The notes under the pieces were generated by a model. The model worked only from the letters and a program-made list of their open reading frames with translations. It was not told where the DNA came from and searched no databases. The position numbers and the translations under genes are program-made. Source: Deltaproteobacteria bacterium (GTDB lineage: Bacteria; Desulfobacterota; GWC2-55-46). Taken from it: a stretch of DNA of 64,000 bases. The stretch covers positions 1-64,000 of the forward strand of contig JACRNL010000007.1 in assembly GCA_016234935.1 (NCBI GenBank), in the 5' to 3' direction. Below are positions 1 through 64,000 of this stretch, piece by piece. Every line of letters starts with the position of its first letter. Positions within the stretch are counted from its first letter, which is position 1.

Positions 1-65
1 TTCTCCCCCTTGACCGCCTCAAGCGCCACCTTCGCCTTGAACGCCCCATCGTGGTTCTTCTTCAT
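1..65 (-). CDS. IS3-type transposase OrfA, N-terminal fragment (cut by window edge)
   Basis: Reading leftwards from an ATG at 65, the frame stays open to the window edge and gives MKKNHDGAFKAKVALEAVKG. That pattern (F-K-A-K-V-A-L-E-A-x-K-G) is the usual start of the helix-turn-helix OrfA of IS3/IS911-family insertion sequences. A strong ribosome binding site (AAGGAGG) lies just upstream. Only 21 codons are visible, so whether the element is intact cannot be judged. No terminal inverted repeat was identified between it and the next gene. Confidence 0.55.
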   Translation of the reverse strand, partial: MKKNHDGAFKAKVALEAVKGE

Positions 66-84
66 CCCGCCTCCCTCCTTAGGG

Positions 85-321
85 TTAATGGCAGGCTATC
101 TTACACCAAATACCCTTGTCTAAATTTTGGGGAGTACTATAAGCATTTTGAATAAATCCTCGTGACTTTAAAATCATTGCTGCATTAGAGATTCTTATTA
201 AATCCTCAATCCCAACTTTTTTCGCAAAATCTTTCAAATAAAAAATTTTATCATAGCCTTCTGCTTCGGCAGCATCATGCAAAGATGTCAATAAGAACTC
301 GGCTAATTCTTTGGTATTCAT
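85..321 (-). CDS. Small hypothetical protein (78 aa)
   Basis: A 78-residue acidic-to-neutral protein of unknown family. The ATG at 321 is preceded by a GGAG-type ribosome binding site. The predicted secondary structure is mostly helical, with a KDFAKKVGIEDL segment followed by AAMILKSRGFI, which could be a small winged-helix fold; this is an inference only. Base composition is clearly more AT-rich than the glycan genes downstream, which fits an acquired segment. It lies between a transposase start and degraded restriction or helicase fragments, so it may be cargo of an old island. Confidence 0.5.
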   Translation of the reverse strand: MNTKELAEFLLTSLHDAAEAEGYDKIFYLKDFAKKVGIEDLIRISNAAMILKSRGFIQNAYSTPQNLDKGIWCKIACH

Positions 322-512
322 TTCAACTCCATCTTTTTTATTCTTTGATTTGCTGCTTAATCTGTATAATACTCTTAATTCTTACACTTCTCTATTGAAA
401 ATATTGTGTGAAGTTCCATGTTGTTAGGAGCGCGTCTTACATTTGAGAAACTCCCTGGAATCATTTATAATGAGCACGTCCTATAAAAGAAGTTTGGCAA
501 TGTGAGGTTTTA

Positions 513-674
513 ATGTCTACCAGCAAAAGCAACGGGGGCAATCTCGGCCTTGCAAGCAAGTTCTGGGCGGCGGTGGACAACGCAAACTATGCGCGGGTGC
601 AGAAAACCGTTCATCATTGCGGCACGAGAAGTTTGCCAGTAGTCAAGTCGTGTCGATCGAAGGCAATCGCATGA
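513..674 (+). pseudogene. HsdM-like N-terminal fragment (53 codons)
   Basis: From ATG 513 the frame reads MSTSKSNGGNLGLASKFWAA and stops at TGA 674. The first 20 residues resemble the N-terminus of type I restriction methyltransferase subunits (HsdM, usually N-L-G-F-E-x-K-L-W-A-A-A-D). The similarity then ends abruptly and no methyltransferase motif follows. I read it as a start-only remnant joined by deletion to the helicase-like fragment that overlaps it in another frame. The match is from memory of the family and is short. Confidence 0.3.
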
Positions 675-1390
675 AACTTGTTCGCAATACTGGAACGGAA
701 CGCGTCGTCGACCTGATTCGCCCTTGGTTCAATTCGGGCAATCAGCTGGACTTGGTGACTCCGGCGCTTTCGCTGTTCGCGTTCGGCGAGATGCTTGCGG
801 ATATAACCAAGCTGTCGAAGGCGCGCCTGCTTCTACCGCCTGAAGACACGGAGCTGGCATTCATCGGAAGTGCGCCCGACCGTACCGCACGAACCCGCTT
901 ACAAACCCGCTGGCTCGCTAAATGCCTTGCCCAGTGGCTTCTCGATAAGGCCGACGTGCGGCGCGCCAGGGGTGCTGTGCCGCAAGGCGCCATCGTGTTG
1001 CGTAACGGCGATGCACATCCATTGAAAGTTATTCTCGGTTCACTTGCTTTTAGCACCGACGGCTTGGGCATAACCCCGGGTAACCCCCTCAGCCTGATCC
1101 AGACCTCGGAGGCCCCAGACGAAGCCGCCTTGCTCAGTCAATGGTTCGACGCGCAGTGGAATAGTCTGCCCGTTGACCCCGACGCGAAACCATCGGTGAC
1201 CGAGACGTTGCGAGAACTGGCCGCACACCGCGCCCCGTTCCTCGTTTACACTCTCATCCTGCACCCACTACCAGAGGATCGCCTTCGAGAGGAAGGTGTC
1301 GGCGAAGGTCATACGGTTGGGGGCCCAGTGGGGGCCCGACAGGAGTCAGAGCCAAAATTGATTAAGTATTTCAATCGGTTAGGCTTGTAG
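617..1390 (+). pseudogene. Truncated helicase-type protein, N-terminal PLD-like region only
   Basis: The open frame has no convincing start: it opens on TTG at 617, and the first in-frame ATG is at 671. From residue about 20 it reads like the N-terminal region of large SNF2/DEAD-type helicases that carry a phospholipase-D-like nuclease fold (VVDLIRPWFNSGNQLDLVTP, later AHRAPFLVYTLILH). Homologous proteins would continue into a helicase core of several hundred residues. Here the similarity stops near residue 220 and the tail runs into the tRNA/tmRNA 3' end at 1394. Both ends look like deletion joints, so the gene is almost certainly dead. Confidence 0.5.
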
Positions 1391-1393
1391 CCA

Positions 1394-1421
1394 GTGGGTT
1401 CGATTCCCACCGCCTCCACCA
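1394..1421 (+). other. 3' end of a tRNA or tmRNA gene, probable integration (att) scar
   Basis: The sequence can form a T-arm (GTGGG, loop TTCGATT, CCCAC), followed directly by the 3' acceptor strand CGCCTCC and an encoded ACCA. The 5' acceptor partner, D-arm and anticodon arm are not found upstream, so this is a 3' end only. The acceptor strand would pair with GGGGGCG, as in tmRNA (ssrA), a common target of tyrosine integrases; a serine tRNA is the alternative. No integrase is in the window. Confidence 0.55.
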
Positions 1422-1437
1422 TTTTATCTTAAATAAA

Positions 1438-1473
1438 ATCAACCGGTTAGAGCAATCTAACCGGTTGATTTTT
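1438..1473 (+). terminator. Rho-independent terminator
   Basis: A perfect 13-bp stem, ATCAACCGGTTAG with its complement, has a 6-nt loop and ends in a run of five T. It lies 17 bases after the RNA-gene 3' end, where the terminator of an ssrA or tRNA gene would be. It may have been carried along with the duplicated att segment. Confidence 0.7.
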
Positions 1474-1581
1474 GGTGCCTCAATGGTGCCCCAAACTCGC
1501 TCCAGAAGGAAAGGATCGGCATTAAAACCGGGCCTAAATTGAATCGGTGGACGCAGCCCGCCCTTCGGGGCTAAATAAGTT

Positions 1582-2052
1582 ATGCAGGAAACAATACCGA
1601 TACTTTCTCTTATAACGACCATCTTAGCCGTTATCTTCGGGCCTATCATCTCTTGGAAAATCGCAAAGCGTCAAATTACATCTTCTCTCAAAGCGGCAAA
1701 TAAACAGATAGTCGCACCGATGAGGCAAGCATGGATAAATAGTCTTAGAGACTTGATTGCGGAAATATCGAGTAGTGCCCTGCATTATTATCAGACTGGT
1801 TTTGAAGATAGAAAAGACGAGGAATATAAGCGGCTCACCGAACTTGAAGGAAAGATATCTTTGATGCTCAATTTTAGGGAAGACGATCATAAAAAACTTC
1901 ATGACTTTATTCGTAATATGCTTAACTCTCTTGATCGTGGAAAAGAAGGGAATAATACTTTTGTTGAAATACATCCAAAAGTCTTAGCACTTTGTCGTGA
2001 AATTCTGAAAAGAGAATGGAACCGAGTGAAGGAAGATATCCCACAAACATAA
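1582..2052 (+). CDS. Hypothetical membrane-anchored protein (156 aa)
   Basis: The N-terminus (residues 5-27, IPILSLITTILAVIFGPIIS) is a clear transmembrane segment. It is followed by a cytoplasmic, mostly helical domain of about 125 residues rich in Lys, Glu and Arg. I do not recognise a named family. Codon use is AT-rich, like the 78-aa protein at 85-321 and unlike the GC-rich glycan locus, so horizontal origin is likely. No convincing ribosome binding site stands upstream of ATG 1582. Confidence 0.55.
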   Translation: MQETIPILSLITTILAVIFGPIISWKIAKRQITSSLKAANKQIVAPMRQAWINSLRDLIAEISSSALHYYQTGFEDRKDEEYKRLTELEGKISLMLNFREDDHKKLHDFIRNMLNSLDRGKEGNNTFVEIHPKVLALCREILKREWNRVKEDIPQT

Positions 2053-2072
2053 ACTGTAAAAAAGCCCCGTGG

Positions 2073-2089
2073 GGTGGGCTCCGCCCACC
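2073..2089 (+). repeat. GGTGGGC/GCCCACC hairpin after the hypothetical gene
   Basis: A 7-bp perfect stem with a 3-nt loop lies 21 bases after the stop codon at 2052. A related stem (GGGTGGC TTC GCCCACC) follows the TPR gene near 4736. There is only a weak T-run (TTTCC), so it may be a REP-like palindrome rather than a true terminator. Confidence 0.35.
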
Positions 2090-2111
2090 ATTTCCATTTA
2101 AAGCCTCACTT

Positions 2112-2222
2112 TCACCCCCCTCTTATCTTCTCCGCCGTCCTGCCAAGGATGTAACCGCCCACGCCTATCTCCATGAGCGCCCAGAGTTTGTCTGGCAGGT
2201 CGAGCACCCTGACCTCAACCAT
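2112..2222 (-). pseudogene. Holin-like C-terminal remnant (36 codons)
   Basis: On the minus strand, ATG 2222 to TGA 2112 encodes a 36-residue peptide containing LPDKLWALMEIGVGGYILG and ending RTAEKIRGG. This resembles the last part of phage or gene-transfer-agent 3TM holins (LPEWLWALLG-x-G-V-G-G-Y-x-x-G-R-S-A-E-K). The rest of such a protein is absent. It overlaps the -35 element of the vapBC promoter on the other strand. The assignment is tentative because the peptide is short. Confidence 0.35.
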
Positions 2223-2224
2223 AT

Positions 2225-2260
2225 TTGACAGGCAATAACCCTCATGCTATCATTATGATA
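2225..2260 (+). promoter_or_regulatory. vapBC promoter with operator-like palindrome over the -10
   Basis: A -35 box TTGACA (2225-2230) is followed after exactly 17 bp by TATCAT (2248-2253). The 13-base sequence TATCATTATGATA (2248-2260) is a perfect inverted repeat that covers the -10 box. Ribbon-helix-helix antitoxins such as VapB normally bind palindromes at this place and repress their own operon, so this is the natural candidate operator. Confidence 0.6.
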
Positions 2261-2283
2261 ACATGACTTGAGAGGAGCTTATT

Positions 2284-2523
2284 ATGGCACAGATACTGGT
2301 GCGCGACTTGGATAAGGAGACCGTAGAACGCCTGAAAAAGCGCGCAAGAGATGATGGGCGCTCCCTTCAATCCGAGGTAAAGTTTATTCTCGACCAAGCG
2401 GCGCAAGGGCCCACCGTGGACATGGAGGCGGCTCGTGCCCTTGTGGAGAATATCCGCAAAAAGTTCAAGGGACGCAGGTTCCCCGACAGTGTGAAACTTA
2501 TACGCGAGGACCGCAACAGGTGA
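2284..2523 (+). CDS. vapB: VapB-type antitoxin (FitA-like ribbon-helix-helix)
   Basis: A 79-residue protein. The first 45 residues (ILVRDLDKETVERLKKRARD, then GRSLQSEVKFILD) match the beta-strand-helix-helix DNA-binding fold of FitA/VapB antitoxins. The C-terminal part, ending KKFKGRRFPDSVKLIREDRN, is the usual toxin-neutralising tail that wraps around the PIN toxin. The ribosome binding site AGGAG lies 8 nt before ATG 2284. The toxin gene overlaps its last four bases (GTGA). Known antitoxins of this type bind their own promoter together with the toxin, and a palindrome sits over the -10 box upstream. Confidence 0.85.
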   Translation: MAQILVRDLDKETVERLKKRARDDGRSLQSEVKFILDQAAQGPTVDMEAARALVENIRKKFKGRRFPDSVKLIREDRNR

Positions 2524-2939
2524 GCGTCCTTGTCATAGATGCGAGCGTCGCCGCCAAATGGTTCACCGAAGAAGAACATGCTGACGAGGCGCTGAGGCTC
2601 CTTGGCGGAGAATATCTGCTACACGCGCCCGATTTTTTTATGCTGGTGATGGACAGCGTTTTTTGCGAATGGATGCGGAGGGGCATAATCAGCGAGGATG
2701 ACGGAGAGATAGTGCGTACTACTCTGAGACAACTCCCTATCCAGAAGCACCCCTTTGCACCGCTTCAGGATTCGGCATACACTATCGCCAGCCGGACAGG
2801 GCAGAGCGTCTATGATTGCCTCTACGTAGCGCTGGCGGCCCTTCTTAAGGGAAGGATGGTGACGGCAGACCGCAAACTCTATGATGGTCTAAGAAATGGG
2901 CCTTTAAAAAAGCATCTAATCTGGGTTGAGGATGTATAG
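2520..2939 (+). CDS. vapC: VapC-type PIN-domain toxin
   Basis: A 139-residue PIN-domain ribonuclease. The GTG start overlaps the antitoxin stop (GTGA), giving translational coupling. Acidic active-site positions visible are D7 (VIDASVAAKWF), D99 (SVYDCLYVALA) and D117 (VTADRKLYD). The fourth conserved acid, normally Glu in an L-x-E-V-x-N-x-L motif after APD, falls on V43 (APDFFMLVMDSVF); D45 and E50 are nearby and might compensate. VapC toxins cleave RNA, often tRNA. The missing Glu could mean reduced activity or an inactive toxin kept for regulation. Confidence 0.85.
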   Translation: MSVLVIDASVAAKWFTEEEHADEALRLLGGEYLLHAPDFFMLVMDSVFCEWMRRGIISEDDGEIVRTTLRQLPIQKHPFAPLQDSAYTIASRTGQSVYDCLYVALAALLKGRMVTADRKLYDGLRNGPLKKHLIWVEDV

Positions 2940-3026
2940 CATATGGTTCGGGAAGCGCCGGGCGGCGAAGGTTACAAGACTATCGCCCCAGACTCGTTCC
3001 GGAACAAAATCGGAAGCATAATTAAG

Positions 3027-3058
3027 AAAAGGGGTTAGAGAAATCTAACCCCTTTTTT
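3027..3058 (+). terminator. Rho-independent terminator after vapBC
   Basis: AAAAGGGGTTAGA pairs with TCTAACCCCTTTT around a GAAA tetraloop, and the stem runs into a six-T tract. It lies 88 bases after the vapC stop and should end the toxin-antitoxin transcript. The A-rich left arm would let it work weakly in the other direction. Confidence 0.75.
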
Positions 3059-3178
3059 GCGTTCGCCGTAGGGCACGCTGAACCGGATTGTTTTTTTAAA
3101 AGGAATAATGCATATTAAAGTTAATGGCGGGCAGGGCCTGCCGCCGCATAATAGCCGGTTTCCAAGGAGAGGGGCAAG

Positions 3179-3760
3179 ATGAAGTCCAATGATTTTTCGT
3201 CATGGCTTTTGCGTTTAAAGGATCCCGTTGTGCTTACGGGGCTTGCGGTGATGCTTTTTTCGGGCGTCATAAGAATTGTTCTGCAGGATACGGCGCCTCG
3301 CGGCAGCTTGTTGATAAAGGTGTTGGGTTACCTTTTCGCAGCAGGGGTTGTTGTTGCCGCGGCAGGTTTTTTTAAGAAGGGTAAGAAGCCGGTTACCGGC
3401 AGCCCTGCGCCCGGCCTTGGCGCTAAGGATGATGTTAATCAAAGCCCCTCGCTCGCGCATAATAGCGCGGCTGCCTCAGGCGGCGTTGCGGACATGACGT
3501 ATAACGGCGTATCAGACGCGACCCTTACAGAGCTTCGTAAGACCATAGCCTCAAACAGGAAGACCGAGGAGCGCCTTCTTAAGACGCTTGCCGGTAAGAA
3601 CATAGACATATCTGCGCGTGATGCGGAGATACGGACATGGATAGAGCGGTATAATGAATTAATCTCTCGCCTTGAAAAGCGGGCCGCCAGGGATGCCATA
3701 CGGCCGGCGCGGCGGCAATGCTCAAAGAGGGCGGTCTGGACGGCGCTGAAGAATTACTAA
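3179..3760 (+). CDS. Membrane-anchored N-terminal half of a split TPR protein
   Basis: ATG 3179 follows a good AAGGAGAGGGG ribosome binding site. The product has two hydrophobic segments (about residues 17-36 and 44-64), a low-complexity linker, and then a coiled-coil-like helix region (TLTELRKTIASNRKTEERLL). After about residue 175 (LEKRAARDAI) it turns into an Arg-rich tail that looks out of frame. The neighbouring frame there reads AGAAAMLKEGGLDGAEELLK, a natural continuation into the TPR protein that starts inside this gene. I therefore read 3179-4722 as one gene of about 510 codons broken by a single-base frameshift between about 3685 and 3717. Confidence 0.6.
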   Translation: MKSNDFSSWLLRLKDPVVLTGLAVMLFSGVIRIVLQDTAPRGSLLIKVLGYLFAAGVVVAAAGFFKKGKKPVTGSPAPGLGAKDDVNQSPSLAHNSAAASGGVADMTYNGVSDATLTELRKTIASNRKTEERLLKTLAGKNIDISARDAEIRTWIERYNELISRLEKRAARDAIRPARRQCSKRAVWTALKNY

Positions 3761-4722
3761 AGGGGTCTTTGGATAAAAACCTGCAGGCCGCTGATGAGGG
3801 GAAAGAGGCGGCTGCCGAGAATGCCTTTGATCTTGCCGGCGTCATGGAGCTTCGGTTTGATTACAGAGGGGCAAGGGACTGCTATGAACAGGCCACGCGC
3901 CTTGAGCCGCAAAGCAGCGCGTATCTTAACAAGCTCGGCGTGTCATGGGCAAGCATTGGCGATTTAAAAATGGCCATAGGTTGTTATACAAGGGCCCTTG
4001 AGATTGACATTGCCGCGCACGGAGCAGGCCACCAGAATGCCGCCGCATATTACAACAACATCGGCGCGGCATGGGACAGCCTTGGCGATTCAAAGAAGGC
4101 CATCGAGTATTTCACCAAGGCCCTTGAAATAGATATTGCCGCGGGCGGGAACAAAAACCCGAATGTTGCCATAAGGTATAACAACATGGGTCTGTCATGG
4201 AATGCCCTTGGCGATCCCAAGAAGGCGTTGGACTGCTTTACAAAGGCCATTGATATTGACCTTGCTGTGCACGGGGCCGGCCATCCGGATGTCGCTGCGG
4301 ATTACAATAATATCGGCGGGACATGGGAAGCCCTTGGCGACCCCAAAAAGGCCATGGACTGCTATGTAAAGGCCCTTGACATTGACCTTGCCGCATACGG
4401 AGTCAGGCACCCGAAGGCCGCGTTAAGATACAACAACATCGGCTTTACATGGAACGCCCTTGGCGATTCAAAGAAGGCCATAGACTGCTTTGCCAAAGCC
4501 CTTGATGTTGATCTTGCAGCATACGGGGCCAGGCACCCTGACGTCGCCATTGATTGCAACAACATCGGCGCGGCGTGGCATTCACTTGGCGATTTAAAAA
4601 AGGCCGCAGATTACTATGCCAAGGCCCTTGATATTTTCGAGAAGGTCTACGGCCCCGGCCATTCTCATGTTGTGAATTTAAGGGCAAAACTTGAAAAACT
4701 GGCAAAAGAACAGGGTTCATAA
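3718..4722 (+). CDS. TPR-repeat protein, C-terminal half of a frameshifted gene
   Basis: A series of 42-residue tetratricopeptide repeats of the kinesin-light-chain or TPR_12 type. Five or six near-identical units follow the pattern Y-N-N-I-G-x-x-W-x-x-L-G-D-x-K-K-A-x-x-x-x-x-K-A-L-x-I-D-x-A. The ATG at 3718 has no ribosome binding site and lies inside the preceding open frame, so the true start is most likely at 3179 with a frameshift between. Such repeats are protein-protein interaction scaffolds. The high nucleotide identity between units suggests recent internal duplication. Confidence 0.75.
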   Translation: MLKEGGLDGAEELLKGSLDKNLQAADEGKEAAAENAFDLAGVMELRFDYRGARDCYEQATRLEPQSSAYLNKLGVSWASIGDLKMAIGCYTRALEIDIAAHGAGHQNAAAYYNNIGAAWDSLGDSKKAIEYFTKALEIDIAAGGNKNPNVAIRYNNMGLSWNALGDPKKALDCFTKAIDIDLAVHGAGHPDVAADYNNIGGTWEALGDPKKAMDCYVKALDIDLAAYGVRHPKAALRYNNIGFTWNALGDSKKAIDCFAKALDVDLAAYGARHPDVAIDCNNIGAAWHSLGDLKKAADYYAKALDIFEKVYGPGHSHVVNLRAKLEKLAKEQGS

Positions 4723-4870
4723 ACCGTCAGCGGCCGGGTGGCTTCGCCCACCCAAATATCAGCCAGCTTAAATTATCGTTCCCACGTTCCAGCCCCGGAC
4801 GCTCCAGCGTCCAGTCTTGCGGGGCGGGCTTTCCCGTAATTTTTGACTTCAAGCGCTTCCATCCGCCGCC

Positions 4871-6439
4871 TTACTCCTTTTTCGGCTCTCTCCCCTTACG
4901 GCTGCCCTCCGGTCTTCGCCAGATTTTCACGAAATTGATTATGCGCCTGACCGTGGATTTTCTATTAATCGAGGCCGCGTCAAGTATGTTTTCGTCTATG
5001 ATGGCCCTTTCCGGGTCTATTATGATCCTGTCGAGCTTCAATGCCCTGAGCCAGCGGCTGATAAAAAAGGGCCTGCGCATCTTGTGGCGGCGCAGGCGGC
5101 TTTGCGGCTTGTCCGCGATGGTCTCAAGGTAATCCACAAGGCCTTCTGTTCTGGACAGCATCTGCATTCCCTTCTGGTCGCTTATGCCGGTATGCTCGGA
5201 TAAAAGCTCTGTTCGGATTTTATTGAGAGCGCGCATGACCGCGCCGTCATGTCTGCCGCCTGCCTCCCCCTCCCATGACACGTTCAGCTCGGTGTCAAGC
5301 CCCATGCTCCTGTTGTTGGTATTGGCGGAGCCGACTGTAAGGAAGCGGTCGTCTATCAGCATCAGCTTTGAATGGACGAAGACAGGGACATCCTTGCCGC
5401 CGGATGACGGCGCGGCGGGATAGTAAACGCCGAGGCGGTGGCCTCTTCTTCGCGCTTTCCTTTTAAGAGAATTCAGTATCCGCTTCTGGGCGATGCCCGC
5501 GTATATCTTCTCAAGGAGGGTTTGATCCATCTTTGGTATGACGATGATAATCTGAAGTTTTGACGCCGCGGACTTCATCTTTTTTGCGAGCGCGCGGTAG
5601 ACCGACAATGAGCTGAAGTACTGGTTTTCGATGTAGATAAGGTTTTGCGCGGACAGGATGGCGTCCGTGTAAAGGCGGCGGATTTCCTTTATGGATTTTT
5701 TCCATCTGACAAGGGACCTTGCCTGCGTTCTGCTTATCGCGGCGCGGCGCGCGGGTATGGAGACGCCCTCGGCGTCCGGCCAAAGGGTTTCATGCGCCGG
5801 TCTTGGAAGTTTCAGGTCATGGCCTGTGGCCTTTAGCCAGTTTTCACTGAACAGCTCGGCTAATTTTTCCGAGAGCGGGCCGGTATGATATGACTGCACG
5901 TCGTGATACGGCTCGTATCCCTTGCCGTGGTTGTTCACGCGCAGGGGGTTATGCGCCGCGTGGCTGCGGTCGTCCCAGCGGCCGGCGCATATGTCCATGC
6001 CGCCGGCAAACGACATGGCGCCGTCGATTACGGCGAACTTCTGATGCTGGCTTGCCGCGAAGGCGTGTTGGCGGTCAAAATGAAAAAAGATGTTCTGATG
6101 GGCATGGCCGAAGGTCAGCCTTTGCTTCCGTTCGCGTCCGAGGGAATAGATAAAATGGTAATCCCACGCGAGGATGTAAATCCTGAGCAGCGGGTTTTTA
6201 ACGCAAAGACCCTTCAGAAAGTCCAGAAAAGAGACGTCTCCGTGACCATCTCCGGCTCTCAGGAGCTTTACGTCGCTGTCAAACTGCCATCCGGAGATAA
6301 GTATGGTCCGGCGCGCCTGTTTGGCGGCCTGGTAAAAGGCGCGGTAATAGTCATGACCGTCAAATATAATGCCGGTTTTCGCGACGCCGTTTGTGTTCCA
6401 GCAGTTCCGGCCTGGTTTTAATATCCTGTTTTCAGCCAT
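4871..6439 (-). CDS. Phospholipase D family protein (two HKD motifs)
   Basis: 522 residues with two HKD catalytic motifs: H132-x-K134-x4-D139 (HQKFAVIDG) and H356-x-K358-x4-D363 (HSKLMLIDD). Each is followed by the typical small-residue strand (SFAGGMD; TVGSANTNNRSMGLDTELN). The length fits the bacterial phospholipase D or cardiolipin-synthase-like group. There is no signal peptide or transmembrane segment, and the C-terminus is very basic (RRPEGSRKGREPKKE), so association with the membrane surface by charge is possible. These enzymes hydrolyse or transfer phosphatidyl groups, and the substrate cannot be told here. It is transcribed alone, away from the TPR gene. Confidence 0.85.
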   Translation of the reverse strand: MAENRILKPGRNCWNTNGVAKTGIIFDGHDYYRAFYQAAKQARRTILISGWQFDSDVKLLRAGDGHGDVSFLDFLKGLCVKNPLLRIYILAWDYHFIYSLGRERKQRLTFGHAHQNIFFHFDRQHAFAASQHQKFAVIDGAMSFAGGMDICAGRWDDRSHAAHNPLRVNNHGKGYEPYHDVQSYHTGPLSEKLAELFSENWLKATGHDLKLPRPAHETLWPDAEGVSIPARRAAISRTQARSLVRWKKSIKEIRRLYTDAILSAQNLIYIENQYFSSLSVYRALAKKMKSAASKLQIIIVIPKMDQTLLEKIYAGIAQKRILNSLKRKARRRGHRLGVYYPAAPSSGGKDVPVFVHSKLMLIDDRFLTVGSANTNNRSMGLDTELNVSWEGEAGGRHDGAVMRALNKIRTELLSEHTGISDQKGMQMLSRTEGLVDYLETIADKPQSRLRRHKMRRPFFISRWLRALKLDRIIIDPERAIIDENILDAASINRKSTVRRIINFVKIWRRPEGSRKGREPKKE

Positions 6440-6490
6440 TTTTCAGGTGCGGCGAATATAGGGCGACGCCGTGCATGAGTATACACCCTG

Positions 6491-7936
6491 CTAATCGGTC
6501 TTGGGGTTATTGTAAAGTTCAGGATAGAGCCTCTGCGCGCAGTCCTGGCAGATGCTGTGGGTAAAAACGGCTTCAGAGTGGTCTTCGATGTATTTTTCGA
6601 TGCCGTCCCAAAACCCTTTATCGTCGCGTATTCTTTTGCAGGACGCGCATATGGGCAGCATGCCGCTCAGCAGCTTTATGTTTTTGAGCGAAGCCGCCAG
6701 GTCCTCCGTCAATTTCGCCCTTTCCATTTCAAGCTGTCTGCGCTCGGTGACGTCTTCGATGGAAAGCAGGATCAGCGCGGGGCGTCCGCCTGATTGCGCG
6801 ATTTTCCTGGTGCTGAGCAGAACGATCCTTGCCCCGACCTTCGGGAAGGCGTAATGAACCGCGTAATCCGTCAGGGTTTTGCGCCCGGATATGACGTGTT
6901 CAAGGAGTTCGCGCAGCAGGGGAATATCCCACAGGCGGCCGCCGAGTTCATGGAGCGGATAATTCTCCGTCTCCTCAGGCGTCACTTTAAACGTCTCATA
7001 GAAAGACCTGTTGGCGGAGATCACCCGCGCGTCGGCGTCCAGGACAAGCAGCGACTCATGCACGGTGTCAACTATATTCTCGGCATAGGTCTTTGCTTCA
7101 AGCAGTTTGTCCGACAGCCGCTTCAGGCCGGTTTTTTCCTTTTCAACCTCGGTTATATCGGTAAAAAACAGGACGTACTTGTCAAGAGAGGGAAAAACGT
7201 CATACGTTATCAGGAACACCTTCGCACCCCCCTGCGCCTGAGGGCTCTTAAGGGTGGCCGTATGGTAAGTGTCGCGGTTGGTTATGATGTATTTGATGAA
7301 AGACCGGCAATTTTCATCGGGGTAAGCCAGATCGTCAATCTTAAGGACAAAGTCTTCGATGCGGCGGCTGGATCCCATGAACTCATCAATGGATGAATGG
7401 CCTAAAAACTGTAAAAAAGCCTTGTTGATGTATTCAAGCTCGGCGCTTTCAGTCGCGACTATGAATCCTGGGCTGATGTCCATGATAAAATGGATGTATC
7501 TGTTCTTGCTTTCAATCTCTCTTTTCTGGAACAGCGCCCTTGCTATCCGGCACAGCGACTCGATGAGGACCTTCGGTTCCGTGGGCTTAAGGACATATTT
7601 ATCGATGCCGATGTCTATGGCCGTTATCAGGCTGTCGACCTCGCTGGACGCGGTCGTTACTACGATGGGCGTGTCCCATCCGGTTCTTTTTATTTCAGCC
7701 GACATCTTAAGGCCGTTCATGCGGGGCATGCGTATGTCGGTGATTATTATGTCAGGCTTTTTTTCCTTGAACGCCTCCAGCCCCTCCACGCCGTCGGATG
7801 CGGTGTAGAGCGTTCCCACCCATCTTTTGAGGATAAGGGACAGTTCGTCGCGGATATCCTGTTCGTCTTCGACATACAGGACGGCTGTTTTTTTCAGCAG
7901 TTCGCGGTCTTTGCCGTCAATGGAACTCTCATTCAT
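6491..7936 (-). CDS. Response regulator with PAS domains and a C-terminal Cys motif
   Basis: A receiver domain (acidic pair in VLYVEDEQDIRDE, phospho-acceptor Asp in IIITDIRMPRMNG, KPTEP) is followed by two PAS-type sensor regions and a coiled coil. The C-terminus is LPICASCKRIRDDKGFW followed by FTHSICQDCAQRLYPEL. This four-Cys tail is common on PAS/receiver proteins of deltaproteobacteria and probably binds zinc. There is no kinase or DNA-binding domain. An open frame extends to 8008, but those 24 codons come from a palindromic repeat. ATG 7936 with GGGAGG 11 bases upstream is the better start. It probably forms an operon with the hybrid kinase upstream. Confidence 0.8.
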   Translation of the reverse strand: MNESSIDGKDRELLKKTAVLYVEDEQDIRDELSLILKRWVGTLYTASDGVEGLEAFKEKKPDIIITDIRMPRMNGLKMSAEIKRTGWDTPIVVTTASSEVDSLITAIDIGIDKYVLKPTEPKVLIESLCRIARALFQKREIESKNRYIHFIMDISPGFIVATESAELEYINKAFLQFLGHSSIDEFMGSSRRIEDFVLKIDDLAYPDENCRSFIKYIITNRDTYHTATLKSPQAQGGAKVFLITYDVFPSLDKYVLFFTDITEVEKEKTGLKRLSDKLLEAKTYAENIVDTVHESLLVLDADARVISANRSFYETFKVTPEETENYPLHELGGRLWDIPLLRELLEHVISGRKTLTDYAVHYAFPKVGARIVLLSTRKIAQSGGRPALILLSIEDVTERRQLEMERAKLTEDLAASLKNIKLLSGMLPICASCKRIRDDKGFWDGIEKYIEDHSEAVFTHSICQDCAQRLYPELYNNPKTD

Positions 7937-7962
7937 ATGGACACTGCCTCCCGTTCCCCCGC

Positions 7963-8012
7963 TTAAAGCCCCCGCTTTAGACATGCGAGGGCAGGCTTGC
8001 GGGGACATGCTT
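7963..8012. repeat. REP-like palindrome (CCCCGCTTTAGACATGCGAGGG family)
   Basis: CCCCGCTTAAAGC and CCCCCGCTTTAGACATGCG are followed by AGGGCAGGCTTGCGGGGACA between the two signalling genes. The same core recurs near 10808, 11091, 13452, 24979, 29647 and 62060. It supplies the spurious 24-codon extension of the downstream gene. Confidence 0.7.
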
Positions 8013-8027
8013 TGCCCTTTGCCGGCA

Positions 8028-9443
8028 TTATTTCGCGGCAGGCATTGACACTTTGAACTCGGCCCCGCCCTCGATGTTCATTGCCTGAATCCTTCCCGCC
8101 ATATGGTCTTCGATGATCACCTTTGACATATACAGTCCCACGCCCGTTCCCTTGCTGTCCGATTTCGTAGTAAAGTAGATGTCAAATATCTTATCAATGA
8201 TGCCGGCAGGTATCCCGCCGCCATTGTCTATGACGGTGACAACCCCCTGAGGGGGTTCGGCCCCTTGAAGGGGTTCGGCCCCTTCGCCGCCGAGCCTTGA
8301 GACCGTAATGTGAATCCGCCCGTCATTTACCTTGCCCGCCGTGATCGCGTCTTTTGCGTTGCCAAGTATGTTCAGGATGACCTGGGAAAATTCGTTCGGG
8401 TATCCCCGGACATATACGTCTTCCTCCTCATCCACTGTTATCGACACATTATGGTTTTTAAAGCTTGGGTCAACCAAAGATATCACTTCCTTGATTGCCC
8501 GGGCCAGGGAAAAATCCTCTTTCTCCTTGTTCGGCTTGAAAAAATTCCTGAAGTCGTCGATTGTGCCGGACATTTTATTGATGAGCTGCTTGCCTTTGAA
8601 GATTTTCTGGTCGAGAAAATCCCTGCTCAGCTCGTCGTGAACGCATGCGTCTTCTATATTCGACAGAAGCAGATTCAAGGCATTCAGCGGTTGTCTCCAC
8701 TGATGGGCGATGTTGCCGATCATCTCGCCCATGGCGGCCAGGCGGGATTGCTGAAGCATCAGCATATCCTTTTCGCGGAGCCTGGCGACGGCCTCCGTCA
8801 CCTTGCCTTCAAGCGTTCTGTTGATTTCCGCAATGGCCCTCCTGCGTTCATCTGCAAGCTCGGCCGTTCTCTTTAATTCACCCTGCGTTTTAGCCAGCTT
8901 CAGACTCTTGCTGATGGCTATCTCGTGGGTGGAAAGGAGAAAATTAAGGATATGCATCCTGTCGGAATTGATAAGATATTTTTGTTTATTGAAGTAAAAT
9001 TCCAGCCTTCCGTCGCCGTCTTTATTCCCGCGCAGTTCGTCGCTCAGCAGGATGTTCTCGATACAGGACGAGAGGTACTCTCCGTCGTACGGCTTGGCGA
9101 CGAAGCTGTCCGCGCCGCTCTCAAGGCATTTGATCACGTCGTCCGGATTGACGAGGGAGGTAATCAGTATGACATATATCCCGGCCATATCCCCGCCGGA
9201 CTTGATCTGCCGGCAGAGTTCATAGCCTGTCATGACAGGCGTGATGATATCGCTTAATACGATCTTGGGGTTGTATGAAGGTATCGCTTCGAGCGCCTTT
9301 TTGCAGTTGTTGACGATTAAAACCCTGTAATCATATTGACCAAGGGCGTGCTTTAGCAGTTCGGCCTGCGTGGGACTGTCCTCAACGGCAAGGATCCTTA
9401 CGTCCCTTGACTTCAAGGCGGTATTGTCGGCATTCATGTCCAT
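8028..9443 (-). CDS. Receiver-histidine kinase hybrid
   Basis: 471 residues. An N-terminal receiver (ILAVEDSPTQAELLKHAL; acceptor Asp in KIVLSDIITPVMTGYE; K in VAKPYDG) is followed by a linker helix, a dimerisation/phosphoacceptor domain with the His in GNIAHQWRQPLNALNLL, and a HATPase domain (N-box ILGNAKDAI, G1 DNGGGIP, G2 GTGVGLYMSK). HQWRQPL is typical of Pfam HisKA kinases that signal through separate regulators. No transmembrane segment is visible, so it is cytoplasmic and probably fed by another sensor. A palindromic element adds the sequence GAEPLQGAEPPQG between the N and G1 boxes. Confidence 0.88.
   Translation of the reverse strand: MDMNADNTALKSRDVRILAVEDSPTQAELLKHALGQYDYRVLIVNNCKKALEAIPSYNPKIVLSDIITPVMTGYELCRQIKSGGDMAGIYVILITSLVNPDDVIKCLESGADSFVAKPYDGEYLSSCIENILLSDELRGNKDGDGRLEFYFNKQKYLINSDRMHILNFLLSTHEIAISKSLKLAKTQGELKRTAELADERRRAIAEINRTLEGKVTEAVARLREKDMLMLQQSRLAAMGEMIGNIAHQWRQPLNALNLLLSNIEDACVHDELSRDFLDQKIFKGKQLINKMSGTIDDFRNFFKPNKEKEDFSLARAIKEVISLVDPSFKNHNVSITVDEEEDVYVRGYPNEFSQVILNILGNAKDAITAGKVNDGRIHITVSRLGGEGAEPLQGAEPPQGVVTVIDNGGGIPAGIIDKIFDIYFTTKSDSKGTGVGLYMSKVIIEDHMAGRIQAMNIEGGAEFKVSMPAAK
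8241..8284. repeat. In-frame palindromic element inside the kinase gene
   Basis: Two consecutive palindromes, AACCCCCTGAGGGGGTT and GGCCCCTTGAAGGGGTT, sit between conserved blocks of the ATPase domain. They are read in frame as about 14 residues. The same pair of palindromes occurs in tatB (54808-54857) and in the intergenic repeat at 11041-11084. Confidence 0.8.
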
Positions 9444-9561
9444 TGTTCTATATTATAAACAGACTGTCCTTAAAAACAAAGAGGATTTTTGATTTACTGC
9501 CTGAAAGGCCGCCTTTTCGCCATTCGGAAGCCCCGTCTATTGCGAAAAAATCCTGCTTCAC

Positions 9562-9599
9562 GTGACTTAAAAACCGCCGATATGCTATACTGCTATAAA
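9562..9599 (+). promoter_or_regulatory. Possible promoter of the cupin gene
   Basis: The 206-base divergent space 9444-9649 is AT-rich. GTGACT at 9562 and TATACT at 9586 are separated by 18 bp, with a second TATAAA at 9594. This is a weak candidate promoter for the cupin gene. Promoters for the kinase operon should also lie here, but none stands out. Confidence 0.3.
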
Positions 9600-9649
9600 A
9601 TTATGAAAACTATACGCCGTTAAAATAAACGTTACAGGAGGAAAAGAAC

Positions 9650-9946
9650 ATGGAGCTGATTGACGTCAATGAAAAGGCGGGTTTTGCCCCGGAGTTCGCG
9701 CCCCGCATACTGAGGGTCAGGCCGGAGTACAAGGTGCCGCTTATCTGCATGGAGCCGGGACAGCAGATACCGCCGCACCCGAGCGGGACGGGCATCTTCT
9801 TCGTCGTCAGCGGCAAGGGAATAATGACGGTTGAAGGCAAAGAGGCGGAGGTCAGGGCAGGGATGATGATCTTCGTCGAGAAGGGCGAGTCGCGCGGCAT
9901 ACGGGCCACCGAGAGGCTGACGGCCTTTGCGGTGCATATAAGCTGA
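9650..9946 (+). CDS. Small single-domain cupin protein
   Basis: 98 residues covering one cupin_2 barrel. Motif 1 is seen as GQQIPPHPSGTGIFFVVSGKG and motif 2 as VRAGMMIFVEKGESRGI. Only one or two His remain of the usual metal ligands (H-P in motif 1; no H in motif 2), so metal binding is doubtful. The ribosome binding site CAGGAGG lies 9 bases before ATG 9650. It is followed after about 160 bases by the hemerythrin gene on the same strand. Single cupins of this size are often linked to redox or nitric-oxide stress genes. A substrate cannot be named. Confidence 0.8.
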   Translation: MELIDVNEKAGFAPEFAPRILRVRPEYKVPLICMEPGQQIPPHPSGTGIFFVVSGKGIMTVEGKEAEVRAGMMIFVEKGESRGIRATERLTAFAVHIS

Positions 9947-10110
9947 GCAGCGGGCTTTCAGTTCCGGATTGCGCGGACTGCCTGAAGGGGACTAACCCCC
10001 TGTTGGTCTGGAATCTTCCCCTAGTTATTGACATTTGTCATTTCCATTTGCCCCGTTTTTGCGGCAAAATAACGTTTAGTTTGAAATGAAACGCAGGGAG
10101 GCGATGGTTA

Positions 10111-10791
10111 ATGGATAAGATGCTCGATGTAAGGGAAATGGCCCCTAAGGACAGGCACCCGCGGATATTCGACGCCTTCAAGGCCCTTGGGCCGGGGGAG
10201 TCCTTTATCCTCATAAACGACCACGAACCGAGGCCGCTTCTTTATCAGTTCCAGGCCGAGCACGACGGGGAGTTCGAATGGTGGCCTCTTGAGCAGGGGC
10301 CGCTGGCGTGGAGGGTGGTTGTCGCGAAAAGAGAGAAAAGCGGCCCGCACCGCACGCTGACGGACTTTTTCCAGACAGACCATAGAAGGCTTGACGCCAT
10401 TTTCGACAGGTTTAAGGATGCCGTCAGGGTTAAGAAGTTCGAAGAAGCGGCGTCGGCGTTCAGGGAGTTCCGCCTCGGGTTGACAAGACATATAAAGGCG
10501 GAGGAGGAGATACTGTTTCCGGTGTTTGAGGATAAGACCGGCATGCACGACGCCGGCCCGACGGCGGTCATGAGGATGGACCATAAGGACATAAAGGAGC
10601 TTATGGACAAGATCGTCAACGCCGCTGACGCAAAGGACGAAAAGACCGCCACAGACGGCGCGCAGGCTATCTTCAACATCCTCGCCGACCACAACATGAA
10701 AGAGGAGCATATTCTGTATCCTGAGACGGATTCTTTCCTTTCGGACGCCGAGCGCGCTCAGGTGATTAAAAAGGCGCAGACGCTTCCATAA
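10111..10791 (+). CDS. DUF2249 and hemerythrin HHE domain protein
   Basis: 226 residues. Residues 1-75 match DUF2249 (LDVREMAPKDRHPRIF, then GESFILINDHEPRPLLYQF). Residues 82-205 form a hemerythrin-like four-helix bundle with likely iron ligands H91, H127, E131, H158, E199 and H200 (TDHRRLDAIF, TRHIKAEEEILFP, MDHKDIKELM, EEHILYP). This is the architecture of proteins that bind a di-iron centre and handle oxygen, nitric oxide or iron-sulfur repair, like YtfE/Ric. It probably shares regulation with the upstream cupin gene. It is followed by a strong terminator. Confidence 0.85.
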   Translation: MDKMLDVREMAPKDRHPRIFDAFKALGPGESFILINDHEPRPLLYQFQAEHDGEFEWWPLEQGPLAWRVVVAKREKSGPHRTLTDFFQTDHRRLDAIFDRFKDAVRVKKFEEAASAFREFRLGLTRHIKAEEEILFPVFEDKTGMHDAGPTAVMRMDHKDIKELMDKIVNAADAKDEKTATDGAQAIFNILADHNMKEEHILYPETDSFLSDAERAQVIKKAQTLP

Positions 10792-10807
10792 TGTTTCGTA
10801 GTGCGAG

Positions 10808-10843
10808 ACCCCCGCTTTAGACATGCGAGGGCAGGCCTTTAGT
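10808..10843. repeat. REP-like palindrome after the hemerythrin gene
   Basis: CCCCCGCTTTAGACATGCG and AGGGCAGG, flanked by GTGCGAGAC and GTCTCGC, form a longer imperfect stem. It is a nested version of the CCCCGCTTTAGACAT family seen in this window. Confidence 0.65.
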
Positions 10844-10874
10844 CTCGCCTGCCGTAATTCGGCAAGGGTGCCGC

Positions 10875-10918
10875 AAAAAACAGCGGGGTTGACCTTTAGG
10901 CCAACCCCGCTGTTTTTT
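10875..10918. terminator. Strong bidirectional Rho-independent terminator
   Basis: AACAGCGGGGTTG pairs with CAACCCCGCTGTT around a short loop. It is flanked by six A on the left and six T on the right, so it can stop transcription from either side. It lies 84 bases after the hemerythrin stop. Confidence 0.85.
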
Positions 10919-11040
10919 ATCGGCGGCCAATGTGGTCTTTGGGCGGTCTTTGGCGCGTCTTAAGAGGCGGTTTAGTAGATGACCCCTTCCTTATCTCCTC
11001 CCCTCACCCGTGAAGGGGGAGGGGAGGGTGGGAGTGAAAG

Positions 11041-11120
11041 TTGCCCCTTGAAGGGGCTGAGTCCCCTCAGGGGGTCAAACCCCCCTCACTCCCCGCTTTA
11101 GACACACGGGGACAGGGCCT
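11041..11120. repeat. Intergenic palindrome cluster
   Basis: CCCCTTGAAGGGGCTGAG and CCCCTCAGGGGG are followed directly by CCCCGCTTTAGACACACGGGG. The first pair is the element found inside the kinase gene at 8241 and tatB at 54808. The second is the REP family. The two families are often joined. No gene was found in 10920-11246, although short open frames run through the repeats. Confidence 0.75.
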
Positions 11121-11247
11121 ACCCTCTCCTGCGAGGGGAGAGGAGAAAAAAGGATTTAAAAATTACGTAATATGGCACAGTCTAACATACAAGGGCCGGG
11201 TGGGGGCTTTGTCTGCGCGATATGGGTGCGGACATTAAACCTCTTTG

Positions 11248-11459
11248 GGCACCTGCGGTGGGCAAAGCTAAAGGGTTGCATCTTGGCTTTAGCCGTGCGC
11301 AGCACCTGCGGCGGGCAAAGCTAAAGGGTTGTCTCTTGGCTTTAGCCGTGCGCAGCACCTGCGGTGGGCAAAGCTAAAGGGTTGTATCTTGGCTTTAGCC
11401 GTGCGCAGCACCTGCGGCGGGCAAAGCTAAAGGGTTGTATCTTGGCTTTAGCCGTGCGC
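11248..11459 (+). repeat. Tandem array of four 53-bp units
   Basis: Four near-identical 53-bp units start at 11248, 11301, 11354 and 11407, each beginning (G/A)GCACCTGCGG. Every unit contains GCTAAAG and CTTTAGC about 13 bases apart, so each can form a hairpin. Units differ by single bases such as GCGGTGGG against GCGGCGGG. There are no spacers between them, so it is not a CRISPR array. The array ends in a CCTTTCTTTCAAGAAAGG hairpin, and a single inverted copy with the same end lies at 48605-48682. Confidence 0.9.
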
Positions 11460-11633
11460 AGCACCTTTCTTTCAAGAAAGGCAGGTGCGCGGATTTGACA
11501 ACCTAAAAAAATGCGTTATAGTTAACACCGTTCACCCGTTCGTGTCCGCCTCGCCAATCCCCGCTTAAAGCCCGCGGGGACATGACTTATCATCTCGTTA
11601 ATTTCCATAACAGCCCTGACATCGGCGCGGCGC

Positions 11634-11703
11634 GCCCAACACCACTTTCTGTTGCCGATATCTGTATTTGATATACACATTGCGCCGGAAAGTGGCGCCG
11701 GGC
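11634..11703. repeat. 70-bp hairpin element (CCACTTTC family)
   Basis: The ends GCCCAACACCACTTTC and GAAAGTGGCGCCGGGC form an imperfect terminal inverted repeat around an AT-rich centre. The reverse complement closely matches 35610-35678, which lies inside a membrane-protein gene. A third copy with the same ends lies at 53782-53850. Confidence 0.85.
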
Positions 11704-11746
11704 TTGAATTGCTTCAAGCAAAACAAATACTATTGTCAGGATTTTC

Positions 11747-13300
11747 ATGAAAAGTCCGGCGGCGATATCCGTAAAAAACATCTCAAAAAAGTACCGCCTC
11801 TTCAATTCGCCGAGAGAGCGCTTTATCGAGGCGCTGCACCCGTTCAAAAAAAAGTATCACAGAGAGTTCTGGGCCTTGAAGGGGGTCTCCTTCGAGGTGC
11901 CGGCAGGGGTGACGGCCGGGATAATCGGCAGGAACGGCTCAGGCAAATCCACGCTTCTTTCGATAATATCCTCCGTCCTTAAGCCAAGCGAAGGCGCGGT
12001 CACGGTAAATGGACGGGTCTTTGCCCTTCTGGAGCTTGGGGCGGGATTCAACCCCATGCTCACGGGACGTGAGAACGTATTTTTAAAGGGCGTCATCCTG
12101 GGCATTTCAAAGGACGAGATGCGGCGCAGGCTGCCGGATATCGAGGCCTTTGCCGACATAGGCGGCTTCATTGACCAGCCCGTCCGCGTATATTCTTCGG
12201 GAATGTTCGTCAGGCTTGCCTTTGCCACCGCCATCAACGTAGACCCGGACATACTCATAATCGACGAGGCCCTTGCCGTCGGGGACGCGAAGTTTCAGAG
12301 GAAGTGTTTTGCCAGGTTCCATGATTTCCAGAGGGAAGGCAAGACCATCCTGTTCGTAAGCCACTCAACTGACGCCGTCATAAGGCATTGCGATACGGCG
12401 CTGCTCCTTGAAGGAGGCAGGGTCGTCGAGGCCGGCGAGCCCAAGGCGGTCGTGAATTCCTACTACGACCTGCTCTTTGCGCAAAATTCCACGGGTTATG
12501 CGCCGGAGCCGCTTCTTGTGGAGGAGGGTTACAGGGGCTTTAACATCGTCCATGCCGGAGCGGGATACTACGCATTTTCGCAGACGCTTGGCGCGATGGA
12601 CGCCGGGGCCGCTAACGCCGAAAAAATTGAGGAATTGATAAAGGCCGGTCTTTGCGCGGCAGGCGGCTCTGCCGAGGAGGTCAGGCGGAAGGTCGATGAC
12701 ATTACGCCGGGCCTTGATTCCGCCGCCGTCAAGACAGGCGCGGCGGCTTCGATTAGCCCGTTTGATGCGTTTCTGGAAAGTGTCCCTGCCTGCGACGTAT
12801 GCAGGCAAAGGAAAAGCTACAATAAAAACGAGTCCCGCTGCGGGGATGGAAGGGCGGAGATAGTGGACTATCTCGTTGTTTCCCAGGGCGAACTTGACCC
12901 GGTGGCAATCAGGTCGGGCGCCGGCGTGGACATTTACATGAAGGTGAGGTTCAGCAGCGCTGTCCAATACCCGATGTTCGGATTTGCCGTCATGACGACC
13001 GACGGGGTCATCGTCTACGGAACGAACACGCGGCTGGCCCGCATCGGCATAGGGCCGGCACAGGCTTGCAGCATGGCCACGGTAAAATGGTCTTTAAAGC
13101 TTGACGCCAACACCGGGGACATCTTCATAAATCTCGGCGTGGCGGAGCAGATGCCCGACGTGGACGATATGATGGACGACAGGAAGGATCTCATCCATCT
13201 GCACGTCCACTCGGACGAGGAGTTCGTCGGCCTTGCGCGGTTTGAAACGGAGTTCCAGGAATTTCCAGCCGTAATGTCAGCGGGGCAATTGACAGTTTAA
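11747..13300 (+). CDS. wzt: ABC transporter ATPase for polysaccharide export (Wzt type) with inserted YRGF domain
   Basis: 517 residues. Residues 1-245 form an ABC ATPase with Walker A GRNGSGKST (61-69), signature YSSGMFVRLAFA (149-160), Walker B ILIIDEALAVGD (169-180) and H-loop SHS. Residues 365-510 look like the beta-rich Wzt C-terminal domain that recognises the capped end of O-antigen or capsule chains (VDIYMKVRF, GFAVMTTDGVIVYGTNT). Between them, residues 256-318 carry the small domain EEGYRGFNIV...YYAFSQTLG...VDDI that recurs in the next two genes. No Wzm permease gene is present in the window, which is odd because the two are normally adjacent. Confidence 0.88.
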   Translation: MKSPAAISVKNISKKYRLFNSPRERFIEALHPFKKKYHREFWALKGVSFEVPAGVTAGIIGRNGSGKSTLLSIISSVLKPSEGAVTVNGRVFALLELGAGFNPMLTGRENVFLKGVILGISKDEMRRRLPDIEAFADIGGFIDQPVRVYSSGMFVRLAFATAINVDPDILIIDEALAVGDAKFQRKCFARFHDFQREGKTILFVSHSTDAVIRHCDTALLLEGGRVVEAGEPKAVVNSYYDLLFAQNSTGYAPEPLLVEEGYRGFNIVHAGAGYYAFSQTLGAMDAGAANAEKIEELIKAGLCAAGGSAEEVRRKVDDITPGLDSAAVKTGAAASISPFDAFLESVPACDVCRQRKSYNKNESRCGDGRAEIVDYLVVSQGELDPVAIRSGAGVDIYMKVRFSSAVQYPMFGFAVMTTDGVIVYGTNTRLARIGIGPAQACSMATVKWSLKLDANTGDIFINLGVAEQMPDVDDMMDDRKDLIHLHVHSDEEFVGLARFETEFQEFPAVMSAGQLTV

Positions 13301-13362
13301 AAAAAACAGTTATCCTTGAATTGTCCCTTATACTGGCAGTCGGCGGTTTTTTACCCCCTGAG

Positions 13363-13386
13363 GGGGCTCAGCCCCTGTTTTTTCTC
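13363..13386 (+). terminator. Terminator-like hairpin after wzt
   Basis: GGGGC TCA GCCCC is followed by TGTTTTTT, 63 bases after the wzt stop. The stem is also half of the CCCCTGAGGGGGCTCAGCCCC palindromic element, so the repeat may have been recruited as a terminator. Confidence 0.55.
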
Positions 13387-13451
13387 ATCTCGGCGCGCAT
13401 CACACCCTGAAGTCACATCTCGAACGGCTAATAGTTAAATAGATATACGCG

Positions 13452-13550
13452 CCCCCGATTAAAACATTCGAGGGCAGGTGACGGCCAGTCTCCGTCCCCC
13501 GATTAAAACATCCTCGATAGATACATTCGAGGACATGCTCGAGGGCAGGC
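13452..13550. repeat. Double REP-like palindrome (CCCCCGATTAAAACAT type)
   Basis: Two copies of CCCCCGATTAAAACAT are followed by CCTCGATAGATACATTCGAGG and then CTCGAGGGCAGGCC. One palindrome appears inserted in another. Apart from the terminator-like hairpin, nothing gene-like was seen in the 318-base space 13301-13618. Confidence 0.7.
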
Positions 13551-13618
13551 CAGGGAGACGCCGGCCTGCGGAGCCGCGTTTTTAATTTTCCATCCGAAGG
13601 AATCACCGGGAGAAGGCG

Positions 13619-14989
13619 ATGGACGTTGATATCGGTGAAAAGCAGATTCAGGGCGTAGAGCAAAAGGTGGTGCTTGAAGCGCTGGCCTCGATGGCGGCAA
13701 GGCCGGGCTGTCTTTTCCTTGAGGTCGGCTCGTGGTGCGGCGACACGTCCGCCATCCTTGCGCGGATCGCGCGCGAGCGCGGAGGGCATCTCGTGTGCGT
13801 GGATTGGTGGAAGGGAAGCCCCGGCACCGGGTTGGCCGAGATAGCCAAAAAGAAGGACGTCTACGCCTATTTCTGGAACCGCATGAAGGAAGAGGGGCTC
13901 GAGGATACGGTCATGCCGCTGCGCGGGCAGTCGAAGCACGCCGCGAGGATATTGAAGGAAGGCTTATTCGACCTCGTCTTTATAGACGCGGACCACACCT
14001 ACGCGGGCGTCTCCTCGGACATAAACGTCTGCGCGCCGCTCGTAAGAAATGGCGGCGTCCTGTGCGGCCACGACTGCGAGGGCCGCGTCAGTGATTACGA
14101 CCTCGACTTCCTTTTATCGGGCAAAGAAAAAAACTTTCATGAATCCGTCCATTGCGGCGTCGTCCTTGCCGTTGGCGAGAAGTTTAAGGATTACTCGGTA
14201 AATTACAATATCTGGAGCGTTCGTAAAGGCGGCGGCAGGTGGAAGGCCGCCGCCCCGCGCCTCGGCAAGCTCAAGGACAAAAGGCAGCTTCCCCCGATAC
14301 CTATAGGGCTTACAAGCAGGCACATCGTCATGCGCTGCGGAAAGTTCGTCTACGCCGCCCCGCGAAGGCTCGTTGAGTTCGACCCCTCGGAGGAGGCCGG
14401 CCGCATTGACCCCGGCGTGGTAAAGGCCGCGACCGTTGCCGAATTGGAGGCCATTATCGGGCAAAAGGTGGAGTATTCGGACGCAAGACCCGTCCTGTCG
14501 GGGCAGTACCGGGACTTTAATTTTTTACGGTTTAACGGAAGATACTGGGCCATGTCAAAGACATTGGGCAATGTAGACCTTGCCGCGCTTGACCCGGCCG
14601 CGGTTAAAGAGCTTGAAGAAAAAGGTCTTTGCGCGGCGGCCGGGGCAGGGGCCGAAGCCGAAGCCGAAGATTGGAATGAATTGAAACGGCTTGTGGACGA
14701 GCTGATGCACCTGTGTCCCGTGATGCGCGAGGAGGGCTACCGGGGGTTTAATATCGTGGCCTACAAAAAGATGTTTTACGCCTTTTCTCAGGAGCTCGGC
14801 CCTTTTGACATAAAGACCGTGGACGAGGCGGCGCTTGCGGTTTTCACGCTCAGGCAGAGATGCGCCGTAGCCGCCACCCACGAGGATGCAAGGCGGCTGG
14901 TTGATGATATTGCGTCTTTATGCGCGGAGAGCGGACAGAAAGGCGGCAAAAATGACGACAGCGGAAAAACAGATCACATGAACGGGTAG
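13619..14989 (+). CDS. Class I SAM methyltransferase fused to three YRGF-type repeat domains
   Basis: 456 residues. Residues 20-200 are a class I methyltransferase of the Methyltransf_24 kind: motif I LFLEVGSWCGDTSAILARIA, then LVCVDWWKG and the Asp-rich FIDADHTY near 121-128. Residues 230-435 hold three copies of a small domain: a degenerate copy (233-281), a clear copy QYRDFNFLRFNGRYWAMSKT (292-363) and EGYRGFNIV...MFYAFSQELG (370-431). The same domain is in the preceding Wzt and the following radical SAM protein. The start has a good GGGAGAAGG site. A sugar or chain-end methylation role is plausible, since Wzt systems often export methyl-capped chains. Confidence 0.8.
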   Translation: MDVDIGEKQIQGVEQKVVLEALASMAARPGCLFLEVGSWCGDTSAILARIARERGGHLVCVDWWKGSPGTGLAEIAKKKDVYAYFWNRMKEEGLEDTVMPLRGQSKHAARILKEGLFDLVFIDADHTYAGVSSDINVCAPLVRNGGVLCGHDCEGRVSDYDLDFLLSGKEKNFHESVHCGVVLAVGEKFKDYSVNYNIWSVRKGGGRWKAAAPRLGKLKDKRQLPPIPIGLTSRHIVMRCGKFVYAAPRRLVEFDPSEEAGRIDPGVVKAATVAELEAIIGQKVEYSDARPVLSGQYRDFNFLRFNGRYWAMSKTLGNVDLAALDPAAVKELEEKGLCAAAGAGAEAEAEDWNELKRLVDELMHLCPVMREEGYRGFNIVAYKKMFYAFSQELGPFDIKTVDEAALAVFTLRQRCAVAATHEDARRLVDDIASLCAESGQKGGKNDDSGKTDHMNG

Positions 14990-15071
14990 GCCGTAAGCGA
15001 AATCAGCGGCCGCGTAAGTCTTAAAAAAACAGGCGCGTCAGATTGACGCATCAGCGGGCGGAGCAAAATCT

Positions 15072-17681
15072 ATGGACGGCCTCTTGAGATCGATTTGGGT
15101 ATACAGAAAAGCAAGCTGGGTATACAGAAGGTTCAAGCGTTACATACCCAAGGGACTCAGGGGCATGGTCAAGTTCAAATTCACGGGTCTAAATAACTCA
15201 GGCGGAGATAACATGGACATTATCGGCGCGTCGGTCAAGGTAAGAAACGGGACAAGGATGGTTACGGCAAAGGCGAGAAAGGTGCGCTTTTCAGCGCACA
15301 GGTTCTTTACGGGCAGCGGAAGGCCGGAGGAGGTCAAGGCCCTGTGGCTGCTTTGCGATTATCTTTGTTCACGGCCGCCGGCTCTGGCCGTCTACGGAAG
15401 GGGCCCGTTTTTAGAAGAGCTCCTCAAGCACGCGCCGGCGCTAAAGCAGTCCATAAAATACATTATAGATGACAACGCGCCCTTGCAGGGTGTCACACCC
15501 TTGCAGGGAGGGGCGTCCGGCGCCGTTCCGGTCATACGCCCGGACTCTGTCCCCCGCGAGGTGCGGACGGTCTTTCTCGCCGAGACGCGCACCGCCCGGC
15601 GTTGGCACATGAAAAAAAAGCTCAACAGTCAGCAGGGCGGCATTGAGGCGGTATCCCCGGATATCATCGCGGATATAGGCAGGCACCTTATTCCGGCCCA
15701 CGCGTGGGTGAACGAGACGAGCAATATCTATCCGATAGACATACCGGAGATAGCCTTCAAGCCCGGCCTCGACATGGCGCTCATAGACAGCCCTTCAAGG
15801 AACATGGCCTTCATGCCAAACGGCCTTGCTTACGTGAGTAACGCCCTTAAAAAGGCAGGCGTGAGCTTCCAGACGGTTGACCTCGACATCATCGCGTACC
15901 ACAGGTATCACGTCAGCCGCCTCTTTGACGCGCCGGATGTGATACTGACGCCGGACGGAAATCCCCTGCCCGAAGACCCCTGGCTGGCGGAGAACTACGA
16001 ACTATGGCAGAGGCCGGACACGCTTGAATACTTCCGTCCGATGATAGATGAAACGGTAAGGGCGCTTGCCGAGGCCAGACCGAAGATCGTCGGCTTTTCC
16101 ATACAGGCGTGCAACGTGAAGTTCGCAAAGGAGGTCGCAAAGGGGGTGAAGGCGCTTTTGCCGGATACCCTTATCCTTGCCGGCGGGTACAGCTGCTATC
16201 AGCCGTTCATAGGCAGGCTTGCCTTTCCTGAGGCGGATTACATGATGATCGGCGAGGCGGACCTCAATGTGGGAGGACTCGTCAGAAGGCTTAGCGCGGG
16301 CGAAAGGCCGACCGGGCTGCCCGGCGTCATCTCCAGGTTCGACCCGCCGGATACGGACTTCAGGCCGGGGCCGATGCCCAAGGATCTCGACGCGCTCGAT
16401 ATGCCGCGCTACGACTGGTACGGCATCGACGTATACAGAAACCACAACCACTACCAGCTGACGCCGATAATAGCAAGCAGGGGATGCAGGTGGTCAAAGT
16501 GCAAGTTCTGCGCGGAGAGGTTTTTCTGGAGGATACGATCCCCGAAGAACGTCGTTGACGAGTTCGAGTACCTCTCCGGCAAGGGATGCGACCTCTTTAT
16601 GTTCAACGAGAGCGATCTGAACGGCATGCCGGAGGCGCTCCTTGAGATATGCGACGAGATAATAAGAAGAAGGCTTACCATAAAGCTCACCGGACAGCTG
16701 CGCATACACAAGAACAGCGACCGCGCGTTCTTTGACAAGCTCAAGGAGGCCGGGTTCGTCTCGCTCCGCTTCGGCGTAGACGCCTGGGCGGAAAACACCC
16801 TGCGCCTGCAGCTCAAAGGCTACACCCTTGGCATGATAACCCAGAACCTCAGGGACTGCCTCGCCTCCGGCATCTACACCGAGGTGAACATCGTCCTCGG
16901 TGTGCCGGGCGAGACCGATGACGACATCACGCAGTCGATAGAATTGATAGAAGCCAGCAAGCCGTATATCGGCAGGGTGGCCAATATAAATCCGCTGATG
17001 CTCATGTCCGGGAGCGTCTACTGGGAAAGTCCTGAGGAGCACGGCATACGGTTTCGCGGCGACAAGCAGGAGATATTGACGAAGCATCAGCACATGGTGC
17101 CGGATAATATGTGGTTCAGCGAAAATCCGTATATTGACGAAAAGGTCAGGAGACAGCGTTTTGAGCGCGTTGTCATGGAGCTGCACAAGCGGGGTTTTGA
17201 CGTGGGGCCGTTCGCAAAACAGGTGATAAAAGACGTCCTCGAAGGCAAGGGCGCAGGGGCAAGCGCAAGGCCCGGCGCGCAGCCTGACGGCGCTGCCCAG
17301 GGCGCGAAAAAGGGCTTTTTCGGCTTTGCCGCGCCGGGGCCGGCGGAAAAAAAGCTCCACGTCGTCAAGTTTTCCGGCGGCTTTTACGGCATTGACGGCG
17401 GCGCCCTGGACGCGGCTGAGGCGCCGAGTCTCTTTGATTCAAACGTGCTGGAGGTCAAACGGGAAAATCCGGCGAATATCCGTCTCATCACGGAAGGCTA
17501 CGCCTCCTGCTACAACATAATAAAAGTGGAAGGCGCGTTCTACGGCATCAGGCAAGGCTACCCGTTTGATATTAACATGGCCGAGGCCGGCGGCTACGAG
17601 CCAGGGGTATGCTTCAGGGGGCGGACCATCAAGGATGTCGAAGATACTATATCAAGCTCCGTATCGGCCAGGATAGCATAG
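15072..17681 (+). CDS. B12-binding radical SAM protein with extra N- and C-terminal domains
   Basis: 869 residues. Residues 85-200 look like a Rossmann-type nucleotide-binding domain (LAVYGRGPFLEELL, IIDDN). Residues 235-410 form a cobalamin-binding-like fold (MALIDSPSRN, IVGFSIQACNVK, LILAGGYSCY). Residues 465-690 are the radical SAM barrel with an Fe-S motif C472-x4-C477-x2-C480 (GCRWSKCKFC); the spacing is CX4CX2C rather than CX3CX2C. Residues 755-862 carry two diverged copies of the YRGF domain (VVKFSGGFYGIDGG, EGYASCYNIIKVEGAFYGI). A palindromic element adds APLQGVTPLQGG near 136-147. Such enzymes methylate or rearrange unactivated carbons. Confidence 0.85.
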   Translation: MDGLLRSIWVYRKASWVYRRFKRYIPKGLRGMVKFKFTGLNNSGGDNMDIIGASVKVRNGTRMVTAKARKVRFSAHRFFTGSGRPEEVKALWLLCDYLCSRPPALAVYGRGPFLEELLKHAPALKQSIKYIIDDNAPLQGVTPLQGGASGAVPVIRPDSVPREVRTVFLAETRTARRWHMKKKLNSQQGGIEAVSPDIIADIGRHLIPAHAWVNETSNIYPIDIPEIAFKPGLDMALIDSPSRNMAFMPNGLAYVSNALKKAGVSFQTVDLDIIAYHRYHVSRLFDAPDVILTPDGNPLPEDPWLAENYELWQRPDTLEYFRPMIDETVRALAEARPKIVGFSIQACNVKFAKEVAKGVKALLPDTLILAGGYSCYQPFIGRLAFPEADYMMIGEADLNVGGLVRRLSAGERPTGLPGVISRFDPPDTDFRPGPMPKDLDALDMPRYDWYGIDVYRNHNHYQLTPIIASRGCRWSKCKFCAERFFWRIRSPKNVVDEFEYLSGKGCDLFMFNESDLNGMPEALLEICDEIIRRRLTIKLTGQLRIHKNSDRAFFDKLKEAGFVSLRFGVDAWAENTLRLQLKGYTLGMITQNLRDCLASGIYTEVNIVLGVPGETDDDITQSIELIEASKPYIGRVANINPLMLMSGSVYWESPEEHGIRFRGDKQEILTKHQHMVPDNMWFSENPYIDEKVRRQRFERVVMELHKRGFDVGPFAKQVIKDVLEGKGAGASARPGAQPDGAAQGAKKGFFGFAAPGPAEKKLHVVKFSGGFYGIDGGALDAAEAPSLFDSNVLEVKRENPANIRLITEGYASCYNIIKVEGAFYGIRQGYPFDINMAEAGGYEPGVCFRGRTIKDVEDTISSSVSARIA
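15479..15510. repeat. In-frame palindromic element in the radical SAM gene
   Basis: CCCTTGCAGGG and TGTCACACCCTTGCAGGG are two related palindromes read in frame as APLQGVTPLQGG. They lie in a loop of the Rossmann-like domain after IIDDN. They resemble the CCCTTGAAGGG halves at 46048 and 54808, with GCA in place of GAA at the centre. Confidence 0.65.
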
Positions 17682-17693
17682 GAGGCAGGACTG

Positions 17694-18650
17694 ATGGAAT
17701 TCTTGCATAAAAGCACATTTTCGAAAAAACCGGCGCTGAGCATTATCCTCCTTGATTGGACGGTCAGGGAGAGTTTTCACACGCTGGAATATCTCAACCG
17801 CCAGAGGATAGCCAGGAGCAGTTACGAGATCATCTGGATAGAGTTCTATTCGAGGAGGGCGCCCCGGATAAAGGAAATGATGGACAGGGCCAGGGCGCTT
17901 GGCCTGCCGCCTCCCGTGGACACGTGGATAGTCATGGATACGCCAAAGAGCGAATACTACCACAAGCACAGGATGTATAACATGGGGATATTGAATTCAT
18001 CGGGCCGCATCACGGTCATCCTCGATTCCGATGCCATAGTAAGGCCGACCTTCGTGGAAACCGTCATTGACGAATTCGAAAAAAACGCGGACCTTGTCCT
18101 GCATTTCGAGCAGATAAGGAACTTCGACACGGCCTTTTATCCGTTTAATTTTCCGTCCGTCCGCGAGATTACCGGCCAGGGCTGCGTTAACGCGGTCAGC
18201 GGCGTTCCGAGCGGGTTTGATACGGCGGCCAGGAGCCTCAAGGAGGACTGGAACCTCTGGCACGTCTATAACTACGGGGCGTGCCTGTGCGCCAGGCGGG
18301 ACGATATGATACTCATCGGCGGGGCGGACGAGCACGTTGATTATCTCGGCCATGTGTGCGGGCCATACGAGATGACGGCTCGCCTTGTCAACGCCGGCTT
18401 TGCGGATAAACTCCATTCAACGCACTTCCTTTATCATGTATGGCATCCGAATCAGGGAGGGGACAATAATTATTCAGGCCCGAATAACGGCAAGGGCATG
18501 TCGCTCACGGCCATGGAGCTCCCGAAGACAGGCAGGATACTGCCCCTTACGGAGAACGCGGAGATAAAAAAACTGCGTCTTGCGGCAACGGATGAATCCG
18601 CTTCGGAAGGAGCTTCTACATTGAAGGAGGCGAGGCCAGCGCATGTTTAA
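17694..18650 (+). CDS. Family 2 glycosyltransferase
   Basis: 318 residues. A GT-A fold is seen from the strand LSIILLDWTVRESFHTLEYL and the DxD-type motif ITVILDSDAIVRPTF near residue 105. The C-terminal half has a motif FLYHVWHPNQGGDNNYSGP that recurs in the protein at 23507 (FLYHVWHPGTNGKNNYMGP), so the two are paralogs. AGGAGG lies 8 bases before ATG 17694. The end overlaps the start of the next gene by 8 bases. The product should transfer a sugar from a nucleotide donor to the growing glycan at the cytoplasmic face. Confidence 0.82.
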   Translation: MEFLHKSTFSKKPALSIILLDWTVRESFHTLEYLNRQRIARSSYEIIWIEFYSRRAPRIKEMMDRARALGLPPPVDTWIVMDTPKSEYYHKHRMYNMGILNSSGRITVILDSDAIVRPTFVETVIDEFEKNADLVLHFEQIRNFDTAFYPFNFPSVREITGQGCVNAVSGVPSGFDTAARSLKEDWNLWHVYNYGACLCARRDDMILIGGADEHVDYLGHVCGPYEMTARLVNAGFADKLHSTHFLYHVWHPNQGGDNNYSGPNNGKGMSLTAMELPKTGRILPLTENAEIKKLRLAATDESASEGASTLKEARPAHV

Positions 18651-21198
18651 CTCGGCGGCTGAACAAAAAGACGCACTGCCCGTGCCTTTCACGTATTTGG
18701 GCGACAGAAAAAACCTCGCGTATTTTCAGGCCCTGCCAGGCTACGCCGGCGCCATAAGGCTCACGCACGATGAACTGAAAACGCGGATAACCTTCCCGGA
18801 TGACGCGCCGCTTATGGATAGGCTGGCATTTCACATCGGGATACACAGGGTGCCGCCTCACATAAGGACTATTTACGTGGAGAGAAAGGCGTATTACCTC
18901 TCATTTTTCATGCAGTGCGTGGACGTATACGGACTTACGGACAGGAAGGTGATACTTTTTGAAAACAGAGACGGGCGCATCGTAGATATCTGCGATAATT
19001 TTTCCGGCAGCGGCGGTTTCGCCGTTCTTGGTTCAAGGGAAAATCTGAAATACTTTAAGGACAGGCCCGGCTTTATCGCCGGGATATACTCCGGCACGGT
19101 TTCGGATGACGAGCTTGTCCTGTCGCTTCGCGACACTGTCAGGGTGGCCGGTTTTCCGGAAACCATCTATGTGGAGGATACGCCCTTTTATTTGAATTAC
19201 TACATCCGCCACGCCGGCCTGGAGGGCATTTTAGACAGAAAACTGAAGCTGTTCAAGGTCAGCGGCGGCGTAGTCGAGGAACGTGACTATGAGCCGCGGG
19301 CGGACGGTATTGACGGCGCCGGCGCCCCGGCGAGGGTATACGAGATAGACCTCGTGAATCAGTGCAACCTCAAGTGCAGGATGTGCCATATAAGCTACAT
19401 GGGCGACAGAAAGACCCAGTGCGTCGAGATAGACCAACTGAGGGGCGTGAAGAACGTCTTCATACAGATGGGCGGCGTCTACGAGCCGCTGATGCACAAA
19501 GACTTTCCCGCGATAGCAAGGATGCTCTCGGATAACGGGTGCGAGCTTTCGATCATCACCAACGCGACGCTCCTTACCCCGGCCCTGATAGCGGAGCTTG
19601 CAGGGTGCAACTTCTACTCCATCCACGTCTCCTTTGACAGCGCGGACAAAAAGATATACGAGGGCATAAGAAGGGGCGCGCGTTTTGAAAAGACGCGCCA
19701 GAACATCCTTGACCTGCGCTCGGCCTTCAGGGGCAAGGATACCATGTTCATGATAAACATGGTCGTGATGAAGGGCAACATGGGCGGCCTCAGGGAAATG
19801 GCGGATTTTGCCGAGGCCGCCGGGTTTGACGGCCTTGGGCTGATACCTATGGTTGTCCGCTCGTCCGGGGCCGATGTCGTCAGCCAGTCGCTTGATCCGA
19901 TAATGGACGAGGCCAACGGCAGATTCGACGAATGCGCCGAGCACGTGATAAAAAACAGTTACCGGATCGTTTTAAGCGCGCCGTATTTCCTCTATACACC
20001 GCTCCGCTCGCAATATCCGAAAAACGTAAAGAATGGAATTGTGCGGTCTGACAACCCTGCCGCAAGGACGTACTTCAATAAATATACGGCCTATCAGTTA
20101 GGCCGCCATCCGGGGATGAAGCATAACTGCGTCTCGCCCTTTACCTTCGCCAAGATAGGCCCTGACGGGGCCGTCTACCTGTGCAACGAACTGCTTATCG
20201 GCAACGTCAACAGCGGCAATATCATGGACATATGGAATGGCAGGGCGGCCTCGTACATAAGGCGCTTCATCATGGACAACCCGTTGCTCTGCCAGGATTG
20301 CGACAGGTATAAATACTGCCTTAACCCCAGGGCCGCGAGCAAATACAATCCCGATAATATCGCCGCCACGTCGGAAGGTCGCGATAGGCTTAAAAAGATA
20401 GCAAGGGAGAATCTCCGGCCAAAGGCGGGCTTCGACGGGGTGAGCCACTCCTTGGCCGAGGCCATGATGAGCGGCGACGGCGAGACGGTTAAAAGACTGG
20501 CGCCTGAAGCGGACGCGTTTGCAACGGACGGCTGCGCCAGCACGCTCCTTCTGTATGCGGCGCTTTACGGCTGCGAGGAAGCGGCGGAGATATTGATAGA
20601 GATGGGCGCGGACGTCAACGCAAAAAACAGGTATTCGGACACCCCGCTTACCGCCGCGCTGCTCGGAGGCCGCATGGGGATAGTAAGGCTCCTTGCAGGC
20701 AAAGGCGCGGACGTCAACCATGCCTTTGCGTACGCAATGGCCATGAATAATCTCGACTGGGCCGCCCTGCTGGCCGGCCTCGGCGCGGACGTGAACGGGA
20801 GGCTTTCCGACGGCCTGACGCACCTTGTGAACGCCGCCATAAACAACGACATGGAAACCGCGTCGTTTCTTGTCGCCAAAGGCGCGGACGCCGACTCGGC
20901 CGATGAAAACGGCTCAACGGCGCTTATCCACGCCGCCCTGAACGGCCTTTATGAGATGGCCGGATTCCTTATAGAAAGCGGAGCGGACGTCAACCGTAAA
21001 AATCTGTATTTTGACACCCCCCTGTCCGTGGCCGCGGCGCACGGCAGAAGGGCAATGGCGGAATTCCTCGCGGCAAAGGGCGCGAGGCTCGATGACGCCC
21101 TTGTCCGCGTGTCCGTCATAGACGACGCAAGAGCGGCGGCGCTTTTGACTTCTCTCGGAGGCGATGCAAATGTTATTTCTGCTGACGCATGCAAATAA
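18643..21198 (+). CDS. Radical SAM/SPASM protein fused to ankyrin repeats
   Basis: 851 residues with an unusual order. Residues 15-118 and 125-217 are two copies of one unnamed domain (YLGDRKNLAYFQALPG / VLGSRENLKYFKDRPG; IYVERKAYYL / IYVEDTPFYL; LTDRKVILF / ILDRKLKLF). Residues 233-440 are a radical SAM barrel with C241-x3-C245-x2-C248 (NQCNLKCRMC). Residues 496-560 form a SPASM-like segment with C496, C514, C550, C553 and C559 for auxiliary Fe-S clusters. Residues 600-850 are about six ankyrin repeats (EILIEMGADVNAKNRYSDTP). SPASM enzymes often modify peptides or sugars; the ankyrin tail suggests binding to a protein partner. Confidence 0.85.
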   Translation: MFNSAAEQKDALPVPFTYLGDRKNLAYFQALPGYAGAIRLTHDELKTRITFPDDAPLMDRLAFHIGIHRVPPHIRTIYVERKAYYLSFFMQCVDVYGLTDRKVILFENRDGRIVDICDNFSGSGGFAVLGSRENLKYFKDRPGFIAGIYSGTVSDDELVLSLRDTVRVAGFPETIYVEDTPFYLNYYIRHAGLEGILDRKLKLFKVSGGVVEERDYEPRADGIDGAGAPARVYEIDLVNQCNLKCRMCHISYMGDRKTQCVEIDQLRGVKNVFIQMGGVYEPLMHKDFPAIARMLSDNGCELSIITNATLLTPALIAELAGCNFYSIHVSFDSADKKIYEGIRRGARFEKTRQNILDLRSAFRGKDTMFMINMVVMKGNMGGLREMADFAEAAGFDGLGLIPMVVRSSGADVVSQSLDPIMDEANGRFDECAEHVIKNSYRIVLSAPYFLYTPLRSQYPKNVKNGIVRSDNPAARTYFNKYTAYQLGRHPGMKHNCVSPFTFAKIGPDGAVYLCNELLIGNVNSGNIMDIWNGRAASYIRRFIMDNPLLCQDCDRYKYCLNPRAASKYNPDNIAATSEGRDRLKKIARENLRPKAGFDGVSHSLAEAMMSGDGETVKRLAPEADAFATDGCASTLLLYAALYGCEEAAEILIEMGADVNAKNRYSDTPLTAALLGGRMGIVRLLAGKGADVNHAFAYAMAMNNLDWAALLAGLGADVNGRLSDGLTHLVNAAINNDMETASFLVAKGADADSADENGSTALIHAALNGLYEMAGFLIESGADVNRKNLYFDTPLSVAAAHGRRAMAEFLAAKGARLDDALVRVSVIDDARAAALLTSLGGDANVISADACK

Positions 21199-22051
21199 GG
21201 GAGAGGCCCCGGCGCCGCCGGAGCGCGCCGTGGATGAAGATTTCGCCCCTGCCTCGTGGCAAACGCACCGCTGGGGGCTTGCGTCGGCGCGGTGGGAACT
21301 GCTCCGCGGCAAGAGTTTTTGGATAACCGGGGCCGGCACAGGCTACGGCAGGTGCATGGCGACCGCGCTTGCCTCGGCCGGGGCGCAGGTGTTCCTGACC
21401 GGCAGGAGAAAAAAAACCCTTATTGAGGCCATCGAGGCGATGAAGCCGTTTTCCATCCCGGTTGACAACTGTCACGCTATTACCGCGGATGTTACCGATA
21501 TCCTTGACGTTAAGGCGGCCTCGGCAGGCATAAAAAAACTCTGCCCATCGCTGTATGGCCTTGTAAACAACGCGGCCCTGCCGCCAAGCGGCGTGAGATT
21601 TCCAATTCAGGATGAGACGCCGGAATACTGGGACGCGATCATGCGCACCAATGTCACCGGGCCGAGACTTTTGACGGCTGAGATATTTCCGCACATGATC
21701 GCCGGCGGCGCGGCGCGGATACTTTTCATGACGTCCGAGGCGGGCTGGGCCTTTACCTCCGGCGTGGGGCAATATAACGTTTCAAAGGCGGCGCTCAACA
21801 GCCTTGCGGCGTCGGCGGCGGCGGAATATTCAGACAGATATCCGGAGGCGGACGTGCAGATAAACGCCCTTGATCCGGGCGAGGCAAAAACAGAGATGAA
21901 CTGCGATTCGAAGGCAAGTCCCTGGAGGGTCGCGGGCATGTCCCTTGCGCTGCTCTCACATCCGCGCGGAGGACCCAATGGCAGATTTTTTTGCAGAGAC
22001 GGCAGGAGGCTGCGCTTTGCGTACGCAAAAGAATATGAAAAGCCGCTTTAA
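21170..22051 (+). CDS. Short-chain dehydrogenase/reductase
   Basis: A classical SDR of about 293 residues: cofactor motif WITGAGTGYGRCMATALA, the NNAA motif in LVNNAALPP, catalytic Ser in ILFMTSEAGWAF, and Y-x3-K in QYNVSKAAL. ATG 21164 and 21170 are both possible; 21170 is 8 bases after GGAGG, so I chose it. The start overlaps the previous gene by 29 bases, a sign of tight translational coupling. It probably oxidises or reduces a sugar or lipid-linked intermediate of the glycan; the substrate is unknown. Confidence 0.83.
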   Translation: MLFLLTHANKGEAPAPPERAVDEDFAPASWQTHRWGLASARWELLRGKSFWITGAGTGYGRCMATALASAGAQVFLTGRRKKTLIEAIEAMKPFSIPVDNCHAITADVTDILDVKAASAGIKKLCPSLYGLVNNAALPPSGVRFPIQDETPEYWDAIMRTNVTGPRLLTAEIFPHMIAGGAARILFMTSEAGWAFTSGVGQYNVSKAALNSLAASAAAEYSDRYPEADVQINALDPGEAKTEMNCDSKASPWRVAGMSLALLSHPRGGPNGRFFCRDGRRLRFAYAKEYEKPL

Positions 22052-22069
22052 TAAGAAGGAGGGACGGAC

Positions 22070-23479
22070 ATGATAAACAGCATATCGTTCTGCATCCTGC
22101 ACTTCGGCCAGAGCGACGCGTCGCTTGACGCCTGCATAAGCGGCATCAGGGGCCAGCGCGTTCCCGACAGCGAGATAATCGTTTGCGGCATGGAAGGCAA
22201 AAATCCCCATGCAAGATACATCAGGAACGCGGACTGGGCGCGCAGCGGTGAGCTTAATATGATGCGCAACGCGCTTTGCGCCGGCGCGTCCAAGGACTTT
22301 ATCGTATTTCTTGAGTCTGATATCGAACTCTCTCCCGGCTGGTATGAAAAGATATCCGGGGCTGATTGCCTCGACATAGCGGGATCAAGCGTCCGAACGC
22401 CGGGCGGCACGCGGTGCGTGGACTGGGCGTGCGCCGTAGAGCTCGGCAACGGGCGCCTGCCCTATCCTTTGCAGTACGACGAGTGGACCGACAGGGCTTA
22501 CATACGCGCATGGCTGATGCTCATGAGAAAAAGCGTATGGGATAATGTGAAGTTCGACTGGGGCCTCCAGATAGACAGGGACGATGACGTTGATTTCTGC
22601 CTGCGGGCGGCGGCTGCGGGATATCGGCTCGGCGTGTTCCCTGACGCGCGGGCGGTGCTATCCGCCGACGCGGGCAAATTCGCGGCGCGGCGCCACGTCA
22701 CCTTCGAGGAGCCGCAGAGGATAGCGGACGGCTTCACGGAGGCCTTCGGCAATGGAAAGACGGCATTTAACGCAATGGACTACGACCGCGCAATCAGCCA
22801 TTTTGAAAAGGCGGCGGCTGTCGTCCCTGCTTCGTCCGCCGCATGGAGCCACATCGGATGGTCGCATTATTATAAACTCCGCTACGCCGAGGCCGTCAAG
22901 GCCTTTGACGCCGCGCTCCTCCTGTCGCCGGAGCATCACTTCGCCCTGCGGGGCAGGGGCTGGGCGCATATTCAGACGGGCAAATACGCAGAGGCTGCGG
23001 CAGACCTTGCGAAAGCGCTCGAATACATAAAGGGCCAGGAGCGGCAGGCGTGGCACGAGGCTATGCGCGGACTCGGTTGGGCGAACTATCACGGCGGCAA
23101 CTTCGACGAGGCTGTAAAAAGATTTACGGAGCTGGCGCAGCGGACGGACGCTAAGGAAAAGGGCGTAATCAGCGAAGCGCTCAGCGCCGCGGGGTGGTCG
23201 CACTTCAGAAAAAACGGCTTCAACGAAGCCGCCGACTATTTCAACAGGGCTCTTAAAGACTGCGGCCCGGACATGGCGGCGCACGCGGCGGAGGCCCTGA
23301 GAGGTTTGGATCTCGCCGTTCAAAAACAGAGAGAGGCGCGCCTCGGCGCGCCGGCAGTGGAAGCGGCGCAGTGCGCCGCGATAAGGCGGACACGTTTTGA
23401 AAAATTGAAGTCGTCAATTAAGGACAGGATAAAAACGTTAAAGTCAGGCATTGAGAGATTTATTATGCTCAGGGACTAA
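22070..23479 (+). CDS. Family 2 glycosyltransferase with TPR tail
   Basis: 469 residues. Residues 1-215 form a GT-A domain that begins ISFCILHFGQSDASLDACI, with FIVFLESDIELSPGWYEKI as the metal-binding region and RDDDVDFCLRAAAAGYRLGV near residue 165. Residues 225-420 hold four or five TPR units (AFNAMDYDRAISHFEKAAAV, GRGWAHIQTGKYAEAAADL, GLGWANYHGGNFDEAVKRF). The C-terminus is basic and helical. An excellent site, AAGGAGGGAC, precedes ATG 22070. TPR tails on glycosyltransferases usually bring together partner enzymes or acceptor proteins. Confidence 0.82.
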   Translation: MINSISFCILHFGQSDASLDACISGIRGQRVPDSEIIVCGMEGKNPHARYIRNADWARSGELNMMRNALCAGASKDFIVFLESDIELSPGWYEKISGADCLDIAGSSVRTPGGTRCVDWACAVELGNGRLPYPLQYDEWTDRAYIRAWLMLMRKSVWDNVKFDWGLQIDRDDDVDFCLRAAAAGYRLGVFPDARAVLSADAGKFAARRHVTFEEPQRIADGFTEAFGNGKTAFNAMDYDRAISHFEKAAAVVPASSAAWSHIGWSHYYKLRYAEAVKAFDAALLLSPEHHFALRGRGWAHIQTGKYAEAAADLAKALEYIKGQERQAWHEAMRGLGWANYHGGNFDEAVKRFTELAQRTDAKEKGVISEALSAAGWSHFRKNGFNEAADYFNRALKDCGPDMAAHAAEALRGLDLAVQKQREARLGAPAVEAAQCAAIRRTRFEKLKSSIKDRIKTLKSGIERFIMLRD

Positions 23480-23506
23480 GCCGCCGGGGCAAAGAAGAAA
23501 TATTCC

Positions 23507-24979
23507 ATGAAACTACTGTATGAAAATAACGGTCCTGCCGCGCCGGAGGTGAGCTTCGTTCTCCTTGACTGGTCGTGCAGGGAGAGCTTTCATACGCTCC
23601 AGTATCTGAGCGACCAGAGCGTCTCACGCGGCAGATACGAGATAATCTGGATAGAGTATTACGGGAGGCGCTCGCCTGAGATAGAAGCGGGCGTCAAGGG
23701 CTGCCACAGGCTTGGAAAACCGCCGGCGGTGGACAGGTGGATAGTCATGGAAATGCCGGAGGATGTCTGCTACCACAAGCACTTGATGTACAACATCGGT
23801 ATCGTGGCGGCCAGAGGGAAGATAGTCGTGTTTTGCGACTCTGACGCCATCGTCACCCAGACCTTCGCCGAGTCCATAATAAAATCATTCGAAGAGGACA
23901 AGGACATAGTCCTTCATCTCGACGAAGTGAGGAACGCGTCAAAGAGGTTCTACCCGTTCAACTATCCTTCATTACGGGATGTGACCGGCAGGGGGTGCTT
24001 AAATTGGACAAACGGCGCCGCATCCGGCCTTCACGCAGGGCAGGACGCTCTGCATACGCTCAACTACGGCGCGTGCATGTGCGCGCTCCGTGAAGATCTC
24101 ATAGCCATCGGCGGGGCGGACGAGCACGCCGATTACGTCGGCCACGTATGCGGCCCCTACGAGATGACCTTCAGGCTCGCTAACGCCGGCAAGCGTGAGG
24201 TCTGGCACGGCAGCGAATTCCTCTACCATGTCTGGCACCCCGGAACGAACGGAAAAAACAACTACATGGGGCCGCACGACGGCAAGAACATGTCCAGCAC
24301 CGCCCTTGAGGCCCGTAAGACGCGCCGCGTGCCGCCGCTTGTCGAGAATACGTCAATAAGGATATTGAGGCTGCGGGAGGACGGCGTCATCTACGCGCCG
24401 CTGCTGGAGCAGGCCATTCCCTCGGAGGAAATGAAAAACTGGACGACCGAAAAGCTCGGTCAGAGGAAAAAAGCGTTCTGGAACGTCGAGGAGTTCATGA
24501 AGGCCCCCTTCCTGAATCTCAGCCTCACGCTTACGTTCGTCAAGATGCTGAAAAGGCAGTTTTTCATGAAGGTGACGAAGTTCTCCAGACAGCCCACGTC
24601 CATCGAGGACGGCGTGGGCAAGGTCGTGCGCGCCTATGATTTTTTCAGAAACATGGCAGCGTACAATAACTACGCGGTTGAAAGGTGCTCGCTTTGCATC
24701 CAGTCGCTTTCCTCCCAGAATGTCAGGGAGGTCGCCGTGTGCGGCACAGGCGACATCGCCGAGATACTCTACAAGCTCACGCAGAGGTCGCCGGTGAGGA
24801 TAAACGCCGTCTACGGATTCAGCGGGGGAAAAAGGTTTTTCGACCACAGGGTCATCGCGGTGGATGATATAAGGGATTACCGCGGCAAGGTCGTCGTGGC
24901 CGCGCTGGCAAGCGGCGAGGAAATGGTTGAGATATTAAAAGGCAGGGGCGTTGCTTCCGAAAGCATCGTCCTGCTTTAA
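23507..24979 (+). CDS. Family 2 glycosyltransferase with C-terminal Rossmann-like domain
   Basis: 490 residues. The first 300 residues are paralogous to the protein at 17694 (VSFVLLDWSCRESFHTLQYL, IVVFCDSDAIVTQTF, FLYHVWHPGTNGKNNYMGP). A linker is followed at about 405-490 by a Rossmann-like nucleotide-binding domain (VREVAVCGTGDIAEILYKLT, then GKVVVAALASGEEMVEIL), reminiscent of PglD N-terminal or CoA-binding domains. A similar segment lies in the N-terminal part of the radical SAM protein at 15072. The stop codon is immediately followed by a REP-like palindrome. Confidence 0.8.
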   Translation: MKLLYENNGPAAPEVSFVLLDWSCRESFHTLQYLSDQSVSRGRYEIIWIEYYGRRSPEIEAGVKGCHRLGKPPAVDRWIVMEMPEDVCYHKHLMYNIGIVAARGKIVVFCDSDAIVTQTFAESIIKSFEEDKDIVLHLDEVRNASKRFYPFNYPSLRDVTGRGCLNWTNGAASGLHAGQDALHTLNYGACMCALREDLIAIGGADEHADYVGHVCGPYEMTFRLANAGKREVWHGSEFLYHVWHPGTNGKNNYMGPHDGKNMSSTALEARKTRRVPPLVENTSIRILRLREDGVIYAPLLEQAIPSEEMKNWTTEKLGQRKKAFWNVEEFMKAPFLNLSLTLTFVKMLKRQFFMKVTKFSRQPTSIEDGVGKVVRAYDFFRNMAAYNNYAVERCSLCIQSLSSQNVREVAVCGTGDIAEILYKLTQRSPVRINAVYGFSGGKRFFDHRVIAVDDIRDYRGKVVVAALASGEEMVEILKGRGVASESIVLL

Positions 24980-25050
24980 GCCCCCGCTTTAGACATGCGG
25001 GGGTTGAACCCCTTCAAGGGGCAGGCTCTATCCTCTCTCCGAGGGGAGAG
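24979..25050. repeat. Composite REP-like palindrome
   Basis: CCCCCGCTTTAGACATGCGGGGG is joined to TTGAACCCCTTCAAGGGG and then CCTCTCTCCGAGGGGAGAGG. Three short palindromes fill the whole space between the glycosyltransferase stop and the oxidoreductase start. The last T of the stop codon lies next to the repeat. Confidence 0.7.
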
Positions 25051-25065
25051 GAATCGGGTGAACGA

Positions 25066-26307
25066 TTGACTGACAGCGTAAAAAAAACGGAAGCGGATAT
25101 CGTGATAATCGGCGGCGGCATCGTGGGGCTTGCCATCGCGAGGGAGTTCGCGCTCCGGCGTCCCGGCCTCAGGATAACGCTCCTGGAAAAAGAGGCCTCC
25201 CTTGCGGAGCACGCAAGCGGCAGAAATAGCGGCGTCATTCACGCCGGCTTTTACTATACGCCGGATTCCCTGAAGGCCAGGCTGACCGCCGAGGGCAACC
25301 GCCTAATGACCGGCTACTGCCTTGATAATGGGATAAAGATAAACAGGTGCGGCAAGGTCGTCGTGGCAAAGGATGAAAAGGAGCTTCGGATGCTCCATGA
25401 GCTCAAGGCGCGGGGGGATAAGAACGGAGTGGAGCTGAGCATGGTTGACGAGGCGGAGCTCGGCGTGCTTGAGCCGAACGCGCGCACCTTCAAAAAGGCC
25501 GTCTATTCGCCGGCGACCGCCACCGTTAATCCGGCCGAGGTGGTAAGGAGCGTCGCCGGGAATCTGGATGGCAAGGTCGACGTATCATTGGGTGAGGGTT
25601 TCGTGAAACTATCAGGCAGGAGATCAGTGCTGACAACAAAGCGAAGGATCGAGTACAGGCATCTTATCAACGCGGCTGGCCTGTATGCCGACAGGGTGGC
25701 GCACGAATTCGGGGCCGGCAAAAAATACGCGCTCCTGCCATTTAAGGGCCTGTATATGCGCTATTTGGACGATACCGTCATCGGCAAGCACATCTATCCG
25801 GTGCCTGATCTTGAAAATCCCTTCCTCGGCGTCCACTTCACGAGGACCGCTGACGGCCATGTGAAGATAGGGCCTACGGCGACGCCTGCCTTTTGGAGGG
25901 AGAACTACGATGGCCTGAGGAACTTCAGGTTCGATGAGTTCGTGGAGACGCTTTCGTATGAGGCGCGGCTTTTCGCGCGGAACTCGTTCGGCTTCAGGAA
26001 GCTGGCCTTCGAAGAGATGAAAAAGTATTGGGGGCGGTATCTGATAAAGCAGGCAGCGCGGCTCGTCAAGCGGATAGACCCGGCCAAGTTCAGCGGCTTT
26101 TCAAGGCCGGGGATAAGGGCGCAGCTCCTTGATACCGGCAGTATGCGCCTCGTTTCGGACTTCGTTGTCGAACATGCCGAGGACTCGACGCATATACTGA
26201 ATGCGGTTTCCCCTGCGTTCACCTGCTCATTCTCGTTCGCGGGATTCGTTGCGGACGATATTGAAAAAAGGTTCAGCCTGTTTCAAAAGCGGCGTTTTGC
26301 GCCTTGA
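25066..26307 (+). CDS. FAD-dependent oxidoreductase, L-2-hydroxyglutarate oxidase (LhgO) like
   Basis: 413 residues. An N-terminal FAD-binding Rossmann motif ADIVIIGGGIVGLAIAREFA is followed by the LhgO-type signature SGRNSGVIHAGFYYTPDSLK and then RCGKVVVAKDEKEL. It belongs to the DAO superfamily. The start is TTG 25066; the only upstream signal is GGGTGA. LhgO oxidises L-2-hydroxyglutarate, but members inside polysaccharide loci may act on other 2-hydroxy acids or glycan intermediates, so the substrate is uncertain. The next gene follows after a 333-base space, so this may end the first transcription unit of the locus. Confidence 0.82.
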   Translation: MTDSVKKTEADIVIIGGGIVGLAIAREFALRRPGLRITLLEKEASLAEHASGRNSGVIHAGFYYTPDSLKARLTAEGNRLMTGYCLDNGIKINRCGKVVVAKDEKELRMLHELKARGDKNGVELSMVDEAELGVLEPNARTFKKAVYSPATATVNPAEVVRSVAGNLDGKVDVSLGEGFVKLSGRRSVLTTKRRIEYRHLINAAGLYADRVAHEFGAGKKYALLPFKGLYMRYLDDTVIGKHIYPVPDLENPFLGVHFTRTADGHVKIGPTATPAFWRENYDGLRNFRFDEFVETLSYEARLFARNSFGFRKLAFEEMKKYWGRYLIKQAARLVKRIDPAKFSGFSRPGIRAQLLDTGSMRLVSDFVVEHAEDSTHILNAVSPAFTCSFSFAGFVADDIEKRFSLFQKRRFAP

Positions 26308-26640
26308 AACGGCGATATTACTTAATATGCGTAAACTCTGCCGGGACGGTTGACAAATTGAAAATCCGGTTTAAACTTACTTATACTTACATGTATGGCA
26401 TTCGATTTCTGCGCTGATTCGACCCGCATCATGAATACCCGCATCAAGAAATTTTAACCCGAGCAGTTCTCATCAAGGACCCCATCAAGACGCGCATCAC
26501 ATCAGTGGAATTCCGTAGATTTTTTAGCGGCGCTTTTGTAAATCCCAGGTAAATGGAAGGTGCGCGGCGCCTCCGAGCGCGCCAGGGTGTATGCACGCAT
26601 TGCGGCATACGGAGGCCCGATTTTATCCGGAGCAAAGAGT
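26308..26640 (+). other. Gene-free space before the heptose genes, possible promoter
   Basis: This 333-base space has no REP palindrome, unlike most gaps here, and is locally AT-rich. TTGACA occurs at 26350-26355 and TATACT at 26382-26387, but the 26-bp spacing is too long for a normal sigma-70 promoter. A weak AAACTT lies at 17 bp. A promoter for the hddC-hddA set is expected here but not proven. An open frame runs in from 26560, but its first 27 codons lack a ribosome site. Confidence 0.35.
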
Positions 26641-27357
26641 ATGGAAGCCATTATCCTTGCCGGCGGCAAAGGCACAAGGCTCAGCAGCGTGGTCAACGGC
26701 ATCCCCAAGCCGATGGCGGACGTGAACGGAACGCCGTTTTTAGGCCATGTCCTGGGCAGGCTGTCCGCCTCAGGCGTTCACAGGGCGATACTTTCCGTGG
26801 GCTGGATGTTTGAGGCGATACGGGGATACTTCGGCGCCAAATACAAGGGTATCGGCATGGATTACGTTATCGAAGACAGGCCGCTTGGGACGGGAGGCGC
26901 GATTAAAGAGGCGCTTAAAAGCGCAAGGGAAGAGGACGTATTTGTCTTGAACGGAGACACATATTTCGAAGTGGGCATTGCTGGGCTTCTGAAAGCGCAT
27001 AAGGAAAAAGACGCGGACGTGACCATATCACTCAAACCGATGCGGGATTTTGACAGATACGGGACTGTAACGCTTGATGGAAATGGCAAGGTGGCGGGCT
27101 TTAATGAAAAGAGGTTTGAAAGGTCCGGCCTTGTGAACGCCGGGTTTTATGTTTTGAAAACGCGCATGGCGGAGACACTCGACCGGTATTGCCCCGAGGA
27201 GAGCTTTTCATTTGAAAAGGATTTTTTAGAGGTAAACGTAAAGGCGCTGAATGTAGCGCCGTATGTAGAAGATGGATATTTTATCGATATCGGCATCCCT
27301 GAGGATTATCAGCGGGCTAAAAAAGAGTTCAAGATGCTCAGGGAGGGACGCGCATGA
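26641..27357 (+). CDS. hddC: D-glycero-alpha-D-manno-heptose 1-phosphate guanylyltransferase (HddC-like)
   Basis: 238 residues of the sugar nucleotidyltransferase fold: MEAIILAGGKGTRLSSVVNG, then GIPKPMADVNGTPFLGHVL, and the metal-binding VFVLNGDTYFEV. HddC makes GDP-heptose from heptose 1-phosphate and GTP. The identification rests on the fold plus the adjacent heptose kinase gene and gmhA at 43881. The sequence alone would also fit another NDP-sugar pyrophosphorylase. ATG 26641 is preceded by CGGAGC at 8 bases and matches the usual N-terminus, so the longer frame from 26560 is rejected. The stop overlaps the next start (ATGA). Confidence 0.8.
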   Translation: MEAIILAGGKGTRLSSVVNGIPKPMADVNGTPFLGHVLGRLSASGVHRAILSVGWMFEAIRGYFGAKYKGIGMDYVIEDRPLGTGGAIKEALKSAREEDVFVLNGDTYFEVGIAGLLKAHKEKDADVTISLKPMRDFDRYGTVTLDGNGKVAGFNEKRFERSGLVNAGFYVLKTRMAETLDRYCPEESFSFEKDFLEVNVKALNVAPYVEDGYFIDIGIPEDYQRAKKEFKMLREGRA

Positions 27358-28364
27358 TCGTTTCGAGAACGCCTCACAGGATCTCTTTTTTCGGGGGAGG
27401 GACGGACTACCCCCAGTGGTACCTTGAAAACGGAGGGAAGGTGCTGGGAACCGCGATAGACAAATACTGCTACATAACCTGCAGGGAACTGCCGCCGTTT
27501 TTCAATCACAAATACAGGATAGCGTACTCGAAGATAGAGATGGTCGGCGAGAAGGCGGAGATACAGCACCCCGCGGTAAAAGGCGCGCTCGACCACCTGA
27601 ACATAAAGCAGGGGCTTGAGATACACCATGACGGCGATATCCCTGCCCGTTCCGGCATGGGATCGAGCTCAGCCTTTACGGTGGGGCTTTTAAAGACGCT
27701 CTACGCGTTTGAAGGAAAGATAATCTCCAAGGAAGAGCTCTTCAAGGAGGCCATACACATAGAGCAGAACCTCATCAAGGAAAACGTCGGCTCGCAGGAC
27801 CAGGTCTGGGCGGCTTGCGGCGGGCTTAATACGATAGAGTTTCTCCAGAACGGGGAGATAGTCGTCAAACCCATCATAATGGATGAGGATAAACTCAGGG
27901 GCTTTGAGAGAAAATTCATGCTGTTCTTCACCGGCATATCGCGCTTCGCGTCGCAGATAGCGGAGGAGCAGATTCAGAACACAGGCAAGAACAAGCCTGA
28001 ACTTTACAGGATGAAGGAGCTCGTCGACGAGGCGCAAAAGCTCCTCATCGCGGCGTCAAGGAACGGGGGCGACTTCACTCAGTTCGGCAAGCTCCTCAAC
28101 GAGACGTGGCATCTGAAGAGGAGCCTGTCGACGAAGATAAGCAACTCCGAGATAGACGGCATGTATGAGACCGCGATAAAAAACGGCGCAATTGGAGGCA
28201 AGCTCCTCGGGGCCGGCGGCGGCGGGTTTGTCCTGTTTTACGTGGAGCCGGAAAACCAGACGCGCGTGAGAGAGTCGCTGAGGGGCTACCTTCATATTCC
28301 GTTCAAGTTCGATTTCAAAGGCTCGGAGCTTATCGTTTACAGGCCCAATCACCATTCCATATAA
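27354..28364 (+). CDS. hddA: D-glycero-alpha-D-manno-heptose 7-phosphate kinase (HddA-like GHMP kinase)
   Basis: 336 residues of the GHMP kinase family. Motif 1 is MIVSRTPHRISFFGGGTDYP, motif 2 (ATP loop) is GDIPARSGMGSSSAFTVGLL, and motif 3 is GGKLLGAGGGGFVLFYV. This start and the P-loop fit HddA, which phosphorylates D-glycero-D-manno-heptose 7-phosphate at C1. ATG 27354 overlaps the hddC stop by 4 bases, so the two are co-translated. GmhB, the phosphatase between the kinase and HddC steps, is not in the window and would have to come from elsewhere. Confidence 0.87.
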   Translation: MIVSRTPHRISFFGGGTDYPQWYLENGGKVLGTAIDKYCYITCRELPPFFNHKYRIAYSKIEMVGEKAEIQHPAVKGALDHLNIKQGLEIHHDGDIPARSGMGSSSAFTVGLLKTLYAFEGKIISKEELFKEAIHIEQNLIKENVGSQDQVWAACGGLNTIEFLQNGEIVVKPIIMDEDKLRGFERKFMLFFTGISRFASQIAEEQIQNTGKNKPELYRMKELVDEAQKLLIAASRNGGDFTQFGKLLNETWHLKRSLSTKISNSEIDGMYETAIKNGAIGGKLLGAGGGGFVLFYVEPENQTRVRESLRGYLHIPFKFDFKGSELIVYRPNHHSI

Positions 28365-28384
28365 CGCACGGAGGGATAGAAAAT

Positions 28385-29599
28385 ATGCTCGCAGCGGCAA
28401 AGGGTGAAAAGCCCGTCAGACAGGATAAAGGGAAAAAGGCTGTTTTCGGCCTTGCAAGCTCGACGTGGACGGACGACGAAAAAGATGCGATACGCGAGGT
28501 CGTGGACGGCGACGTCTACACCATGGGGGCTCACGTCAGAGAGTTTGAAGAAAGGTTCGCCCGGCAGTTCGGCATGAAGTATGCCGTCATGGCAAATTCC
28601 GGCTCCTCGGCCAATCTGATCGCCGTGGCCGCGCTGTTTTATAAAAAGGTAAACCCGTTGCGAAGGGGAGACGAGGTCATAGTCCCGTGCGTCTCGTGGT
28701 CAACGACCTTCCACCCGCTGCACCAATACGGGCTCAAACTCAAGTTCGTTGACATAGACCTTGAGACGCTCAATTACGACGTAGAAGAGCTTAAAAAGGC
28801 CGTTACGGAAAAAACCAGGATGATAGTGGCGGTGAGCATCCTCGGCAACCCGTGCCGGTTCGACGAGATAACCCGCCTGTGCGCGGAAAAGGGCATCATC
28901 CTTTTCGAGGACAACTGCGAGTCAATGGGCGCAAAGTTCGGGGGCAGATACACCGGCACCTTCGGCCTCGTTAATACCTTCTCGACATTTTTTTCCCACC
29001 ATATCTCGACGATGGAAGGCGGCCTTGTGCTGACGGACGACAAGGAGATATACAATATCCTGAAGGCCATGCGCAACCACGGTTGGACACGCGACCAGGA
29101 CGCGGACAGCCCCATATTCACAAAAAAGGAGGATGACTTTTTCGAGGCATACAGGTTCATTCTGCCGGGGTACAACGTAAGGCCCGGCGAGATGCACGGG
29201 GCGATAGGCAAGCGCCAGCTCGAAAAACTCGAAGGGTTCGTGAAAATGAGACGTATGAACGCCGGCCACTTCGTCGGCCTTTTCAAGCGGGACGAGCGGT
29301 TCATTATTCAGAAGGAGACGGGCGAAAGCTCATGGTTCTGCTTCACGATGATAGTAAACCCCAAGGCCGGCGTTGACAGAAAGGCCGTCCTTGGGCGGTT
29401 GAAAGACGCCGGTATCGAGCACAGAATAATCACAGGCGGCAATATCCTTCGCCATGACGTCATAAAATATTACGACTACAGCGTCACGAAGTCCACGAAC
29501 GCCGACATAGCGCACTATAACGGTTTTTTTGTAGGCAACCACCCTGTCGACATCAGGGACAAGATAGATTACCTGCACGCGGCCTTGAAAAGCCTTTGA
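28385..29599 (+). CDS. PLP-dependent sugar 3-dehydratase (ColD/E1-like, His replaces catalytic Lys)
   Basis: 404 residues of the DegT/DnrJ/EryC1/StrS fold: substrate loop NSGSSANLIAVAAL, Asp that binds the pyridine nitrogen in ILFEDNCESMG (D176). The position of the PLP-binding lysine falls on H205 in TFFSHHISTMEGG; aminotransferases have Lys there (as in IKNITCAEGG). His at this place is the hallmark of ColD (GDP-4-keto-6-deoxymannose 3-dehydratase) and of E1 of ascarylose synthesis, which remove the C3 hydroxyl. GGAGGG lies 8 bases before ATG 28385. With the Fcl/ColC-like gene at 30738 it could make a 3,6-dideoxy sugar such as colitose. Confidence 0.8.
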   Translation: MLAAAKGEKPVRQDKGKKAVFGLASSTWTDDEKDAIREVVDGDVYTMGAHVREFEERFARQFGMKYAVMANSGSSANLIAVAALFYKKVNPLRRGDEVIVPCVSWSTTFHPLHQYGLKLKFVDIDLETLNYDVEELKKAVTEKTRMIVAVSILGNPCRFDEITRLCAEKGIILFEDNCESMGAKFGGRYTGTFGLVNTFSTFFSHHISTMEGGLVLTDDKEIYNILKAMRNHGWTRDQDADSPIFTKKEDDFFEAYRFILPGYNVRPGEMHGAIGKRQLEKLEGFVKMRRMNAGHFVGLFKRDERFIIQKETGESSWFCFTMIVNPKAGVDRKAVLGRLKDAGIEHRIITGGNILRHDVIKYYDYSVTKSTNADIAHYNGFFVGNHPVDIRDKIDYLHAALKSL

Positions 29600-29644
29600 T
29601 ACGCGGATTTGGCGGGCAAGGGCGGCGATAAAAAAGTCCCCCTC

Positions 29645-29725
29645 ACTCCCCGCTTTAGACACACGGGGACAGGCTCTACCCTCTCCCGCGCCTGCCCTCG
29701 CGTGTCTAAAGCGGGGGAGGGGAGA
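29645..29725. repeat. Paired inverted REP-like elements
   Basis: CCCCGCTTTAGACACACGGGG and, in the opposite orientation, CGCGTGTCTAAAGCGGGGG flank CTCTACCCTCTCCCGCGCC. The two copies could form one long hairpin between two genes of the locus. The same sequence in one orientation is at 11091. Confidence 0.75.
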
Positions 29726-29806
29726 GGAGAAAAAAAGATTTAAGGATTTCCCCGCACTTGCCGGGTGAGTCATATCATTAGACAAAAAGGAGAAAAGGAG
29801 AAGATG

Positions 29807-30745
29807 ATGAACTGCAACGTTCTTGTTACCGGAGGCGCGGGCTATCTCGGCTCGATACTCGTGCCGGAACTCTTGAAGCTCGGAAGCCGCGTCACGGTCA
29901 TTGACAACTTCATGTTCGGACAGAGCACCCTCCTTGACTGCTGCGCCTCGGACAGCTTCAGCGTGGCAAAGGGGGACGCCAGAGACGAGGATTTTCTGAA
30001 GCCCCATGTAAAAAAGGCGGACTTTATAATCCCGCTTGCCGCGCTCGTGGGCGTGCCCCTTTGCAGCAGGGACAAGGTCGGGACCATATCCACGAACAGG
30101 GACGCGGTGGCTACGCTCTCAAAGCTCGCGTCAAAGGGGCAGAAGATAATCATACCGACCACCAACAGCGGCTACGGCGTGGGGCAAAAGGACGTTCATT
30201 GCACGGAAGAGACGCCGATAAATCCCATCTCGACATACGGCAAGACAAAGATGGAGGCTGAAAAAATATGCCTCGACCGCGGCGGCGCGATAAGCCTCAG
30301 ACTGGCCACGGTCTTCGGCGCCTCGCCGAGGATGCGCGTCGACCTTCTCGTAAACGACTTCACCTACAGGGCGGTAAGGGACAGGTTCGTCGTGGTTTTC
30401 GAGGGGCACTTCAAGAGAAACTACATCCACGTGCGCGATGTCGCGAGGGCCTTCATCCACGCCATGGAAAACTTCGATAAGATGAAGGATCAGGCATACA
30501 ACGTGGGCCTGTCCTCGGCGAACATCTCAAAGATAGAGCTGTGCGCGAAGATAAAGGAGACGGTGCCGGGGTTTGTCTACATGGAGGCGTCCGTGGGCGA
30601 AGACCCGGACAAGAGGGATTATATCGTGTCGAACGAAAAGCTGGAAAAGACAGGGTTCAGGCCCGCGTGGACGCTTGAGGCCGGCATAAGGGAGCTTGTA
30701 AAGAGTTACGGCATAATCTCAAACAGCAGGTACGGCAATGTTTAA
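29807..30745 (+). CDS. NAD-dependent nucleotide-sugar epimerase/dehydratase
   Basis: About 312 residues of the extended SDR family: VLVTGGAGYLGSILVPELL, then Asp in VTVIDNFMFGQ, Ser/Thr in IPTTNSGYG, and Y-x3-K in ISTYGKTKMEAEKI. ATG 29804 and 29807 are possible; 29807 lies 6 bases after AAGGAG and is chosen. An in-frame GTG at 29765 lacks support. The sequence is related to UDP-glucose 4-epimerases, not to GDP-mannose 4,6-dehydratase. In this setting it may act on GDP-heptose or another donor. It overlaps the next gene by 8 bases. Confidence 0.82.
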   Translation: MNCNVLVTGGAGYLGSILVPELLKLGSRVTVIDNFMFGQSTLLDCCASDSFSVAKGDARDEDFLKPHVKKADFIIPLAALVGVPLCSRDKVGTISTNRDAVATLSKLASKGQKIIIPTTNSGYGVGQKDVHCTEETPINPISTYGKTKMEAEKICLDRGGAISLRLATVFGASPRMRVDLLVNDFTYRAVRDRFVVVFEGHFKRNYIHVRDVARAFIHAMENFDKMKDQAYNVGLSSANISKIELCAKIKETVPGFVYMEASVGEDPDKRDYIVSNEKLEKTGFRPAWTLEAGIRELVKSYGIISNSRYGNV

Positions 30746-31694
30746 AGGCTCGAAGATATACGTTGCCGGCCACAGGGGGCTTCTTGGCTCCGCGCTCGTA
30801 AAAAGGCTTGGGGCGGATGGTTACTCGAATATAGTCACCGCGGCGCGCGGCGAGACCGACCTCACGGTGCAGAGCGCGGTGTGGAAATTCTTCAATAGAG
30901 AGAGGCCGGAGTATGTCTTCCTCGCCGCCGGCCTTACCGGCGGCATCATGGCCAACAGGCAGAGGCCCGCGGAGTTCATGCACGTGAACATCGCCATACA
31001 GGACAATGTCTTTGAGGCGAGCCGGGCCTTTGGCGTAAAGCGGCTCGTGTTCTACGGCTCCTCGTGCATATATCCGAAAAAAGCCGCGCAGCCGATGAAG
31101 GAGGACTGCCTCCTCACCGGTGCAATAGAAGAGACCAGCGAGGCATACGCCGTCGCGAAGATAGCCGGGATAAAGGCCTGCAGGGCCTGCAACATCGAGG
31201 ACAGGGCAAACCGTTTTATCGCGCTTGTGCCCAGTTCGATGTACGGCCCCAACGACGACTTCGGTCTTGAAAACTCTCACGTGCTCTCGGCGATGATAAG
31301 GAAGATTACGGACGCCAAACGCGAGGGCAGGCAGCGGCTTACCCTCTGGGGAAGCGGAGAGCCAAAAAGGGAGTTCCTTTTCAGCGAGGACGCCGCGGAT
31401 GCGTCCATCTTCGCCATGCTCAATGCGGACAGGATCGGGAACGAGTTCTGCAATGTCGCCAGCGGCCAGGAGTATTCCATAAAGGAGCTTTCATCGGCCA
31501 TATCAAGGATAGTCGAATATAAAGGCGTCATAGAGTGGGATATTTCAAAGCCCGACGGCGCGCCGAGAAAGCTCCTTGACGCCGCCAGACTCACCCGCCT
31601 CGGCTGGAGGGCCAGGACAACGCTGGAGGAGGGACTCAAGGAGACGTATCAATGGTATCAAAGGTCTTTATGCGCGAACACGGAGGCGATATGA
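30738..31694 (+). CDS. fcl: GDP-L-fucose synthase/ColC-like epimerase-reductase
   Basis: 318 residues of the GDP-4-keto-6-deoxymannose 3,5-epimerase/4-reductase family: KIYVAGHRGLLGSALVKRL, the SSCIYP motif (FYGSSCIYPKKAAQPM), Y-x3-K in EAYAVAKIAGIKAC and the family pattern MYGPNDDFGLENSHVL. Fcl makes GDP-L-fucose; its close relative ColC makes GDP-L-colitose from the ColD product. Related reductases also act on GDP-heptose in Campylobacter capsule genes. With a ColD-like gene and heptose genes next door, the actual substrate could be any of these. It overlaps the next gene by ATGA. Confidence 0.83.
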   Translation: MFKGSKIYVAGHRGLLGSALVKRLGADGYSNIVTAARGETDLTVQSAVWKFFNRERPEYVFLAAGLTGGIMANRQRPAEFMHVNIAIQDNVFEASRAFGVKRLVFYGSSCIYPKKAAQPMKEDCLLTGAIEETSEAYAVAKIAGIKACRACNIEDRANRFIALVPSSMYGPNDDFGLENSHVLSAMIRKITDAKREGRQRLTLWGSGEPKREFLFSEDAADASIFAMLNADRIGNEFCNVASGQEYSIKELSSAISRIVEYKGVIEWDISKPDGAPRKLLDAARLTRLGWRARTTLEEGLKETYQWYQRSLCANTEAI

Positions 31695-32542
31695 CAATTG
31701 GCCCAGGGGACGCCGGCGCCGATATGACCGGCTTCTTAAAGGAAAAAGCGCGGTGGGTAAGAAGAGAGACGCTGAAGATACACAAGATGGCGCAGGACAC
31801 AAGGGTGGCCTCATCCCTTTCGGCGGTGGAGATATTCACGGTGCTCTATTACGGCGGGATACTTAAAAACACGCCGAAAGATCTGAGGAGCGAAAAGCGC
31901 GACCGCATCATCATAAGCAAGGGGCACGGGGCGATTTCCCTTTATCCGATACTTGCCGATCTTGGCTACTTTGACAAAAGCGAGCTTCTGAAGGTCTGCA
32001 AAGAGGGGACGTTTCTCGGCGGCATACCCGATTCGGTCATCCCCGGCTTTGAAACCATAAACGGCTCATTGGGGCACGGCATAGGCGTGGGGTGCGGCAT
32101 GGCCCTGGCATTGAAGAGGAAAAAGCGCGGCGAAAAGGTGGTCGTCATAGTGGGCGACGGGGAGCTCTACGAAGGCTCCGTCTGGGAGGGGTTGATGTTC
32201 GCGGGGGAGCACGGGATAGACAACCTCCTTGTCATCGTTGACCGCAACGGGGTCTCGATGCTTGACCGCTGTGAAAACATCATAGACCTTGAAGCGCTGG
32301 ATGAAAAGTTCAGGGCCTTCAGGTGGGAAACGTCAAAGGCCGACGGCCACGACGTGGACGCCCTCTACTCCTTCGTTAAAAGATTCAAAACGGAAAAGGG
32401 CGCGGGAAGGCCGGTCATGCTCATCGCGGAAACGGTAAAGGGCAAGGGCGTGGCGGCGCTTGAAAGCGACCCCCTCAGCCACATAAGGAACATAAAACCG
32501 GATGAAGTGGACAATCTTTTAGCGGGGATGGATTTATTATGA
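31691..32542 (+). CDS. Transketolase-type enzyme, N-terminal (ThDP-binding) subunit
   Basis: About 283 residues, the first half of a split transketolase: SKGHGAISLYPILADLGY, GSLGHGIGVGCGMAL and the ThDP motif GDGELYEGSVWEGLMFAG ending in IVDRN. ATG 31691 overlaps the previous stop and follows GGAGGCGAT, so it is chosen over the in-frame start at 31652. The partner subunit follows with an ATGA overlap. Split transketolases usually move a two-carbon ketol unit between sugars. In this locus it may supply sedoheptulose 7-phosphate for GmhA or attach a two-carbon branch to a sugar nucleotide. Confidence 0.86.
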   Translation: MTIGPGDAGADMTGFLKEKARWVRRETLKIHKMAQDTRVASSLSAVEIFTVLYYGGILKNTPKDLRSEKRDRIIISKGHGAISLYPILADLGYFDKSELLKVCKEGTFLGGIPDSVIPGFETINGSLGHGIGVGCGMALALKRKKRGEKVVVIVGDGELYEGSVWEGLMFAGEHGIDNLLVIVDRNGVSMLDRCENIIDLEALDEKFRAFRWETSKADGHDVDALYSFVKRFKTEKGAGRPVMLIAETVKGKGVAALESDPLSHIRNIKPDEVDNLLAGMDLL

Positions 32543-33489
32543 AGACCATGAGGGACACCTTTATAGACGGCGTCTGCGACCGGATGCATGAGGACGAACG
32601 CATCTTCTTTCTGTGCGCGGACTTCGGCTCTCCGAAGCTTGACCGGATAAGGGTCAACTTCAAAGACAGGTTCATAAACGTCGGCATAGCGGAGCAAAAC
32701 CTCGTTAACGTCGCGACGGGCCTCGCGCTGGAGGGCTTTGCCGTTTACGCCTACGCCATCGCGCCCTTTCTCACGATGCGCGCGTATGAGCAGATAAGGG
32801 TGAACGTCGCCCTGCACGCGCAGCTCCGCGAGCTGAACGTAAACCTCGTAGGCGTGGGGGCGGGCATGAGCTACGACGTATCCGGCCCGACGCACCACTG
32901 CATAGAGGACATCATCATCATGCGGACGCTGCCGAACATAAGCGTCATCTGTCCGAGCGACTGGGCGCTTGCCGCGAGGTTCGTCGAATATTCCTTAAAG
33001 GTGAAGACGCCCAAATACCTGAGGTTTGAGGGCAAGCCCCTGCCGGCAATATATGAAAACGCGGCGGACGTGAGGATAGACAGCGGCTTTTACGAATTAA
33101 AAAAGGGCGGGGACATATGCCTTGTCTCAACGGGCTACATGACGCACAAGGCGCTGAAGGTGGCCCAAATGCTCGCCGAAGAAGGCATAGACGCAGGCGT
33201 CCTTGACGTATTCATCATCAAGCCGTTTAACGACGAGCAGATATACGAGGCGCTGAAGGGTTACAGGTGCGTGGTCACGCTTGAAGAGGGTTTTGCAGGC
33301 AAAGGCGGTCTCGACAGCCTCGTTGCCTGCATGCTCGAAGACAGGGCGTCGGACATAAGGCTTAAAAGGATGGGGTTTGCGGACGAGTATCTGTTCGATA
33401 TCGGATCAAGGGAATATCTGCATAAGCTCGGCAAGCTCGACGCCGAGAGCATAATAAAAAACATAAAGACGCTGCTAAGGGGAGTTTGA
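32539..33489 (+). CDS. Transketolase-type enzyme, C-terminal subunit
   Basis: 316 residues holding the pyrimidine-binding domain (FINVGIAEQNLVNVATGLAL with its activating Glu, then AIAPFLTMRAYEQIR) and the C-terminal transketolase domain (ICLVSTGYMTHKALKVAQML, CVVTLEEGF). It pairs with the preceding subunit through a 4-base overlap. The cofactor site of transketolases lies at the subunit interface, so both halves are needed. The stop overlaps the next start as TGATG. The full length of the two halves together, about 600 residues, fits transketolase rather than pyruvate dehydrogenase. Confidence 0.87.
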   Translation: MKTMRDTFIDGVCDRMHEDERIFFLCADFGSPKLDRIRVNFKDRFINVGIAEQNLVNVATGLALEGFAVYAYAIAPFLTMRAYEQIRVNVALHAQLRELNVNLVGVGAGMSYDVSGPTHHCIEDIIIMRTLPNISVICPSDWALAARFVEYSLKVKTPKYLRFEGKPLPAIYENAADVRIDSGFYELKKGGDICLVSTGYMTHKALKVAQMLAEEGIDAGVLDVFIIKPFNDEQIYEALKGYRCVVTLEEGFAGKGGLDSLVACMLEDRASDIRLKRMGFADEYLFDIGSREYLHKLGKLDAESIIKNIKTLLRGV

Positions 33490-34955
33490 TGGGCCTCGAC
33501 ATAGTCTTAATCAATCCCGGCGACAGAAAGCAGATATACCAGGACCTCGGCACGGAATACTCGGCCATAGAGCCGCCCTTCTGGGTGGCGGTCATAGCAT
33601 CCTACCTGCGCAATAACGGCATAAGCTCAGCCGTCATCGACGCAAACGCCGAGAACATTTCCCCTGAGGAGATAGCCGGAAGGGTAAGCGCGCTGAACCC
33701 GTTGCTGGCGGCGGTTATAGTCTACGGCTCGCAGCCGTCGGCCTCCACGCAGAACATGTCGGTCGCCGGGCGCATCTGCGGGGCGCTGAAGGAAAGCACG
33801 GCCGCGAAGGTCGCCATGGGCGGGCTGCATCCGTCGGCCCTGCCGCTTAAAACCATGCGGGAAGAGAGCGTGGACTTCGTCGTCGAAGGCGAAGGCCCGT
33901 ATACCCTTTCCGGGCTGGTGAGGCTGCTTAAGACCGGACGCGGCCAATACTCCGAAGTGCCCGGCCTCTGGTACCGCGAGGACGGCGTCATCAGGAACAA
34001 CCCCACCGCCCCGCTTATAAAGAACCTTGACGAGGGGCTTCCCGTGGCGGCATGGGACCTCCTTCCGATGCACAGGTACCGCGCCCACAACTGGCACTGT
34101 TTTGACGACATAAAGAACAGGATGCCTTACGGCGCGATATACACGAGCCTGGGCTGTCCCTATTCGTGCATCTTCTGCTGCATCAACGCCCCTTTTGGCA
34201 AGCCCGGCATAAGATACAGGAGTCCGGAGCTTATCGCCGAGGAGGTCGGACTGCTCGTGACAAAGTACGGCGTCAAGAACCTGAAGATAGTGGACGAGCT
34301 TTTCGTCCTCGACGAGCGCCACTACATGTCCGTGCTGGATCTCCTCATCAAGCGCGGGTACGGCCTCAACATCTGGGCATACGCGCGCATAGACACTATA
34401 AAGAAGGAAAACCTCAAAAAGATAAAGCAGGGCGGCATCAACTGGCTCGCCCTCGGCATAGAGTCCGCAAACCCGGACGTGCGCGACGGCGCGCTCAAAA
34501 GGATGCGCGTAAAGGACATCAAGACCGTTGTCACCGCCATACAGGACGCCGGCATAAGGGTCATCGGCAACTTCATCTTCGGCCTGCCGGACGACAACGC
34601 CGAGACCATGCGGCAGACATTCGATCTTGCGGTTGACCTCAACTGCGAGTTCGCCAACTTTTACTGCGCAATGGCCTATCCCGGCTCCAAGCTCTACGAG
34701 ATGGCGGTGAAGGAAAATTGGCAGTTCCCATGCCAGTGGCACGGCTTTTCGCAGCATTCCTACGAGATGGTGCCGCTTCCCACGAAATACGTAAGCGCCG
34801 TTGAGGTCTTGAGGTTCCGCGACGAGGCGTTCCAGCGGTATTTTGAAAGCCCTTCGTACTTAGGCATGATCGAGAAGAAGTTCGGCCCTGATATAAAAAG
34901 GCACGTTCAGGAAATGACCAGGACAAGGCTTAAAAGAAAGCTCCTGGGGGCATAG
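33489..34955 (+). CDS. B12-binding radical SAM protein
   Basis: 488 residues. Residues 4-180 are a cobalamin-binding-like domain (LDIVLINPGDRKQIYQDLG, FWVAVIASYLRNNGISSAVI, EGEGPYTL) and residues 212-430 are the radical SAM barrel with C223-x3-C227-x2-C230 (GCPYSCIFC). It is of the BchE/P-methylase class, whose members methylate carbons or make rings. It is a full-length paralog of the protein at 42394 (shared RYRAHNWHCF and MPYGAIYTS/TPYAIVWTS). ATG 33489 overlaps the transketolase stop; the TTG one codon earlier is ignored. A sugar or lipid substrate is an inference from the context. Confidence 0.86.
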   Translation: MGLDIVLINPGDRKQIYQDLGTEYSAIEPPFWVAVIASYLRNNGISSAVIDANAENISPEEIAGRVSALNPLLAAVIVYGSQPSASTQNMSVAGRICGALKESTAAKVAMGGLHPSALPLKTMREESVDFVVEGEGPYTLSGLVRLLKTGRGQYSEVPGLWYREDGVIRNNPTAPLIKNLDEGLPVAAWDLLPMHRYRAHNWHCFDDIKNRMPYGAIYTSLGCPYSCIFCCINAPFGKPGIRYRSPELIAEEVGLLVTKYGVKNLKIVDELFVLDERHYMSVLDLLIKRGYGLNIWAYARIDTIKKENLKKIKQGGINWLALGIESANPDVRDGALKRMRVKDIKTVVTAIQDAGIRVIGNFIFGLPDDNAETMRQTFDLAVDLNCEFANFYCAMAYPGSKLYEMAVKENWQFPCQWHGFSQHSYEMVPLPTKYVSAVEVLRFRDEAFQRYFESPSYLGMIEKKFGPDIKRHVQEMTRTRLKRKLLGA

Positions 34956-34960
34956 ACGCG

Positions 34961-37147
34961 ATGATAGACACAATACGCGCATATTTCAATGTCCCCTGCA
35001 CCGCGAGAAGGTGGATGATACTGTTTTTCATCCCTGTCGCCGCGGTGAATATCATCATCTATTACCCGTCGCTCCTTCATTTTATCCGCGGGGACACCTT
35101 TATCTATACCGCGACCACCGCGGCATACAAGGATTTTTACACGCTTGTTTTGAAGTTCTATTCCTACGGCAGGGTCATGCCTTTCAAGAACGAAGACCAA
35201 TTTCTTTTCAGGCCGCTTACGTATATGTGGTTCGGTCTGAGGACGTGGCTCTTCGGATATCATTTCGCGTGGTGGCACGCGGCAGGCGTCGCATTCCATC
35301 TGGCGGCCGCGTGGTGGCTCATGAGGCTTCTCCTCGCCGTGCGCTCCAGCGTCTTGGCCCCGCTGGCAACGCTCTTTTTTTCAACGCTCTACGCGCCGAT
35401 GGGCCTCGTGATATGGGAGGCGACGAGCCCGTATATTATCTCCGTCATCTTCTCGCTGGCGGCGCTGTATTACGCGCTTGTCCATGTGAAGGAGGGGCAG
35501 ACCGGGCGGCAGAGAGTCATTGCCCTCACCGTCTGCCTGACGCTGGCAAGCCTGACCTACGAGATAACTGTCCCGTTCGGCCCGGTGTTCTCCTGCTATC
35601 TGCTCATGACCCAGCGCCACTTTCCGGCACAATCTGTATATCAAATACAAAAATCGACGACAGAAAGTGGTGCTGGGCCAAAGCCGCTTAATAGAAGCTG
35701 GGCGCTCCTGCCTTCTCTGTCGATGATTATATATTTCGCGCTGAATTATTTAGACGGCCTTTTCAATCCATTTCAGTCTTCTGTCAATTATGTGTTTCAT
35801 TATTTCGAGGCAGGCAAAACACTTTATAACTGGTCTGTCGTCGTCTTCTGGTATCTCTATGCCGGAATATTCCCAACGCTTCAGAACTTCTCGGGAGGAG
35901 GACGGGTCGGTTTCAACCTGCCGCTTGACTGGGGCCGTCTCGGCGAGATGCTTTTAAGCCTGAATTGGCAGCCGCTTCCCGTGGTCGCAGGCATCTCGCT
36001 GATCGCGGCGTTTGCCGTCTTTTTCATGGCGAATATCTTCCGTTCCGCATTAAAAGACAGGGCGTCGTTTGTAAAGGACTGGTCGTTTTCCCTGCTTACG
36101 TTCGCATTGCTCATCATAGTCTCGCTTCTCGTCATACTGGGCAGGGGGAACAAGCTTGGGCTGGATTATCTGAAGGAATGCTTGGAGTATTCATATCCGT
36201 TTTGGGCTTTTTTGACGGTCTTTCTGTTTTCGCAGGGCATGGCAGGTTGGCAGGAAATGCTGTCAAAGGGAGTGGGCAGACAGACCGGATACATCGCGGT
36301 AACCGGTCTTTTGATATTGATACCATTTGGCGGCAAAAGAATCTACGAGACAAACGTGGCTCAGAAAGAGGTATTTGACTCCCAGCGCAGGTTCGCCGAG
36401 GAGCTTGAAGGTTTCGTCAGCGCCCACAGGGACGAGACGGATTTTTCATTTGACTTCATAAACCGCCCGCCTGAGGACTCGGAGCTTACCTTCATGGAGC
36501 AGGGGCCTCTAAAGAGATACTTCATCTCAAGCGCGCTTTATCAGGATTATATCAATGAAAAAACACCCAAGTATCTGCTGGACTATCATGTGGCAAACGG
36601 CGGCAGCGTCATGAATACGGCGCTTGCCGCTGAAAGGGTCTCGGCGGCTGCCGCCAAAATGCTCGGCATCGGGCCGGCGGAGCTTCTAAGAACGGCAAAT
36701 GTGAAGGTTATAACCGCGTCGTCGCAGATGTTCGCCGATGACACCTATACGCACGCAAAATATCTCATGGAGGAAAACCGGACGGTCTGGCACGCCGCCG
36801 CTCCTCCCGTATATCCGCAGTGGGTGAAAGTCGCGTATTTGGCGCCTGTGATAATCAATCATTTGGAGATGCGCGCGCAGGATACAAGCCCGGCCGGCTC
36901 GGAACAGAAAAGGGCGCCGAGGGATTTTGTGTTTCAGGGCAGCCGAGACGGCTCGCAGTGGAAAAATCTTCTTGAGGTCAAAAATAATCTTTATGAACAC
37001 GGCGGCCAGTGGAAGGGGTGGGATGTTAAGAATGATGACGGCTTCAGACACTACCGGATATTTATAAAGGCCGGCGGAGACCCGAACGTCCTGACCATAA
37101 AGCAGATACGGCTGGAAAACCTGAGGAGGGTAAAGCACAATGGCTGA
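34961..37147 (+). CDS. Polytopic GT-C-like membrane protein with discoidin-like C-terminus
   Basis: 728 residues. Residues 18-470 have about ten hydrophobic segments with an acidic residue in the first periplasmic loop (HFIRGDTFIYTATT), as in GT-C glycosyltransferases that use polyprenyl-phosphate sugars. Residues 580-725 resemble an F5/8 type C (discoidin) carbohydrate-binding domain (YPQWVKVAYLAPVIINHLEM, DFVFQGSRDGSQWKNLLEV, HYRIFIKAGGDPNVLTIKQI). A 69-bp hairpin element adds 23 residues (QRHFPAQSVYQIQKSTTESG) in a loop near residue 220. Its C-terminal domain matches the two at the end of the next protein, and the genes overlap by 8 bases. Confidence 0.75.
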   Translation: MIDTIRAYFNVPCTARRWMILFFIPVAAVNIIIYYPSLLHFIRGDTFIYTATTAAYKDFYTLVLKFYSYGRVMPFKNEDQFLFRPLTYMWFGLRTWLFGYHFAWWHAAGVAFHLAAAWWLMRLLLAVRSSVLAPLATLFFSTLYAPMGLVIWEATSPYIISVIFSLAALYYALVHVKEGQTGRQRVIALTVCLTLASLTYEITVPFGPVFSCYLLMTQRHFPAQSVYQIQKSTTESGAGPKPLNRSWALLPSLSMIIYFALNYLDGLFNPFQSSVNYVFHYFEAGKTLYNWSVVVFWYLYAGIFPTLQNFSGGGRVGFNLPLDWGRLGEMLLSLNWQPLPVVAGISLIAAFAVFFMANIFRSALKDRASFVKDWSFSLLTFALLIIVSLLVILGRGNKLGLDYLKECLEYSYPFWAFLTVFLFSQGMAGWQEMLSKGVGRQTGYIAVTGLLILIPFGGKRIYETNVAQKEVFDSQRRFAEELEGFVSAHRDETDFSFDFINRPPEDSELTFMEQGPLKRYFISSALYQDYINEKTPKYLLDYHVANGGSVMNTALAAERVSAAAAKMLGIGPAELLRTANVKVITASSQMFADDTYTHAKYLMEENRTVWHAAAPPVYPQWVKVAYLAPVIINHLEMRAQDTSPAGSEQKRAPRDFVFQGSRDGSQWKNLLEVKNNLYEHGGQWKGWDVKNDDGFRHYRIFIKAGGDPNVLTIKQIRLENLRRVKHNG
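35610..35678. repeat. 69-bp hairpin element inserted in frame in a membrane-protein gene
   Basis: CCCAGCGCCACTTTCC and GGAAAGTGGTGCTGGGC-type ends (here GAAAGTGGTGCTGGGC) flank an AT-rich centre. Read in the gene frame it is exactly 23 codons without a stop. It matches the reverse complement of 11634-11703 over nearly its whole length, so it is a dispersed element and not part of the ancestral gene. Confidence 0.88.
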
Positions 37148-39875
37148 AAAAGGGCGAGACGAAAATAACGGCGGCTCCGTGATTGAACGGTGGGGTTTTT
37201 ATCTTATCGCAATCGGCATACCACTTGCGATAGTTGCCCTCTGGCACACCACTAACACCGCCTATCCGAACGACGATTGCGCCAATTACTTTGAGACCGC
37301 GCAGGACATTTACTTCAGGTTCAAGCAAGGCGGCGTGATTGACGGCCTCTGGGCGTCGTATGCCGTGAGGGGCTGGCGGCCGCTTTTATTCCCGTTGATG
37401 GCCGTGCCGTTCATAGCGGTAACCAGCGACAATATCCTCCTTGCAACGGCCCTCACTCTTGGCTCGCTATACTTCCTGTTCCTGACGTATGCGTATATGA
37501 CGGCAAGGGAGTACATAACTCCGGCCCGCGCGTGCCTTGCGACGGTTTTCGTTGCCACGATACCGTGGCTTGTGAACTTTGCGTACTACTTCATGTCCGA
37601 GATGGCGCTGATGGCCTGCTCGATGGCCGCGCTTTATCACCTGAAAAAAGCGGATATGTTTGCTTCAAGGCGCCATTCCATCTTCGCTGCCGTATGGCTG
37701 GGGCTGGGCTTTGCGGTGCGGCCGGTCGAGTTCACCCTTGCGTTCGGTCTTCTTGCGGCGGCGCTTATTTATCTTTCATGGAGAAAAGGGATTATAAGCG
37801 GAAGGGACGTCGCGGCAACGCTCTCGGCCGTCGTTCTCATGCTGGCGCTTTTTTTAGCCGCGGCCAAAGGGTGGATAGAGCACCGCCCGGCCTTGAGGAT
37901 TTACGGCGCGGTCTTGCTGCTGATTACCGCCCTGCCGCTTGTTTTCAACAAAAAATGGAAGCTCCACGCGCCATATCAATGGGCCGTCTTCATCTGCAAT
38001 ATGATGATCATCGTCTGGTGGCTCCCTTACATGAAAAATCTCTATGATTGGATACAGGAGACCACCGGCGTTGTCGGGCAGCTTTACCACGACCGCGGCC
38101 AGATGAGTTTTATCAAGGCCGTCTACGCATTTTTTTCAAACCTCGGCGGCTGGCCTCTTCTTGTGACATTAGGGCTTTTCGCCGCCGCCCTCGCGGCCTC
38201 CCGGAGAAAGAAGACATCCGCGCTGACCGGCTTTCTGGCTGCCAACGGCGCGGCCATCTCGATGATAATCCCGCCGGTTTTCATGCTCTCGCTTACGACT
38301 GACATCGCGTACAGGAGGGCCTTCGCGGGCTTTGCCGTGCTTCTGCTCGTCAATGGCGTATTCGCGGCGCACCATGAACTCATCTTGCCGAGGGCGCGTT
38401 ATGTCCTTGTCGCGATTCTGGCCTCGGCCCAGATAGCGCTGGCCTATGCGTATACGTTTAACACCATGTCCGGCGTTACCCCGCTGATAGTTAAATTCTA
38501 CGAAACGCCGGGCAACGCCATGAAAGGCGGCGACCCGTCGGAGAGGTTTTATAACAGGCTGAAGAGGTTCCCCTTCAAGGGGCACACCGAGATTGCCGCC
38601 ATGAGCCTTTCCCAGACTCAGTATCAGGAAAGGCCTTTTGACACGTCGGCGCTAAACGTTGTCGCAAAAAAAGACGGCAGCGACATACGCTTTTCGTATC
38701 CGGCGGTGTTTTTCAGCCTTGAGGAGGGCTACGCGCTCCTTCATAAAAACTGGAAATACGCCGTTCTGGACGTTTCCACCGGAAATCCGGCCAGCGATCC
38801 GTATTCGCGTCTTACGGCGGATATGATCGAAAGATGGAGGCGGGGGGACTTAAGCTCTGTCGGACTGGTGTATGCCGCCGAAATCCATGTCCCGGCGGCA
38901 TGGCTTGAAGGCGCGCAGCCCTCGGAAAAGACCATAATCCTCCTTGAGATGACTAAAGATCCGGCAGAGGTGGATAAAGACCTGGAGAAGATTGCCGCTT
39001 CATCAGTTTTGCAGCCGGGAGATAAAGACATGCAGGCTGACCGGCTCATGGAGACAAACAAGGTCATCTGGCACGCCCAGTCGCCGCCGAAATACCCGGA
39101 GTGGCTGCGCGCCGATTATTCAAAGCCTAAAAGGTTTAACCGTATAGCCTTGCGGGCGCAGGAGATCAGTCCCAAGGGCGACGAATACGTCAGGGGGCCA
39201 AAGGACTTCACGCTTCAGGCGAGCAACGACGCAAAGAGGTGGAAAGACCTCTTGAGGGTAAAGGACAACACGTTTACGCATGGAGGGCAGTGGAAGGAGT
39301 GGGCTCTTGAGAACGACAGGGCGTTCAGTCATTACCGCATCCTTATTACGGCCAGCGGACATCCTGAACTGCTTACCTTGAAGCAGATAAGGCTGACCGA
39401 GGTCGTTGCCGACCCTGTTGCCCGCCACGCGGGCGTTGAGGGCATAACGGCGTCATCCAATCTGTTTCCGGGCAAGCCGGGCCTTTCCGCAGGCCTTCTA
39501 ATGGAGGAAAATAAGACCATCTGGCACGCCAGGAGGCCGCCGAAATACCCTGAGTGGGTGAGGGTTGTCTATGGAAAGCCGGAGAGGATAAACCATCTGG
39601 AGCTTCGCTCTCAGGAGTCGAGCCCCGGCGGATCGGAGCACACGAGGGGGGTGAGGGACTTCAGGCTTCAGGCCAGCAGCGACGGCAGGAAGTGGAAAGA
39701 CCTTCTTGACGTGAAAAACAACGTCTTTACCGGCGGCGGGCAGTGGAAGCAATGGGACTTCAAGAATGACGAGGGCTACCGTTACTACCGCATCTACATG
39801 ACTGCGGGCAATGACCCGAATCTCCTTACGCTTACGCAGATGCGTCTGTCCGAAAGGAAGCTCATTAACCCTTAA
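37140..39875 (+). CDS. GT-C-type membrane glycosyltransferase with two discoidin-like domains
   Basis: 911 residues. Residues 18-470 form a polytopic GT-C domain. The acidic loop motif YPNDDCANYF near residue 42 fits the DD/DE motif of ArnT/PMT-like enzymes that take sugars from polyprenyl phosphate and act outside the cytoplasmic membrane. Two C-terminal domains (about 630-755 and 775-905) are each F5/8 type C like: KVIWHAQSPPKYPEWLRADY / KTIWHARRPPKYPEWVRVVY and DFTLQASNDAKRWKDLLRV / DFRLQASSDGRKWKDLLDV. They are near duplicates of each other and of the preceding protein's tail. They probably hold the enzyme on its glycan. Confidence 0.8.
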   Translation: MAEKGRDENNGGSVIERWGFYLIAIGIPLAIVALWHTTNTAYPNDDCANYFETAQDIYFRFKQGGVIDGLWASYAVRGWRPLLFPLMAVPFIAVTSDNILLATALTLGSLYFLFLTYAYMTAREYITPARACLATVFVATIPWLVNFAYYFMSEMALMACSMAALYHLKKADMFASRRHSIFAAVWLGLGFAVRPVEFTLAFGLLAAALIYLSWRKGIISGRDVAATLSAVVLMLALFLAAAKGWIEHRPALRIYGAVLLLITALPLVFNKKWKLHAPYQWAVFICNMMIIVWWLPYMKNLYDWIQETTGVVGQLYHDRGQMSFIKAVYAFFSNLGGWPLLVTLGLFAAALAASRRKKTSALTGFLAANGAAISMIIPPVFMLSLTTDIAYRRAFAGFAVLLLVNGVFAAHHELILPRARYVLVAILASAQIALAYAYTFNTMSGVTPLIVKFYETPGNAMKGGDPSERFYNRLKRFPFKGHTEIAAMSLSQTQYQERPFDTSALNVVAKKDGSDIRFSYPAVFFSLEEGYALLHKNWKYAVLDVSTGNPASDPYSRLTADMIERWRRGDLSSVGLVYAAEIHVPAAWLEGAQPSEKTIILLEMTKDPAEVDKDLEKIAASSVLQPGDKDMQADRLMETNKVIWHAQSPPKYPEWLRADYSKPKRFNRIALRAQEISPKGDEYVRGPKDFTLQASNDAKRWKDLLRVKDNTFTHGGQWKEWALENDRAFSHYRILITASGHPELLTLKQIRLTEVVADPVARHAGVEGITASSNLFPGKPGLSAGLLMEENKTIWHARRPPKYPEWVRVVYGKPERINHLELRSQESSPGGSEHTRGVRDFRLQASSDGRKWKDLLDVKNNVFTGGGQWKQWDFKNDEGYRYYRIYMTAGNDPNLLTLTQMRLSERKLINP

Positions 39876-39895
39876 ACCGGAAAGGGGTGAACAGA

Positions 39896-40609
39896 ATGAA
39901 AACGACCCTGCTTGTGCTGACCATGAACGAGATAGAAGGCGTGAAGCTCATCATGCCGAGGATAAAAAATGAGTGGGTGGACGAGATACTCGTGGTCGAC
40001 GGAGGCTCGGTTGACGGCACGAAGGAATGGCTGAGGGCCCGCGGCTACAGGGTCGTTGACCAGAAGTCAAAGGGCGTGTGCGGCGCTTACTGGGAGGGCA
40101 TGGACGCGGCGGCGGGCGACGTCATCATCCCGTTCAGTCCGGACAACAACTCCCTGCCGGAGATGATTCCGGCCCTTGCGAGGAAGATGAGCGACGGCTA
40201 TGACATGGTGATAGCGTCGCGGTATCTGGGCGGGGCCAAGAGCTACGACGACGACCCGGTCACGGCGCTTGGCAACTGGATGTTCACGCGGATGGTGAAT
40301 GTCCTTTTCGGCGGCAGGTATACGGACTCGCTCGTGATGTTCCGGGCCTACAAAAAGAGCATCGTAGCGGAGCTTGAGATGGACGAGAAGCGCCGGCCGG
40401 TCTTTGAGATGCAGCTTTGCATCCGGTGCGCCAAGCAGGGCTTAAACGTGGCGGAGATACCGGCGGACGAGCCAAAGAGGATCGGCGGCGTAAGGAAGAT
40501 GAGGCCCCTTTATAACGGTTCCACGCTCCTGTGGCAGATTGCAAAGGAGATATTCATCAAGCGGCCCGGCAGGCTGAAGCAAAGGGCAGGCGGGCTTGAG
40601 GCAAGATGA
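39896..40609 (+). CDS. Family 2 glycosyltransferase (polyprenyl-phosphate type)
   Basis: 237 residues. Compact GT-A protein: TTLLVLTMNEIEGVKLIMPR, VDEILVVDGGSVDGTKEWL, GDVIIPFSPDNNSLPEMIPA and MVIASRYLGGAKSYDDD. This resembles dolichol/polyprenyl-phosphate mannose or glucose synthases, which load the lipid donors that GT-C enzymes use, so pairing with the two preceding membrane proteins makes sense. No transmembrane segment is clear. GTG 39887 is in frame, but ATG 39896, 8 bases after AAAGGGG, is the better start. The stop overlaps the next gene (ATGATG). Confidence 0.82.
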   Translation: MKTTLLVLTMNEIEGVKLIMPRIKNEWVDEILVVDGGSVDGTKEWLRARGYRVVDQKSKGVCGAYWEGMDAAAGDVIIPFSPDNNSLPEMIPALARKMSDGYDMVIASRYLGGAKSYDDDPVTALGNWMFTRMVNVLFGGRYTDSLVMFRAYKKSIVAELEMDEKRRPVFEMQLCIRCAKQGLNVAEIPADEPKRIGGVRKMRPLYNGSTLLWQIAKEIFIKRPGRLKQRAGGLEAR

Positions 40610-41367
40610 TGCTTGTGACCGGCGCGGCCAGCGGCCTTGGAAGATACCTTCATGAGAGCCTTGGCGGCCAGGGGCTTACGAGGGCCAACGCCGGCGAGGT
40701 CATAGGCAGGTTGAGGCGAACGGGCGCGGATATTATCATCCACGCGGCCTTTAACCCCGCCAAAGAGGTTGACGGGAGCTTGCTGTATGAATATCTGCGG
40801 GACAACCTGTTTTTAACCAAGGAGATAGCGTCCATTCCGCATAAAAAATTCATTTTCATGTCGACGATTGACGTCTACACGAAAGACGGGCGGACGCACA
40901 CGGAGGATGAAGATATAAACGTCAACCCTGCGAACGGGCTTTACGCAATGACAAAGCTCATGAGCGAGGCAATCGTAAGGAAGCGCTCCGCGGATTATCT
41001 TATTATCAGGGCATCCGCGCTTCTCGGAAAATATTCGAGAAGAAATAGTCTTATAAAAATATTGGAAAATGACGGGACGGAACTTACGCTGTCCGGCGGT
41101 TCGAGGTTCAATTATGTTCTGCATTCCGACATCCTTGAATTCATCGAGATTGCCGCCCAGACCGGTCTTGGCGGCATCTACAACGCCGCATCCTCCGGAG
41201 ACATCACGCTCGGCGAGGCGGCGGCCATCGCGGACAGGAAGGTCAGGTTCGGCGGCTGCGAATATGACGGCGGCAATGTCTCAGGTGGCAAGATAGCCGC
41301 TGTATGTCCGGCCTTTCGAAAGAGTTCGGCGGACGTTGTCAGAGAGTTCATTAAGGAGAGAGGATGA
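40606..41367 (+). CDS. SDR-family sugar epimerase/reductase
   Basis: 253 residues, shorter than most extended SDRs. Cofactor motif MLVTGAASGLGRYLHESLGG, then IIIHAAFNP, catalytic Ser/Thr in FIFMSTIDVYTKDG and Y-x3-K in NGLYAMTKLMSEAI. The substrate domain is reduced. The gene starts inside the previous stop and ends inside the next start, in a run of overlapping genes. Reduction of a keto-sugar nucleotide is the likely task; its exact sugar is unknown. Confidence 0.8.
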   Translation: MMLVTGAASGLGRYLHESLGGQGLTRANAGEVIGRLRRTGADIIIHAAFNPAKEVDGSLLYEYLRDNLFLTKEIASIPHKKFIFMSTIDVYTKDGRTHTEDEDINVNPANGLYAMTKLMSEAIVRKRSADYLIIRASALLGKYSRRNSLIKILENDGTELTLSGGSRFNYVLHSDILEFIEIAAQTGLGGIYNAASSGDITLGEAAAIADRKVRFGGCEYDGGNVSGGKIAAVCPAFRKSSADVVREFIKERG

Positions 41368-42335
41368 AGAAGAAAAAAATTCTTGTGTGCGGCGCGAGCG
41401 GCTTTGTCGGCAGAAACGTCGCTGAGCGCCTGGCGGAGAGAGGCGGCGCGGCGGTCTACGGCTCTTACTTTAAAAACAGGCCCGCAAGCGTCTCAGGCGT
41501 CAGGATGATAAAGGCCGACCTCACGAACGCGCGCGACGTCAGCGAGCTTGTCGCGGGCATGGACGTCATCGTGCAGGCCGCGGCAACGACCTCCGGCGCC
41601 AGGGACATCGTCTCAAGGCCGCATATACACGTGACGGACAACGCGGTCATGAACTCTCTCATTTTCAGGGCCGCGCATGAGCACGGCGCGGCTCACGTCA
41701 TATTCCCGTCCTGCACGGTGATGTATCCGTCCTCGGCCATACCGCTGCGCGAAAGCGATTTTGACGCCAACGCCGCGATGCACGCGAATTACTTCGGCGT
41801 GGGCTGGACAAAGGTCTACATTGAAAAGATGTGCGAGTTCTATTCGAGGATAGGCGCGGCCAAATACACCGTAGTCCGCCATTCGAACGTATACGGCCCC
41901 CATGACAAGTATGACCTTGAAAGGTCGCATGTCTTCGGCGCGACGGTCGCAAAGGTGATGGGCGCGCCGCAGGGCGGCGTTGTCGTCGTCTGGGGCGAGG
42001 GCACGGAGGAAAGGGATCTCATGCACGTATCCGACCTCGCGGCGTTCGTCGAGGCGGCCATTGACAGGCAGGAGGGCAGGTTCGAGCTTCTCAACGCCGG
42101 CCTCGGGACTTCCATCGCCGTCAGAGACCTTGTGAAAAAGGTCATAAGCCATTCCGGCAAGGAGTTGACGATAATCTTTGACAGGTCGAAGCCGACCATC
42201 ATGACCAGGCTTTGTCTTGACGTCGAGAAGGCGAAAAAAACAATCGGATGGGAGCCGCGCGTATCGCTGGATGAAGGCATAAAGAGCACGCTTCGGTGGT
42301 ACGGGGAGAATATCGGCCCGGCGGCGCGCCGGTAG
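41364..42335 (+). CDS. NAD-dependent nucleotide-sugar epimerase (Fcl-related)
   Basis: 323 residues of extended SDR: KILVCGASGFVGRNVAERLA, IVQAAATTSG, FPSCTVMYPSSAIPLRESD, Y-x3-K-like stretch in HANYFGVGWTKVYIEKM (the Tyr-to-Lys spacing is six, with Y-F-G-V-G-W-T-K, so the usual Y-x3-K is not clear) and VYGPHDKYDLERSHVFGATV. The last pattern is shared with the Fcl family. The unusual active-site spacing may mean an altered reaction or a non-catalytic homolog. It overlaps the previous gene by four bases; a 58-base gap follows. Confidence 0.78.
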   Translation: MKKKKILVCGASGFVGRNVAERLAERGGAAVYGSYFKNRPASVSGVRMIKADLTNARDVSELVAGMDVIVQAAATTSGARDIVSRPHIHVTDNAVMNSLIFRAAHEHGAAHVIFPSCTVMYPSSAIPLRESDFDANAAMHANYFGVGWTKVYIEKMCEFYSRIGAAKYTVVRHSNVYGPHDKYDLERSHVFGATVAKVMGAPQGGVVVVWGEGTEERDLMHVSDLAAFVEAAIDRQEGRFELLNAGLGTSIAVRDLVKKVISHSGKELTIIFDRSKPTIMTRLCLDVEKAKKTIGWEPRVSLDEGIKSTLRWYGENIGPAARR

Positions 42336-42393
42336 TCGAAGCGGGTCAATCCGGCGGCGGTATCGGGTTTTTTTAAAAAGAGGAGGGGCGGAA

Positions 42394-43860
42394 ATGTCAC
42401 AGGTGATCGTAGCGACGGTCAATTGCAAGAAAAGGCTTTACGCGTCAACGGCGGATGAGCTTGCCGCGATAGCCCCTAATATCCCGATGGGGCTTTTGGT
42501 CTCCTATCTCGCGCACAAGGGCGTCCCGGTGGAACTGATAGACTCCGACGTCGAGAACATCCCGGTGCGGGAGCTTGTGCAGGCGGTCATTGCGAAAAGA
42601 CCAAAGCTCCTGTGTCTCGTGGCCTCCGGCGCCAACCCCTCGGCCTCGACCATGAGCATGGTGGGCATACTGGACTTTTTCAAGGAATTCAACGTGGAGC
42701 CTGAAGCAAAAGGCATAACCACGGCCATATGGGGGCCGCATCCTACGGTGCTGCCTGAGCGGACGCTTGCCGAGACGGGCGCGGATTACGTGATAAGGGG
42801 CGAAGGGTATGAAACCATTGCAGGCCTCTATGAAAGCCTTATTAAAGGCAAGGGCGCCGGCGCGGTAATGGGGCTTTCCTGGATGAAGGGCGGCAAATAC
42901 TTCGAGACCGAGCCTCCGGCGCTTGTTGACGTGGACAGTCTGCCGATGATCGACTGGTCGAGGATGAACCCTGCGAGATACCGCGCGCACAACTGGCACT
43001 GCTTCGGGGACATCGGGAACCGGACGCCGTATGCCATCGTCTGGACGAGCATGGGGTGCCCGTATGCCTGCAACTTCTGCTGCATCAACAACCTCTTTGG
43101 AAAAAGAACATACAGGATGCGTTCCATAGACAACGTGATAGCCGAGATAGACGTTCTCGTAAACGACTACGGCATAAAAAACATAAAGATACTCGACGAG
43201 CTGTTTATCATCAAGCACCCGCGCATCGAGGAGTTCTGCGCCAGGCTCGAGGAGAGGAACTACGGCCTCAATATGTGGTGCTTCGCGCGCGTGGACACCG
43301 TCACGCCGGAAATTTTAAAAAGGCTTAAAAAGGTCGGGATGAACTGGGTGGCCTACGGCTTTGAGTCGGTCAACCACAAGGTGCTGGAAAATTCCAAGAA
43401 GCGGTATTCCCTTGACCTCATGAAGGACGTCATCAAGTGGAGCGTGGACGCGGGCGTCTACATTTGCGCGGACGCTATCTTCGGCCTGTGGGACGACGAC
43501 ATGGACTCCATGAACGCCACGAAGGAGTTCCTCTTCAAGCACAACTTCGAGTGGATAAACATCTATCCGGCCTTCGCGTTTCCCGGCACGGAGCTTTACG
43601 ACGAGTATATCAGGCAGGGCGTCATCCAGACGCCGAAGACGTGGGACCGCTATTCGCTCTATGGCTACGAATGCGAGTGCCTGCCCACGAAATATCTCGC
43701 CCCTGCCGAGGTTTTGAAGTTCCGGGACGACGTCTTCAGCGAGTATTTCACGAGGCCGGAGTTCCTGAAAATGATAGACGGCAAGTTCGGCGCCATGACG
43801 CGCGAACATTGCGAAAACATGACCAAGATAAAATTGAAACGCAGGATACTGGGTGACTAA
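42394..43860 (+). CDS. B12-binding radical SAM protein (paralog of the one at 33489)
   Basis: 488 residues, the same length and layout as its paralog: cobalamin-binding-like residues 3-180 (VIVATVNCKKRLYASTADEL, IPMGLLVSYLAHKGVPVELI, IRGEGYETIAGL) and radical SAM barrel 212-430 with C222-x3-C226-x2-C229 (GCPYACNFC). Shared blocks include RYRAHNWHCF and the C-terminal LPTKYLAPAEVLKFRDDVF. AGGAGGGGCGG precedes ATG 42394. The pair may carry out two related carbon modifications of the same glycan or sugar, but no product can be named. Confidence 0.86.
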   Translation: MSQVIVATVNCKKRLYASTADELAAIAPNIPMGLLVSYLAHKGVPVELIDSDVENIPVRELVQAVIAKRPKLLCLVASGANPSASTMSMVGILDFFKEFNVEPEAKGITTAIWGPHPTVLPERTLAETGADYVIRGEGYETIAGLYESLIKGKGAGAVMGLSWMKGGKYFETEPPALVDVDSLPMIDWSRMNPARYRAHNWHCFGDIGNRTPYAIVWTSMGCPYACNFCCINNLFGKRTYRMRSIDNVIAEIDVLVNDYGIKNIKILDELFIIKHPRIEEFCARLEERNYGLNMWCFARVDTVTPEILKRLKKVGMNWVAYGFESVNHKVLENSKKRYSLDLMKDVIKWSVDAGVYICADAIFGLWDDDMDSMNATKEFLFKHNFEWINIYPAFAFPGTELYDEYIRQGVIQTPKTWDRYSLYGYECECLPTKYLAPAEVLKFRDDVFSEYFTRPEFLKMIDGKFGAMTREHCENMTKIKLKRRILGD

Positions 43861-43880
43861 ATCTATAAGAAGGAGCCGCT

Positions 43881-44468
43881 ATGCAAAATAACGACGAGCT
43901 GATACGGAAAATTTTTGAAGAGAGCGCAAGGGTGAAGGAGAGGTTCTTCAGCAGGAAAAACCTTCCCCTGATCAACATGGCCTCGGAGATGATAGCCGAA
44001 GCGTTCAAGGCGGGCGGAAAGCTCATGGTCGCAGGCAACGGCGGGTCAGCCGGGGACGCCCAGCACATCGCGGGGGAGTTCGTCAATAAATTCGAGATAG
44101 AAAGGCCGCCCCTGCCGGCCCTGGCCCTTTCCACGGATAGTTCGGTCATAACGAGCATAGGCAACGATTATTCATTCGACCAGATATTTTCCAAACAGGT
44201 CAGGGCGCTCGGCAAAAAAGGCGACGTGCTGCTGGCAATCTCCACGAGCGGAAGTTCAAGGAACGTCATAAATGCCGCGGAGGCGGCGAAAAACATCGGC
44301 GTTAAGACGATAGCGCTCACCGGCAAGGGCGGCGGAGAGCTTGGAGGCAAGGCCGACCTTCTCCTGAATGTCGACGCGGACTCAACACCCCGCATACAGG
44401 AGGTGCACATCACCGTTTGTCACATCATTTGCGCCCTCGTTGACGCGGCGCTCTTTCAAAGGGTCTGA
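43881..44468 (+). CDS. gmhA: Sedoheptulose 7-phosphate isomerase
   Basis: 195 residues, the usual GmhA length. SIS domain motifs: GNGGSAGDAQHIAGEFVNKF, ALSTDSSVITSIGNDYSFDQ, AISTSGSSRNVINAAEAAKN and the metal-binding HITVCHIICALVD. GmhA converts sedoheptulose 7-phosphate to D-glycero-D-manno-heptose 7-phosphate, the substrate of HddA. AAGGAGCC lies 5 bases before ATG 43881. Together with hddA and hddC it supplies GDP-heptose. The transketolase pair could feed it with sedoheptulose 7-phosphate. Confidence 0.9.
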   Translation: MQNNDELIRKIFEESARVKERFFSRKNLPLINMASEMIAEAFKAGGKLMVAGNGGSAGDAQHIAGEFVNKFEIERPPLPALALSTDSSVITSIGNDYSFDQIFSKQVRALGKKGDVLLAISTSGSSRNVINAAEAAKNIGVKTIALTGKGGGELGGKADLLLNVDADSTPRIQEVHITVCHIICALVDAALFQRV

Positions 44469-44480
44469 AGAAAACCGCGC

Positions 44481-45329
44481 ATGAACGACCCTGTCTACAT
44501 ATCGAGTTCGTCCGTCCGGACGGAGGATATCGCCGGGGCGGCGGGGCTCCTGGCGGCCCGCGTCGGCAATATCGAGCTCTCCGGCGGCGGACGCCATGAC
44601 GCAGGGCTGCTTGGCAAGCTCAAAGCGCTAAGGCGCGAAAAGGGCTTGAACTTTCTGGTGCACAGCTACTTCCCTCCCCCTCCCGTCCAGTTCATCCTCA
44701 ACTTCGCCGATACCGGAGAAAAGACGCGCGCCTTCATAGACGAGAGCATGAGGTTCGTCGAAGGGCTGGATTGTCCGTATTATTCCGTTCACGCCGGCTT
44801 CAGAAAGGAGTTCACGCTGGCAAACGAGCTTCTTTTCGACGGCGAGAGCAAAAAGGCGTATGGCATGGAAGGCGTCTCAGCGAACGTAAGATGGTTTGAG
44901 GAAAAATACCCCGGTAAAAAACTGGCGGTAGAAAACCTCTACCCGAACAACGGCAATCCTGAAAGCTGTTTCCTCATGCACATTGCGGAAATATCAGGGT
45001 TCATGGATGAGCATGACGGCGCGAGCCTCCTTTTGGACCTTGGGCACTTGCAGATTTCCGCAAGGATGCTGGGCTTTAATTATGCAGGCGCCGTCGCGCT
45101 TTTGTTCGGGCGTTACGGCAAAAGGATCGCGGAGATACACCTCTCGGAAAACAACCTTATGAAGGATGACCACCTTCTGGTCGGCAAAGACAGCAATCAG
45201 TATGCGATTATAAAGGAATACGCCGGAGCGGTGCGGGAACGCGGCATAAAGCTGACCATCGAGGCAAGAAACGCAGGCATCGAAGATATACTCAGAAGCA
45301 AAGAGCTTATAAACGAGGCCGTTGGCTGA
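44481..45329 (+). CDS. Xylose-isomerase-like TIM-barrel protein
   Basis: 282 residues of the AP_endonuc_2/xylose isomerase-like family. Likely metal ligands are in YYSVHAGFRK, LAVENLYPNN, LLLDLGHLQIS and AEIHLSENN. Members are sugar isomerases, epimerases or sugar-processing hydrolases. Placement directly after gmhA suggests a heptose or keto-sugar substrate. The ribosome binding site is weak, and the gene begins 12 bases after the gmhA stop. Confidence 0.78.
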   Translation: MNDPVYISSSSVRTEDIAGAAGLLAARVGNIELSGGGRHDAGLLGKLKALRREKGLNFLVHSYFPPPPVQFILNFADTGEKTRAFIDESMRFVEGLDCPYYSVHAGFRKEFTLANELLFDGESKKAYGMEGVSANVRWFEEKYPGKKLAVENLYPNNGNPESCFLMHIAEISGFMDEHDGASLLLDLGHLQISARMLGFNYAGAVALLFGRYGKRIAEIHLSENNLMKDDHLLVGKDSNQYAIIKEYAGAVRERGIKLTIEARNAGIEDILRSKELINEAVG

Positions 45330-45338
45330 GGAATGGCT

Positions 45339-47015
45339 ATGCCCGACATATCAATACTCCTTCCCACAAGGGGACGCCCATTTTTGGTAAAGAGGCTTTT
45401 TGAAAGCCTTGCGCGCACGGCAACGGAACCCGGCAGGATAGAAATAATACTCTACCTCGACGCCGACGATACGGCAAGCCATTTGCTCGGACACGACGCT
45501 TTGAGCGTAATAAGGATCATAAGGCCGCACGGCGGCGACATGGGGGCCATATTCAAGGAGTCTTACAAGGCGTCCTCCGGCAGGTATATCATGCTCATGA
45601 ACGACGACGCGGTCTTCGGCACCAAGGGGTGGGATGAGAGGATAAAGGCGGCTTTCAGGGTCTTTCCCGATGACATAGCCTTTGTCTATGGAAATGACGG
45701 GGATCAGGGGGAAAAGGTGCCGACCTTCCCTATGCTCTCCCGCGCTGCGTGCGAGGTCATGGGAGAGGTCTGTCCGGCGCATTACCGCAATATCCACATA
45801 GAATCGCATCTGATAGACGTATTCAGGCAACTGAAGTCCCTGGGCCACGACAGGATAGTCTATCTTGACGACGTTATATTCGAGCATATGCACTACCTCG
45901 TCGGCAAGTCGCCATGCGACAATATTTACGCCAAAAAGAACACGGACGCGGATCATCAGCTCTTCATCGAGCTTGACGAGGAGAGGCGCTACATGGCAAA
46001 AAGGCTTGCCGGATACATCGAGGCCGCCGGCGGTGCGCGGGACGGCGTGTCCCTTGAAGGGTGCCCGGCCCCTGAAGGGCAGAGGCAAGGGCAAGGGTGT
46101 GACGCCCTTCAAGGGCGCAGAGCCATTCGCGCCGCAAACCGCGTGCCGGAGCTTTCCGTGATAATCCCCGGATGCTTCGATGCCCCTACCGGATGCTTCG
46201 ATGCCCCTACCGGATTCCACGGCGCCCGCGGACGGGAAGAACACTTTAGCCGGAGCCTTGACGCCGTCATCAGCGAGGCGCCTAAGGACGGCTGTGAGGT
46301 CGTCGTTCCGGTAAGCGCGCTTGCGCCTCCAGCGTTCTTAAGGACGCTGGAGGCAAACAGCCTGGTGAAGGTTATTCACTGTTCCGGCGCAGGGACGCTG
46401 TCCGGGATGTTTAACGCGGCGGCCTTTGCGGCCTTGGGGAAGTATCTTGTGTTTATCGGGCCCCGCATCGTGCCGGCGGACGGCCTCATTAAAGCCCTTC
46501 TCGGCGCCGCGCGGGCGGACGTGCAGGCCGGGGTGGTGGGCGTAAAGCTCTTAAACCCGCTAAACGGCAGGATACGCCATGCCGGAATAGGTTTTCTCAC
46601 ATCCGGCGGGCGGCTGGAAATGAGCCATCTCTACAGGGGGGCCGCAAGCGGCGACCTCTTTGCCAACAGGGCGCGCGAGCTTCAGGCTGTAAGCGGAGAG
46701 TGCATGCTTGTAAGGACGGACGCCTTCCTTGCCGCGGGAGGCTTTAACGGGACGCTCGGCGGCCTTGAAGACGTTGACCTGTGCCTCAAGATAAAAAGGC
46801 TCGGCATGAAGGTCGTCTATGAGCCCGGCGCGCGGGCTTACTGCCACGAAAGCCCGCAAGACGGCGGTTCCATGGATATGTATGTGGATACTCTTCTGGC
46901 TCTCTGGCCGGAGTTAAACGGCGATCTTGAGCGGCTTTTGGAAGAGGACGGCTTTGCCCTGCGTAAAGACGGCAGGTTTTTCAGATGTGAGCGCATTAAA
47001 AGCATTGGCGTTTAG
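45339..47015 (+). CDS. Two-domain family 2 glycosyltransferase
   Basis: 558 residues with two GT-A domains. Domain one (1-230) has ISILLPTRGRPFLVKRLFES, LYLDADDT and RYIMLMNDDAVFGTKGWDE. Domain two (265-540) has VPELSVIIPG, YLVFIGPRIVPADGLIKALL, ECMLVRTDAFLAAGGF and GGLEDVDLCLKIKRLGMKVV. The linker between them is widened by a palindromic element (46048-46123) and by a duplicated GCFDAPT heptapeptide (46170-46211). ATG 45339, 6 bases after GAGGA, is preferred over 45333. Two-domain enzymes often add alternating sugars of a repeat. It is the last gene of the glycan locus. Confidence 0.82.
   Translation: MPDISILLPTRGRPFLVKRLFESLARTATEPGRIEIILYLDADDTASHLLGHDALSVIRIIRPHGGDMGAIFKESYKASSGRYIMLMNDDAVFGTKGWDERIKAAFRVFPDDIAFVYGNDGDQGEKVPTFPMLSRAACEVMGEVCPAHYRNIHIESHLIDVFRQLKSLGHDRIVYLDDVIFEHMHYLVGKSPCDNIYAKKNTDADHQLFIELDEERRYMAKRLAGYIEAAGGARDGVSLEGCPAPEGQRQGQGCDALQGRRAIRAANRVPELSVIIPGCFDAPTGCFDAPTGFHGARGREEHFSRSLDAVISEAPKDGCEVVVPVSALAPPAFLRTLEANSLVKVIHCSGAGTLSGMFNAAAFAALGKYLVFIGPRIVPADGLIKALLGAARADVQAGVVGVKLLNPLNGRIRHAGIGFLTSGGRLEMSHLYRGAASGDLFANRARELQAVSGECMLVRTDAFLAAGGFNGTLGGLEDVDLCLKIKRLGMKVVYEPGARAYCHESPQDGGSMDMYVDTLLALWPELNGDLERLLEEDGFALRKDGRFFRCERIKSIGV
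46048..46123. repeat. In-frame palindromic elements in the glycosyltransferase linker
   Basis: CCCTTGAAGGG, CCCCTGAAGGG and CGCCCTTCAAGGGCG are separated by AGAGGCAAGGGCAAGGG. The open frame passes through them and gives a Gly/Gln/Cys-rich stretch (SLEGCPAPEGQRQGQGCDAL). The elements are at the boundary between the two catalytic domains, where an insert would do least harm. Confidence 0.7.
46170..46211 (+). repeat. Tandem duplication of 21 bp
   Basis: GGATGCTTCGATGCCCCTACC occurs twice in a row, followed by the partial unit GGATTCC. It encodes GCFDAPT twice within the linker region of the glycosyltransferase. The multiple of three keeps the reading frame. Confidence 0.9.
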
Positions 47016-47212
47016 GCGGTATAACGCCGGGCGCTGCAATCCACCGCTTTCCGCAGTTCTAATCAAACTTTAATGTTCGGTGTTGTATTTTGAACTATGC
47101 TGAGCTGTCCTGGCTAAACGGCATATTAAAGGTGTCCATTTGCGGAGCGTCCGTGTTGATTTGGCTGTGGCGTCATGTTAAAATCGCGCCGAACAACGTT
47201 GTTTCCGACGCA

Positions 47213-47239
47213 TTGCTGACCATGAAAATACGGTATAAT
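47213..47239 (+). promoter_or_regulatory. Possible promoter before cytochrome b
   Basis: TTGCTG at 47213 and TATAAT at 47234 are separated by 15 bp, shorter than ideal. Transcription would begin very close to ATG 47253, giving almost no leader. The rest of the 237-base space 47016-47252 holds nothing gene-like. Confidence 0.35.
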
Positions 47240-47252
47240 ACGGATAAGCGCG

Positions 47253-47924
47253 ATGGAATTTGAAAGAGATTCGCAGCGGACAGTTACGAGCGTTTGGGAC
47301 TGGCAAATCAGGGTCTTGCACTGGATTAACGCCATGCTCGTTATAACCATGGTTCTGCTTATTTTGGGCAAGGAGGGCATGGAGATAATCGGAGTGGAAA
47401 AAAGCCTCAGGGTTCCGGTAAAAAGGCTTCACGCCTACATAGGCCACATATTTATCATAACGTTCATGTTAAGGATTATTTGGGGCTTCATGGGGAATGC
47501 TTACGCGAGATGGTCCGACATGATCCCGTATAAGAAGGAGAATTGGGCTGCGATACGGACGAACATCAAGTGGTACTTAAGCGGCTTTAAGGGCAGACCG
47601 GCGCATATCATAGGACATGACCCGCTGGCGTCGCTCTTTTATATCGCGTTATTTATCGTTCTCATAGGGCAGGCGTTGACCGGGCTGTTGCTTTCAGGGC
47701 TGGAGTTCAAGACATTCCCTGGTGTGCTTATAACAGGGGGGCTTGGCGAGGCGTCCGCAAAGGGGCTCAAGCACGCTATCGGGGGCGTGCACGAGTTCGG
47801 CATGTTATTCATCTTATTTTTTCTGGCCGCGCATCTGACCGGTCTCGCTGTGCATGAGCTGAAGGAAAAAACGGGGCTGTTTTCCTCGATGATCCACGGG
47901 AAGAAGTATTTCCCGAAGGAATAG
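47253..47924 (+). CDS. Cytochrome b561-type membrane protein (Ni/Fe-hydrogenase b-type family)
   Basis: 223 residues with four transmembrane helices (about 22-44, 65-85, 128-150, 180-203). Probable heme-ligand His are seen in IRVLHWINAM, VKRLHAYIGHIFI, GGVHEFGMLF and FFLAAHLTGL. This is the di-heme cytochrome b fold used to pass electrons between the quinone pool and a partner redox protein. No dehydrogenase or hydrogenase gene is adjacent; the next gene, 9 bases later, is a response regulator. The partner is therefore unknown. Confidence 0.82.
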   Translation: MEFERDSQRTVTSVWDWQIRVLHWINAMLVITMVLLILGKEGMEIIGVEKSLRVPVKRLHAYIGHIFIITFMLRIIWGFMGNAYARWSDMIPYKKENWAAIRTNIKWYLSGFKGRPAHIIGHDPLASLFYIALFIVLIGQALTGLLLSGLEFKTFPGVLITGGLGEASAKGLKHAIGGVHEFGMLFILFFLAAHLTGLAVHELKEKTGLFSSMIHGKKYFPKE

Positions 47925-47933
47925 GGTGAAGGT

Positions 47934-48605
47934 ATGAGGATTCTTGTAATCGAAGACGAAAAAGACCTCGCAGGGATAATCAAAAAGGGGCTTGAGGAGG
48001 AGGGCTACGTCGTGGACACGGCCAACGACGGGGAGGAGGGCCTCTATATGGCCGAGAACTTCCCGGCCGACGTCATAGTCCTCGATATAATGCTTTCCGT
48101 GATGGACGGCCTGACCATGCTCACAAAGATGCGCAAAAAGGGCATTGACACGCCGGTCATCCTCCTTACGGCCCGCGACGCCCTTATTGACAAGATAAAG
48201 GGTCTTGATACCGGCGCGGACGATTACTTGACCAAGCCGTTTGTCTTCGGAGAGCTTCTGGCAAGGGTGCGCTCCCTCATACGCAGGAAGAGCGAGGTCA
48301 AACAGGCCGTCATACGCGTGGGGGACCTTGAGATAAACACCGCCAGCCACGCGGTCAAACGCGGCGCAAAGGCCATAACGCTTTCCGCAAGGGAGTATAT
48401 GCTGCTTGAGTACCTCGCGTACAAAAAGGACAACGTGGTAAGCAGAACAGACATAGTGGAGCACATATATAACGAAGACTCGGAGATGGATTCCAACGTC
48501 GTGGACGTTTACATCAATTACCTGCGCAACAAGATAGACAAGGGTTTTGACAAGAAACTCATCCACACGGTGCGCGGCGCAGGCTACATGCTGAAGGAAG
48601 AATAA
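47934..48605 (+). CDS. OmpR/PhoB-family response regulator
   Basis: 223 residues. Receiver domain with acidic pair in LVIEDEKDLAGII, acceptor Asp in VIVLDIMLSVMDGL, Thr in VILLTARDAL and Lys in YLTKPFVFGELLARV. The winged-helix DNA-binding domain begins near 130 (VGDLEINTASHAVKRGAKAI, LSAREYMLLEYLAYKKDNVV, SNVVDVYINYLRNKID). It is close to CusR/QseB-type regulators. The likely cognate kinase follows after a repeat-filled gap. It may be co-transcribed with cytochrome b, which ends 9 bases earlier. Confidence 0.9.
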   Translation: MRILVIEDEKDLAGIIKKGLEEEGYVVDTANDGEEGLYMAENFPADVIVLDIMLSVMDGLTMLTKMRKKGIDTPVILLTARDALIDKIKGLDTGADDYLTKPFVFGELLARVRSLIRRKSEVKQAVIRVGDLEINTASHAVKRGAKAITLSAREYMLLEYLAYKKDNVVSRTDIVEHIYNEDSEMDSNVVDVYINYLRNKIDKGFDKKLIHTVRGAGYMLKEE

Positions 48606-48682
48606 CCTGCCTTTTTTGAAAAAAAGGCGCTGCGCACGGCTAAAGCCTGAATATAACCCTCGTAGCTTTGCCCCGCCGCAGG
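48605..48682 (-). repeat. Solo inverted copy of the 53-bp tandem-array unit
   Basis: Read on the minus strand it runs CCTGCGG...GGGCAAAGCTA, an AGGGTT core, GGCTTTAGCCGTGCGCAG and then a CCTTTTTTTTC hairpin ending AAGGCAGG. It shares almost every segment, including the terminal hairpin, with the four-unit array at 11248-11490. It begins 1 base before the stop codon of the regulator gene ends. Confidence 0.8.
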
Positions 48683-48731
48683 CGGCCAAAAAATTTTAAT
48701 GCCTGCTGCGCAGGTTCTTGCCGTTACATAT

Positions 48732-48817
48732 CGTTCCCACGCTTCAGCGTGGGAACGCAGTCTTGGACGCTCCGGCAGCTCGAAACACCGGCTCGTAGTG
48801 CGACACTTCAGTGTCGC
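48732..48817. repeat. Two further REP-like palindromes
   Basis: CGTTCCCACGCTTCAGCGTGGG (stem arms CGTTCCCACGC and GCGTGGGAACG, 48732-48757) and GCGACACTTCAGTGTCGC (48800-48817) are perfect hairpins with the same TTCA loop. A degraded form of the first (CGTTCCCACGTTCCAGCC) follows the TPR gene near 4788. These fill the 294-base gap between regulator and kinase. Confidence 0.75.
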
Positions 48818-48899
48818 TGTCTTTAAAAACTACAGCTCGGTAGAAGCCCCGCACTACGTTTTGCCTGTATTATTAGCGGGTTGAGATTTAAAGGTATTC

Positions 48900-50294
48900 A
48901 TGTTTAATTCCATAAAGATAAAACTGATAGTCTGGTTTCTGGTAATTTTTTCGATCGTTCTTCTCGGGCTTGAGATATTCATGTATTACAAGCTCGAGAG
49001 CGTGGTCATAAGCCTCGTTGACGACCATCTTAAATCAACGACGAACTCCCTTGCCAACCTGCTTACCGTTGAAGATGAACACGGACAGCTTGACATGGGT
49101 CTCGCGGAGGTCTCGCAGGCCACGACGGGCGACTACGCGGAAAAGCTCTCCGGCAATTATTATCAGATTTATACGTCAGGCGGCGTCATGCTCGTTCGTT
49201 CGCCGTCTCTTACGCTTGCCAATACGGCCCTGCCCATGAGCGAAGAGACTCTGGTCCCGCGTTACGATACGGTCACCGGGCCTGCCGGCGAACCCACGCG
49301 CATCGTAACGCAGACCTTTAAATTTCCGCGCGGGAACCTGACCTTCCAGGCGGGCGAGTCCATGAAGGAAACCAACCAGCTCATGAGTTCCTTCAGGAAC
49401 TTCGCGCTGGTCATGTTCCCGGCGGTCTTTCTGATATGCGCGGTCGGCGTGTTTTTCATAACCGATCTGGCGATGAAGTCCCTGAAGGTTTTTTCAGTGA
49501 AGATAAATCAGATAACCGAGGAAAGCCTGAGCGAAAGGGTCGAGACGGACAGCGTGGCCGCTGAATTGAAGCCCCTGGCCGCGAGTTTTAACGGCATGCT
49601 CTCAAAGCTCGAAGGCTCGTTCCTCCGGCAGAGGCAGTTCCTGTCCGACGCCTCGCATGAGCTGAGGACGCCGACCACCATCATCAAGAGCTTTTGCGAC
49701 GTTACGCTCGGCAGGGACAGGGCGGGCGAGGAGTATAAAGAGGCCATCAAGAAGATCGGCGAGACGGTCAACCGCATGTGCGACATTATAAACCGCATAC
49801 TCGTGGTGTCGCGCTTTGACAGCAAGACCGTGGAATTGAAGCCCGTGAGGGTGGATATAAAAGACGTCATGAAGGACGTGCTGAGGCTCATGGAGTCTGC
49901 GGCCAATAACAAGGGCGTTCAGATAGACCTCCAGGGGCCGAACCTGAGCATACGCGGCGACAGGGAGGGACTCACCGAGGTCTTTACAAACATCATCGAG
50001 AACGCCGTGAAGTACAACAGGCAAAACGGCAACGTGGACATCACCATAGGCGAAGACGCCGGCACGGCCGTCATAAGCGTGGCGGACACCGGCATAGGCA
50101 TCCCTGATGATGAATTGGAAAAGATATTCGACCGCTTCTACCGGGTTGACGCGAGCAGGGGGCAGACCGTGGGCAGCGGGCTTGGGCTTTCCATCGTCAG
50201 GACGATAGTCGAGGCGCACGGCGGACGCATCGAGGTAAAAAGCGAGCAGGGCAAAGGCTCTCTGTTTCAGGTATTTCTCCCCAAAATGGTCTGA
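48900..50294 (+). CDS. Membrane sensor histidine kinase
   Basis: 464 residues. Transmembrane helices at about 8-30 and 168-188 enclose a periplasmic sensor region of about 135 residues. HAMP follows (KVFSVKINQITEESLSERVE), then HisKA with the phospho-His in FLSDASHELRTPTTIIKSF, N-box FTNIIENAVKYNR, G1 ADTGIGIPDDELE, F-box IFDRFYRVD and G2 GSGLGLSIVRTIV. The architecture fits the OmpR-class regulator encoded just upstream, like CusS/QseC pairs. The signal sensed is not evident. Confidence 0.9.
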   Translation: MFNSIKIKLIVWFLVIFSIVLLGLEIFMYYKLESVVISLVDDHLKSTTNSLANLLTVEDEHGQLDMGLAEVSQATTGDYAEKLSGNYYQIYTSGGVMLVRSPSLTLANTALPMSEETLVPRYDTVTGPAGEPTRIVTQTFKFPRGNLTFQAGESMKETNQLMSSFRNFALVMFPAVFLICAVGVFFITDLAMKSLKVFSVKINQITEESLSERVETDSVAAELKPLAASFNGMLSKLEGSFLRQRQFLSDASHELRTPTTIIKSFCDVTLGRDRAGEEYKEAIKKIGETVNRMCDIINRILVVSRFDSKTVELKPVRVDIKDVMKDVLRLMESAANNKGVQIDLQGPNLSIRGDREGLTEVFTNIIENAVKYNRQNGNVDITIGEDAGTAVISVADTGIGIPDDELEKIFDRFYRVDASRGQTVGSGLGLSIVRTIVEAHGGRIEVKSEQGKGSLFQVFLPKMV

Positions 50295-50480
50295 GCAGCT
50301 TCTCAGGCCGCCTAGGCGCCCCATCTATCGCGCTTATCGTTGTTCCCGCTTTTTTATAATCGAATCGTAAACGAAGAATTGCAGCTTGTAAGCGTGCATG
50401 CCCGGCCGTTTTACACAGGCTCGTATCTGAAGCACAGGCGATAGTGTCCGGAGAGGTTGTTTGAACCTGATGGCGGATAA

Positions 50481-50524
50481 AAAACAAAGGGGAGCGGCCT
50501 TTAAAGGCCGCTCCCCTTTGTTTT
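50481..50524. terminator. Strong bidirectional Rho-independent terminator
   Basis: AACAAAGGGGAGCGGCC pairs with GGCCGCTCCCCTTTGTT around a TTTAAA centre and is followed by TTTT, with AAAA on the left. It ends the sensor-kinase transcript 187 bases after its stop. The rest of the 327-base space 50295-50621 has a fragment resembling the 125-bp repeat (GGCCGCCTAGGCGCCCCATC) and a TATAAT at 50610, just before the next gene. Confidence 0.85.
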
Positions 50525-50621
50525 GTCATCCCCGAATGCCTTTATCGTGGATCAGGACGCATAGCTTGAAAATACCCTAAAATGTCATAGACTTGGATGA
50601 AAATGTTGTTATAATCCTCAC

Positions 50622-51458
50622 ATGGCAAACCTCAAAGATAAAGAAATACCAAGAAGAAGGCTTGGGAAGACAAATCTCCAGGTAAGCATCCTCGGCCTCG
50701 GCGGAGAAGGGATACTGCGAACTTACGGCAACGACGGCAAGGCGCACAGGCTCATTAATACCGCGATAGACCTGGGGATAAACTACCTTGAGACCGCGCG
50801 CGCCTATGCCGGAAGCGAGGGCTATTACGGCGGGGCGTTAAAAGAGAGGCGTAAGGACATAATACTTGCCGGAAAATCCCACGCAAGAGACAAAAAGGGC
50901 GCGCTTGAGCACCTTAAAGAGAGCCTCACGAACCTCAAGACGGATTACCTCGACATCTGGCAGATGCATGACGTGCGGACGGAGGAGGAAATAAAGCAGA
51001 TATTCGGCCCGGGCGGCGCGATGGAGGCGTTCCTTGAGGCAAAGAAAAAGGGGCTTGTCCGCTTTATCGGCGTAACGGGACACTGCGACCCGAAGATAAC
51101 CGCGAAGTGCCTTGATATTTATGATTTTGACACGGTGCTTATTCCGGTAAACCCCGCGGAGCCTTCGTATAAATGCTTCCTTGAGGAGATAGTACCTCTC
51201 GCGGGGGCAAAGGACACAGGCGTCATAGGCATGAAGGCCTATCTGCAGGGCAGGTTCGACGCCCCCAAGAAGCTCCTGCTGAGCTACGCGCTTTCCCAGC
51301 CTGTCAGTCTCGCGGTAATTGGATGCGACGATGTTGACCAGCTGAAGGAGAATGCCCAGGCCGCCGCAGAGTTCCTTCCGCTTAAATACAAAGAGGTGCA
51401 AAGGCTGGCTTCCATTATCGAGCCGTATGCAAGGGAATTGATGTCGTATAAGCCGTAA
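50622..51458 (+). CDS. Aldo/keto reductase
   Basis: 278 residues of the AKR fold: RRRLGKTNLQVSILGLGGEG, the catalytic region INYLETARAYAGSEGYYG (Tyr; the usual Asp is Glu), Lys in IILAGKSHA, His in DIWQMHDVR and NADP-binding FIGVTGHCDPKI. Aldehyde or ketone reduction with NAD(P)H is likely. Proteins of this type with a shortened C-terminus are common in anaerobes; many have a 4Fe-4S ferredoxin tail, which this one lacks. It stands alone between palindromes. Confidence 0.84.
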   Translation: MANLKDKEIPRRRLGKTNLQVSILGLGGEGILRTYGNDGKAHRLINTAIDLGINYLETARAYAGSEGYYGGALKERRKDIILAGKSHARDKKGALEHLKESLTNLKTDYLDIWQMHDVRTEEEIKQIFGPGGAMEAFLEAKKKGLVRFIGVTGHCDPKITAKCLDIYDFDTVLIPVNPAEPSYKCFLEEIVPLAGAKDTGVIGMKAYLQGRFDAPKKLLLSYALSQPVSLAVIGCDDVDQLKENAQAAAEFLPLKYKEVQRLASIIEPYARELMSYKP

Positions 51459-51486
51459 TGCGGCGCGAGGCCATAGGCGCCTATAT

Positions 51487-51560
51487 CTGTCATTCCCGAT
51501 GTTTTAATCGGGAATCTAAATCAAAATCAGATCCCCGATAGATACATTCGGGGATGACAG
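51487..51560. repeat. REP-like element with CTGTCAT ends
   Basis: CTGTCATTCCCGATGTTTTAATCGGGAAT and CCCCGATAGATACATTCGGGG...ATGACAG: two inner hairpins are framed by an outer CTGTCATYCCC inverted repeat. It is related to the pair at 13452-13550 by the GATTAAAACAT and GATAGATACATTCG parts. It lies between convergent genes and may stop transcription. The first string is split: CTGTCATTCCCGATG then TTTTAATCGGGAAT. Confidence 0.75.
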
Positions 51561-51657
51561 ATAAGTAACGTAGTTTGGCTCGCTTGAGGCGCCGGATATG
51601 GCGAGCCTTGAGGCAGCCCTTGACAGGATGGGGCCGCGCGAACATATGCGAAAGAAT

Positions 51658-52185
51658 TCAGGCTCCCTTCCTCGCAAGGAGGCTGATTGCGGCTTGTAAG
51701 GCCTTTTCGAAGTTGACGCTGCTTGTCATCTCCGGGACTATTTCCATGTATTTTATGGTGTTGTTTGCGTCAATGACGAAGACGGCGCGCGCCAGAAGCC
51801 GCAGTTCCTTTATAAGGACGCCGTAGGCATTGCCAAAGGATGCGTCCCTGTGGTCTGAGAGGGTCTTTACCCTGTCTATGCCCGCGGCATTGCAAAACCG
51901 TCCGATGGCAAAGGGCAGGTCCATGCTTATGTTGATGACCTCCACCGCTTCGCCGAGTTTCGCGGCCTCTTCGTTAAAGCGCCTTGCCTGATGGTCGCAC
52001 ACAGGCGTGTCGAGCGACGGCGTGACGGTTATGAGCTTTATCTTGCCGCTAAAATCCTTGAGGGACACCGGACCAAGCCCCTTGTCAAGGACAGTGAAGT
52101 CAGGCGCCTTTTTCCCTGCCTTGAGCTCAGGGCCTGCGAGCGTCAAGGGACTTCCTTTCATCGTTACGACTCCGTTTCTTTCCAT
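51658..52185 (-). CDS. tpx: Thiol peroxidase
   Basis: 175 residues of the atypical 2-Cys peroxiredoxin Tpx family: MKGSPLTLAGPELKAGKKAP, peroxidatic Cys in VTPSLDTPVCDHQARRFNEE, resolving Cys in AIGRFCNAAG and LSDHRDASFGNAYGV. It reduces hydrogen and lipid peroxides using thioredoxin. The frame is open to 52209, but ATG 52185, 7 bases after GGGGGA, matches the usual start. It faces the aldo/keto reductase across a REP element and is transcribed away from the nicotinate gene. Confidence 0.92.
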   Translation of the reverse strand: MERNGVVTMKGSPLTLAGPELKAGKKAPDFTVLDKGLGPVSLKDFSGKIKLITVTPSLDTPVCDHQARRFNEEAAKLGEAVEVINISMDLPFAIGRFCNAAGIDRVKTLSDHRDASFGNAYGVLIKELRLLARAVFVIDANNTIKYMEIVPEMTSSVNFEKALQAAISLLARKGA

Positions 52186-52408
52186 GATATTTCCCCCGGA
52201 GGGCGTCACGCCCCTTTTTCATATGCGTCATATCTGCCGCCTTGATTCGCGTATAACTTTAGGGAAAGGTTAGCATGTAAAGGCAGATTGTCAATAAGCC
52301 GGGGGCTTCGGCCACGGACGGGTATTGCCCCGCATTTCTGATATAATAGGATGAACCTTTAAAATATGCCGCCTGCAACATTTAAAATTCCTTTTAGGAG
52401 GGCTTGAG

Positions 52409-53566
52409 ATGCTGCACATTGCCGACCCTGAAGATATAAAGAACGGATGCCTGACGGACGTATACTTTGCGCGGACCTTGCAGATACTGAAGGCAAAGGG
52501 CATTAAAAAAAGGGTCAGGGCCGAGTTCTTTGCCAAGACGCTCCCTGAGGGCTGGGATTGGGGCGTGCTTGCCGGCGTTGAAGAGCTGGCCGGCCTGATG
52601 GAAGGGAAAAAGGTCAACATCAGGTGCCTTCCGGAAGGCTCTGTCTTTCATGCCTTCGAGCCGGTGATGGAGATAGAAGGCGATTACCGGGAATTTTGCG
52701 TGTTTGAAACGGCAATGCTCGGGCTTATCTGCCAGGCCACGGGGGTGGCCACGAAGGCGGCGCGCATAAGGCTTGCCGCGGGGGACAGGCAGGTGGTCAG
52801 CTTCGGGGCAAGGAGGATGCACCCTGCGATCGCGCCCATGATAGAGAGGGCCGCCTTTATCGGCGGCTGTGACGGCGTGGCGGTGATACTCAGCGCCGAG
52901 CTTATAGAGGCGGAGCCGGCCGGGACGATGCCGCACTCTCTGATACTTTTGTTCGGAGATACCGTCGCCGCGGCAAAGGCCTTTGACGAGGTCATTGACA
53001 AACGGGTCAAGAGGGTGGCGCTTATAGACACCTTCAACGATGAGAAGTTCGAGGCCATAAGGGTGGCCGAGGCCATGGGGGACAGGCTCTACGCAGTGCG
53101 GCTCGACACGCCCAAATCGCGCCGGGGCGATTTTTACAGGATATTCGAGGAGACGCGCTGGGAGCTTGACCTCAGGGGTTTTAATCACGTCAAGCTCTTT
53201 GCCAGCGGAGGGCTGGATGAAAAGGAGGTGGCGGAATTAAGGCCTCTGGTGGACGCCTTCGGCGTGGGCACGAGCATCAGCAACGCCCCTGTGGTGGATT
53301 TCGCCATGGACATAATGGAAATAGAGGGCAAACCCGCAGCCAAGCGCGGTAAATGGTCGGGGGCCAAGGACGTTTTGAGGTGCGCGTCGTGCGGGCAGGG
53401 CAAGATAATCCCTCTTGGCGCCAGGCTAGGAAGGTGCCCCTGCGGCGGGATATATAAGAGCAGGTTTGTCCAGCTTATAAAAAATGGCGTTATATCGCGT
53501 AAACTGCCCAGGCCGTCCGAGATACGGGCCTCGGTGCTTGGCGCGCTTAAAAGCGTCGGAATTTAG
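52409..53566 (+). CDS. Nicotinate phosphoribosyltransferase-like protein with zinc ribbon
   Basis: 385 residues. The NAPRTase core shows GCLTDVYFARTLQIL, MLGLICQATGVATKAARIRL, VSFGARRMHPAIAPMIERAA (phosphoribosyl site), EAEPAGTMPHSLIL and FGVGTSISNAPVVDF. It makes nicotinate mononucleotide from nicotinate and PRPP for NAD salvage. A small four-Cys ribbon follows at about residue 330 (CASCGQG...RCPCGG). The shorter length and ribbon fit an archaeal/bacterial subgroup. A good AGGAGGG precedes ATG 52409, and a TATAAT lies at 52342. Its stop codon touches a 125-bp repeat. Confidence 0.86.
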   Translation: MLHIADPEDIKNGCLTDVYFARTLQILKAKGIKKRVRAEFFAKTLPEGWDWGVLAGVEELAGLMEGKKVNIRCLPEGSVFHAFEPVMEIEGDYREFCVFETAMLGLICQATGVATKAARIRLAAGDRQVVSFGARRMHPAIAPMIERAAFIGGCDGVAVILSAELIEAEPAGTMPHSLILLFGDTVAAAKAFDEVIDKRVKRVALIDTFNDEKFEAIRVAEAMGDRLYAVRLDTPKSRRGDFYRIFEETRWELDLRGFNHVKLFASGGLDEKEVAELRPLVDAFGVGTSISNAPVVDFAMDIMEIEGKPAAKRGKWSGAKDVLRCASCGQGKIIPLGARLGRCPCGGIYKSRFVQLIKNGVISRKLPRPSEIRASVLGALKSVGI

Positions 53567-53690
53567 CAGGCTGCTGAAAAAGCCCCATCTACGTCGTTGC
53601 CTTCGTCGCTCGTCACTGCGGCGTGCCCAAAAGCACGCCTCATTCCTCGCTCCTCGTCGCCTAGTAGCTGGGGCTTTTTGAGCAGCCTGC
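53566..53690. repeat. 125-bp palindromic element, copy 1
   Basis: The ends GCAGGCTGCTGAAAAAGCCCC and GGGGCTTTTTGAGCAGCCTGC form a long inverted repeat. The centre contains GCGTGCCCAAAAGCACGC. It starts at the stop codon of the nicotinate phosphoribosyltransferase gene and could end its transcription through the CTTTTTG arm. A second, longer copy follows directly. (Left end shown as GCAGGCTGCTG then AAAAAGCCCC.). Confidence 0.85.
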
Positions 53691-53695
53691 CCTTA

Positions 53696-53887
53696 GCAGG
53701 CCGCCTCAAGCGCCCCATCTACTGCGTTGGCATTAAAGCTCGGAACGAACGGCGTGCCCAAAAGCACGCCTCGTTCCTCCTCAGCACCACTTTCCATCGC
53801 CAAGAGTTCATGCATAATACAAACGTTGGCAGAGGAAAGTGGTGCTGGGCTCGTCGCCTAGCAGCTGGGGCTTTTTGAGCGGCCTGC
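53696..53887. repeat. 125-bp palindromic element, copy 2, interrupted by a hairpin element
   Basis: This copy has the same ends (GCAGGCCGCCTCAAGCGCCCC and GGGGCTTTTTGAGCGGCCTGC in part) and the same centre GCGTGCCCAAAAGCACGC. It is 192 bp because the 69-bp hairpin at 53782-53850 sits in it. Removing the hairpin leaves 123 bp, matching copy 1. The remaining 125 bases up to 54012 show no gene. Confidence 0.85.
53782..53850. repeat. 69-bp hairpin element nested in another repeat
   Basis: CAGCACCACTTTCC and GGAAAGTGGTGCTGGGC are its ends; the centre differs from the other two copies but keeps an AT-rich ATAATACAAACG part. It is the third member of the family at 11634 and 35610. It interrupts the second 125-bp element, so it inserted later. 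Confidence 0.88.
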
Positions 53888-54012
53888 GTAAATTTTAAGT
53901 TTTTCCGCAACCTGTTAGACAAACGGGGATTTTTAGATATTGATAAACATGCCCTTCCTGTGTTACCTGTTGTAAAGCACGCTATTATAGAAATCTTTCA
54001 GGAGAATATCAT

Positions 54013-54483
54013 ATGCCGCCAAAAAACAAAGCAGCTGTGAAAAATCTCGATAGGATGCTTTTCACCACGGACTTCAGCGCCGCCTCTGAGAACGCCGCGC
54101 CGTACGCGCTCATGCTCGCCAGACAGAACAAGGCAAGACTCTATGTCATGCATGTGGTTGACGTGGCAAACAATTTGGCGGGATTTTATGTGCCGCACAT
54201 GTCCTATGAGATACTCGACAAGGAGATGGAGGAGGCCGCGGAGGGAATGATGCGGAAGTTTTGCGCCAAACATTTCGGCGGGTACAAATGCGAACAGATA
54301 GTGACCGTCGGCGCTCCCTACAAAGAGATCATGAATGCGATAAAGGGCAAAAACATAAACATGGTCGTCATGGCCGCCTCCGGCATGGGCGAGGTCGGCA
54401 GGTTCTTCTTCGGCTCTACCGCCGACAGGGTTTTAAGGCACGCGCCATGCCCGGTGCTTATAATACCGCCCGCGAACAGGTAA
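54013..54483 (+). CDS. Universal stress protein (UspA family)
   Basis: 156 residues of a single Usp domain: RMLFTTDFSAASENAAPYAL, LYVMHVVDVA and the ATP-binding VMAASGMGEVGRFFFGSTAD followed by RVLRHAPCPVLII. The G-x2-G-x9-G-S/T motif is present, so it may bind ATP. The ribosome binding site is CAGGAG. It is separated from the Tat genes by 109 bases and may share their transcript. Stress-linked regulation is typical for the family but not visible here. Confidence 0.88.
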   Translation: MPPKNKAAVKNLDRMLFTTDFSAASENAAPYALMLARQNKARLYVMHVVDVANNLAGFYVPHMSYEILDKEMEEAAEGMMRKFCAKHFGGYKCEQIVTVGAPYKEIMNAIKGKNINMVVMAASGMGEVGRFFFGSTADRVLRHAPCPVLIIPPANR

Positions 54484-54592
54484 ATTCAGGCGGACGGCCG
54501 GCGGCGGCGTCCGGCGCGCCGCATATATATTTAAAAGGCCGCCTTGACGGCAAGGCGCCGCCGTTTTAAAAAACAGAGGTTATAACTTAAAG

Positions 54593-54958
54593 ATGTTCGG
54601 CATCGGCCTTGGCGAATTCATATTGATCCTTGTCGTCGCGCTTATCTTCATAAGCCCGGAAAAGCTCCCTGAGATAGCCAAAGCCATGGCAAAGATTTTC
54701 AATGAGTTCAAGAAGGCGGGCGCGGAGATAAGAAGGACCGTCTCGGACATAAGTTTCGAGGAGGCGTCAAGGGCTGCGGACTTGCAAAAGGCCGCAGCCT
54801 CCCATAAGCCCCTTGAAGGGGCTGAGCCCCCTCAGGGGGTTCAACCCCCTGAAGGCGCCGGCAACGGGCAAAAGGAAGCCGCCTCTGTGCCTGAGCCGGA
54901 AAAGGACGCCGGCAGGGCTTCTCCCTTCCCCGGCGCGAATGAAGAGAAAAAAGGATAA
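54593..54958 (+). CDS. tatB: Twin-arginine translocase TatA/TatB-type subunit
   Basis: 121 residues: a short N-terminal membrane helix (FGIGLGEFILILVVALIFIS), a hinge PEKLPE, and an amphipathic helix (IAKAMAKIFNEFKKAGAEIR). This is the TatA/TatB layout, and the Glu at position 8 plus the long acidic tail favour TatB. It works with TatC, encoded next, in exporting folded proteins. The C-terminal tail carries a palindromic element read as PLEGAEPPQGVQPPEG (about residues 73-88). Such tails are variable, so function is probably unaffected. Confidence 0.85.
   Translation: MFGIGLGEFILILVVALIFISPEKLPEIAKAMAKIFNEFKKAGAEIRRTVSDISFEEASRAADLQKAAASHKPLEGAEPPQGVQPPEGAGNGQKEAASVPEPEKDAGRASPFPGANEEKKG
54808..54857. 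repeat. In-frame palindromic element in tatB
   Basis: GCCCCTTGAAGGGGC, GCCCCCTCAGGGGG and TTCAACCCCCTGAAGG follow one another and are read in frame. The first two are identical in type to 11041-11084 (intergenic) and 8241-8284 (kinase gene). The element sits in the non-conserved tail. Confidence 0.85.
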
Positions 54959-54983
54959 CGCGCCCTCCCGCCCATGCCCGACC

Positions 54984-55724
54984 ATGATTGAAAACGAAGA
55001 CAAAAGGACATTCATAGAGCATATCATCGAGCTTAGAAGAAGGCTCACTCACGCGGCTATAGCCGTGGCCATAGGGTTCGGCGCGGCCTATTATTATTCG
55101 GATGTCATTTATGTCTTTCTCGCGAAGCCGGCCATGCAGGGGCTTCCAAAGGGGCAGGAGTACCTTGTCTTTACGGGCATTGTCGAGCCGTTTTTCATCT
55201 ACTTTAAGATTGGCTTTGTTGGCGGGGTGGTGCTTGCAAGCCCTGTCATCATGTACGAGATATGGGCCTTCGCGGCCCCGGGCCTGCTTGAAAAGGAAAA
55301 GCGCTGGTTCGCCGGCATCTGCCTGTCTTCCGCCGTCCTCTTCCTCGCCGGGGTTGTCTTTGCGTTTTATCTGGTCTTTCCTTTCGGCTTTAAATATCTC
55401 CTCAGCTTTGCCAACGACGGCCTGAGGCCCATGATATCCATGAGCGATTATTTCTCGCTCGTTACGAAGCTCCTTCTCGCCTTCGGCGTCACTTTTCAAC
55501 TGCCGCTGGGGATGCTCGTCCTTGCCCGCATGGGCGTCGTCACCGCCAGGCGGTTTGCCTCGTGGTGGAGATATGCCATTATCATTATCTTCATAGCGGC
55601 CGCTATCCTTACCCCGACGCCCGATATCTTCAACCAATTGCTAATGGCCGGCCCGCTGATAATCCTTTACGGCATAGGAGTGCTTGGCGCGTGGGTGTTC
55701 GGGAAGAAGAAGGCGCAGGAGTGA
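54984..55724 (+). CDS. tatC: Sec-independent protein translocase TatC
   Basis: 246 residues with six membrane helices. Family blocks: FIEHIIELRRRLTHAAIAVA, EPFFIYFKIGFVGGVVLASP, MYEIWAFAAPGLLEKEKRWF, FGVTFQLPLGMLVLARMGVV and TPTPDIFNQLLMAGPLIILY. TatC is the receptor for twin-arginine signal peptides. The frame is open much further upstream, overlapping tatB; ATG 54939 (a 20-base overlap) is an alternative start. Neither start has a clear ribosome binding site, so coupling to tatB translation is likely. I chose 54984 because conserved sequence begins just after it. Confidence 0.9.
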   Translation: MIENEDKRTFIEHIIELRRRLTHAAIAVAIGFGAAYYYSDVIYVFLAKPAMQGLPKGQEYLVFTGIVEPFFIYFKIGFVGGVVLASPVIMYEIWAFAAPGLLEKEKRWFAGICLSSAVLFLAGVVFAFYLVFPFGFKYLLSFANDGLRPMISMSDYFSLVTKLLLAFGVTFQLPLGMLVLARMGVVTARRFASWWRYAIIIIFIAAAILTPTPDIFNQLLMAGPLIILYGIGVLGAWVFGKKKAQE

Positions 55725-55749
55725 GTTGACAACTTCATGGAGCAGACTC

Positions 55750-56161
55750 TTATTTCTCCTTCCCGGCGCAGGTGAAAGAGCCGTCGTTTTTTCCATTTTC
55801 TATCCTGTAAACCGTGTCGCCGACGCGCCTAAGGGTTCTGCTGTGCTCGCCTGCTATCGGGCCACCATTAGAAGCGGCAATGTTATTTGTGTCCCTAGAG
55901 TCAAACGCTCATAGCGCCTGATAGCGTTGTAAAACTTCTCAAATTCATGGGGATTCATGTCGCTTAGCTTCTTGTCGCGGGACATGCCGGTCCATTTCGT
56001 TTAGGGCTGTTGGTTTTACTGCTAAATCCGTAAACAATATTGCCGGGATTGTTATTCCTCCATGCAATGGTTCCGTTCTTTTTGATGATAGTGCTGCTGT
56101 TACTCGGATATATGACAGTCATTCCATTGTCGAATGACCTTGCTTTTTTGTTTTTCGGCAT
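55750..56161 (-). pseudogene. Deletion-bearing copy of the NNPGN-motif protein
   Basis: The minus-strand start at 56161 (AAAGGAG site) gives an N-terminus with KKNGTIAWRNNNPGNI, the same as the intact paralog at 56536-57108 (RKNGTIAWRNNNPGNM). The middle is missing; after frame changes the sequence continues as KKLSDMNPHEFEKFYNAIRR-like and ends SRTLRRVGDTVYRIENGK...GSFTCAGKEK, matching the paralog's tail (NRTLRRVGDTVYRIENGR). It is a decayed duplicate with an internal deletion of roughly 60 codons plus frameshifts. Confidence 0.75.
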
Positions 56162-56178
56162 ACAGTATTCTCCTTTTT

Positions 56179-56488
56179 TTATTTAGCCGGCTCTATGCCG
56201 GTTACTTCCATCAAAACCTTTGTAAAGTGATAGCCATTGTCTCGATGAAACAGCGTCCCTTCAGAGTATCCAGCGCGTTTCCGGCCTGTCCCCTTTCTCT
56301 ATGCTCTCAAATTCCGGCGGTCCGGGGAATGTTTTCTCCACTATCGTCCCTGTGAGCCTCACCTTTGCCGGCCAGTATGAAAGGCACTCCTCAGCCTGCG
56401 CATCTCCGGTAAAGGCAATAAGACCAAGGACAAAAAGGAGCGTCAGTATCGTTCGCGCTGTGCTAAGCTTTTTTTGTTTTTTTGACAT
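56179..56488 (-). pseudogene. DUF4431-like secreted protein broken by deletion and frameshift
   Basis: The start at 56488 follows GAAGGAGC. It encodes a signal peptide (TILTLLFVLGLIAFTGDAQA, cleavage after AQA) and then VRLTGTIVEKTFPGPPEFES with GDRPETRWIL, which resembles DUF4431 proteins. The frame stops at 56261. In another frame just after, the sequence reads GTLFHRDNGYHFTKVLMEVT and ends IEPAK at 56179, like the usual C-terminus of that family. About 15-20 conserved residues between the two parts are missing. It lies between two NNPGN-family genes and looks dead. Confidence 0.65.
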
Positions 56489-56535
56489 ATTGATAGCTCC
56501 TTCTTTTTATTTAGCCGGCTTCATGGTGCAGATTT

Positions 56536-57108
56536 TTACTTCTTTTTACCATTACAAATAAAGGAACCCTTGCTCCTTCCATTTTCTATCCTGTAAACCG
56601 TGTCGCCGACGCGCCTAAGGGTTCTGTTTGGAGCGTCTTCTCCGGGAGCGTTTTTCGAAGCCGGCATTACCACCTCGGTGCCTGCCCTGGAATCTTCAAA
56701 CTTCCTCATGACATGTATAAGGTTACTAAATTCCTGAGGCTTCATTTCGCTCAGCTTACTGTCACCTGATAATCCTGTATTGCTCGTTACATATTTAATA
56801 TAATTGGTTTCGTTGCCGTCAGGAGAATATGCCTTGATTACTTCGCGTATAGACTTCTCTTGATATTTTTGAATCTTTAGAAGCGCGACTTGGGCCTTTC
56901 TTCCGGTTTCAGTGTCAGGGAAGATTGCGAAAGTGCCGTCACAACCGATAGCGCCATGTCTTTTGGCAAAACTTCCCTGATTGCATTTCATGTTGCCAGG
57001 ATTATTGTTCCTCCATGCGATAGTTCCGTTCTTTCTGATTAAGACATTGCTGTCGCCGGAATAAACAACAGTTTTTTTATTACCTTTTTTCGCTGAGTTA
57101 TATGGCAT
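56536..57108 (-). CDS. NNPGN-motif protein of unknown function (190 aa)
   Basis: 190 residues. The N-terminal half contains KNGTIAWRNNNPGNMKCNQG, GAIGCDGTFAIFPDTETGRK and YQEKSIREVIKAYSPDGNET, the pattern of small phage or secretion-associated proteins sometimes compared with muramidases. The C-terminus is a basic tail with one Cys (RRVGDTVYRIENGRSKGSFI). There is no signal peptide. Start ATG 57108 follows GGGA. It is AT-rich, and a decayed duplicate of it lies 375 bases away, with a DUF4431-like pseudogene between. Toxin-like or cell-wall-directed action is possible but unproven. Confidence 0.65.
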   Translation of the reverse strand: MPYNSAKKGNKKTVVYSGDSNVLIRKNGTIAWRNNNPGNMKCNQGSFAKRHGAIGCDGTFAIFPDTETGRKAQVALLKIQKYQEKSIREVIKAYSPDGNETNYIKYVTSNTGLSGDSKLSEMKPQEFSNLIHVMRKFEDSRAGTEVVMPASKNAPGEDAPNRTLRRVGDTVYRIENGRSKGSFICNGKKK

Positions 57109-57148
57109 GGTTTTCCATCCCTAAATGTTTTATGGTTTGAAAATGTTT

Positions 57149-57824
57149 TTATTTTTCTTTGTTTTTACGTATCGGCTGCTTCTCAGATGCCTTGCGCAGC
57201 GTGTCATATTCCTTTTCAAAGGCCTCGTTTGCGTCACAGTATTTTTTTTTTGGTCGTCAACTTGTCTTTGTAGTCAAACCGGAAGGGGGGATAGCCCATA
57301 AGACCTTCGTTATCTTCTATAAATTCGTAACGGTAGAATGTGACTTTTTGTTCTTCAGCGAAACTTTCTTTGAAGGTTCTTTCCGCTGCTATGACGGAAA
57401 ATTTACCATCTTTGTTTTTCAACAGATAAATGTCCCTTAAAACACAGTCTGCCCCTTGATGGCTGTAAAAGGAGTTGGACAAATCACCTTTTTCATCTTG
57501 AAAAGCCACTATCAACAATTGGAATGCCTCGTCATTGTTTAGAGGGCCAGGCTTTTCCCAAACTGAGTAATCAGGCCAAACAACCTTCTTGGTAAGTTCC
57601 GTATTCGGATTCTTGATAAAAAAAGTATACATATAATATCCGTGGGCGTTATTGTTTTCCCACCATGCCTTTATGACCATATCCTTTTTGCCGTCATTGT
57701 TGAGGTCTATATAGTTGATTCCATCCTTTAGTTTTATAATGACAGGTTTGTCGTCAGCATATGCTGAGGCGATGTGTAACAAAAAACAGAACAGGAGCAT
57801 TACTGAAATGTGATTCCTTTGCAT
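57149..57824 (-). CDS. CarG-like secreted protein, frameshifted at a run of ten A
   Basis: ATG 57824, after GGGGG, gives a signal peptide (ISVMLLFCFLLHIASAYA) and then KLKDGINYIDLNNDGKKDMV and NAHGYYMYTFFIKN, which resemble CarG/CpmJ-type carbapenem-resistance proteins. The upstream 20 codons of the open frame (from 57884) are not needed. The frame stops at 57234 just after a run of ten A on the coding strand (57242-57251). With one A fewer it continues as KKKYCDANEAFEKEYDTLRK and ends at 57149. The extra Cys-containing tail looks real, so a slippage or sequencing slip is likely. Confidence 0.6.
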
Positions 57825-58028
57825 GCCGAGACCCCCGTGTCTTATATTGTTTACTTCAGACAGATTGAAACTCCTGTATTCCATTCCATTGGCTGATTAT
57901 ACAATAAAGGTTTTGATACACAACCCCTATACCCTATAGTTTTTTTATTCTACCCCTGAAACCGTATTTTGGTGTTTTTATGAAGGAAAGGGGGCAGAAT
58001 TATTTTACCCGCTGATTAAAAAACACGC

Positions 58029-58063
58029 AAAAACGCCCCTTGAAAGCTCAAGGGGCGTTTTTG
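58029..58063. terminator. Bidirectional Rho-independent terminator
   Basis: CGCCCCTTGA and TCAAGGGGCG form a 10-bp perfect stem with an AAGC loop, flanked by AAAAA and TTTTT. It stops the minus-strand NYN gene transcript 44 bases after its stop codon and insulates the AT-rich island. Nothing else gene-like was seen in 57885-58106. Confidence 0.85.
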
Positions 58064-58106
58064 CGTTATTATGCGAGTTTGGAATTGTTTGGGAGTTCAG
58101 CCGGTT

Positions 58107-58961
58107 TTACGGATAGACCTTCTTGATGTTGACCGCCTGCATCCCTTTTTCGCTTTGCTGGAGGTCGAATTCGAAGATGAGGTCGCGGCTGGGGAGGTGG
58201 CTGACGTCGGTGGCCGGGTCAAAGGCGGACTCGTGCGCAAAGGCCGTGGCGTAGGGGGATTCCTTGTGGCGCGTGTCGGTCAGCCACAGGCCCGGGCCGA
58301 TGCGCAGAAGATAGCGCATGAAGCCGAAGTTTTTGGAATGGTTGAACGTGTAGCAAACGCCCCTGACCCTTCCTCCGGCTTCGCCCCATGGTTTCTTGGG
58401 GTCGGCCCCTTCTATGGGCAGGAGGTTCGGGATGAGATAGCCCGACATGAACAGGTCAACCTCTCTTTTCAGGTTTGAAGAGACGTTCTGGAAGGCGACT
58501 GTTTCGACGCGGCAGCCTTTGTTCTGAAGCGCCCTTACGACCTGGATAAAGTCGCCGTCTCCGGTGACCATGACGACCTTTTCAAGGTTTTCGGACTGCA
58601 AAAGCGCGTCCACGGCCATGTCGAGGTCAGTGTTGGCCTTTCCGAAGCGGTTTCCCGTCTCGTCCACATACCATGCAACGACCTTTTCAATGACCTTGTA
58701 GCCGAAGTCCCGGAGCGTGGAGTGGAAGTTAAAGGTGCGCTCCCGGTAGTCCCTGTCCGTCTTTGCCCTGTCCTCGTCGTAGACGACGTAGGCGTTGAGG
58801 CGGACCGGCTCGCCGCTGTCCCTGCACGCAAAATCCCTGAGCATGTCAAAGCGCATGCCGTAGCCGCCGTTACGAGTGATGTTCGCGACGTCGATGTAAA
58901 GGCCGATCCTCTGTGCTTTTTGTTTTGTCATTGGTTTATAGTCCCGCTCCTGACCGGCCAT
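58107..58961 (-). CDS. NYN-domain protein with cold-shock-like C-terminus
   Basis: 284 residues. Residues 15-175 are a NYN/LabA (PIN-like) ribonuclease domain with conserved acids in IGLYIDVANITRNGGYG, ANTDLDMAVDALLQ and VVMVTGDGDFIQVVRALQNK. Residues 200-284 look like an S1/cold-shock fold (VCYTFNHSKNFGFMRYL, AFAHESAF, LIFEFDLQQSEKGMQAVNI). NYN enzymes cut RNA; the cold-shock part would bind it. The start is uncertain: ATG 58961 or 58931. Neither has a strong ribosome site. Confidence 0.83.
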   Translation of the reverse strand: MAGQERDYKPMTKQKAQRIGLYIDVANITRNGGYGMRFDMLRDFACRDSGEPVRLNAYVVYDEDRAKTDRDYRERTFNFHSTLRDFGYKVIEKVVAWYVDETGNRFGKANTDLDMAVDALLQSENLEKVVMVTGDGDFIQVVRALQNKGCRVETVAFQNVSSNLKREVDLFMSGYLIPNLLPIEGADPKKPWGEAGGRVRGVCYTFNHSKNFGFMRYLLRIGPGLWLTDTRHKESPYATAFAHESAFDPATDVSHLPSRDLIFEFDLQQSEKGMQAVNIKKVYP

Positions 58962-58993
58962 CCGTAGTGATGAAAATCCCTCTGCACGCCATT

Positions 58994-61477
<2,484 letters not shown>

Positions 61478-61639
61478 TTATTTGAAAATTCAATTAGTAA
61501 GTCTAACACAAGGCAGCGATTTTCGCCATAATAAAGTTGCCTCGCGCGCAGGCAGATATCCGTCAAACGCTTAAAAAGTTGACTTTGCTTTGGAACTAAC
61601 GGTATAAATTCTTTACAGGAAAAGAGCAGGGGAATTGCC

Positions 61640-63685
61640 ATGAAATTGTCCAAGATTAACAAGATCATCGTAGACCTTTCCATCGGCTTTGTCATTACCT
61701 TTTTGATGGCGGGCCTGCTTTATCTGAAGCTCTCTCCCCTTGAGGTCTTTGAGGCAAAACTCTACGACTACCGCGTGAAGATGCGCGGCCAGTTGCCGAG
61801 TGATGAAAAGGTCGTCATAGCGGCCATAGATGAAAAGAGCATTGAAAAGCTCGGCAGGTGGCCCTGGAGCAGGGACAAGATCGCGGAGCTTGTAAATAAA
61901 CTCAACGCCGCCGGCGCGGAGATAATCGTTTTTGACGTCATCTTCAGCGAGACCGAGGCCAACGACCCGCAGCTTGCGGCGGCCATAAACGACGCAGGCA
62001 ACGTTGTTCTGCCCATCGTCTTCCAGTTCGATAAAAAATCGCCTGCTTCCACCGCTTCAGACCCCCGCTTAAAACATGCGAGTGCAAGCACGCGAGGGTT
62101 GAACCCTTTCAAAGGGCAGGCTGAAGAAGATATCCTCGCATCCGCCTCCTACGCCTCGGTCATCAACACCGATATGTTTGAAAAATACAGCCCGATAGCC
62201 GCCGGAGGCGTTTTAAGCCCCGTCCCCGCGCTGATTAAGGAGGCCGCCGGGCTTGGGCATATAAATATGTTTCCTGACAACGACGGCACGCTCCGTTGGG
62301 AGGCGCTTGTCATAGGCTATGACGGCAACGTCTACCCTTCCGCCCCCTTGAAGGCCGCGTCCATGTATCTTGGGGTGCCGCGGGGCAATATCGTCCTTAA
62401 CGCGACCGAGGGCGTGCAGCTCGGGAAGCGCTACCTGCCTACCGACAGGTTCGGCAGGATGCTGATTAATTATTACGGCAAGAACCAGACCTTCAAGCAC
62501 ATTTCCATCAGCGACATCATCGACGGCTCTGCCGCGCCAAAGGATCTGGCCGGCAAGGTGGTCCTCATAGGCGCCACCGCCGTCGGCATATACGATCTGC
62601 GCGTTACGCCCCTGTCCCCGGCGATGCCGGGGATAGAAAAGCACGCAAGCGTCATAGAGTCGGTGATTGACAACAGGCTCATCAGGAAGGCGCCGCCATT
62701 CACCGATTTCATGGTTCTCATGGCGTCGGGGATAATCTTCTCAGTCCTTGTCATACGCTTCAAGGCCGTGGGCGCCACGGCGCTTGCCGCGGGCTGTCTG
62801 GCCGCCGTCTTTTTATCCGGCTACCATGTCTTTGCCGGATACGGCCTGTGGATGAATATTGCCTATCCAGCCGTTAACATAATCCTTATTTTCGTGAGCG
62901 TTACGGCCTACAATTTCGCGGTAGAGGAAAGGCGCTCAAAGAAGATGAAGAACATGTTCTCCAGCTACGTCACCAAGAGGGTCGTTGAGGAGCTCATCAA
63001 GAACCCGGAAATGGCAAAGCTCGGAGGGGCAAGGAAGGAATTAACCATCCTTTTCTCGGACGTCAGGGGGTTTACGTCCTTTTCTGAAAAGCATTCCCCC
63101 GAGGAGGTCGTGGCCATATTGAACGAGTATCTGGGCGCCATGACCGAGGTGGTCTTCAAGTGGGAGGGCACGCTCGACAAGTTCATCGGCGACGCAATCA
63201 TGGTCTTCTGGGGCGCGCCCATGCCGCAGGAAAACCACGCGGAGCTGGCGGTGAGGTGCGCCCTGCACATGGGTAAGAGGCTTGACGAACTGCGTCAGAA
63301 GTGGCAGGCCGAGGGCAAGCCCCTGCTTGACTGCGGAATAGGCATAAACACCGGAGAGGTCATCGTCGGCAACATCGGCGCCGATGGAAAGAAGATGGAC
63401 TATACCATCATAGGCGACCATGTGAACCTGTGCTCAAGGGTCGAGGGCCTTACTAAAAAATTCGGGGCGCATCTCCTCATAACGGAATTTACGCTGAGCA
63501 AGATCAGGAAGTTCGTTAATATCGGGGCCATCGGCCACGTGTCGATAACCGGCCTTGAAAATGTTGTTGTCAAGGGCAAAGAGGTGCCTGTCGGCATCTA
63601 CGAGGTGCTTTCTCTCAGCCCTGAACTTGAATCCAAGATAGTGGAAGCCGGACACGGAGAGGCCGTGGTCATGGACGAAAAGTGA
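61640..63685 (+). CDS. CHASE2-domain class III adenylate/guanylate cyclase
   Basis: 681 residues. Membrane helix 10-30, an extracytoplasmic CHASE2 sensor (about 35-345; VVIAAIDEKSIEKLGRWPWS, EIIVFDVIFSE, GHINMFPDNDGTLRW), three membrane helices (350-425) and a class III cyclase domain (470-650; LTILFSDVRGFTSFSEKHSP, GTLDKFIGDAIMVFWGAPM, GINTGEVIVGNIGADGKKMD and YTIIGDHVNLCSRVEGL). The metal-binding Asp residues are present. It should make cAMP (or cGMP) in response to an external signal. A palindromic element adds about 20 residues near 137-157. The TPR gene starting downstream is a frequent neighbour of such cyclases. Confidence 0.9.
   Translation: MKLSKINKIIVDLSIGFVITFLMAGLLYLKLSPLEVFEAKLYDYRVKMRGQLPSDEKVVIAAIDEKSIEKLGRWPWSRDKIAELVNKLNAAGAEIIVFDVIFSETEANDPQLAAAINDAGNVVLPIVFQFDKKSPASTASDPRLKHASASTRGLNPFKGQAEEDILASASYASVINTDMFEKYSPIAAGGVLSPVPALIKEAAGLGHINMFPDNDGTLRWEALVIGYDGNVYPSAPLKAASMYLGVPRGNIVLNATEGVQLGKRYLPTDRFGRMLINYYGKNQTFKHISISDIIDGSAAPKDLAGKVVLIGATAVGIYDLRVTPLSPAMPGIEKHASVIESVIDNRLIRKAPPFTDFMVLMASGIIFSVLVIRFKAVGATALAAGCLAAVFLSGYHVFAGYGLWMNIAYPAVNIILIFVSVTAYNFAVEERRSKKMKNMFSSYVTKRVVEELIKNPEMAKLGGARKELTILFSDVRGFTSFSEKHSPEEVVAILNEYLGAMTEVVFKWEGTLDKFIGDAIMVFWGAPMPQENHAELAVRCALHMGKRLDELRQKWQAEGKPLLDCGIGINTGEVIVGNIGADGKKMDYTIIGDHVNLCSRVEGLTKKFGAHLLITEFTLSKIRKFVNIGAIGHVSITGLENVVVKGKEVPVGIYEVLSLSPELESKIVEAGHGEAVVMDEK
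62060..62122. repeat. In-frame composite palindrome in the cyclase gene
   Basis: CCCCCGCTTAAAACATGCG and CACGCGAGGG are followed by TTGAACCCTTTCAAAGGGCAG. This is the same REP-plus-palindrome combination as at 24979-25030. Read in frame it gives PRLKHASASTRGLNPFKGQA in the CHASE2 sensor domain. Confidence 0.85.
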
Positions 63686-63775
63686 CAATCGGCCTGCTTT
63701 TTTCAGCTTGACATGGCATATTTATGGGTATAGCATAAGCTATCAAATAATTTCAAAAAGGTAACAGCGGGTACT

Positions 63776-64000
63776 ATGCAAGTGGATAGTTTCATCAGGA
63801 GATGTGCGCCTTGCATCAGGACTGCTGTTTTTTTACAGCTGCTGTTCGTATTATCCGCTGCCACTCTTCATGCCTCCGAATTAATGGACAAGGGCATAAA
63901 GGAGTTCAGGGCGGAGAACTTCGAAGAGTCGCTTGTTATTTTTAAAAAGGCGCGGCAGGAGGAGCCGGACAACTCCGTTGCCGCCTATTATCTCGGTCTT
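63776..64000 (+). CDS. TPR-type secreted protein, N-terminal part (cut by window edge)
   Basis: From ATG 63776 the frame is open for 75 codons to the window end. A signal peptide is seen (RTAVFLQLLFVLSAATLHAS), then one TPR-like helix pair (MDKGIKEFRAENFEESLVIF, ARQEEPDNSVAAYYLGL). The ribosome binding site is weak. It follows the cyclase by 90 bases and may share its transcript. CHASE2 cyclases are often next to TPR and FecR-domain proteins, which fits a cell-envelope sensing module. The rest of the protein is outside the window. Confidence 0.7.
   Translation, partial: MQVDSFIRRCAPCIRTAVFLQLLFVLSAATLHASELMDKGIKEFRAENFEESLVIFKKARQEEPDNSVAAYYLGL

Follow-up and report, generated by a model that had tools for sequence, protein, structure and literature searches.

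Cytosylglucuronate decarboxylase (BlsE) works on a sugar nucleotide, and ankyrin repeats bind proteins. Radical SAM/SPASM enzymes combine a radical SAM core (PF04055) with a SPASM domain (PF13186), and in the anSME type the SPASM domain holds two auxiliary clusters and seven to eight cysteines, according to excerpts of a published account (PMC5682303). Excerpts of another paper describe the assembly of O-polysaccharides by multiprotein complexes, one component of which has a TPR-like bundle, and, for O-polysaccharides of the ABC transporter-dependent export type, a check of the end product by the carbohydrate-binding part of the exporter (PMC11231755). In searches of the open literature, a body that omits most subscription papers, no title or abstract opening concerned a fusion of radical SAM and ankyrin parts.

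Such a fusion is encoded in the window, by which is meant the whole 64,000-nucleotide stretch of contig JACRNL010000007.1 that was analysed. The gene occupies 18643..21198 on the forward strand, the strand also of its domains and of the five neighbouring genes from Wzt to SDR described below, and is defined by its open frame, Pfam matches and a full-length ortholog; a single uninterrupted frame of 851 codons runs from the ATG at 18643 to the TAA at 21198 and specifies a protein of 851 aa. Pfam places Radical_SAM at residues 238-379, SPASM at residues 496-554 and ankyrin repeats in the last third of the chain; every one of these matches exceeds its curated cut-off, and residues 1-237 have no Pfam match. 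The fusion of a doubled N-terminal domain, a radical SAM core, a short SPASM domain and an ankyrin tail in one chain is real, as the sequence-only reading had claimed when it described an 851-residue single chain with a duplicated N-terminal domain. That the ankyrin part is instead a separate gene or the product of an assembly join is extremely improbable: GC content rises from about 0.55 to 0.58-0.65 within the ankyrin part, and no other support was found, but the frame is uninterrupted, no frameshift or join lies near 20440, and residues 16-842 align collinearly with an ortholog from an independently assembled genome. As this ortholog is 59% identical and shares both architecture and gene order, a separate ankyrin gene and a join can both be dismissed. 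Differences from the ortholog are about twice as frequent at third codon positions as at first or second ones in all three parts of the protein, a coding pattern that extends throughout. A whole-protein AlphaFold2 model (pLDDT 54.7, pTM 0.35) was set aside and no conclusions were drawn from it.

The ortholog comes from another genus of the family (genome G019; 59% identity over residues 16-842) and was the only other full-length match among those listed when the whole protein was searched against 59 genomes, those of the window and of 58 relatives. Its locus is found letter for letter within contig JAUSLB010000149.1, part of a metagenome-assembled genome deposited as Deltaproteobacteria bacterium. 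Identity between the orthologs is 63% and 58% in the N-terminal repeats, 64% in both the radical SAM and SPASM domains and 54% in the ankyrin tail, and the alignment has a single gap column in the radical SAM-SPASM part and another in the ankyrin part. Inspection by eye of the listed whole-protein matches revealed no further site that combines radical SAM and ankyrin parts. The N-terminal domain is present in 2 of the 48 genomes of the order and in just one of 297 sampled genomes of the phylum, the window's own. A profile of the N-terminal domain plus core matched 382 of 395 sampled phylum genomes, a breadth to be anticipated of radical SAM proteins in general; after the window's own protein, the best match among those listed was a protein of genome G249 (E 1e-81), and the next scored 1e-24. 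A scan of a contig collection with two short peptide patterns, which would overlook diverged fusions, returned 54 stretches, including two relatives, one of them full-length and located on that same contig, JAUSLB010000149.1. Partial matches occur in 48 plasmid records, none of which covers 80% of the protein (0/48), the best radical SAM-only match being on an Azospirillum plasmid; the 96 pattern stretches from viral contigs include no relative. Judged from these sequence comparisons, the architecture is rare in what was searched, with full-length matches confined to two genomes, and the sequence-only reading was right to call it unusual. Taken singly, the elements are of known kinds; what is new is the way they are combined, with a new doubled N-terminal domain, a short SPASM core and an ankyrin tail that is both old and conserved.

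Like other radical SAM/SPASM enzymes, the protein has a CX3CX2C motif (C241, C245 and C248) and an above-cut-off SPASM domain, but it adds the doubled N-terminal domain and the ankyrin tail and has few SPASM cysteines. The radical SAM core (19354..19779; residues 238-379; Pfam and alignment) scores 56.3 bits against the PF04055 cut-off of 29.5, and with the motif set in a radical SAM barrel it belongs to the superfamily. The short SPASM domain (20128..20304; residues 496-554; Pfam and alignment) scores 37.3 bits against a PF13186 gathering score of 21.5 and is likewise a member of its family. Four cysteines of this domain (C496, C514, C550 and C553) are invariant across four aligned sequences, namely the two orthologs, the G249 relative and the Azospirillum plasmid protein. 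The SPASM region has just five cysteines, the fifth (C559) being common to the orthologs only, so that the anSME-type two-cluster set is absent (five cysteines in the orthologs, four of them shared by the other two aligned proteins); the short domain may hold a single auxiliary cluster. The best NCBIfam match of the core is TIGR04317, a tungsten cofactor oxidoreductase maturase (78.3 bits against an equivalog cut-off of 380), and its top matches there are families with other substrates, every one far below cut-off, as is TIGR04466, cytosylglucuronate decarboxylase (34.3 bits against an equivalog cut-off of 400). Cytosylglucuronate decarboxylase is also the only enzyme among solved structures matched by sequence (PDB 7vob and 7voc; profile positions 222-351; E 5e-8), a match that spans the radical SAM barrel only and may mirror the general fold. 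The likeness to BlsE covers about 130 matched positions, and its solved chains, at 360-364 residues, are too short to hold the N-terminal and ankyrin extras.

The N-terminal domain consists of tandem copies of a unit of about 100 residues, at 18682..19008 (residues 14-122; half-to-half comparison) and 19009..19296 (residues 123-218; half-to-half comparison and AlphaFold2 model). The halves are 34% identical and align with a profile-profile probability of 97.4% (hhalign; E 3e-11). An AlphaFold2 model of residues 1-218 is alpha/beta (pLDDT 67, pTM 0.69), and sequence comparison with solved structures gave no match up to E 5. With the model as query, Foldseek returned a best E of 1.2e-3 (TM about 0.3), and VIA-align a best Z of 7.5 to 3nkl (93 residues, 3.0 A), a value for which the tool's own note allows a mere common arrangement and behind which several unrelated alpha/beta folds follow closely. 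The idea of a diverged YNIV module, our label, after a recurring motif, for a unit of about 60 residues in neighbouring proteins, was rejected (profile-profile probability 1.1%), and kinship with the Rossmann-like region suspected in the neighbouring B12-binding radical SAM and GT2 proteins was ruled out at sequence level (0.06-1.3%). The doubled domain may provide the enzyme with a second binding part besides the ankyrin tail.

The ankyrin tail comprises two blocks of four repeat units each, at 20446..20817 (residues 602-725; Pfam and block comparison) and 20818..21186 (residues 726-848; block and ortholog comparison). Ank_2 scores 105.2 bits against a Pfam cut-off of 27.3, with its best stretch at residues 699-787, and ankyrin matches start at residue 636, which places the tail among tandem ankyrin proteins. 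The sequence-only reading had correctly recognized the tail but counted about six repeats; there are about eight units, arranged as duplicated blocks 45% identical to each other. Comparison with the ortholog gives 59% and 51% identity between counterpart blocks, against 43% and 34% between the blocks themselves, and the block duplication therefore predates the ortholog split. Free-standing ankyrin proteins of the same order share the repeats (best matches 36-39% identical among those listed) but differ in that no enzyme domain was seen by eye in the six of ten loci that were read (L008, L009, L011, L012, L018 and L021; the minus-strand matches L002, L010, L014 and L025 were left out). Several ankyrin proteins of relatives have a lipoprotein-like or signal-like N-terminus, also as read by eye.

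The gene is embedded among glycan genes. Upstream, it overlaps by 8 nt a GT2-like gene (17694..18650; Pfam and ortholog locus), the most strongly conserved of the neighbours (72% identical to its counterpart beside the ortholog), and its 3' end overlaps by 35 nt an SDR gene (21164..22051; Pfam) that is a neighbour in the ortholog locus too; the corresponding overlaps there are 7 and 26 nt. Further upstream lie a Wzt-type ABC ATPase with a YNIV module (12521-12703) and Wzt_C (11747..13300), a methyltransferase with three YNIV modules (13619..14989; modules at 14306-14461, 14501-14701 and 14729-14911) and a syntenic B12-binding radical SAM protein with a C-terminal YNIV module (15072..17681; module at 17490-17654), all assigned by Pfam and the module profile. 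Gene order is common to both genera from Wzt through methyltransferase, B12-binding radical SAM, GT2, radical SAM-ankyrin, SDR and GT2-TPR to a further GT2 gene, the ortholog contig ending inside this shared block on both sides. Downstream, the window encodes an NTP transferase, a GHMP kinase, a DegT aminotransferase, epimerases, a split transketolase pair and a B12-binding radical SAM protein. In G011, another genome from the genus of the ortholog, the epimerase and B12-binding radical SAM genes are present but the N-terminal domain has no match (best listed whole-protein match E 2.8e-6), which indicates that the core sugar set can do without the enzyme and that the latter belongs to a variable part of the pathway.

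Several other features of the region are worth recording. The Wzt-type ATPase at 11747-13300 has no ABC2_membrane partner within the window, the genome's listed matches being on other contigs; in a relative (G006), an ABC2_membrane-family gene adjoins the Wzt relative. The split transketolase-like pair (31652-33489) sits beside the epimerases, the aminotransferase and the B12-binding radical SAM gene, an arrangement suggestive of an unusual branched sugar. Heptose-type genes (NTP transferase, GHMP kinase and a SIS-domain protein) are found at 26560-28364 and 43881-44468, the NTP transferase being nearest to D-glycero-D-manno-heptose-1-phosphate guanosyltransferase, below the NCBIfam cut-off. 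Two adjacent large F5/8 type C proteins are encoded at 34961-39875, the second of which also has a weak match to PMT_2 (mannosyltransferase).

Among the matches listed, the nearest other relative of the core is the G249 protein, from another family of the phylum (36% identity; E 5e-74 by BLAST and 1.1e-81 by profile search of the phylum sample). This 483-residue radical SAM/SPASM protein adjoins a Wzt gene, in a locus whose GHMP kinase (56%), epimerases (60% and 42%) and B12-binding radical SAM protein (52%) show the identities given to their counterparts in the window. It lacks the N-terminal domain and the ankyrin repeats, and its C-terminus is a YNIV module; within the order of G249, a protein of this type occurs in 1 of 35 genomes, G249 itself. 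In the window, Wzt and the B12-binding radical SAM protein each have one copy of the module and the methyltransferase has three, and in related loci (L031, L061, L062 and L063) it is carried by two glycosyltransferases, two methyltransferases and a B12-binding radical SAM fragment, kinds that were read by eye, with the fragment and one glycosyltransferase also assigned by BLAST. It is found in 4 of 297 sampled phylum genomes, is matched by no Pfam or NCBIfam family in its carriers from the window, and as a profile gives four weak matches to solved structures (E 0.21-0.44). The YNIV-bearing methyltransferase matches five plasmid records, in which the listed matches stop before the modules. By its recurrence, the module singles out Wzt, methyltransferase, glycosyltransferases and radical SAM enzymes as proteins that probably work together.

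Taken with the glycan context in two lineages, the fact that the sole solved sequence match is a sugar-nucleotide enzyme leads us to favour, with roughly even confidence, a radical SAM/SPASM enzyme that would tailor a sugar of an ABC-exported surface polysaccharide while its ankyrin repeats dock it to glycan-assembly proteins. The chemistry, cluster count, substrate and docking partner are what we infer from the comparisons above. The sugar to be modified would be part of a sugar nucleotide or of a lipid-linked chain, in a surface polysaccharide pathway that depends on an ABC transporter. Cleavage of SAM at the CX3CX2C cluster would yield a 5'-deoxyadenosyl radical that takes hydrogen from the sugar, after which the single SPASM auxiliary cluster would pass or accept an electron; the outcome would be an epimerisation, oxidation, dehydration or decarboxylation. 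Docking onto glycan-assembly proteins would fall to the ankyrin tail, and the doubled N-terminal domain may be the enzyme's second binding part. Docking is suggested by the function of ankyrin repeats, the exchange of the tail in the G249 relative and the published multiprotein O-polysaccharide complexes; that the G249 protein ends in the YNIV module of Wzt, methyltransferase and B12-binding radical SAM protein is what a recruiting role of the C-terminal slot would predict.

The sequence-only reading took the ankyrin tail as a possible sign that the enzyme acts on a peptide or glycoprotein rather than a free sugar. Docking through the tail is a fair deduction from ankyrin function, but the further step to such a substrate finds no support, as the overlapping genes are glycan genes, syntenic on both sides in two genera, the core relative in G249 likewise lies among sugar genes and has a different tail, the only solved sequence match is a sugar-nucleotide enzyme, and neither a precursor peptide in the gaps read nor a Pfam RRE in 40 window proteins was found. 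A version in which the ankyrin repeats bind a client protein or peptide and a SPASM-type active site installs a side-chain radical modification is unlikely. It would suit the protein-binding habit of the repeats, and SPASM enzymes commonly act on peptides in excerpts of the published account (PMC5682303); the best NCBIfam match of the upstream B12-binding radical SAM protein is, moreover, a RiPP methyltransferase family, below its cut-off (108.5 against 281.85), which is a counterpoint to the glycan assignment. Yet six-frame reading of the gaps at 13301-13618 and 24980-25065 revealed no precursor peptide or other small peptide gene, the former, the only roomy upstream gap, having no conserved small ORF and no similarity to its counterpart in the ortholog locus, and Pfam, which misses many RREs, gave no RRE or PqqD match in 40 window proteins. 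The RiPP radical SAM/SPASM maturases share domain type and SPASM with this protein, which lacks a full SPASM cysteine set and for which neither partner was found in the gaps and proteins covered.

A rather unlikely alternative keeps the sugar substrate and drops the docking: the enzyme would make a cytosolic nucleotide sugar, and the ankyrin repeats would merely stabilise it or self-associate. The locus is rich in nucleotide-sugar genes and, among proteins of solved structure, those nearest by sequence are sugar-nucleotide enzymes, as this explanation would have it, but the tail is nearly as conserved as the rest of the protein (54% against 58-64%), its block duplication is older than the ortholog split, and the G249 relative has a shared YNIV module in its place. 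A broader extension of the docking proposal, quite unlikely at present, is that C-terminal ankyrin, TPR and YNIV tails might be interchangeable connectors that gather tailoring enzymes, two of them radical SAM proteins, around Wzt, with the chemistry taking place on the growing lipid-linked polymer and not on free nucleotide sugars. If the ankyrin tail does recruit the enzyme to a glycan-assembly complex, this would show a coupling of oxygen-sensitive radical chemistry to surface polysaccharide export.

Follow-up and report, generated by a model that had tools for sequence, protein, structure and literature searches.

The window, by which we mean the whole 64,000-nucleotide stretch of deltaproteobacterial DNA analysed here, carries a hairpin-forming sequence inside an open reading frame and nearly its reverse complement in an intergenic region. 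This raises the question of whether a mobile non-coding element has been turned into protein codons at this locus, since the original prediction was that a membrane glycosyltransferase had gained 23 codons from a 69-bp mobile hairpin. The explanation that best accommodates the data, and that we consider very probable, is that a short, non-autonomous and RPE-like mobile palindromic element inserted in frame in the window gene. The features discussed below are collected in Table 1.

Table 1. Coordinates in the window of the host gene, the intragenic element, its sister copies and the related host repeat
Feature	Coordinates	Strand	Evidence or remark
Host gene; product a multi-pass membrane protein of 728 aa with an F5/8 type C domain at its C-terminal end	34961..37147	+	ORF, Pfam, hydropathy, distant homologues
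Palindromic element in gene	35610..35677	+	From the second base of codon 217 through codon 239; family alignment, ends, hairpin fold, reading frame
Left arm CCCAGCGCCACTTTC	35610..35624	+	Conserved across family
Variable A-type core	35625..35662	+	Family alignment
Right arm GAAAGTGGTGCTGGG	35663..35677	+	Conserved across family
Closest sister copy, intergenic	11635..11702	-	60/68 identical, inverted orientation
Third window copy, B type, 70 bp, intergenic, within another repeat	53780..53849	+	
Host repeat, right-hand remainder after third copy	53850..53887	+	95% identical to 53653-53690
Empty site: neighbouring host-repeat copy without element, upstream of 53780	53653..53690	+	

The intragenic sequence is an imperfect palindrome of 68 bp with CCC and GGG as its outermost bases; it amounts to 22 codons and 2 nt and is translated as (T)QRHFPAQSVYQIQKSTTESGAG. 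Its predicted resemblance to the reverse complement of the intergenic positions 11634-11703 was borne out, as the two copies are 88% identical in inverted orientation over 68-69 bp (E = 2.4e-19) and both fold as stable hairpins (z = -5.8 and -3.3, relative to dinucleotide shuffles). The intragenic copy is also in frame, the GC bias by codon position having the same phase before and after the element in the 728-codon ORF. However, the element is not an exact multiple of three as had been claimed: the conserved unit measures 68 bp, and the figure of 69 bp includes one flanking C. The frame would be kept by the net change at the target, not by the element's own 68 bp.

The match between the two hairpins is real, but they are not a pair, as at least 36 copies of the family were found in the 2.15-Mb genome, mostly in intergenic regions and some in other repeats. 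This number comprises 25 copies with the strict end pattern, 3 with a longer core and 8 in which one of the ends departs from the pattern by 1-2 bases, whereas the reversed pattern, used as a control for the 25 strict copies, gave none. The family units are 67-70 bp long and consist of inverted ends of 15-17 bp, which are constant (CCCAGCACCACTTTC...GAAAGTGGTGCTGGG), around a highly variable core of ~38 bp. Two core types occur in the own genome, A in units of 67-69 bp and B in units of 69-70 bp. The same ends around quite different cores were found in five genomes of the same family as the window genome (G003, G006, G010, G013 and G018), in two of the same order (G043 and G044) and in one of another family of the same class (G057). 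All public records with the strict pattern were groundwater 'Deltaproteobacteria' metagenome assemblies, except one Novosphingobium hairpin. Neither this match (L095) nor another in G030 (L078) has the CCCAGC ends, and both were excluded. A literature search by end sequence returned no relevant earlier description. Three B-type copies of the own genome, at C3:53701-53796 (L036), C3:107200-107296 (L035) and C12:97351-97447 (L137), are 96-97 bp long and contain a second hairpin in the core. This nested hairpin is of the CCCTCGCATGTCTAAAGCGGGGG type, like the CCCCGCTTTAGACACACGGGG repeat found at 11090-11120 and 29647-29677 of the window.

That the element moves or has moved is seen directly from one host repeat that exists in empty and filled versions, one filled copy being the third copy of the window. 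Elsewhere, the empty version of this repeat reads GGCGTCGAG GAGT GAGGAACGAGG (L050 and L051), and in three filled copies GGCGTCGAG or GGCGTCAAG is followed by the element and then by GAGGAACGAGG. In one of these three the element is reversed in orientation. Comparison with the empty sites, here and in the era and murD genes described below, indicates an apparent loss of target bases at insertion, namely 4, 9 and about 45 in the host repeat, era and murD, respectively. No convincing target-site duplication was found among 77 copies, as direct flank repeats of 2-4 bp were about as frequent as by chance and none exceeded 5 bp. The Y1/RAYT transposase domain (PF01797), present in 5 of 14 control genomes, was absent from the own genome, and a search of six draft genomes with the exact 11-13 terminal bases found no facing pair of ends at a spacing that would suit an autonomous IS. 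Since no autonomous partner, RAYT or target duplication was found in these searches, active transposition is not proven.

The hairpins might instead be conserved terminators, binding sites for proteins or structures in RNA, which arose or were retained through function and not through mobility. The two arms do covary, with 27 joint changes at positions 1, 4 and 7 compared to 6.8 expected, and many copies are intergenic, some of them within palindromic flanks, as function would suggest. On the other hand, no Rfam match was found anywhere in the window, and function leaves aside the empty and filled sites, the insertion in other repeats and the occurrence of both orientations at one site, while the intragenic copies lie in several frames, as mobility would give. 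We therefore regard conservation by function as a very unlikely explanation of the family.

Insertions of the element in genes would persist only if they alter the length, on balance, by a multiple of three nucleotides and if the copy is free of stops in the frame used there. Open frames through the copies numbered 276 compared to 215 in shuffles, an excess that comes partly from stop-free arms common to all copies. All copies were translated together with their surroundings in order to find in-frame cases in recognisable genes, and the host proteins were examined by family assignment and by alignment to solved structures. In the own genome, in-frame copies were identified in MurD (...AAELMDSGA-aphhfssftfssntdivngkwcgaE-MVIVSPGVP...) and SelB (...IFKAVRA-psttfhrqefmrntnvgsekwcwa-RCTVSFF...), at loci L195 and L188. 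In G003, the element is in frame in Era (DTPGIHAGRGA-psatfhhkpsmphkcmrrkvalg-EFM), in an NtrC-type regulator, where it separates the AAA+ lid from the Fis HTH, in BioD, and in the C-terminal tails of CobM and a small membrane protein (loci L082, L072, L172, L174 and L121). A further copy is in frame in RdgB of G018 (L184). The element is read in more than one frame, as the translations QRHFP...ESGAG and PSATF...KVALG show. Long ORFs through other copies, such as L125, L168 and L102, correspond to no recognisable protein and were not counted as genes.

Two of these hosts could be compared with orthologues. The Era insert was absent from all 29 fetched orthologues, and in nearly all other genomes listed the match splits at the insert point. 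At the DNA level, relatives have 9 nt at this position (such as CTTTTGAAC) where G003 has 72 nt, a net gain of 63 nt. The MurD insert was likewise absent from 29 of 29 fetched orthologues. There, however, the stretch corresponds to about 45 nt of native sequence, so that the element replaces about 15 native residues and the protein is longer by about 9 residues on balance; this case counts against simple addition. Both proteins are the sole Era of G003 and the sole MurD of the own genome, the next matches being only about 30-33% identical, and since no other Era or MurD is present in those genomes, the insert-bearing proteins are presumably still active. The presence of the same ends across genera, the two orientations and the in-frame copies in MurD, SelB, Era, BioD, the NtrC-type regulator and RdgB together support mobility. 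At the level of the family, the conversion of a mobile non-coding hairpin into protein codons is well supported.

The public relatives are metagenome-assembled drafts, and a repeat could have been misjoined into their genes during assembly. We give this a negligible probability, because ordinary reads can span a repeat of 68 bp and because every intragenic copy has its own core and a kept frame, in several genomes that were assembled separately.

For the window gene itself, the glycosyltransferase assignment is not established. The product is a membrane protein, but no glycosyltransferase family profile of Pfam or NCBIfam matched it, and the only indication in that direction is a weak GT-C-like resemblance. 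A profile search gave the C-terminal F5/8 type C domain of Pfam alone. The homologues are large membrane proteins of 22-32% identity, and no close orthologue of the 728-aa gene was found among 58 relatives, 47 other genomes of the order, a 395-genome sample of the phylum and the genome collection. A single-sequence AlphaFold model of the host protein had a mean pLDDT of 40 and gave no usable structure. The region 34961-39875 of the window holds two neighbouring genes for membrane proteins. One has a single C-terminal F5/8 type C domain and the other has two, and these domains are 48-55% identical to each other.

The distant homologues nevertheless bear on the position of the insert. When 12 of them were placed in a multiple alignment, 11 showed a short loop at the position taken up by the 23 residues. 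Most local alignments to such homologues end at residues 201-218, and when the 23 residues are removed, most of the alignments that had ended by residue 218 run further. In a deletion scan against a profile of the homologues, dropping residues 217-239 cost no score, which may be taken as support, and not as proof, of an insertion in the window gene, as several other stretches were equally free. The insert is hydrophilic, with a mean hydropathy of -0.97. The failure to find an insert-free orthologue of the window gene among the genomes searched counts against the insertion reading at this locus. The original idea is thus right in kind, as murD and era with their insert-free orthologues show, but the description of the locus as a clear case of protein gain is too strong for the 728-aa gene, for which no close orthologue was found.

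With no orthologue to exclude it directly, the reverse order of events can also be proposed, in which the membrane protein has had the 23 codons from early on and the gene was the source of the intergenic copies. Such an origin is extremely unlikely in view of the number of copies in this genome, the presence of the family in genera without the gene, the copies in unrelated genes whose orthologues have no insert, and the short loop of the distant homologues. A second objection is that the ORF might be a decaying gene whose frame stays open across the element by chance, in which case no working protein would have gained anything from it. That the gene was found in the own genome alone among the genomes searched would agree with decay, but the ORF is intact across 728 codons, its GC periodicity is of the coding type before the insert as well as after it, and the genome's sole MurD carries such an insert, which makes tolerance in working genes plausible. 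A pseudogene is in our opinion unlikely. Under the preferred reading of an in-frame insertion, the new residues of a surviving insert, ~21-24 in number, would lie at places where the fold can accommodate them. The copy in the window gene would be such a survivor that lengthened a membrane-protein loop by about 23 residues, and its effect would be neutral or mildly altering and not a new function.

The flanks of the copies may give a hint of the manner of insertion. Among the 77 copies, which are not independent, the first four flank bases were complementary at 157 positions compared to 103 expected, a value reached in none of 5000 shuffles. This complementarity is a lead only, as the element itself may include some of the outer bases. 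It extends to 11 bp at C3:54205 (ATACAAGAAG/CTTCTTGTAT), and the flanks of the window copy at 35610, tga and cca, show none. Some copies are located at hairpins that resemble terminators, which would suit a preference for the centres of palindromes. As a speculative and rather doubtful extension, a palindrome family with constant ends and freely changing cores might spread without its own transposase and insert at small palindromes, losing target bases in the process. Repair or replication might, for instance, involve hairpin-templated copying of the element. The family might in this manner have added ~21-24 residues to housekeeping proteins repeatedly and independently, in bacteria that are not known as endosymbionts.

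The in-frame insertion of palindromes has a precedent, described until now chiefly in Rickettsia and related bacteria. RPEs are found in frame in many conserved genes, the product of one of which, guanylate kinase, was shown to be active, and they have also been reported in Wolbachia (PMC2229807, PMC10969869, PMC3767692). The family described here resembles them in its palindromes with inverted ends, its long stem-loop fold, the lack, for the most part, of a known mover, and its location both between genes and in frame in conserved genes, the added residues being tolerated in RPE hosts. It is set apart by length and host: RPEs measure about 100-150 bp, whereas the units are 67-70 bp here (96-97 bp with the second insert), and the bacteria are groundwater 'Deltaproteobacteria', not Rickettsiales. 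The end sequences are also different, and the cores differ almost completely between subfamilies. MITEs are short, non-coding and dispersed, have terminal inverted repeats of about 15-30 bp, and some fuse with ORFs (PMC10969869, PMC3733652). The family is similarly short, with terminal inverted repeats and no coding capacity of its own, but the 77 copies showed no target-site duplication, target bases seemed to be lost in the three comparisons above, and no autonomous IS with the same exact ends was found in the six draft genomes. REPs of the GTAG/CGTC class are dispersed palindromes, mainly extragenic with some in ORFs (PMC3733652), a distribution that the family shares. In contrast to REPs and REPINs, which RAYT transposases move, it has no GTAG or CGTC tag, the ends being CCCAGC...GCTGGG in the copies listed, its unit is larger, and the window's genome has no Y1 transposase. 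The family is thus filed neither with the RPEs (length and host) nor with the REPs (no tag and no RAYT), and a MITE designation agrees with its architecture and not with the lack of target duplication. We class it as a protein-coding palindromic mobile element of a family separate from the RPEs.

What is new is the host lineage, the design of constant ends with a variable core, and the hits in normally essential genes (MurD and Era) whose orthologues are insert-free. In-frame palindromic inserts were formerly viewed mainly as a peculiarity of Rickettsia and Wolbachia, apart from some REPs in ORFs, and a 2024 review considered the same route of protein evolution merely conceivable in other prokaryotes (PMC10969869). 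They are now found in an unrelated group, with insert-free orthologues in dozens of genomes, which makes the building of protein segments from mobile repeats directly testable, as the age of an insert and the selection on it can be read from relatives.

The window contains other repeats as well. A tandem array of four copies of a 53-bp unit (11249-11513) lies just upstream of the sister element, and a related inverted sequence is found at 48605-48660. At 3919-4635, six or more tandem coding repeats of 126 bp, which start with TTGGCGAT and are 70-80% alike, have a TPR-type appearance.
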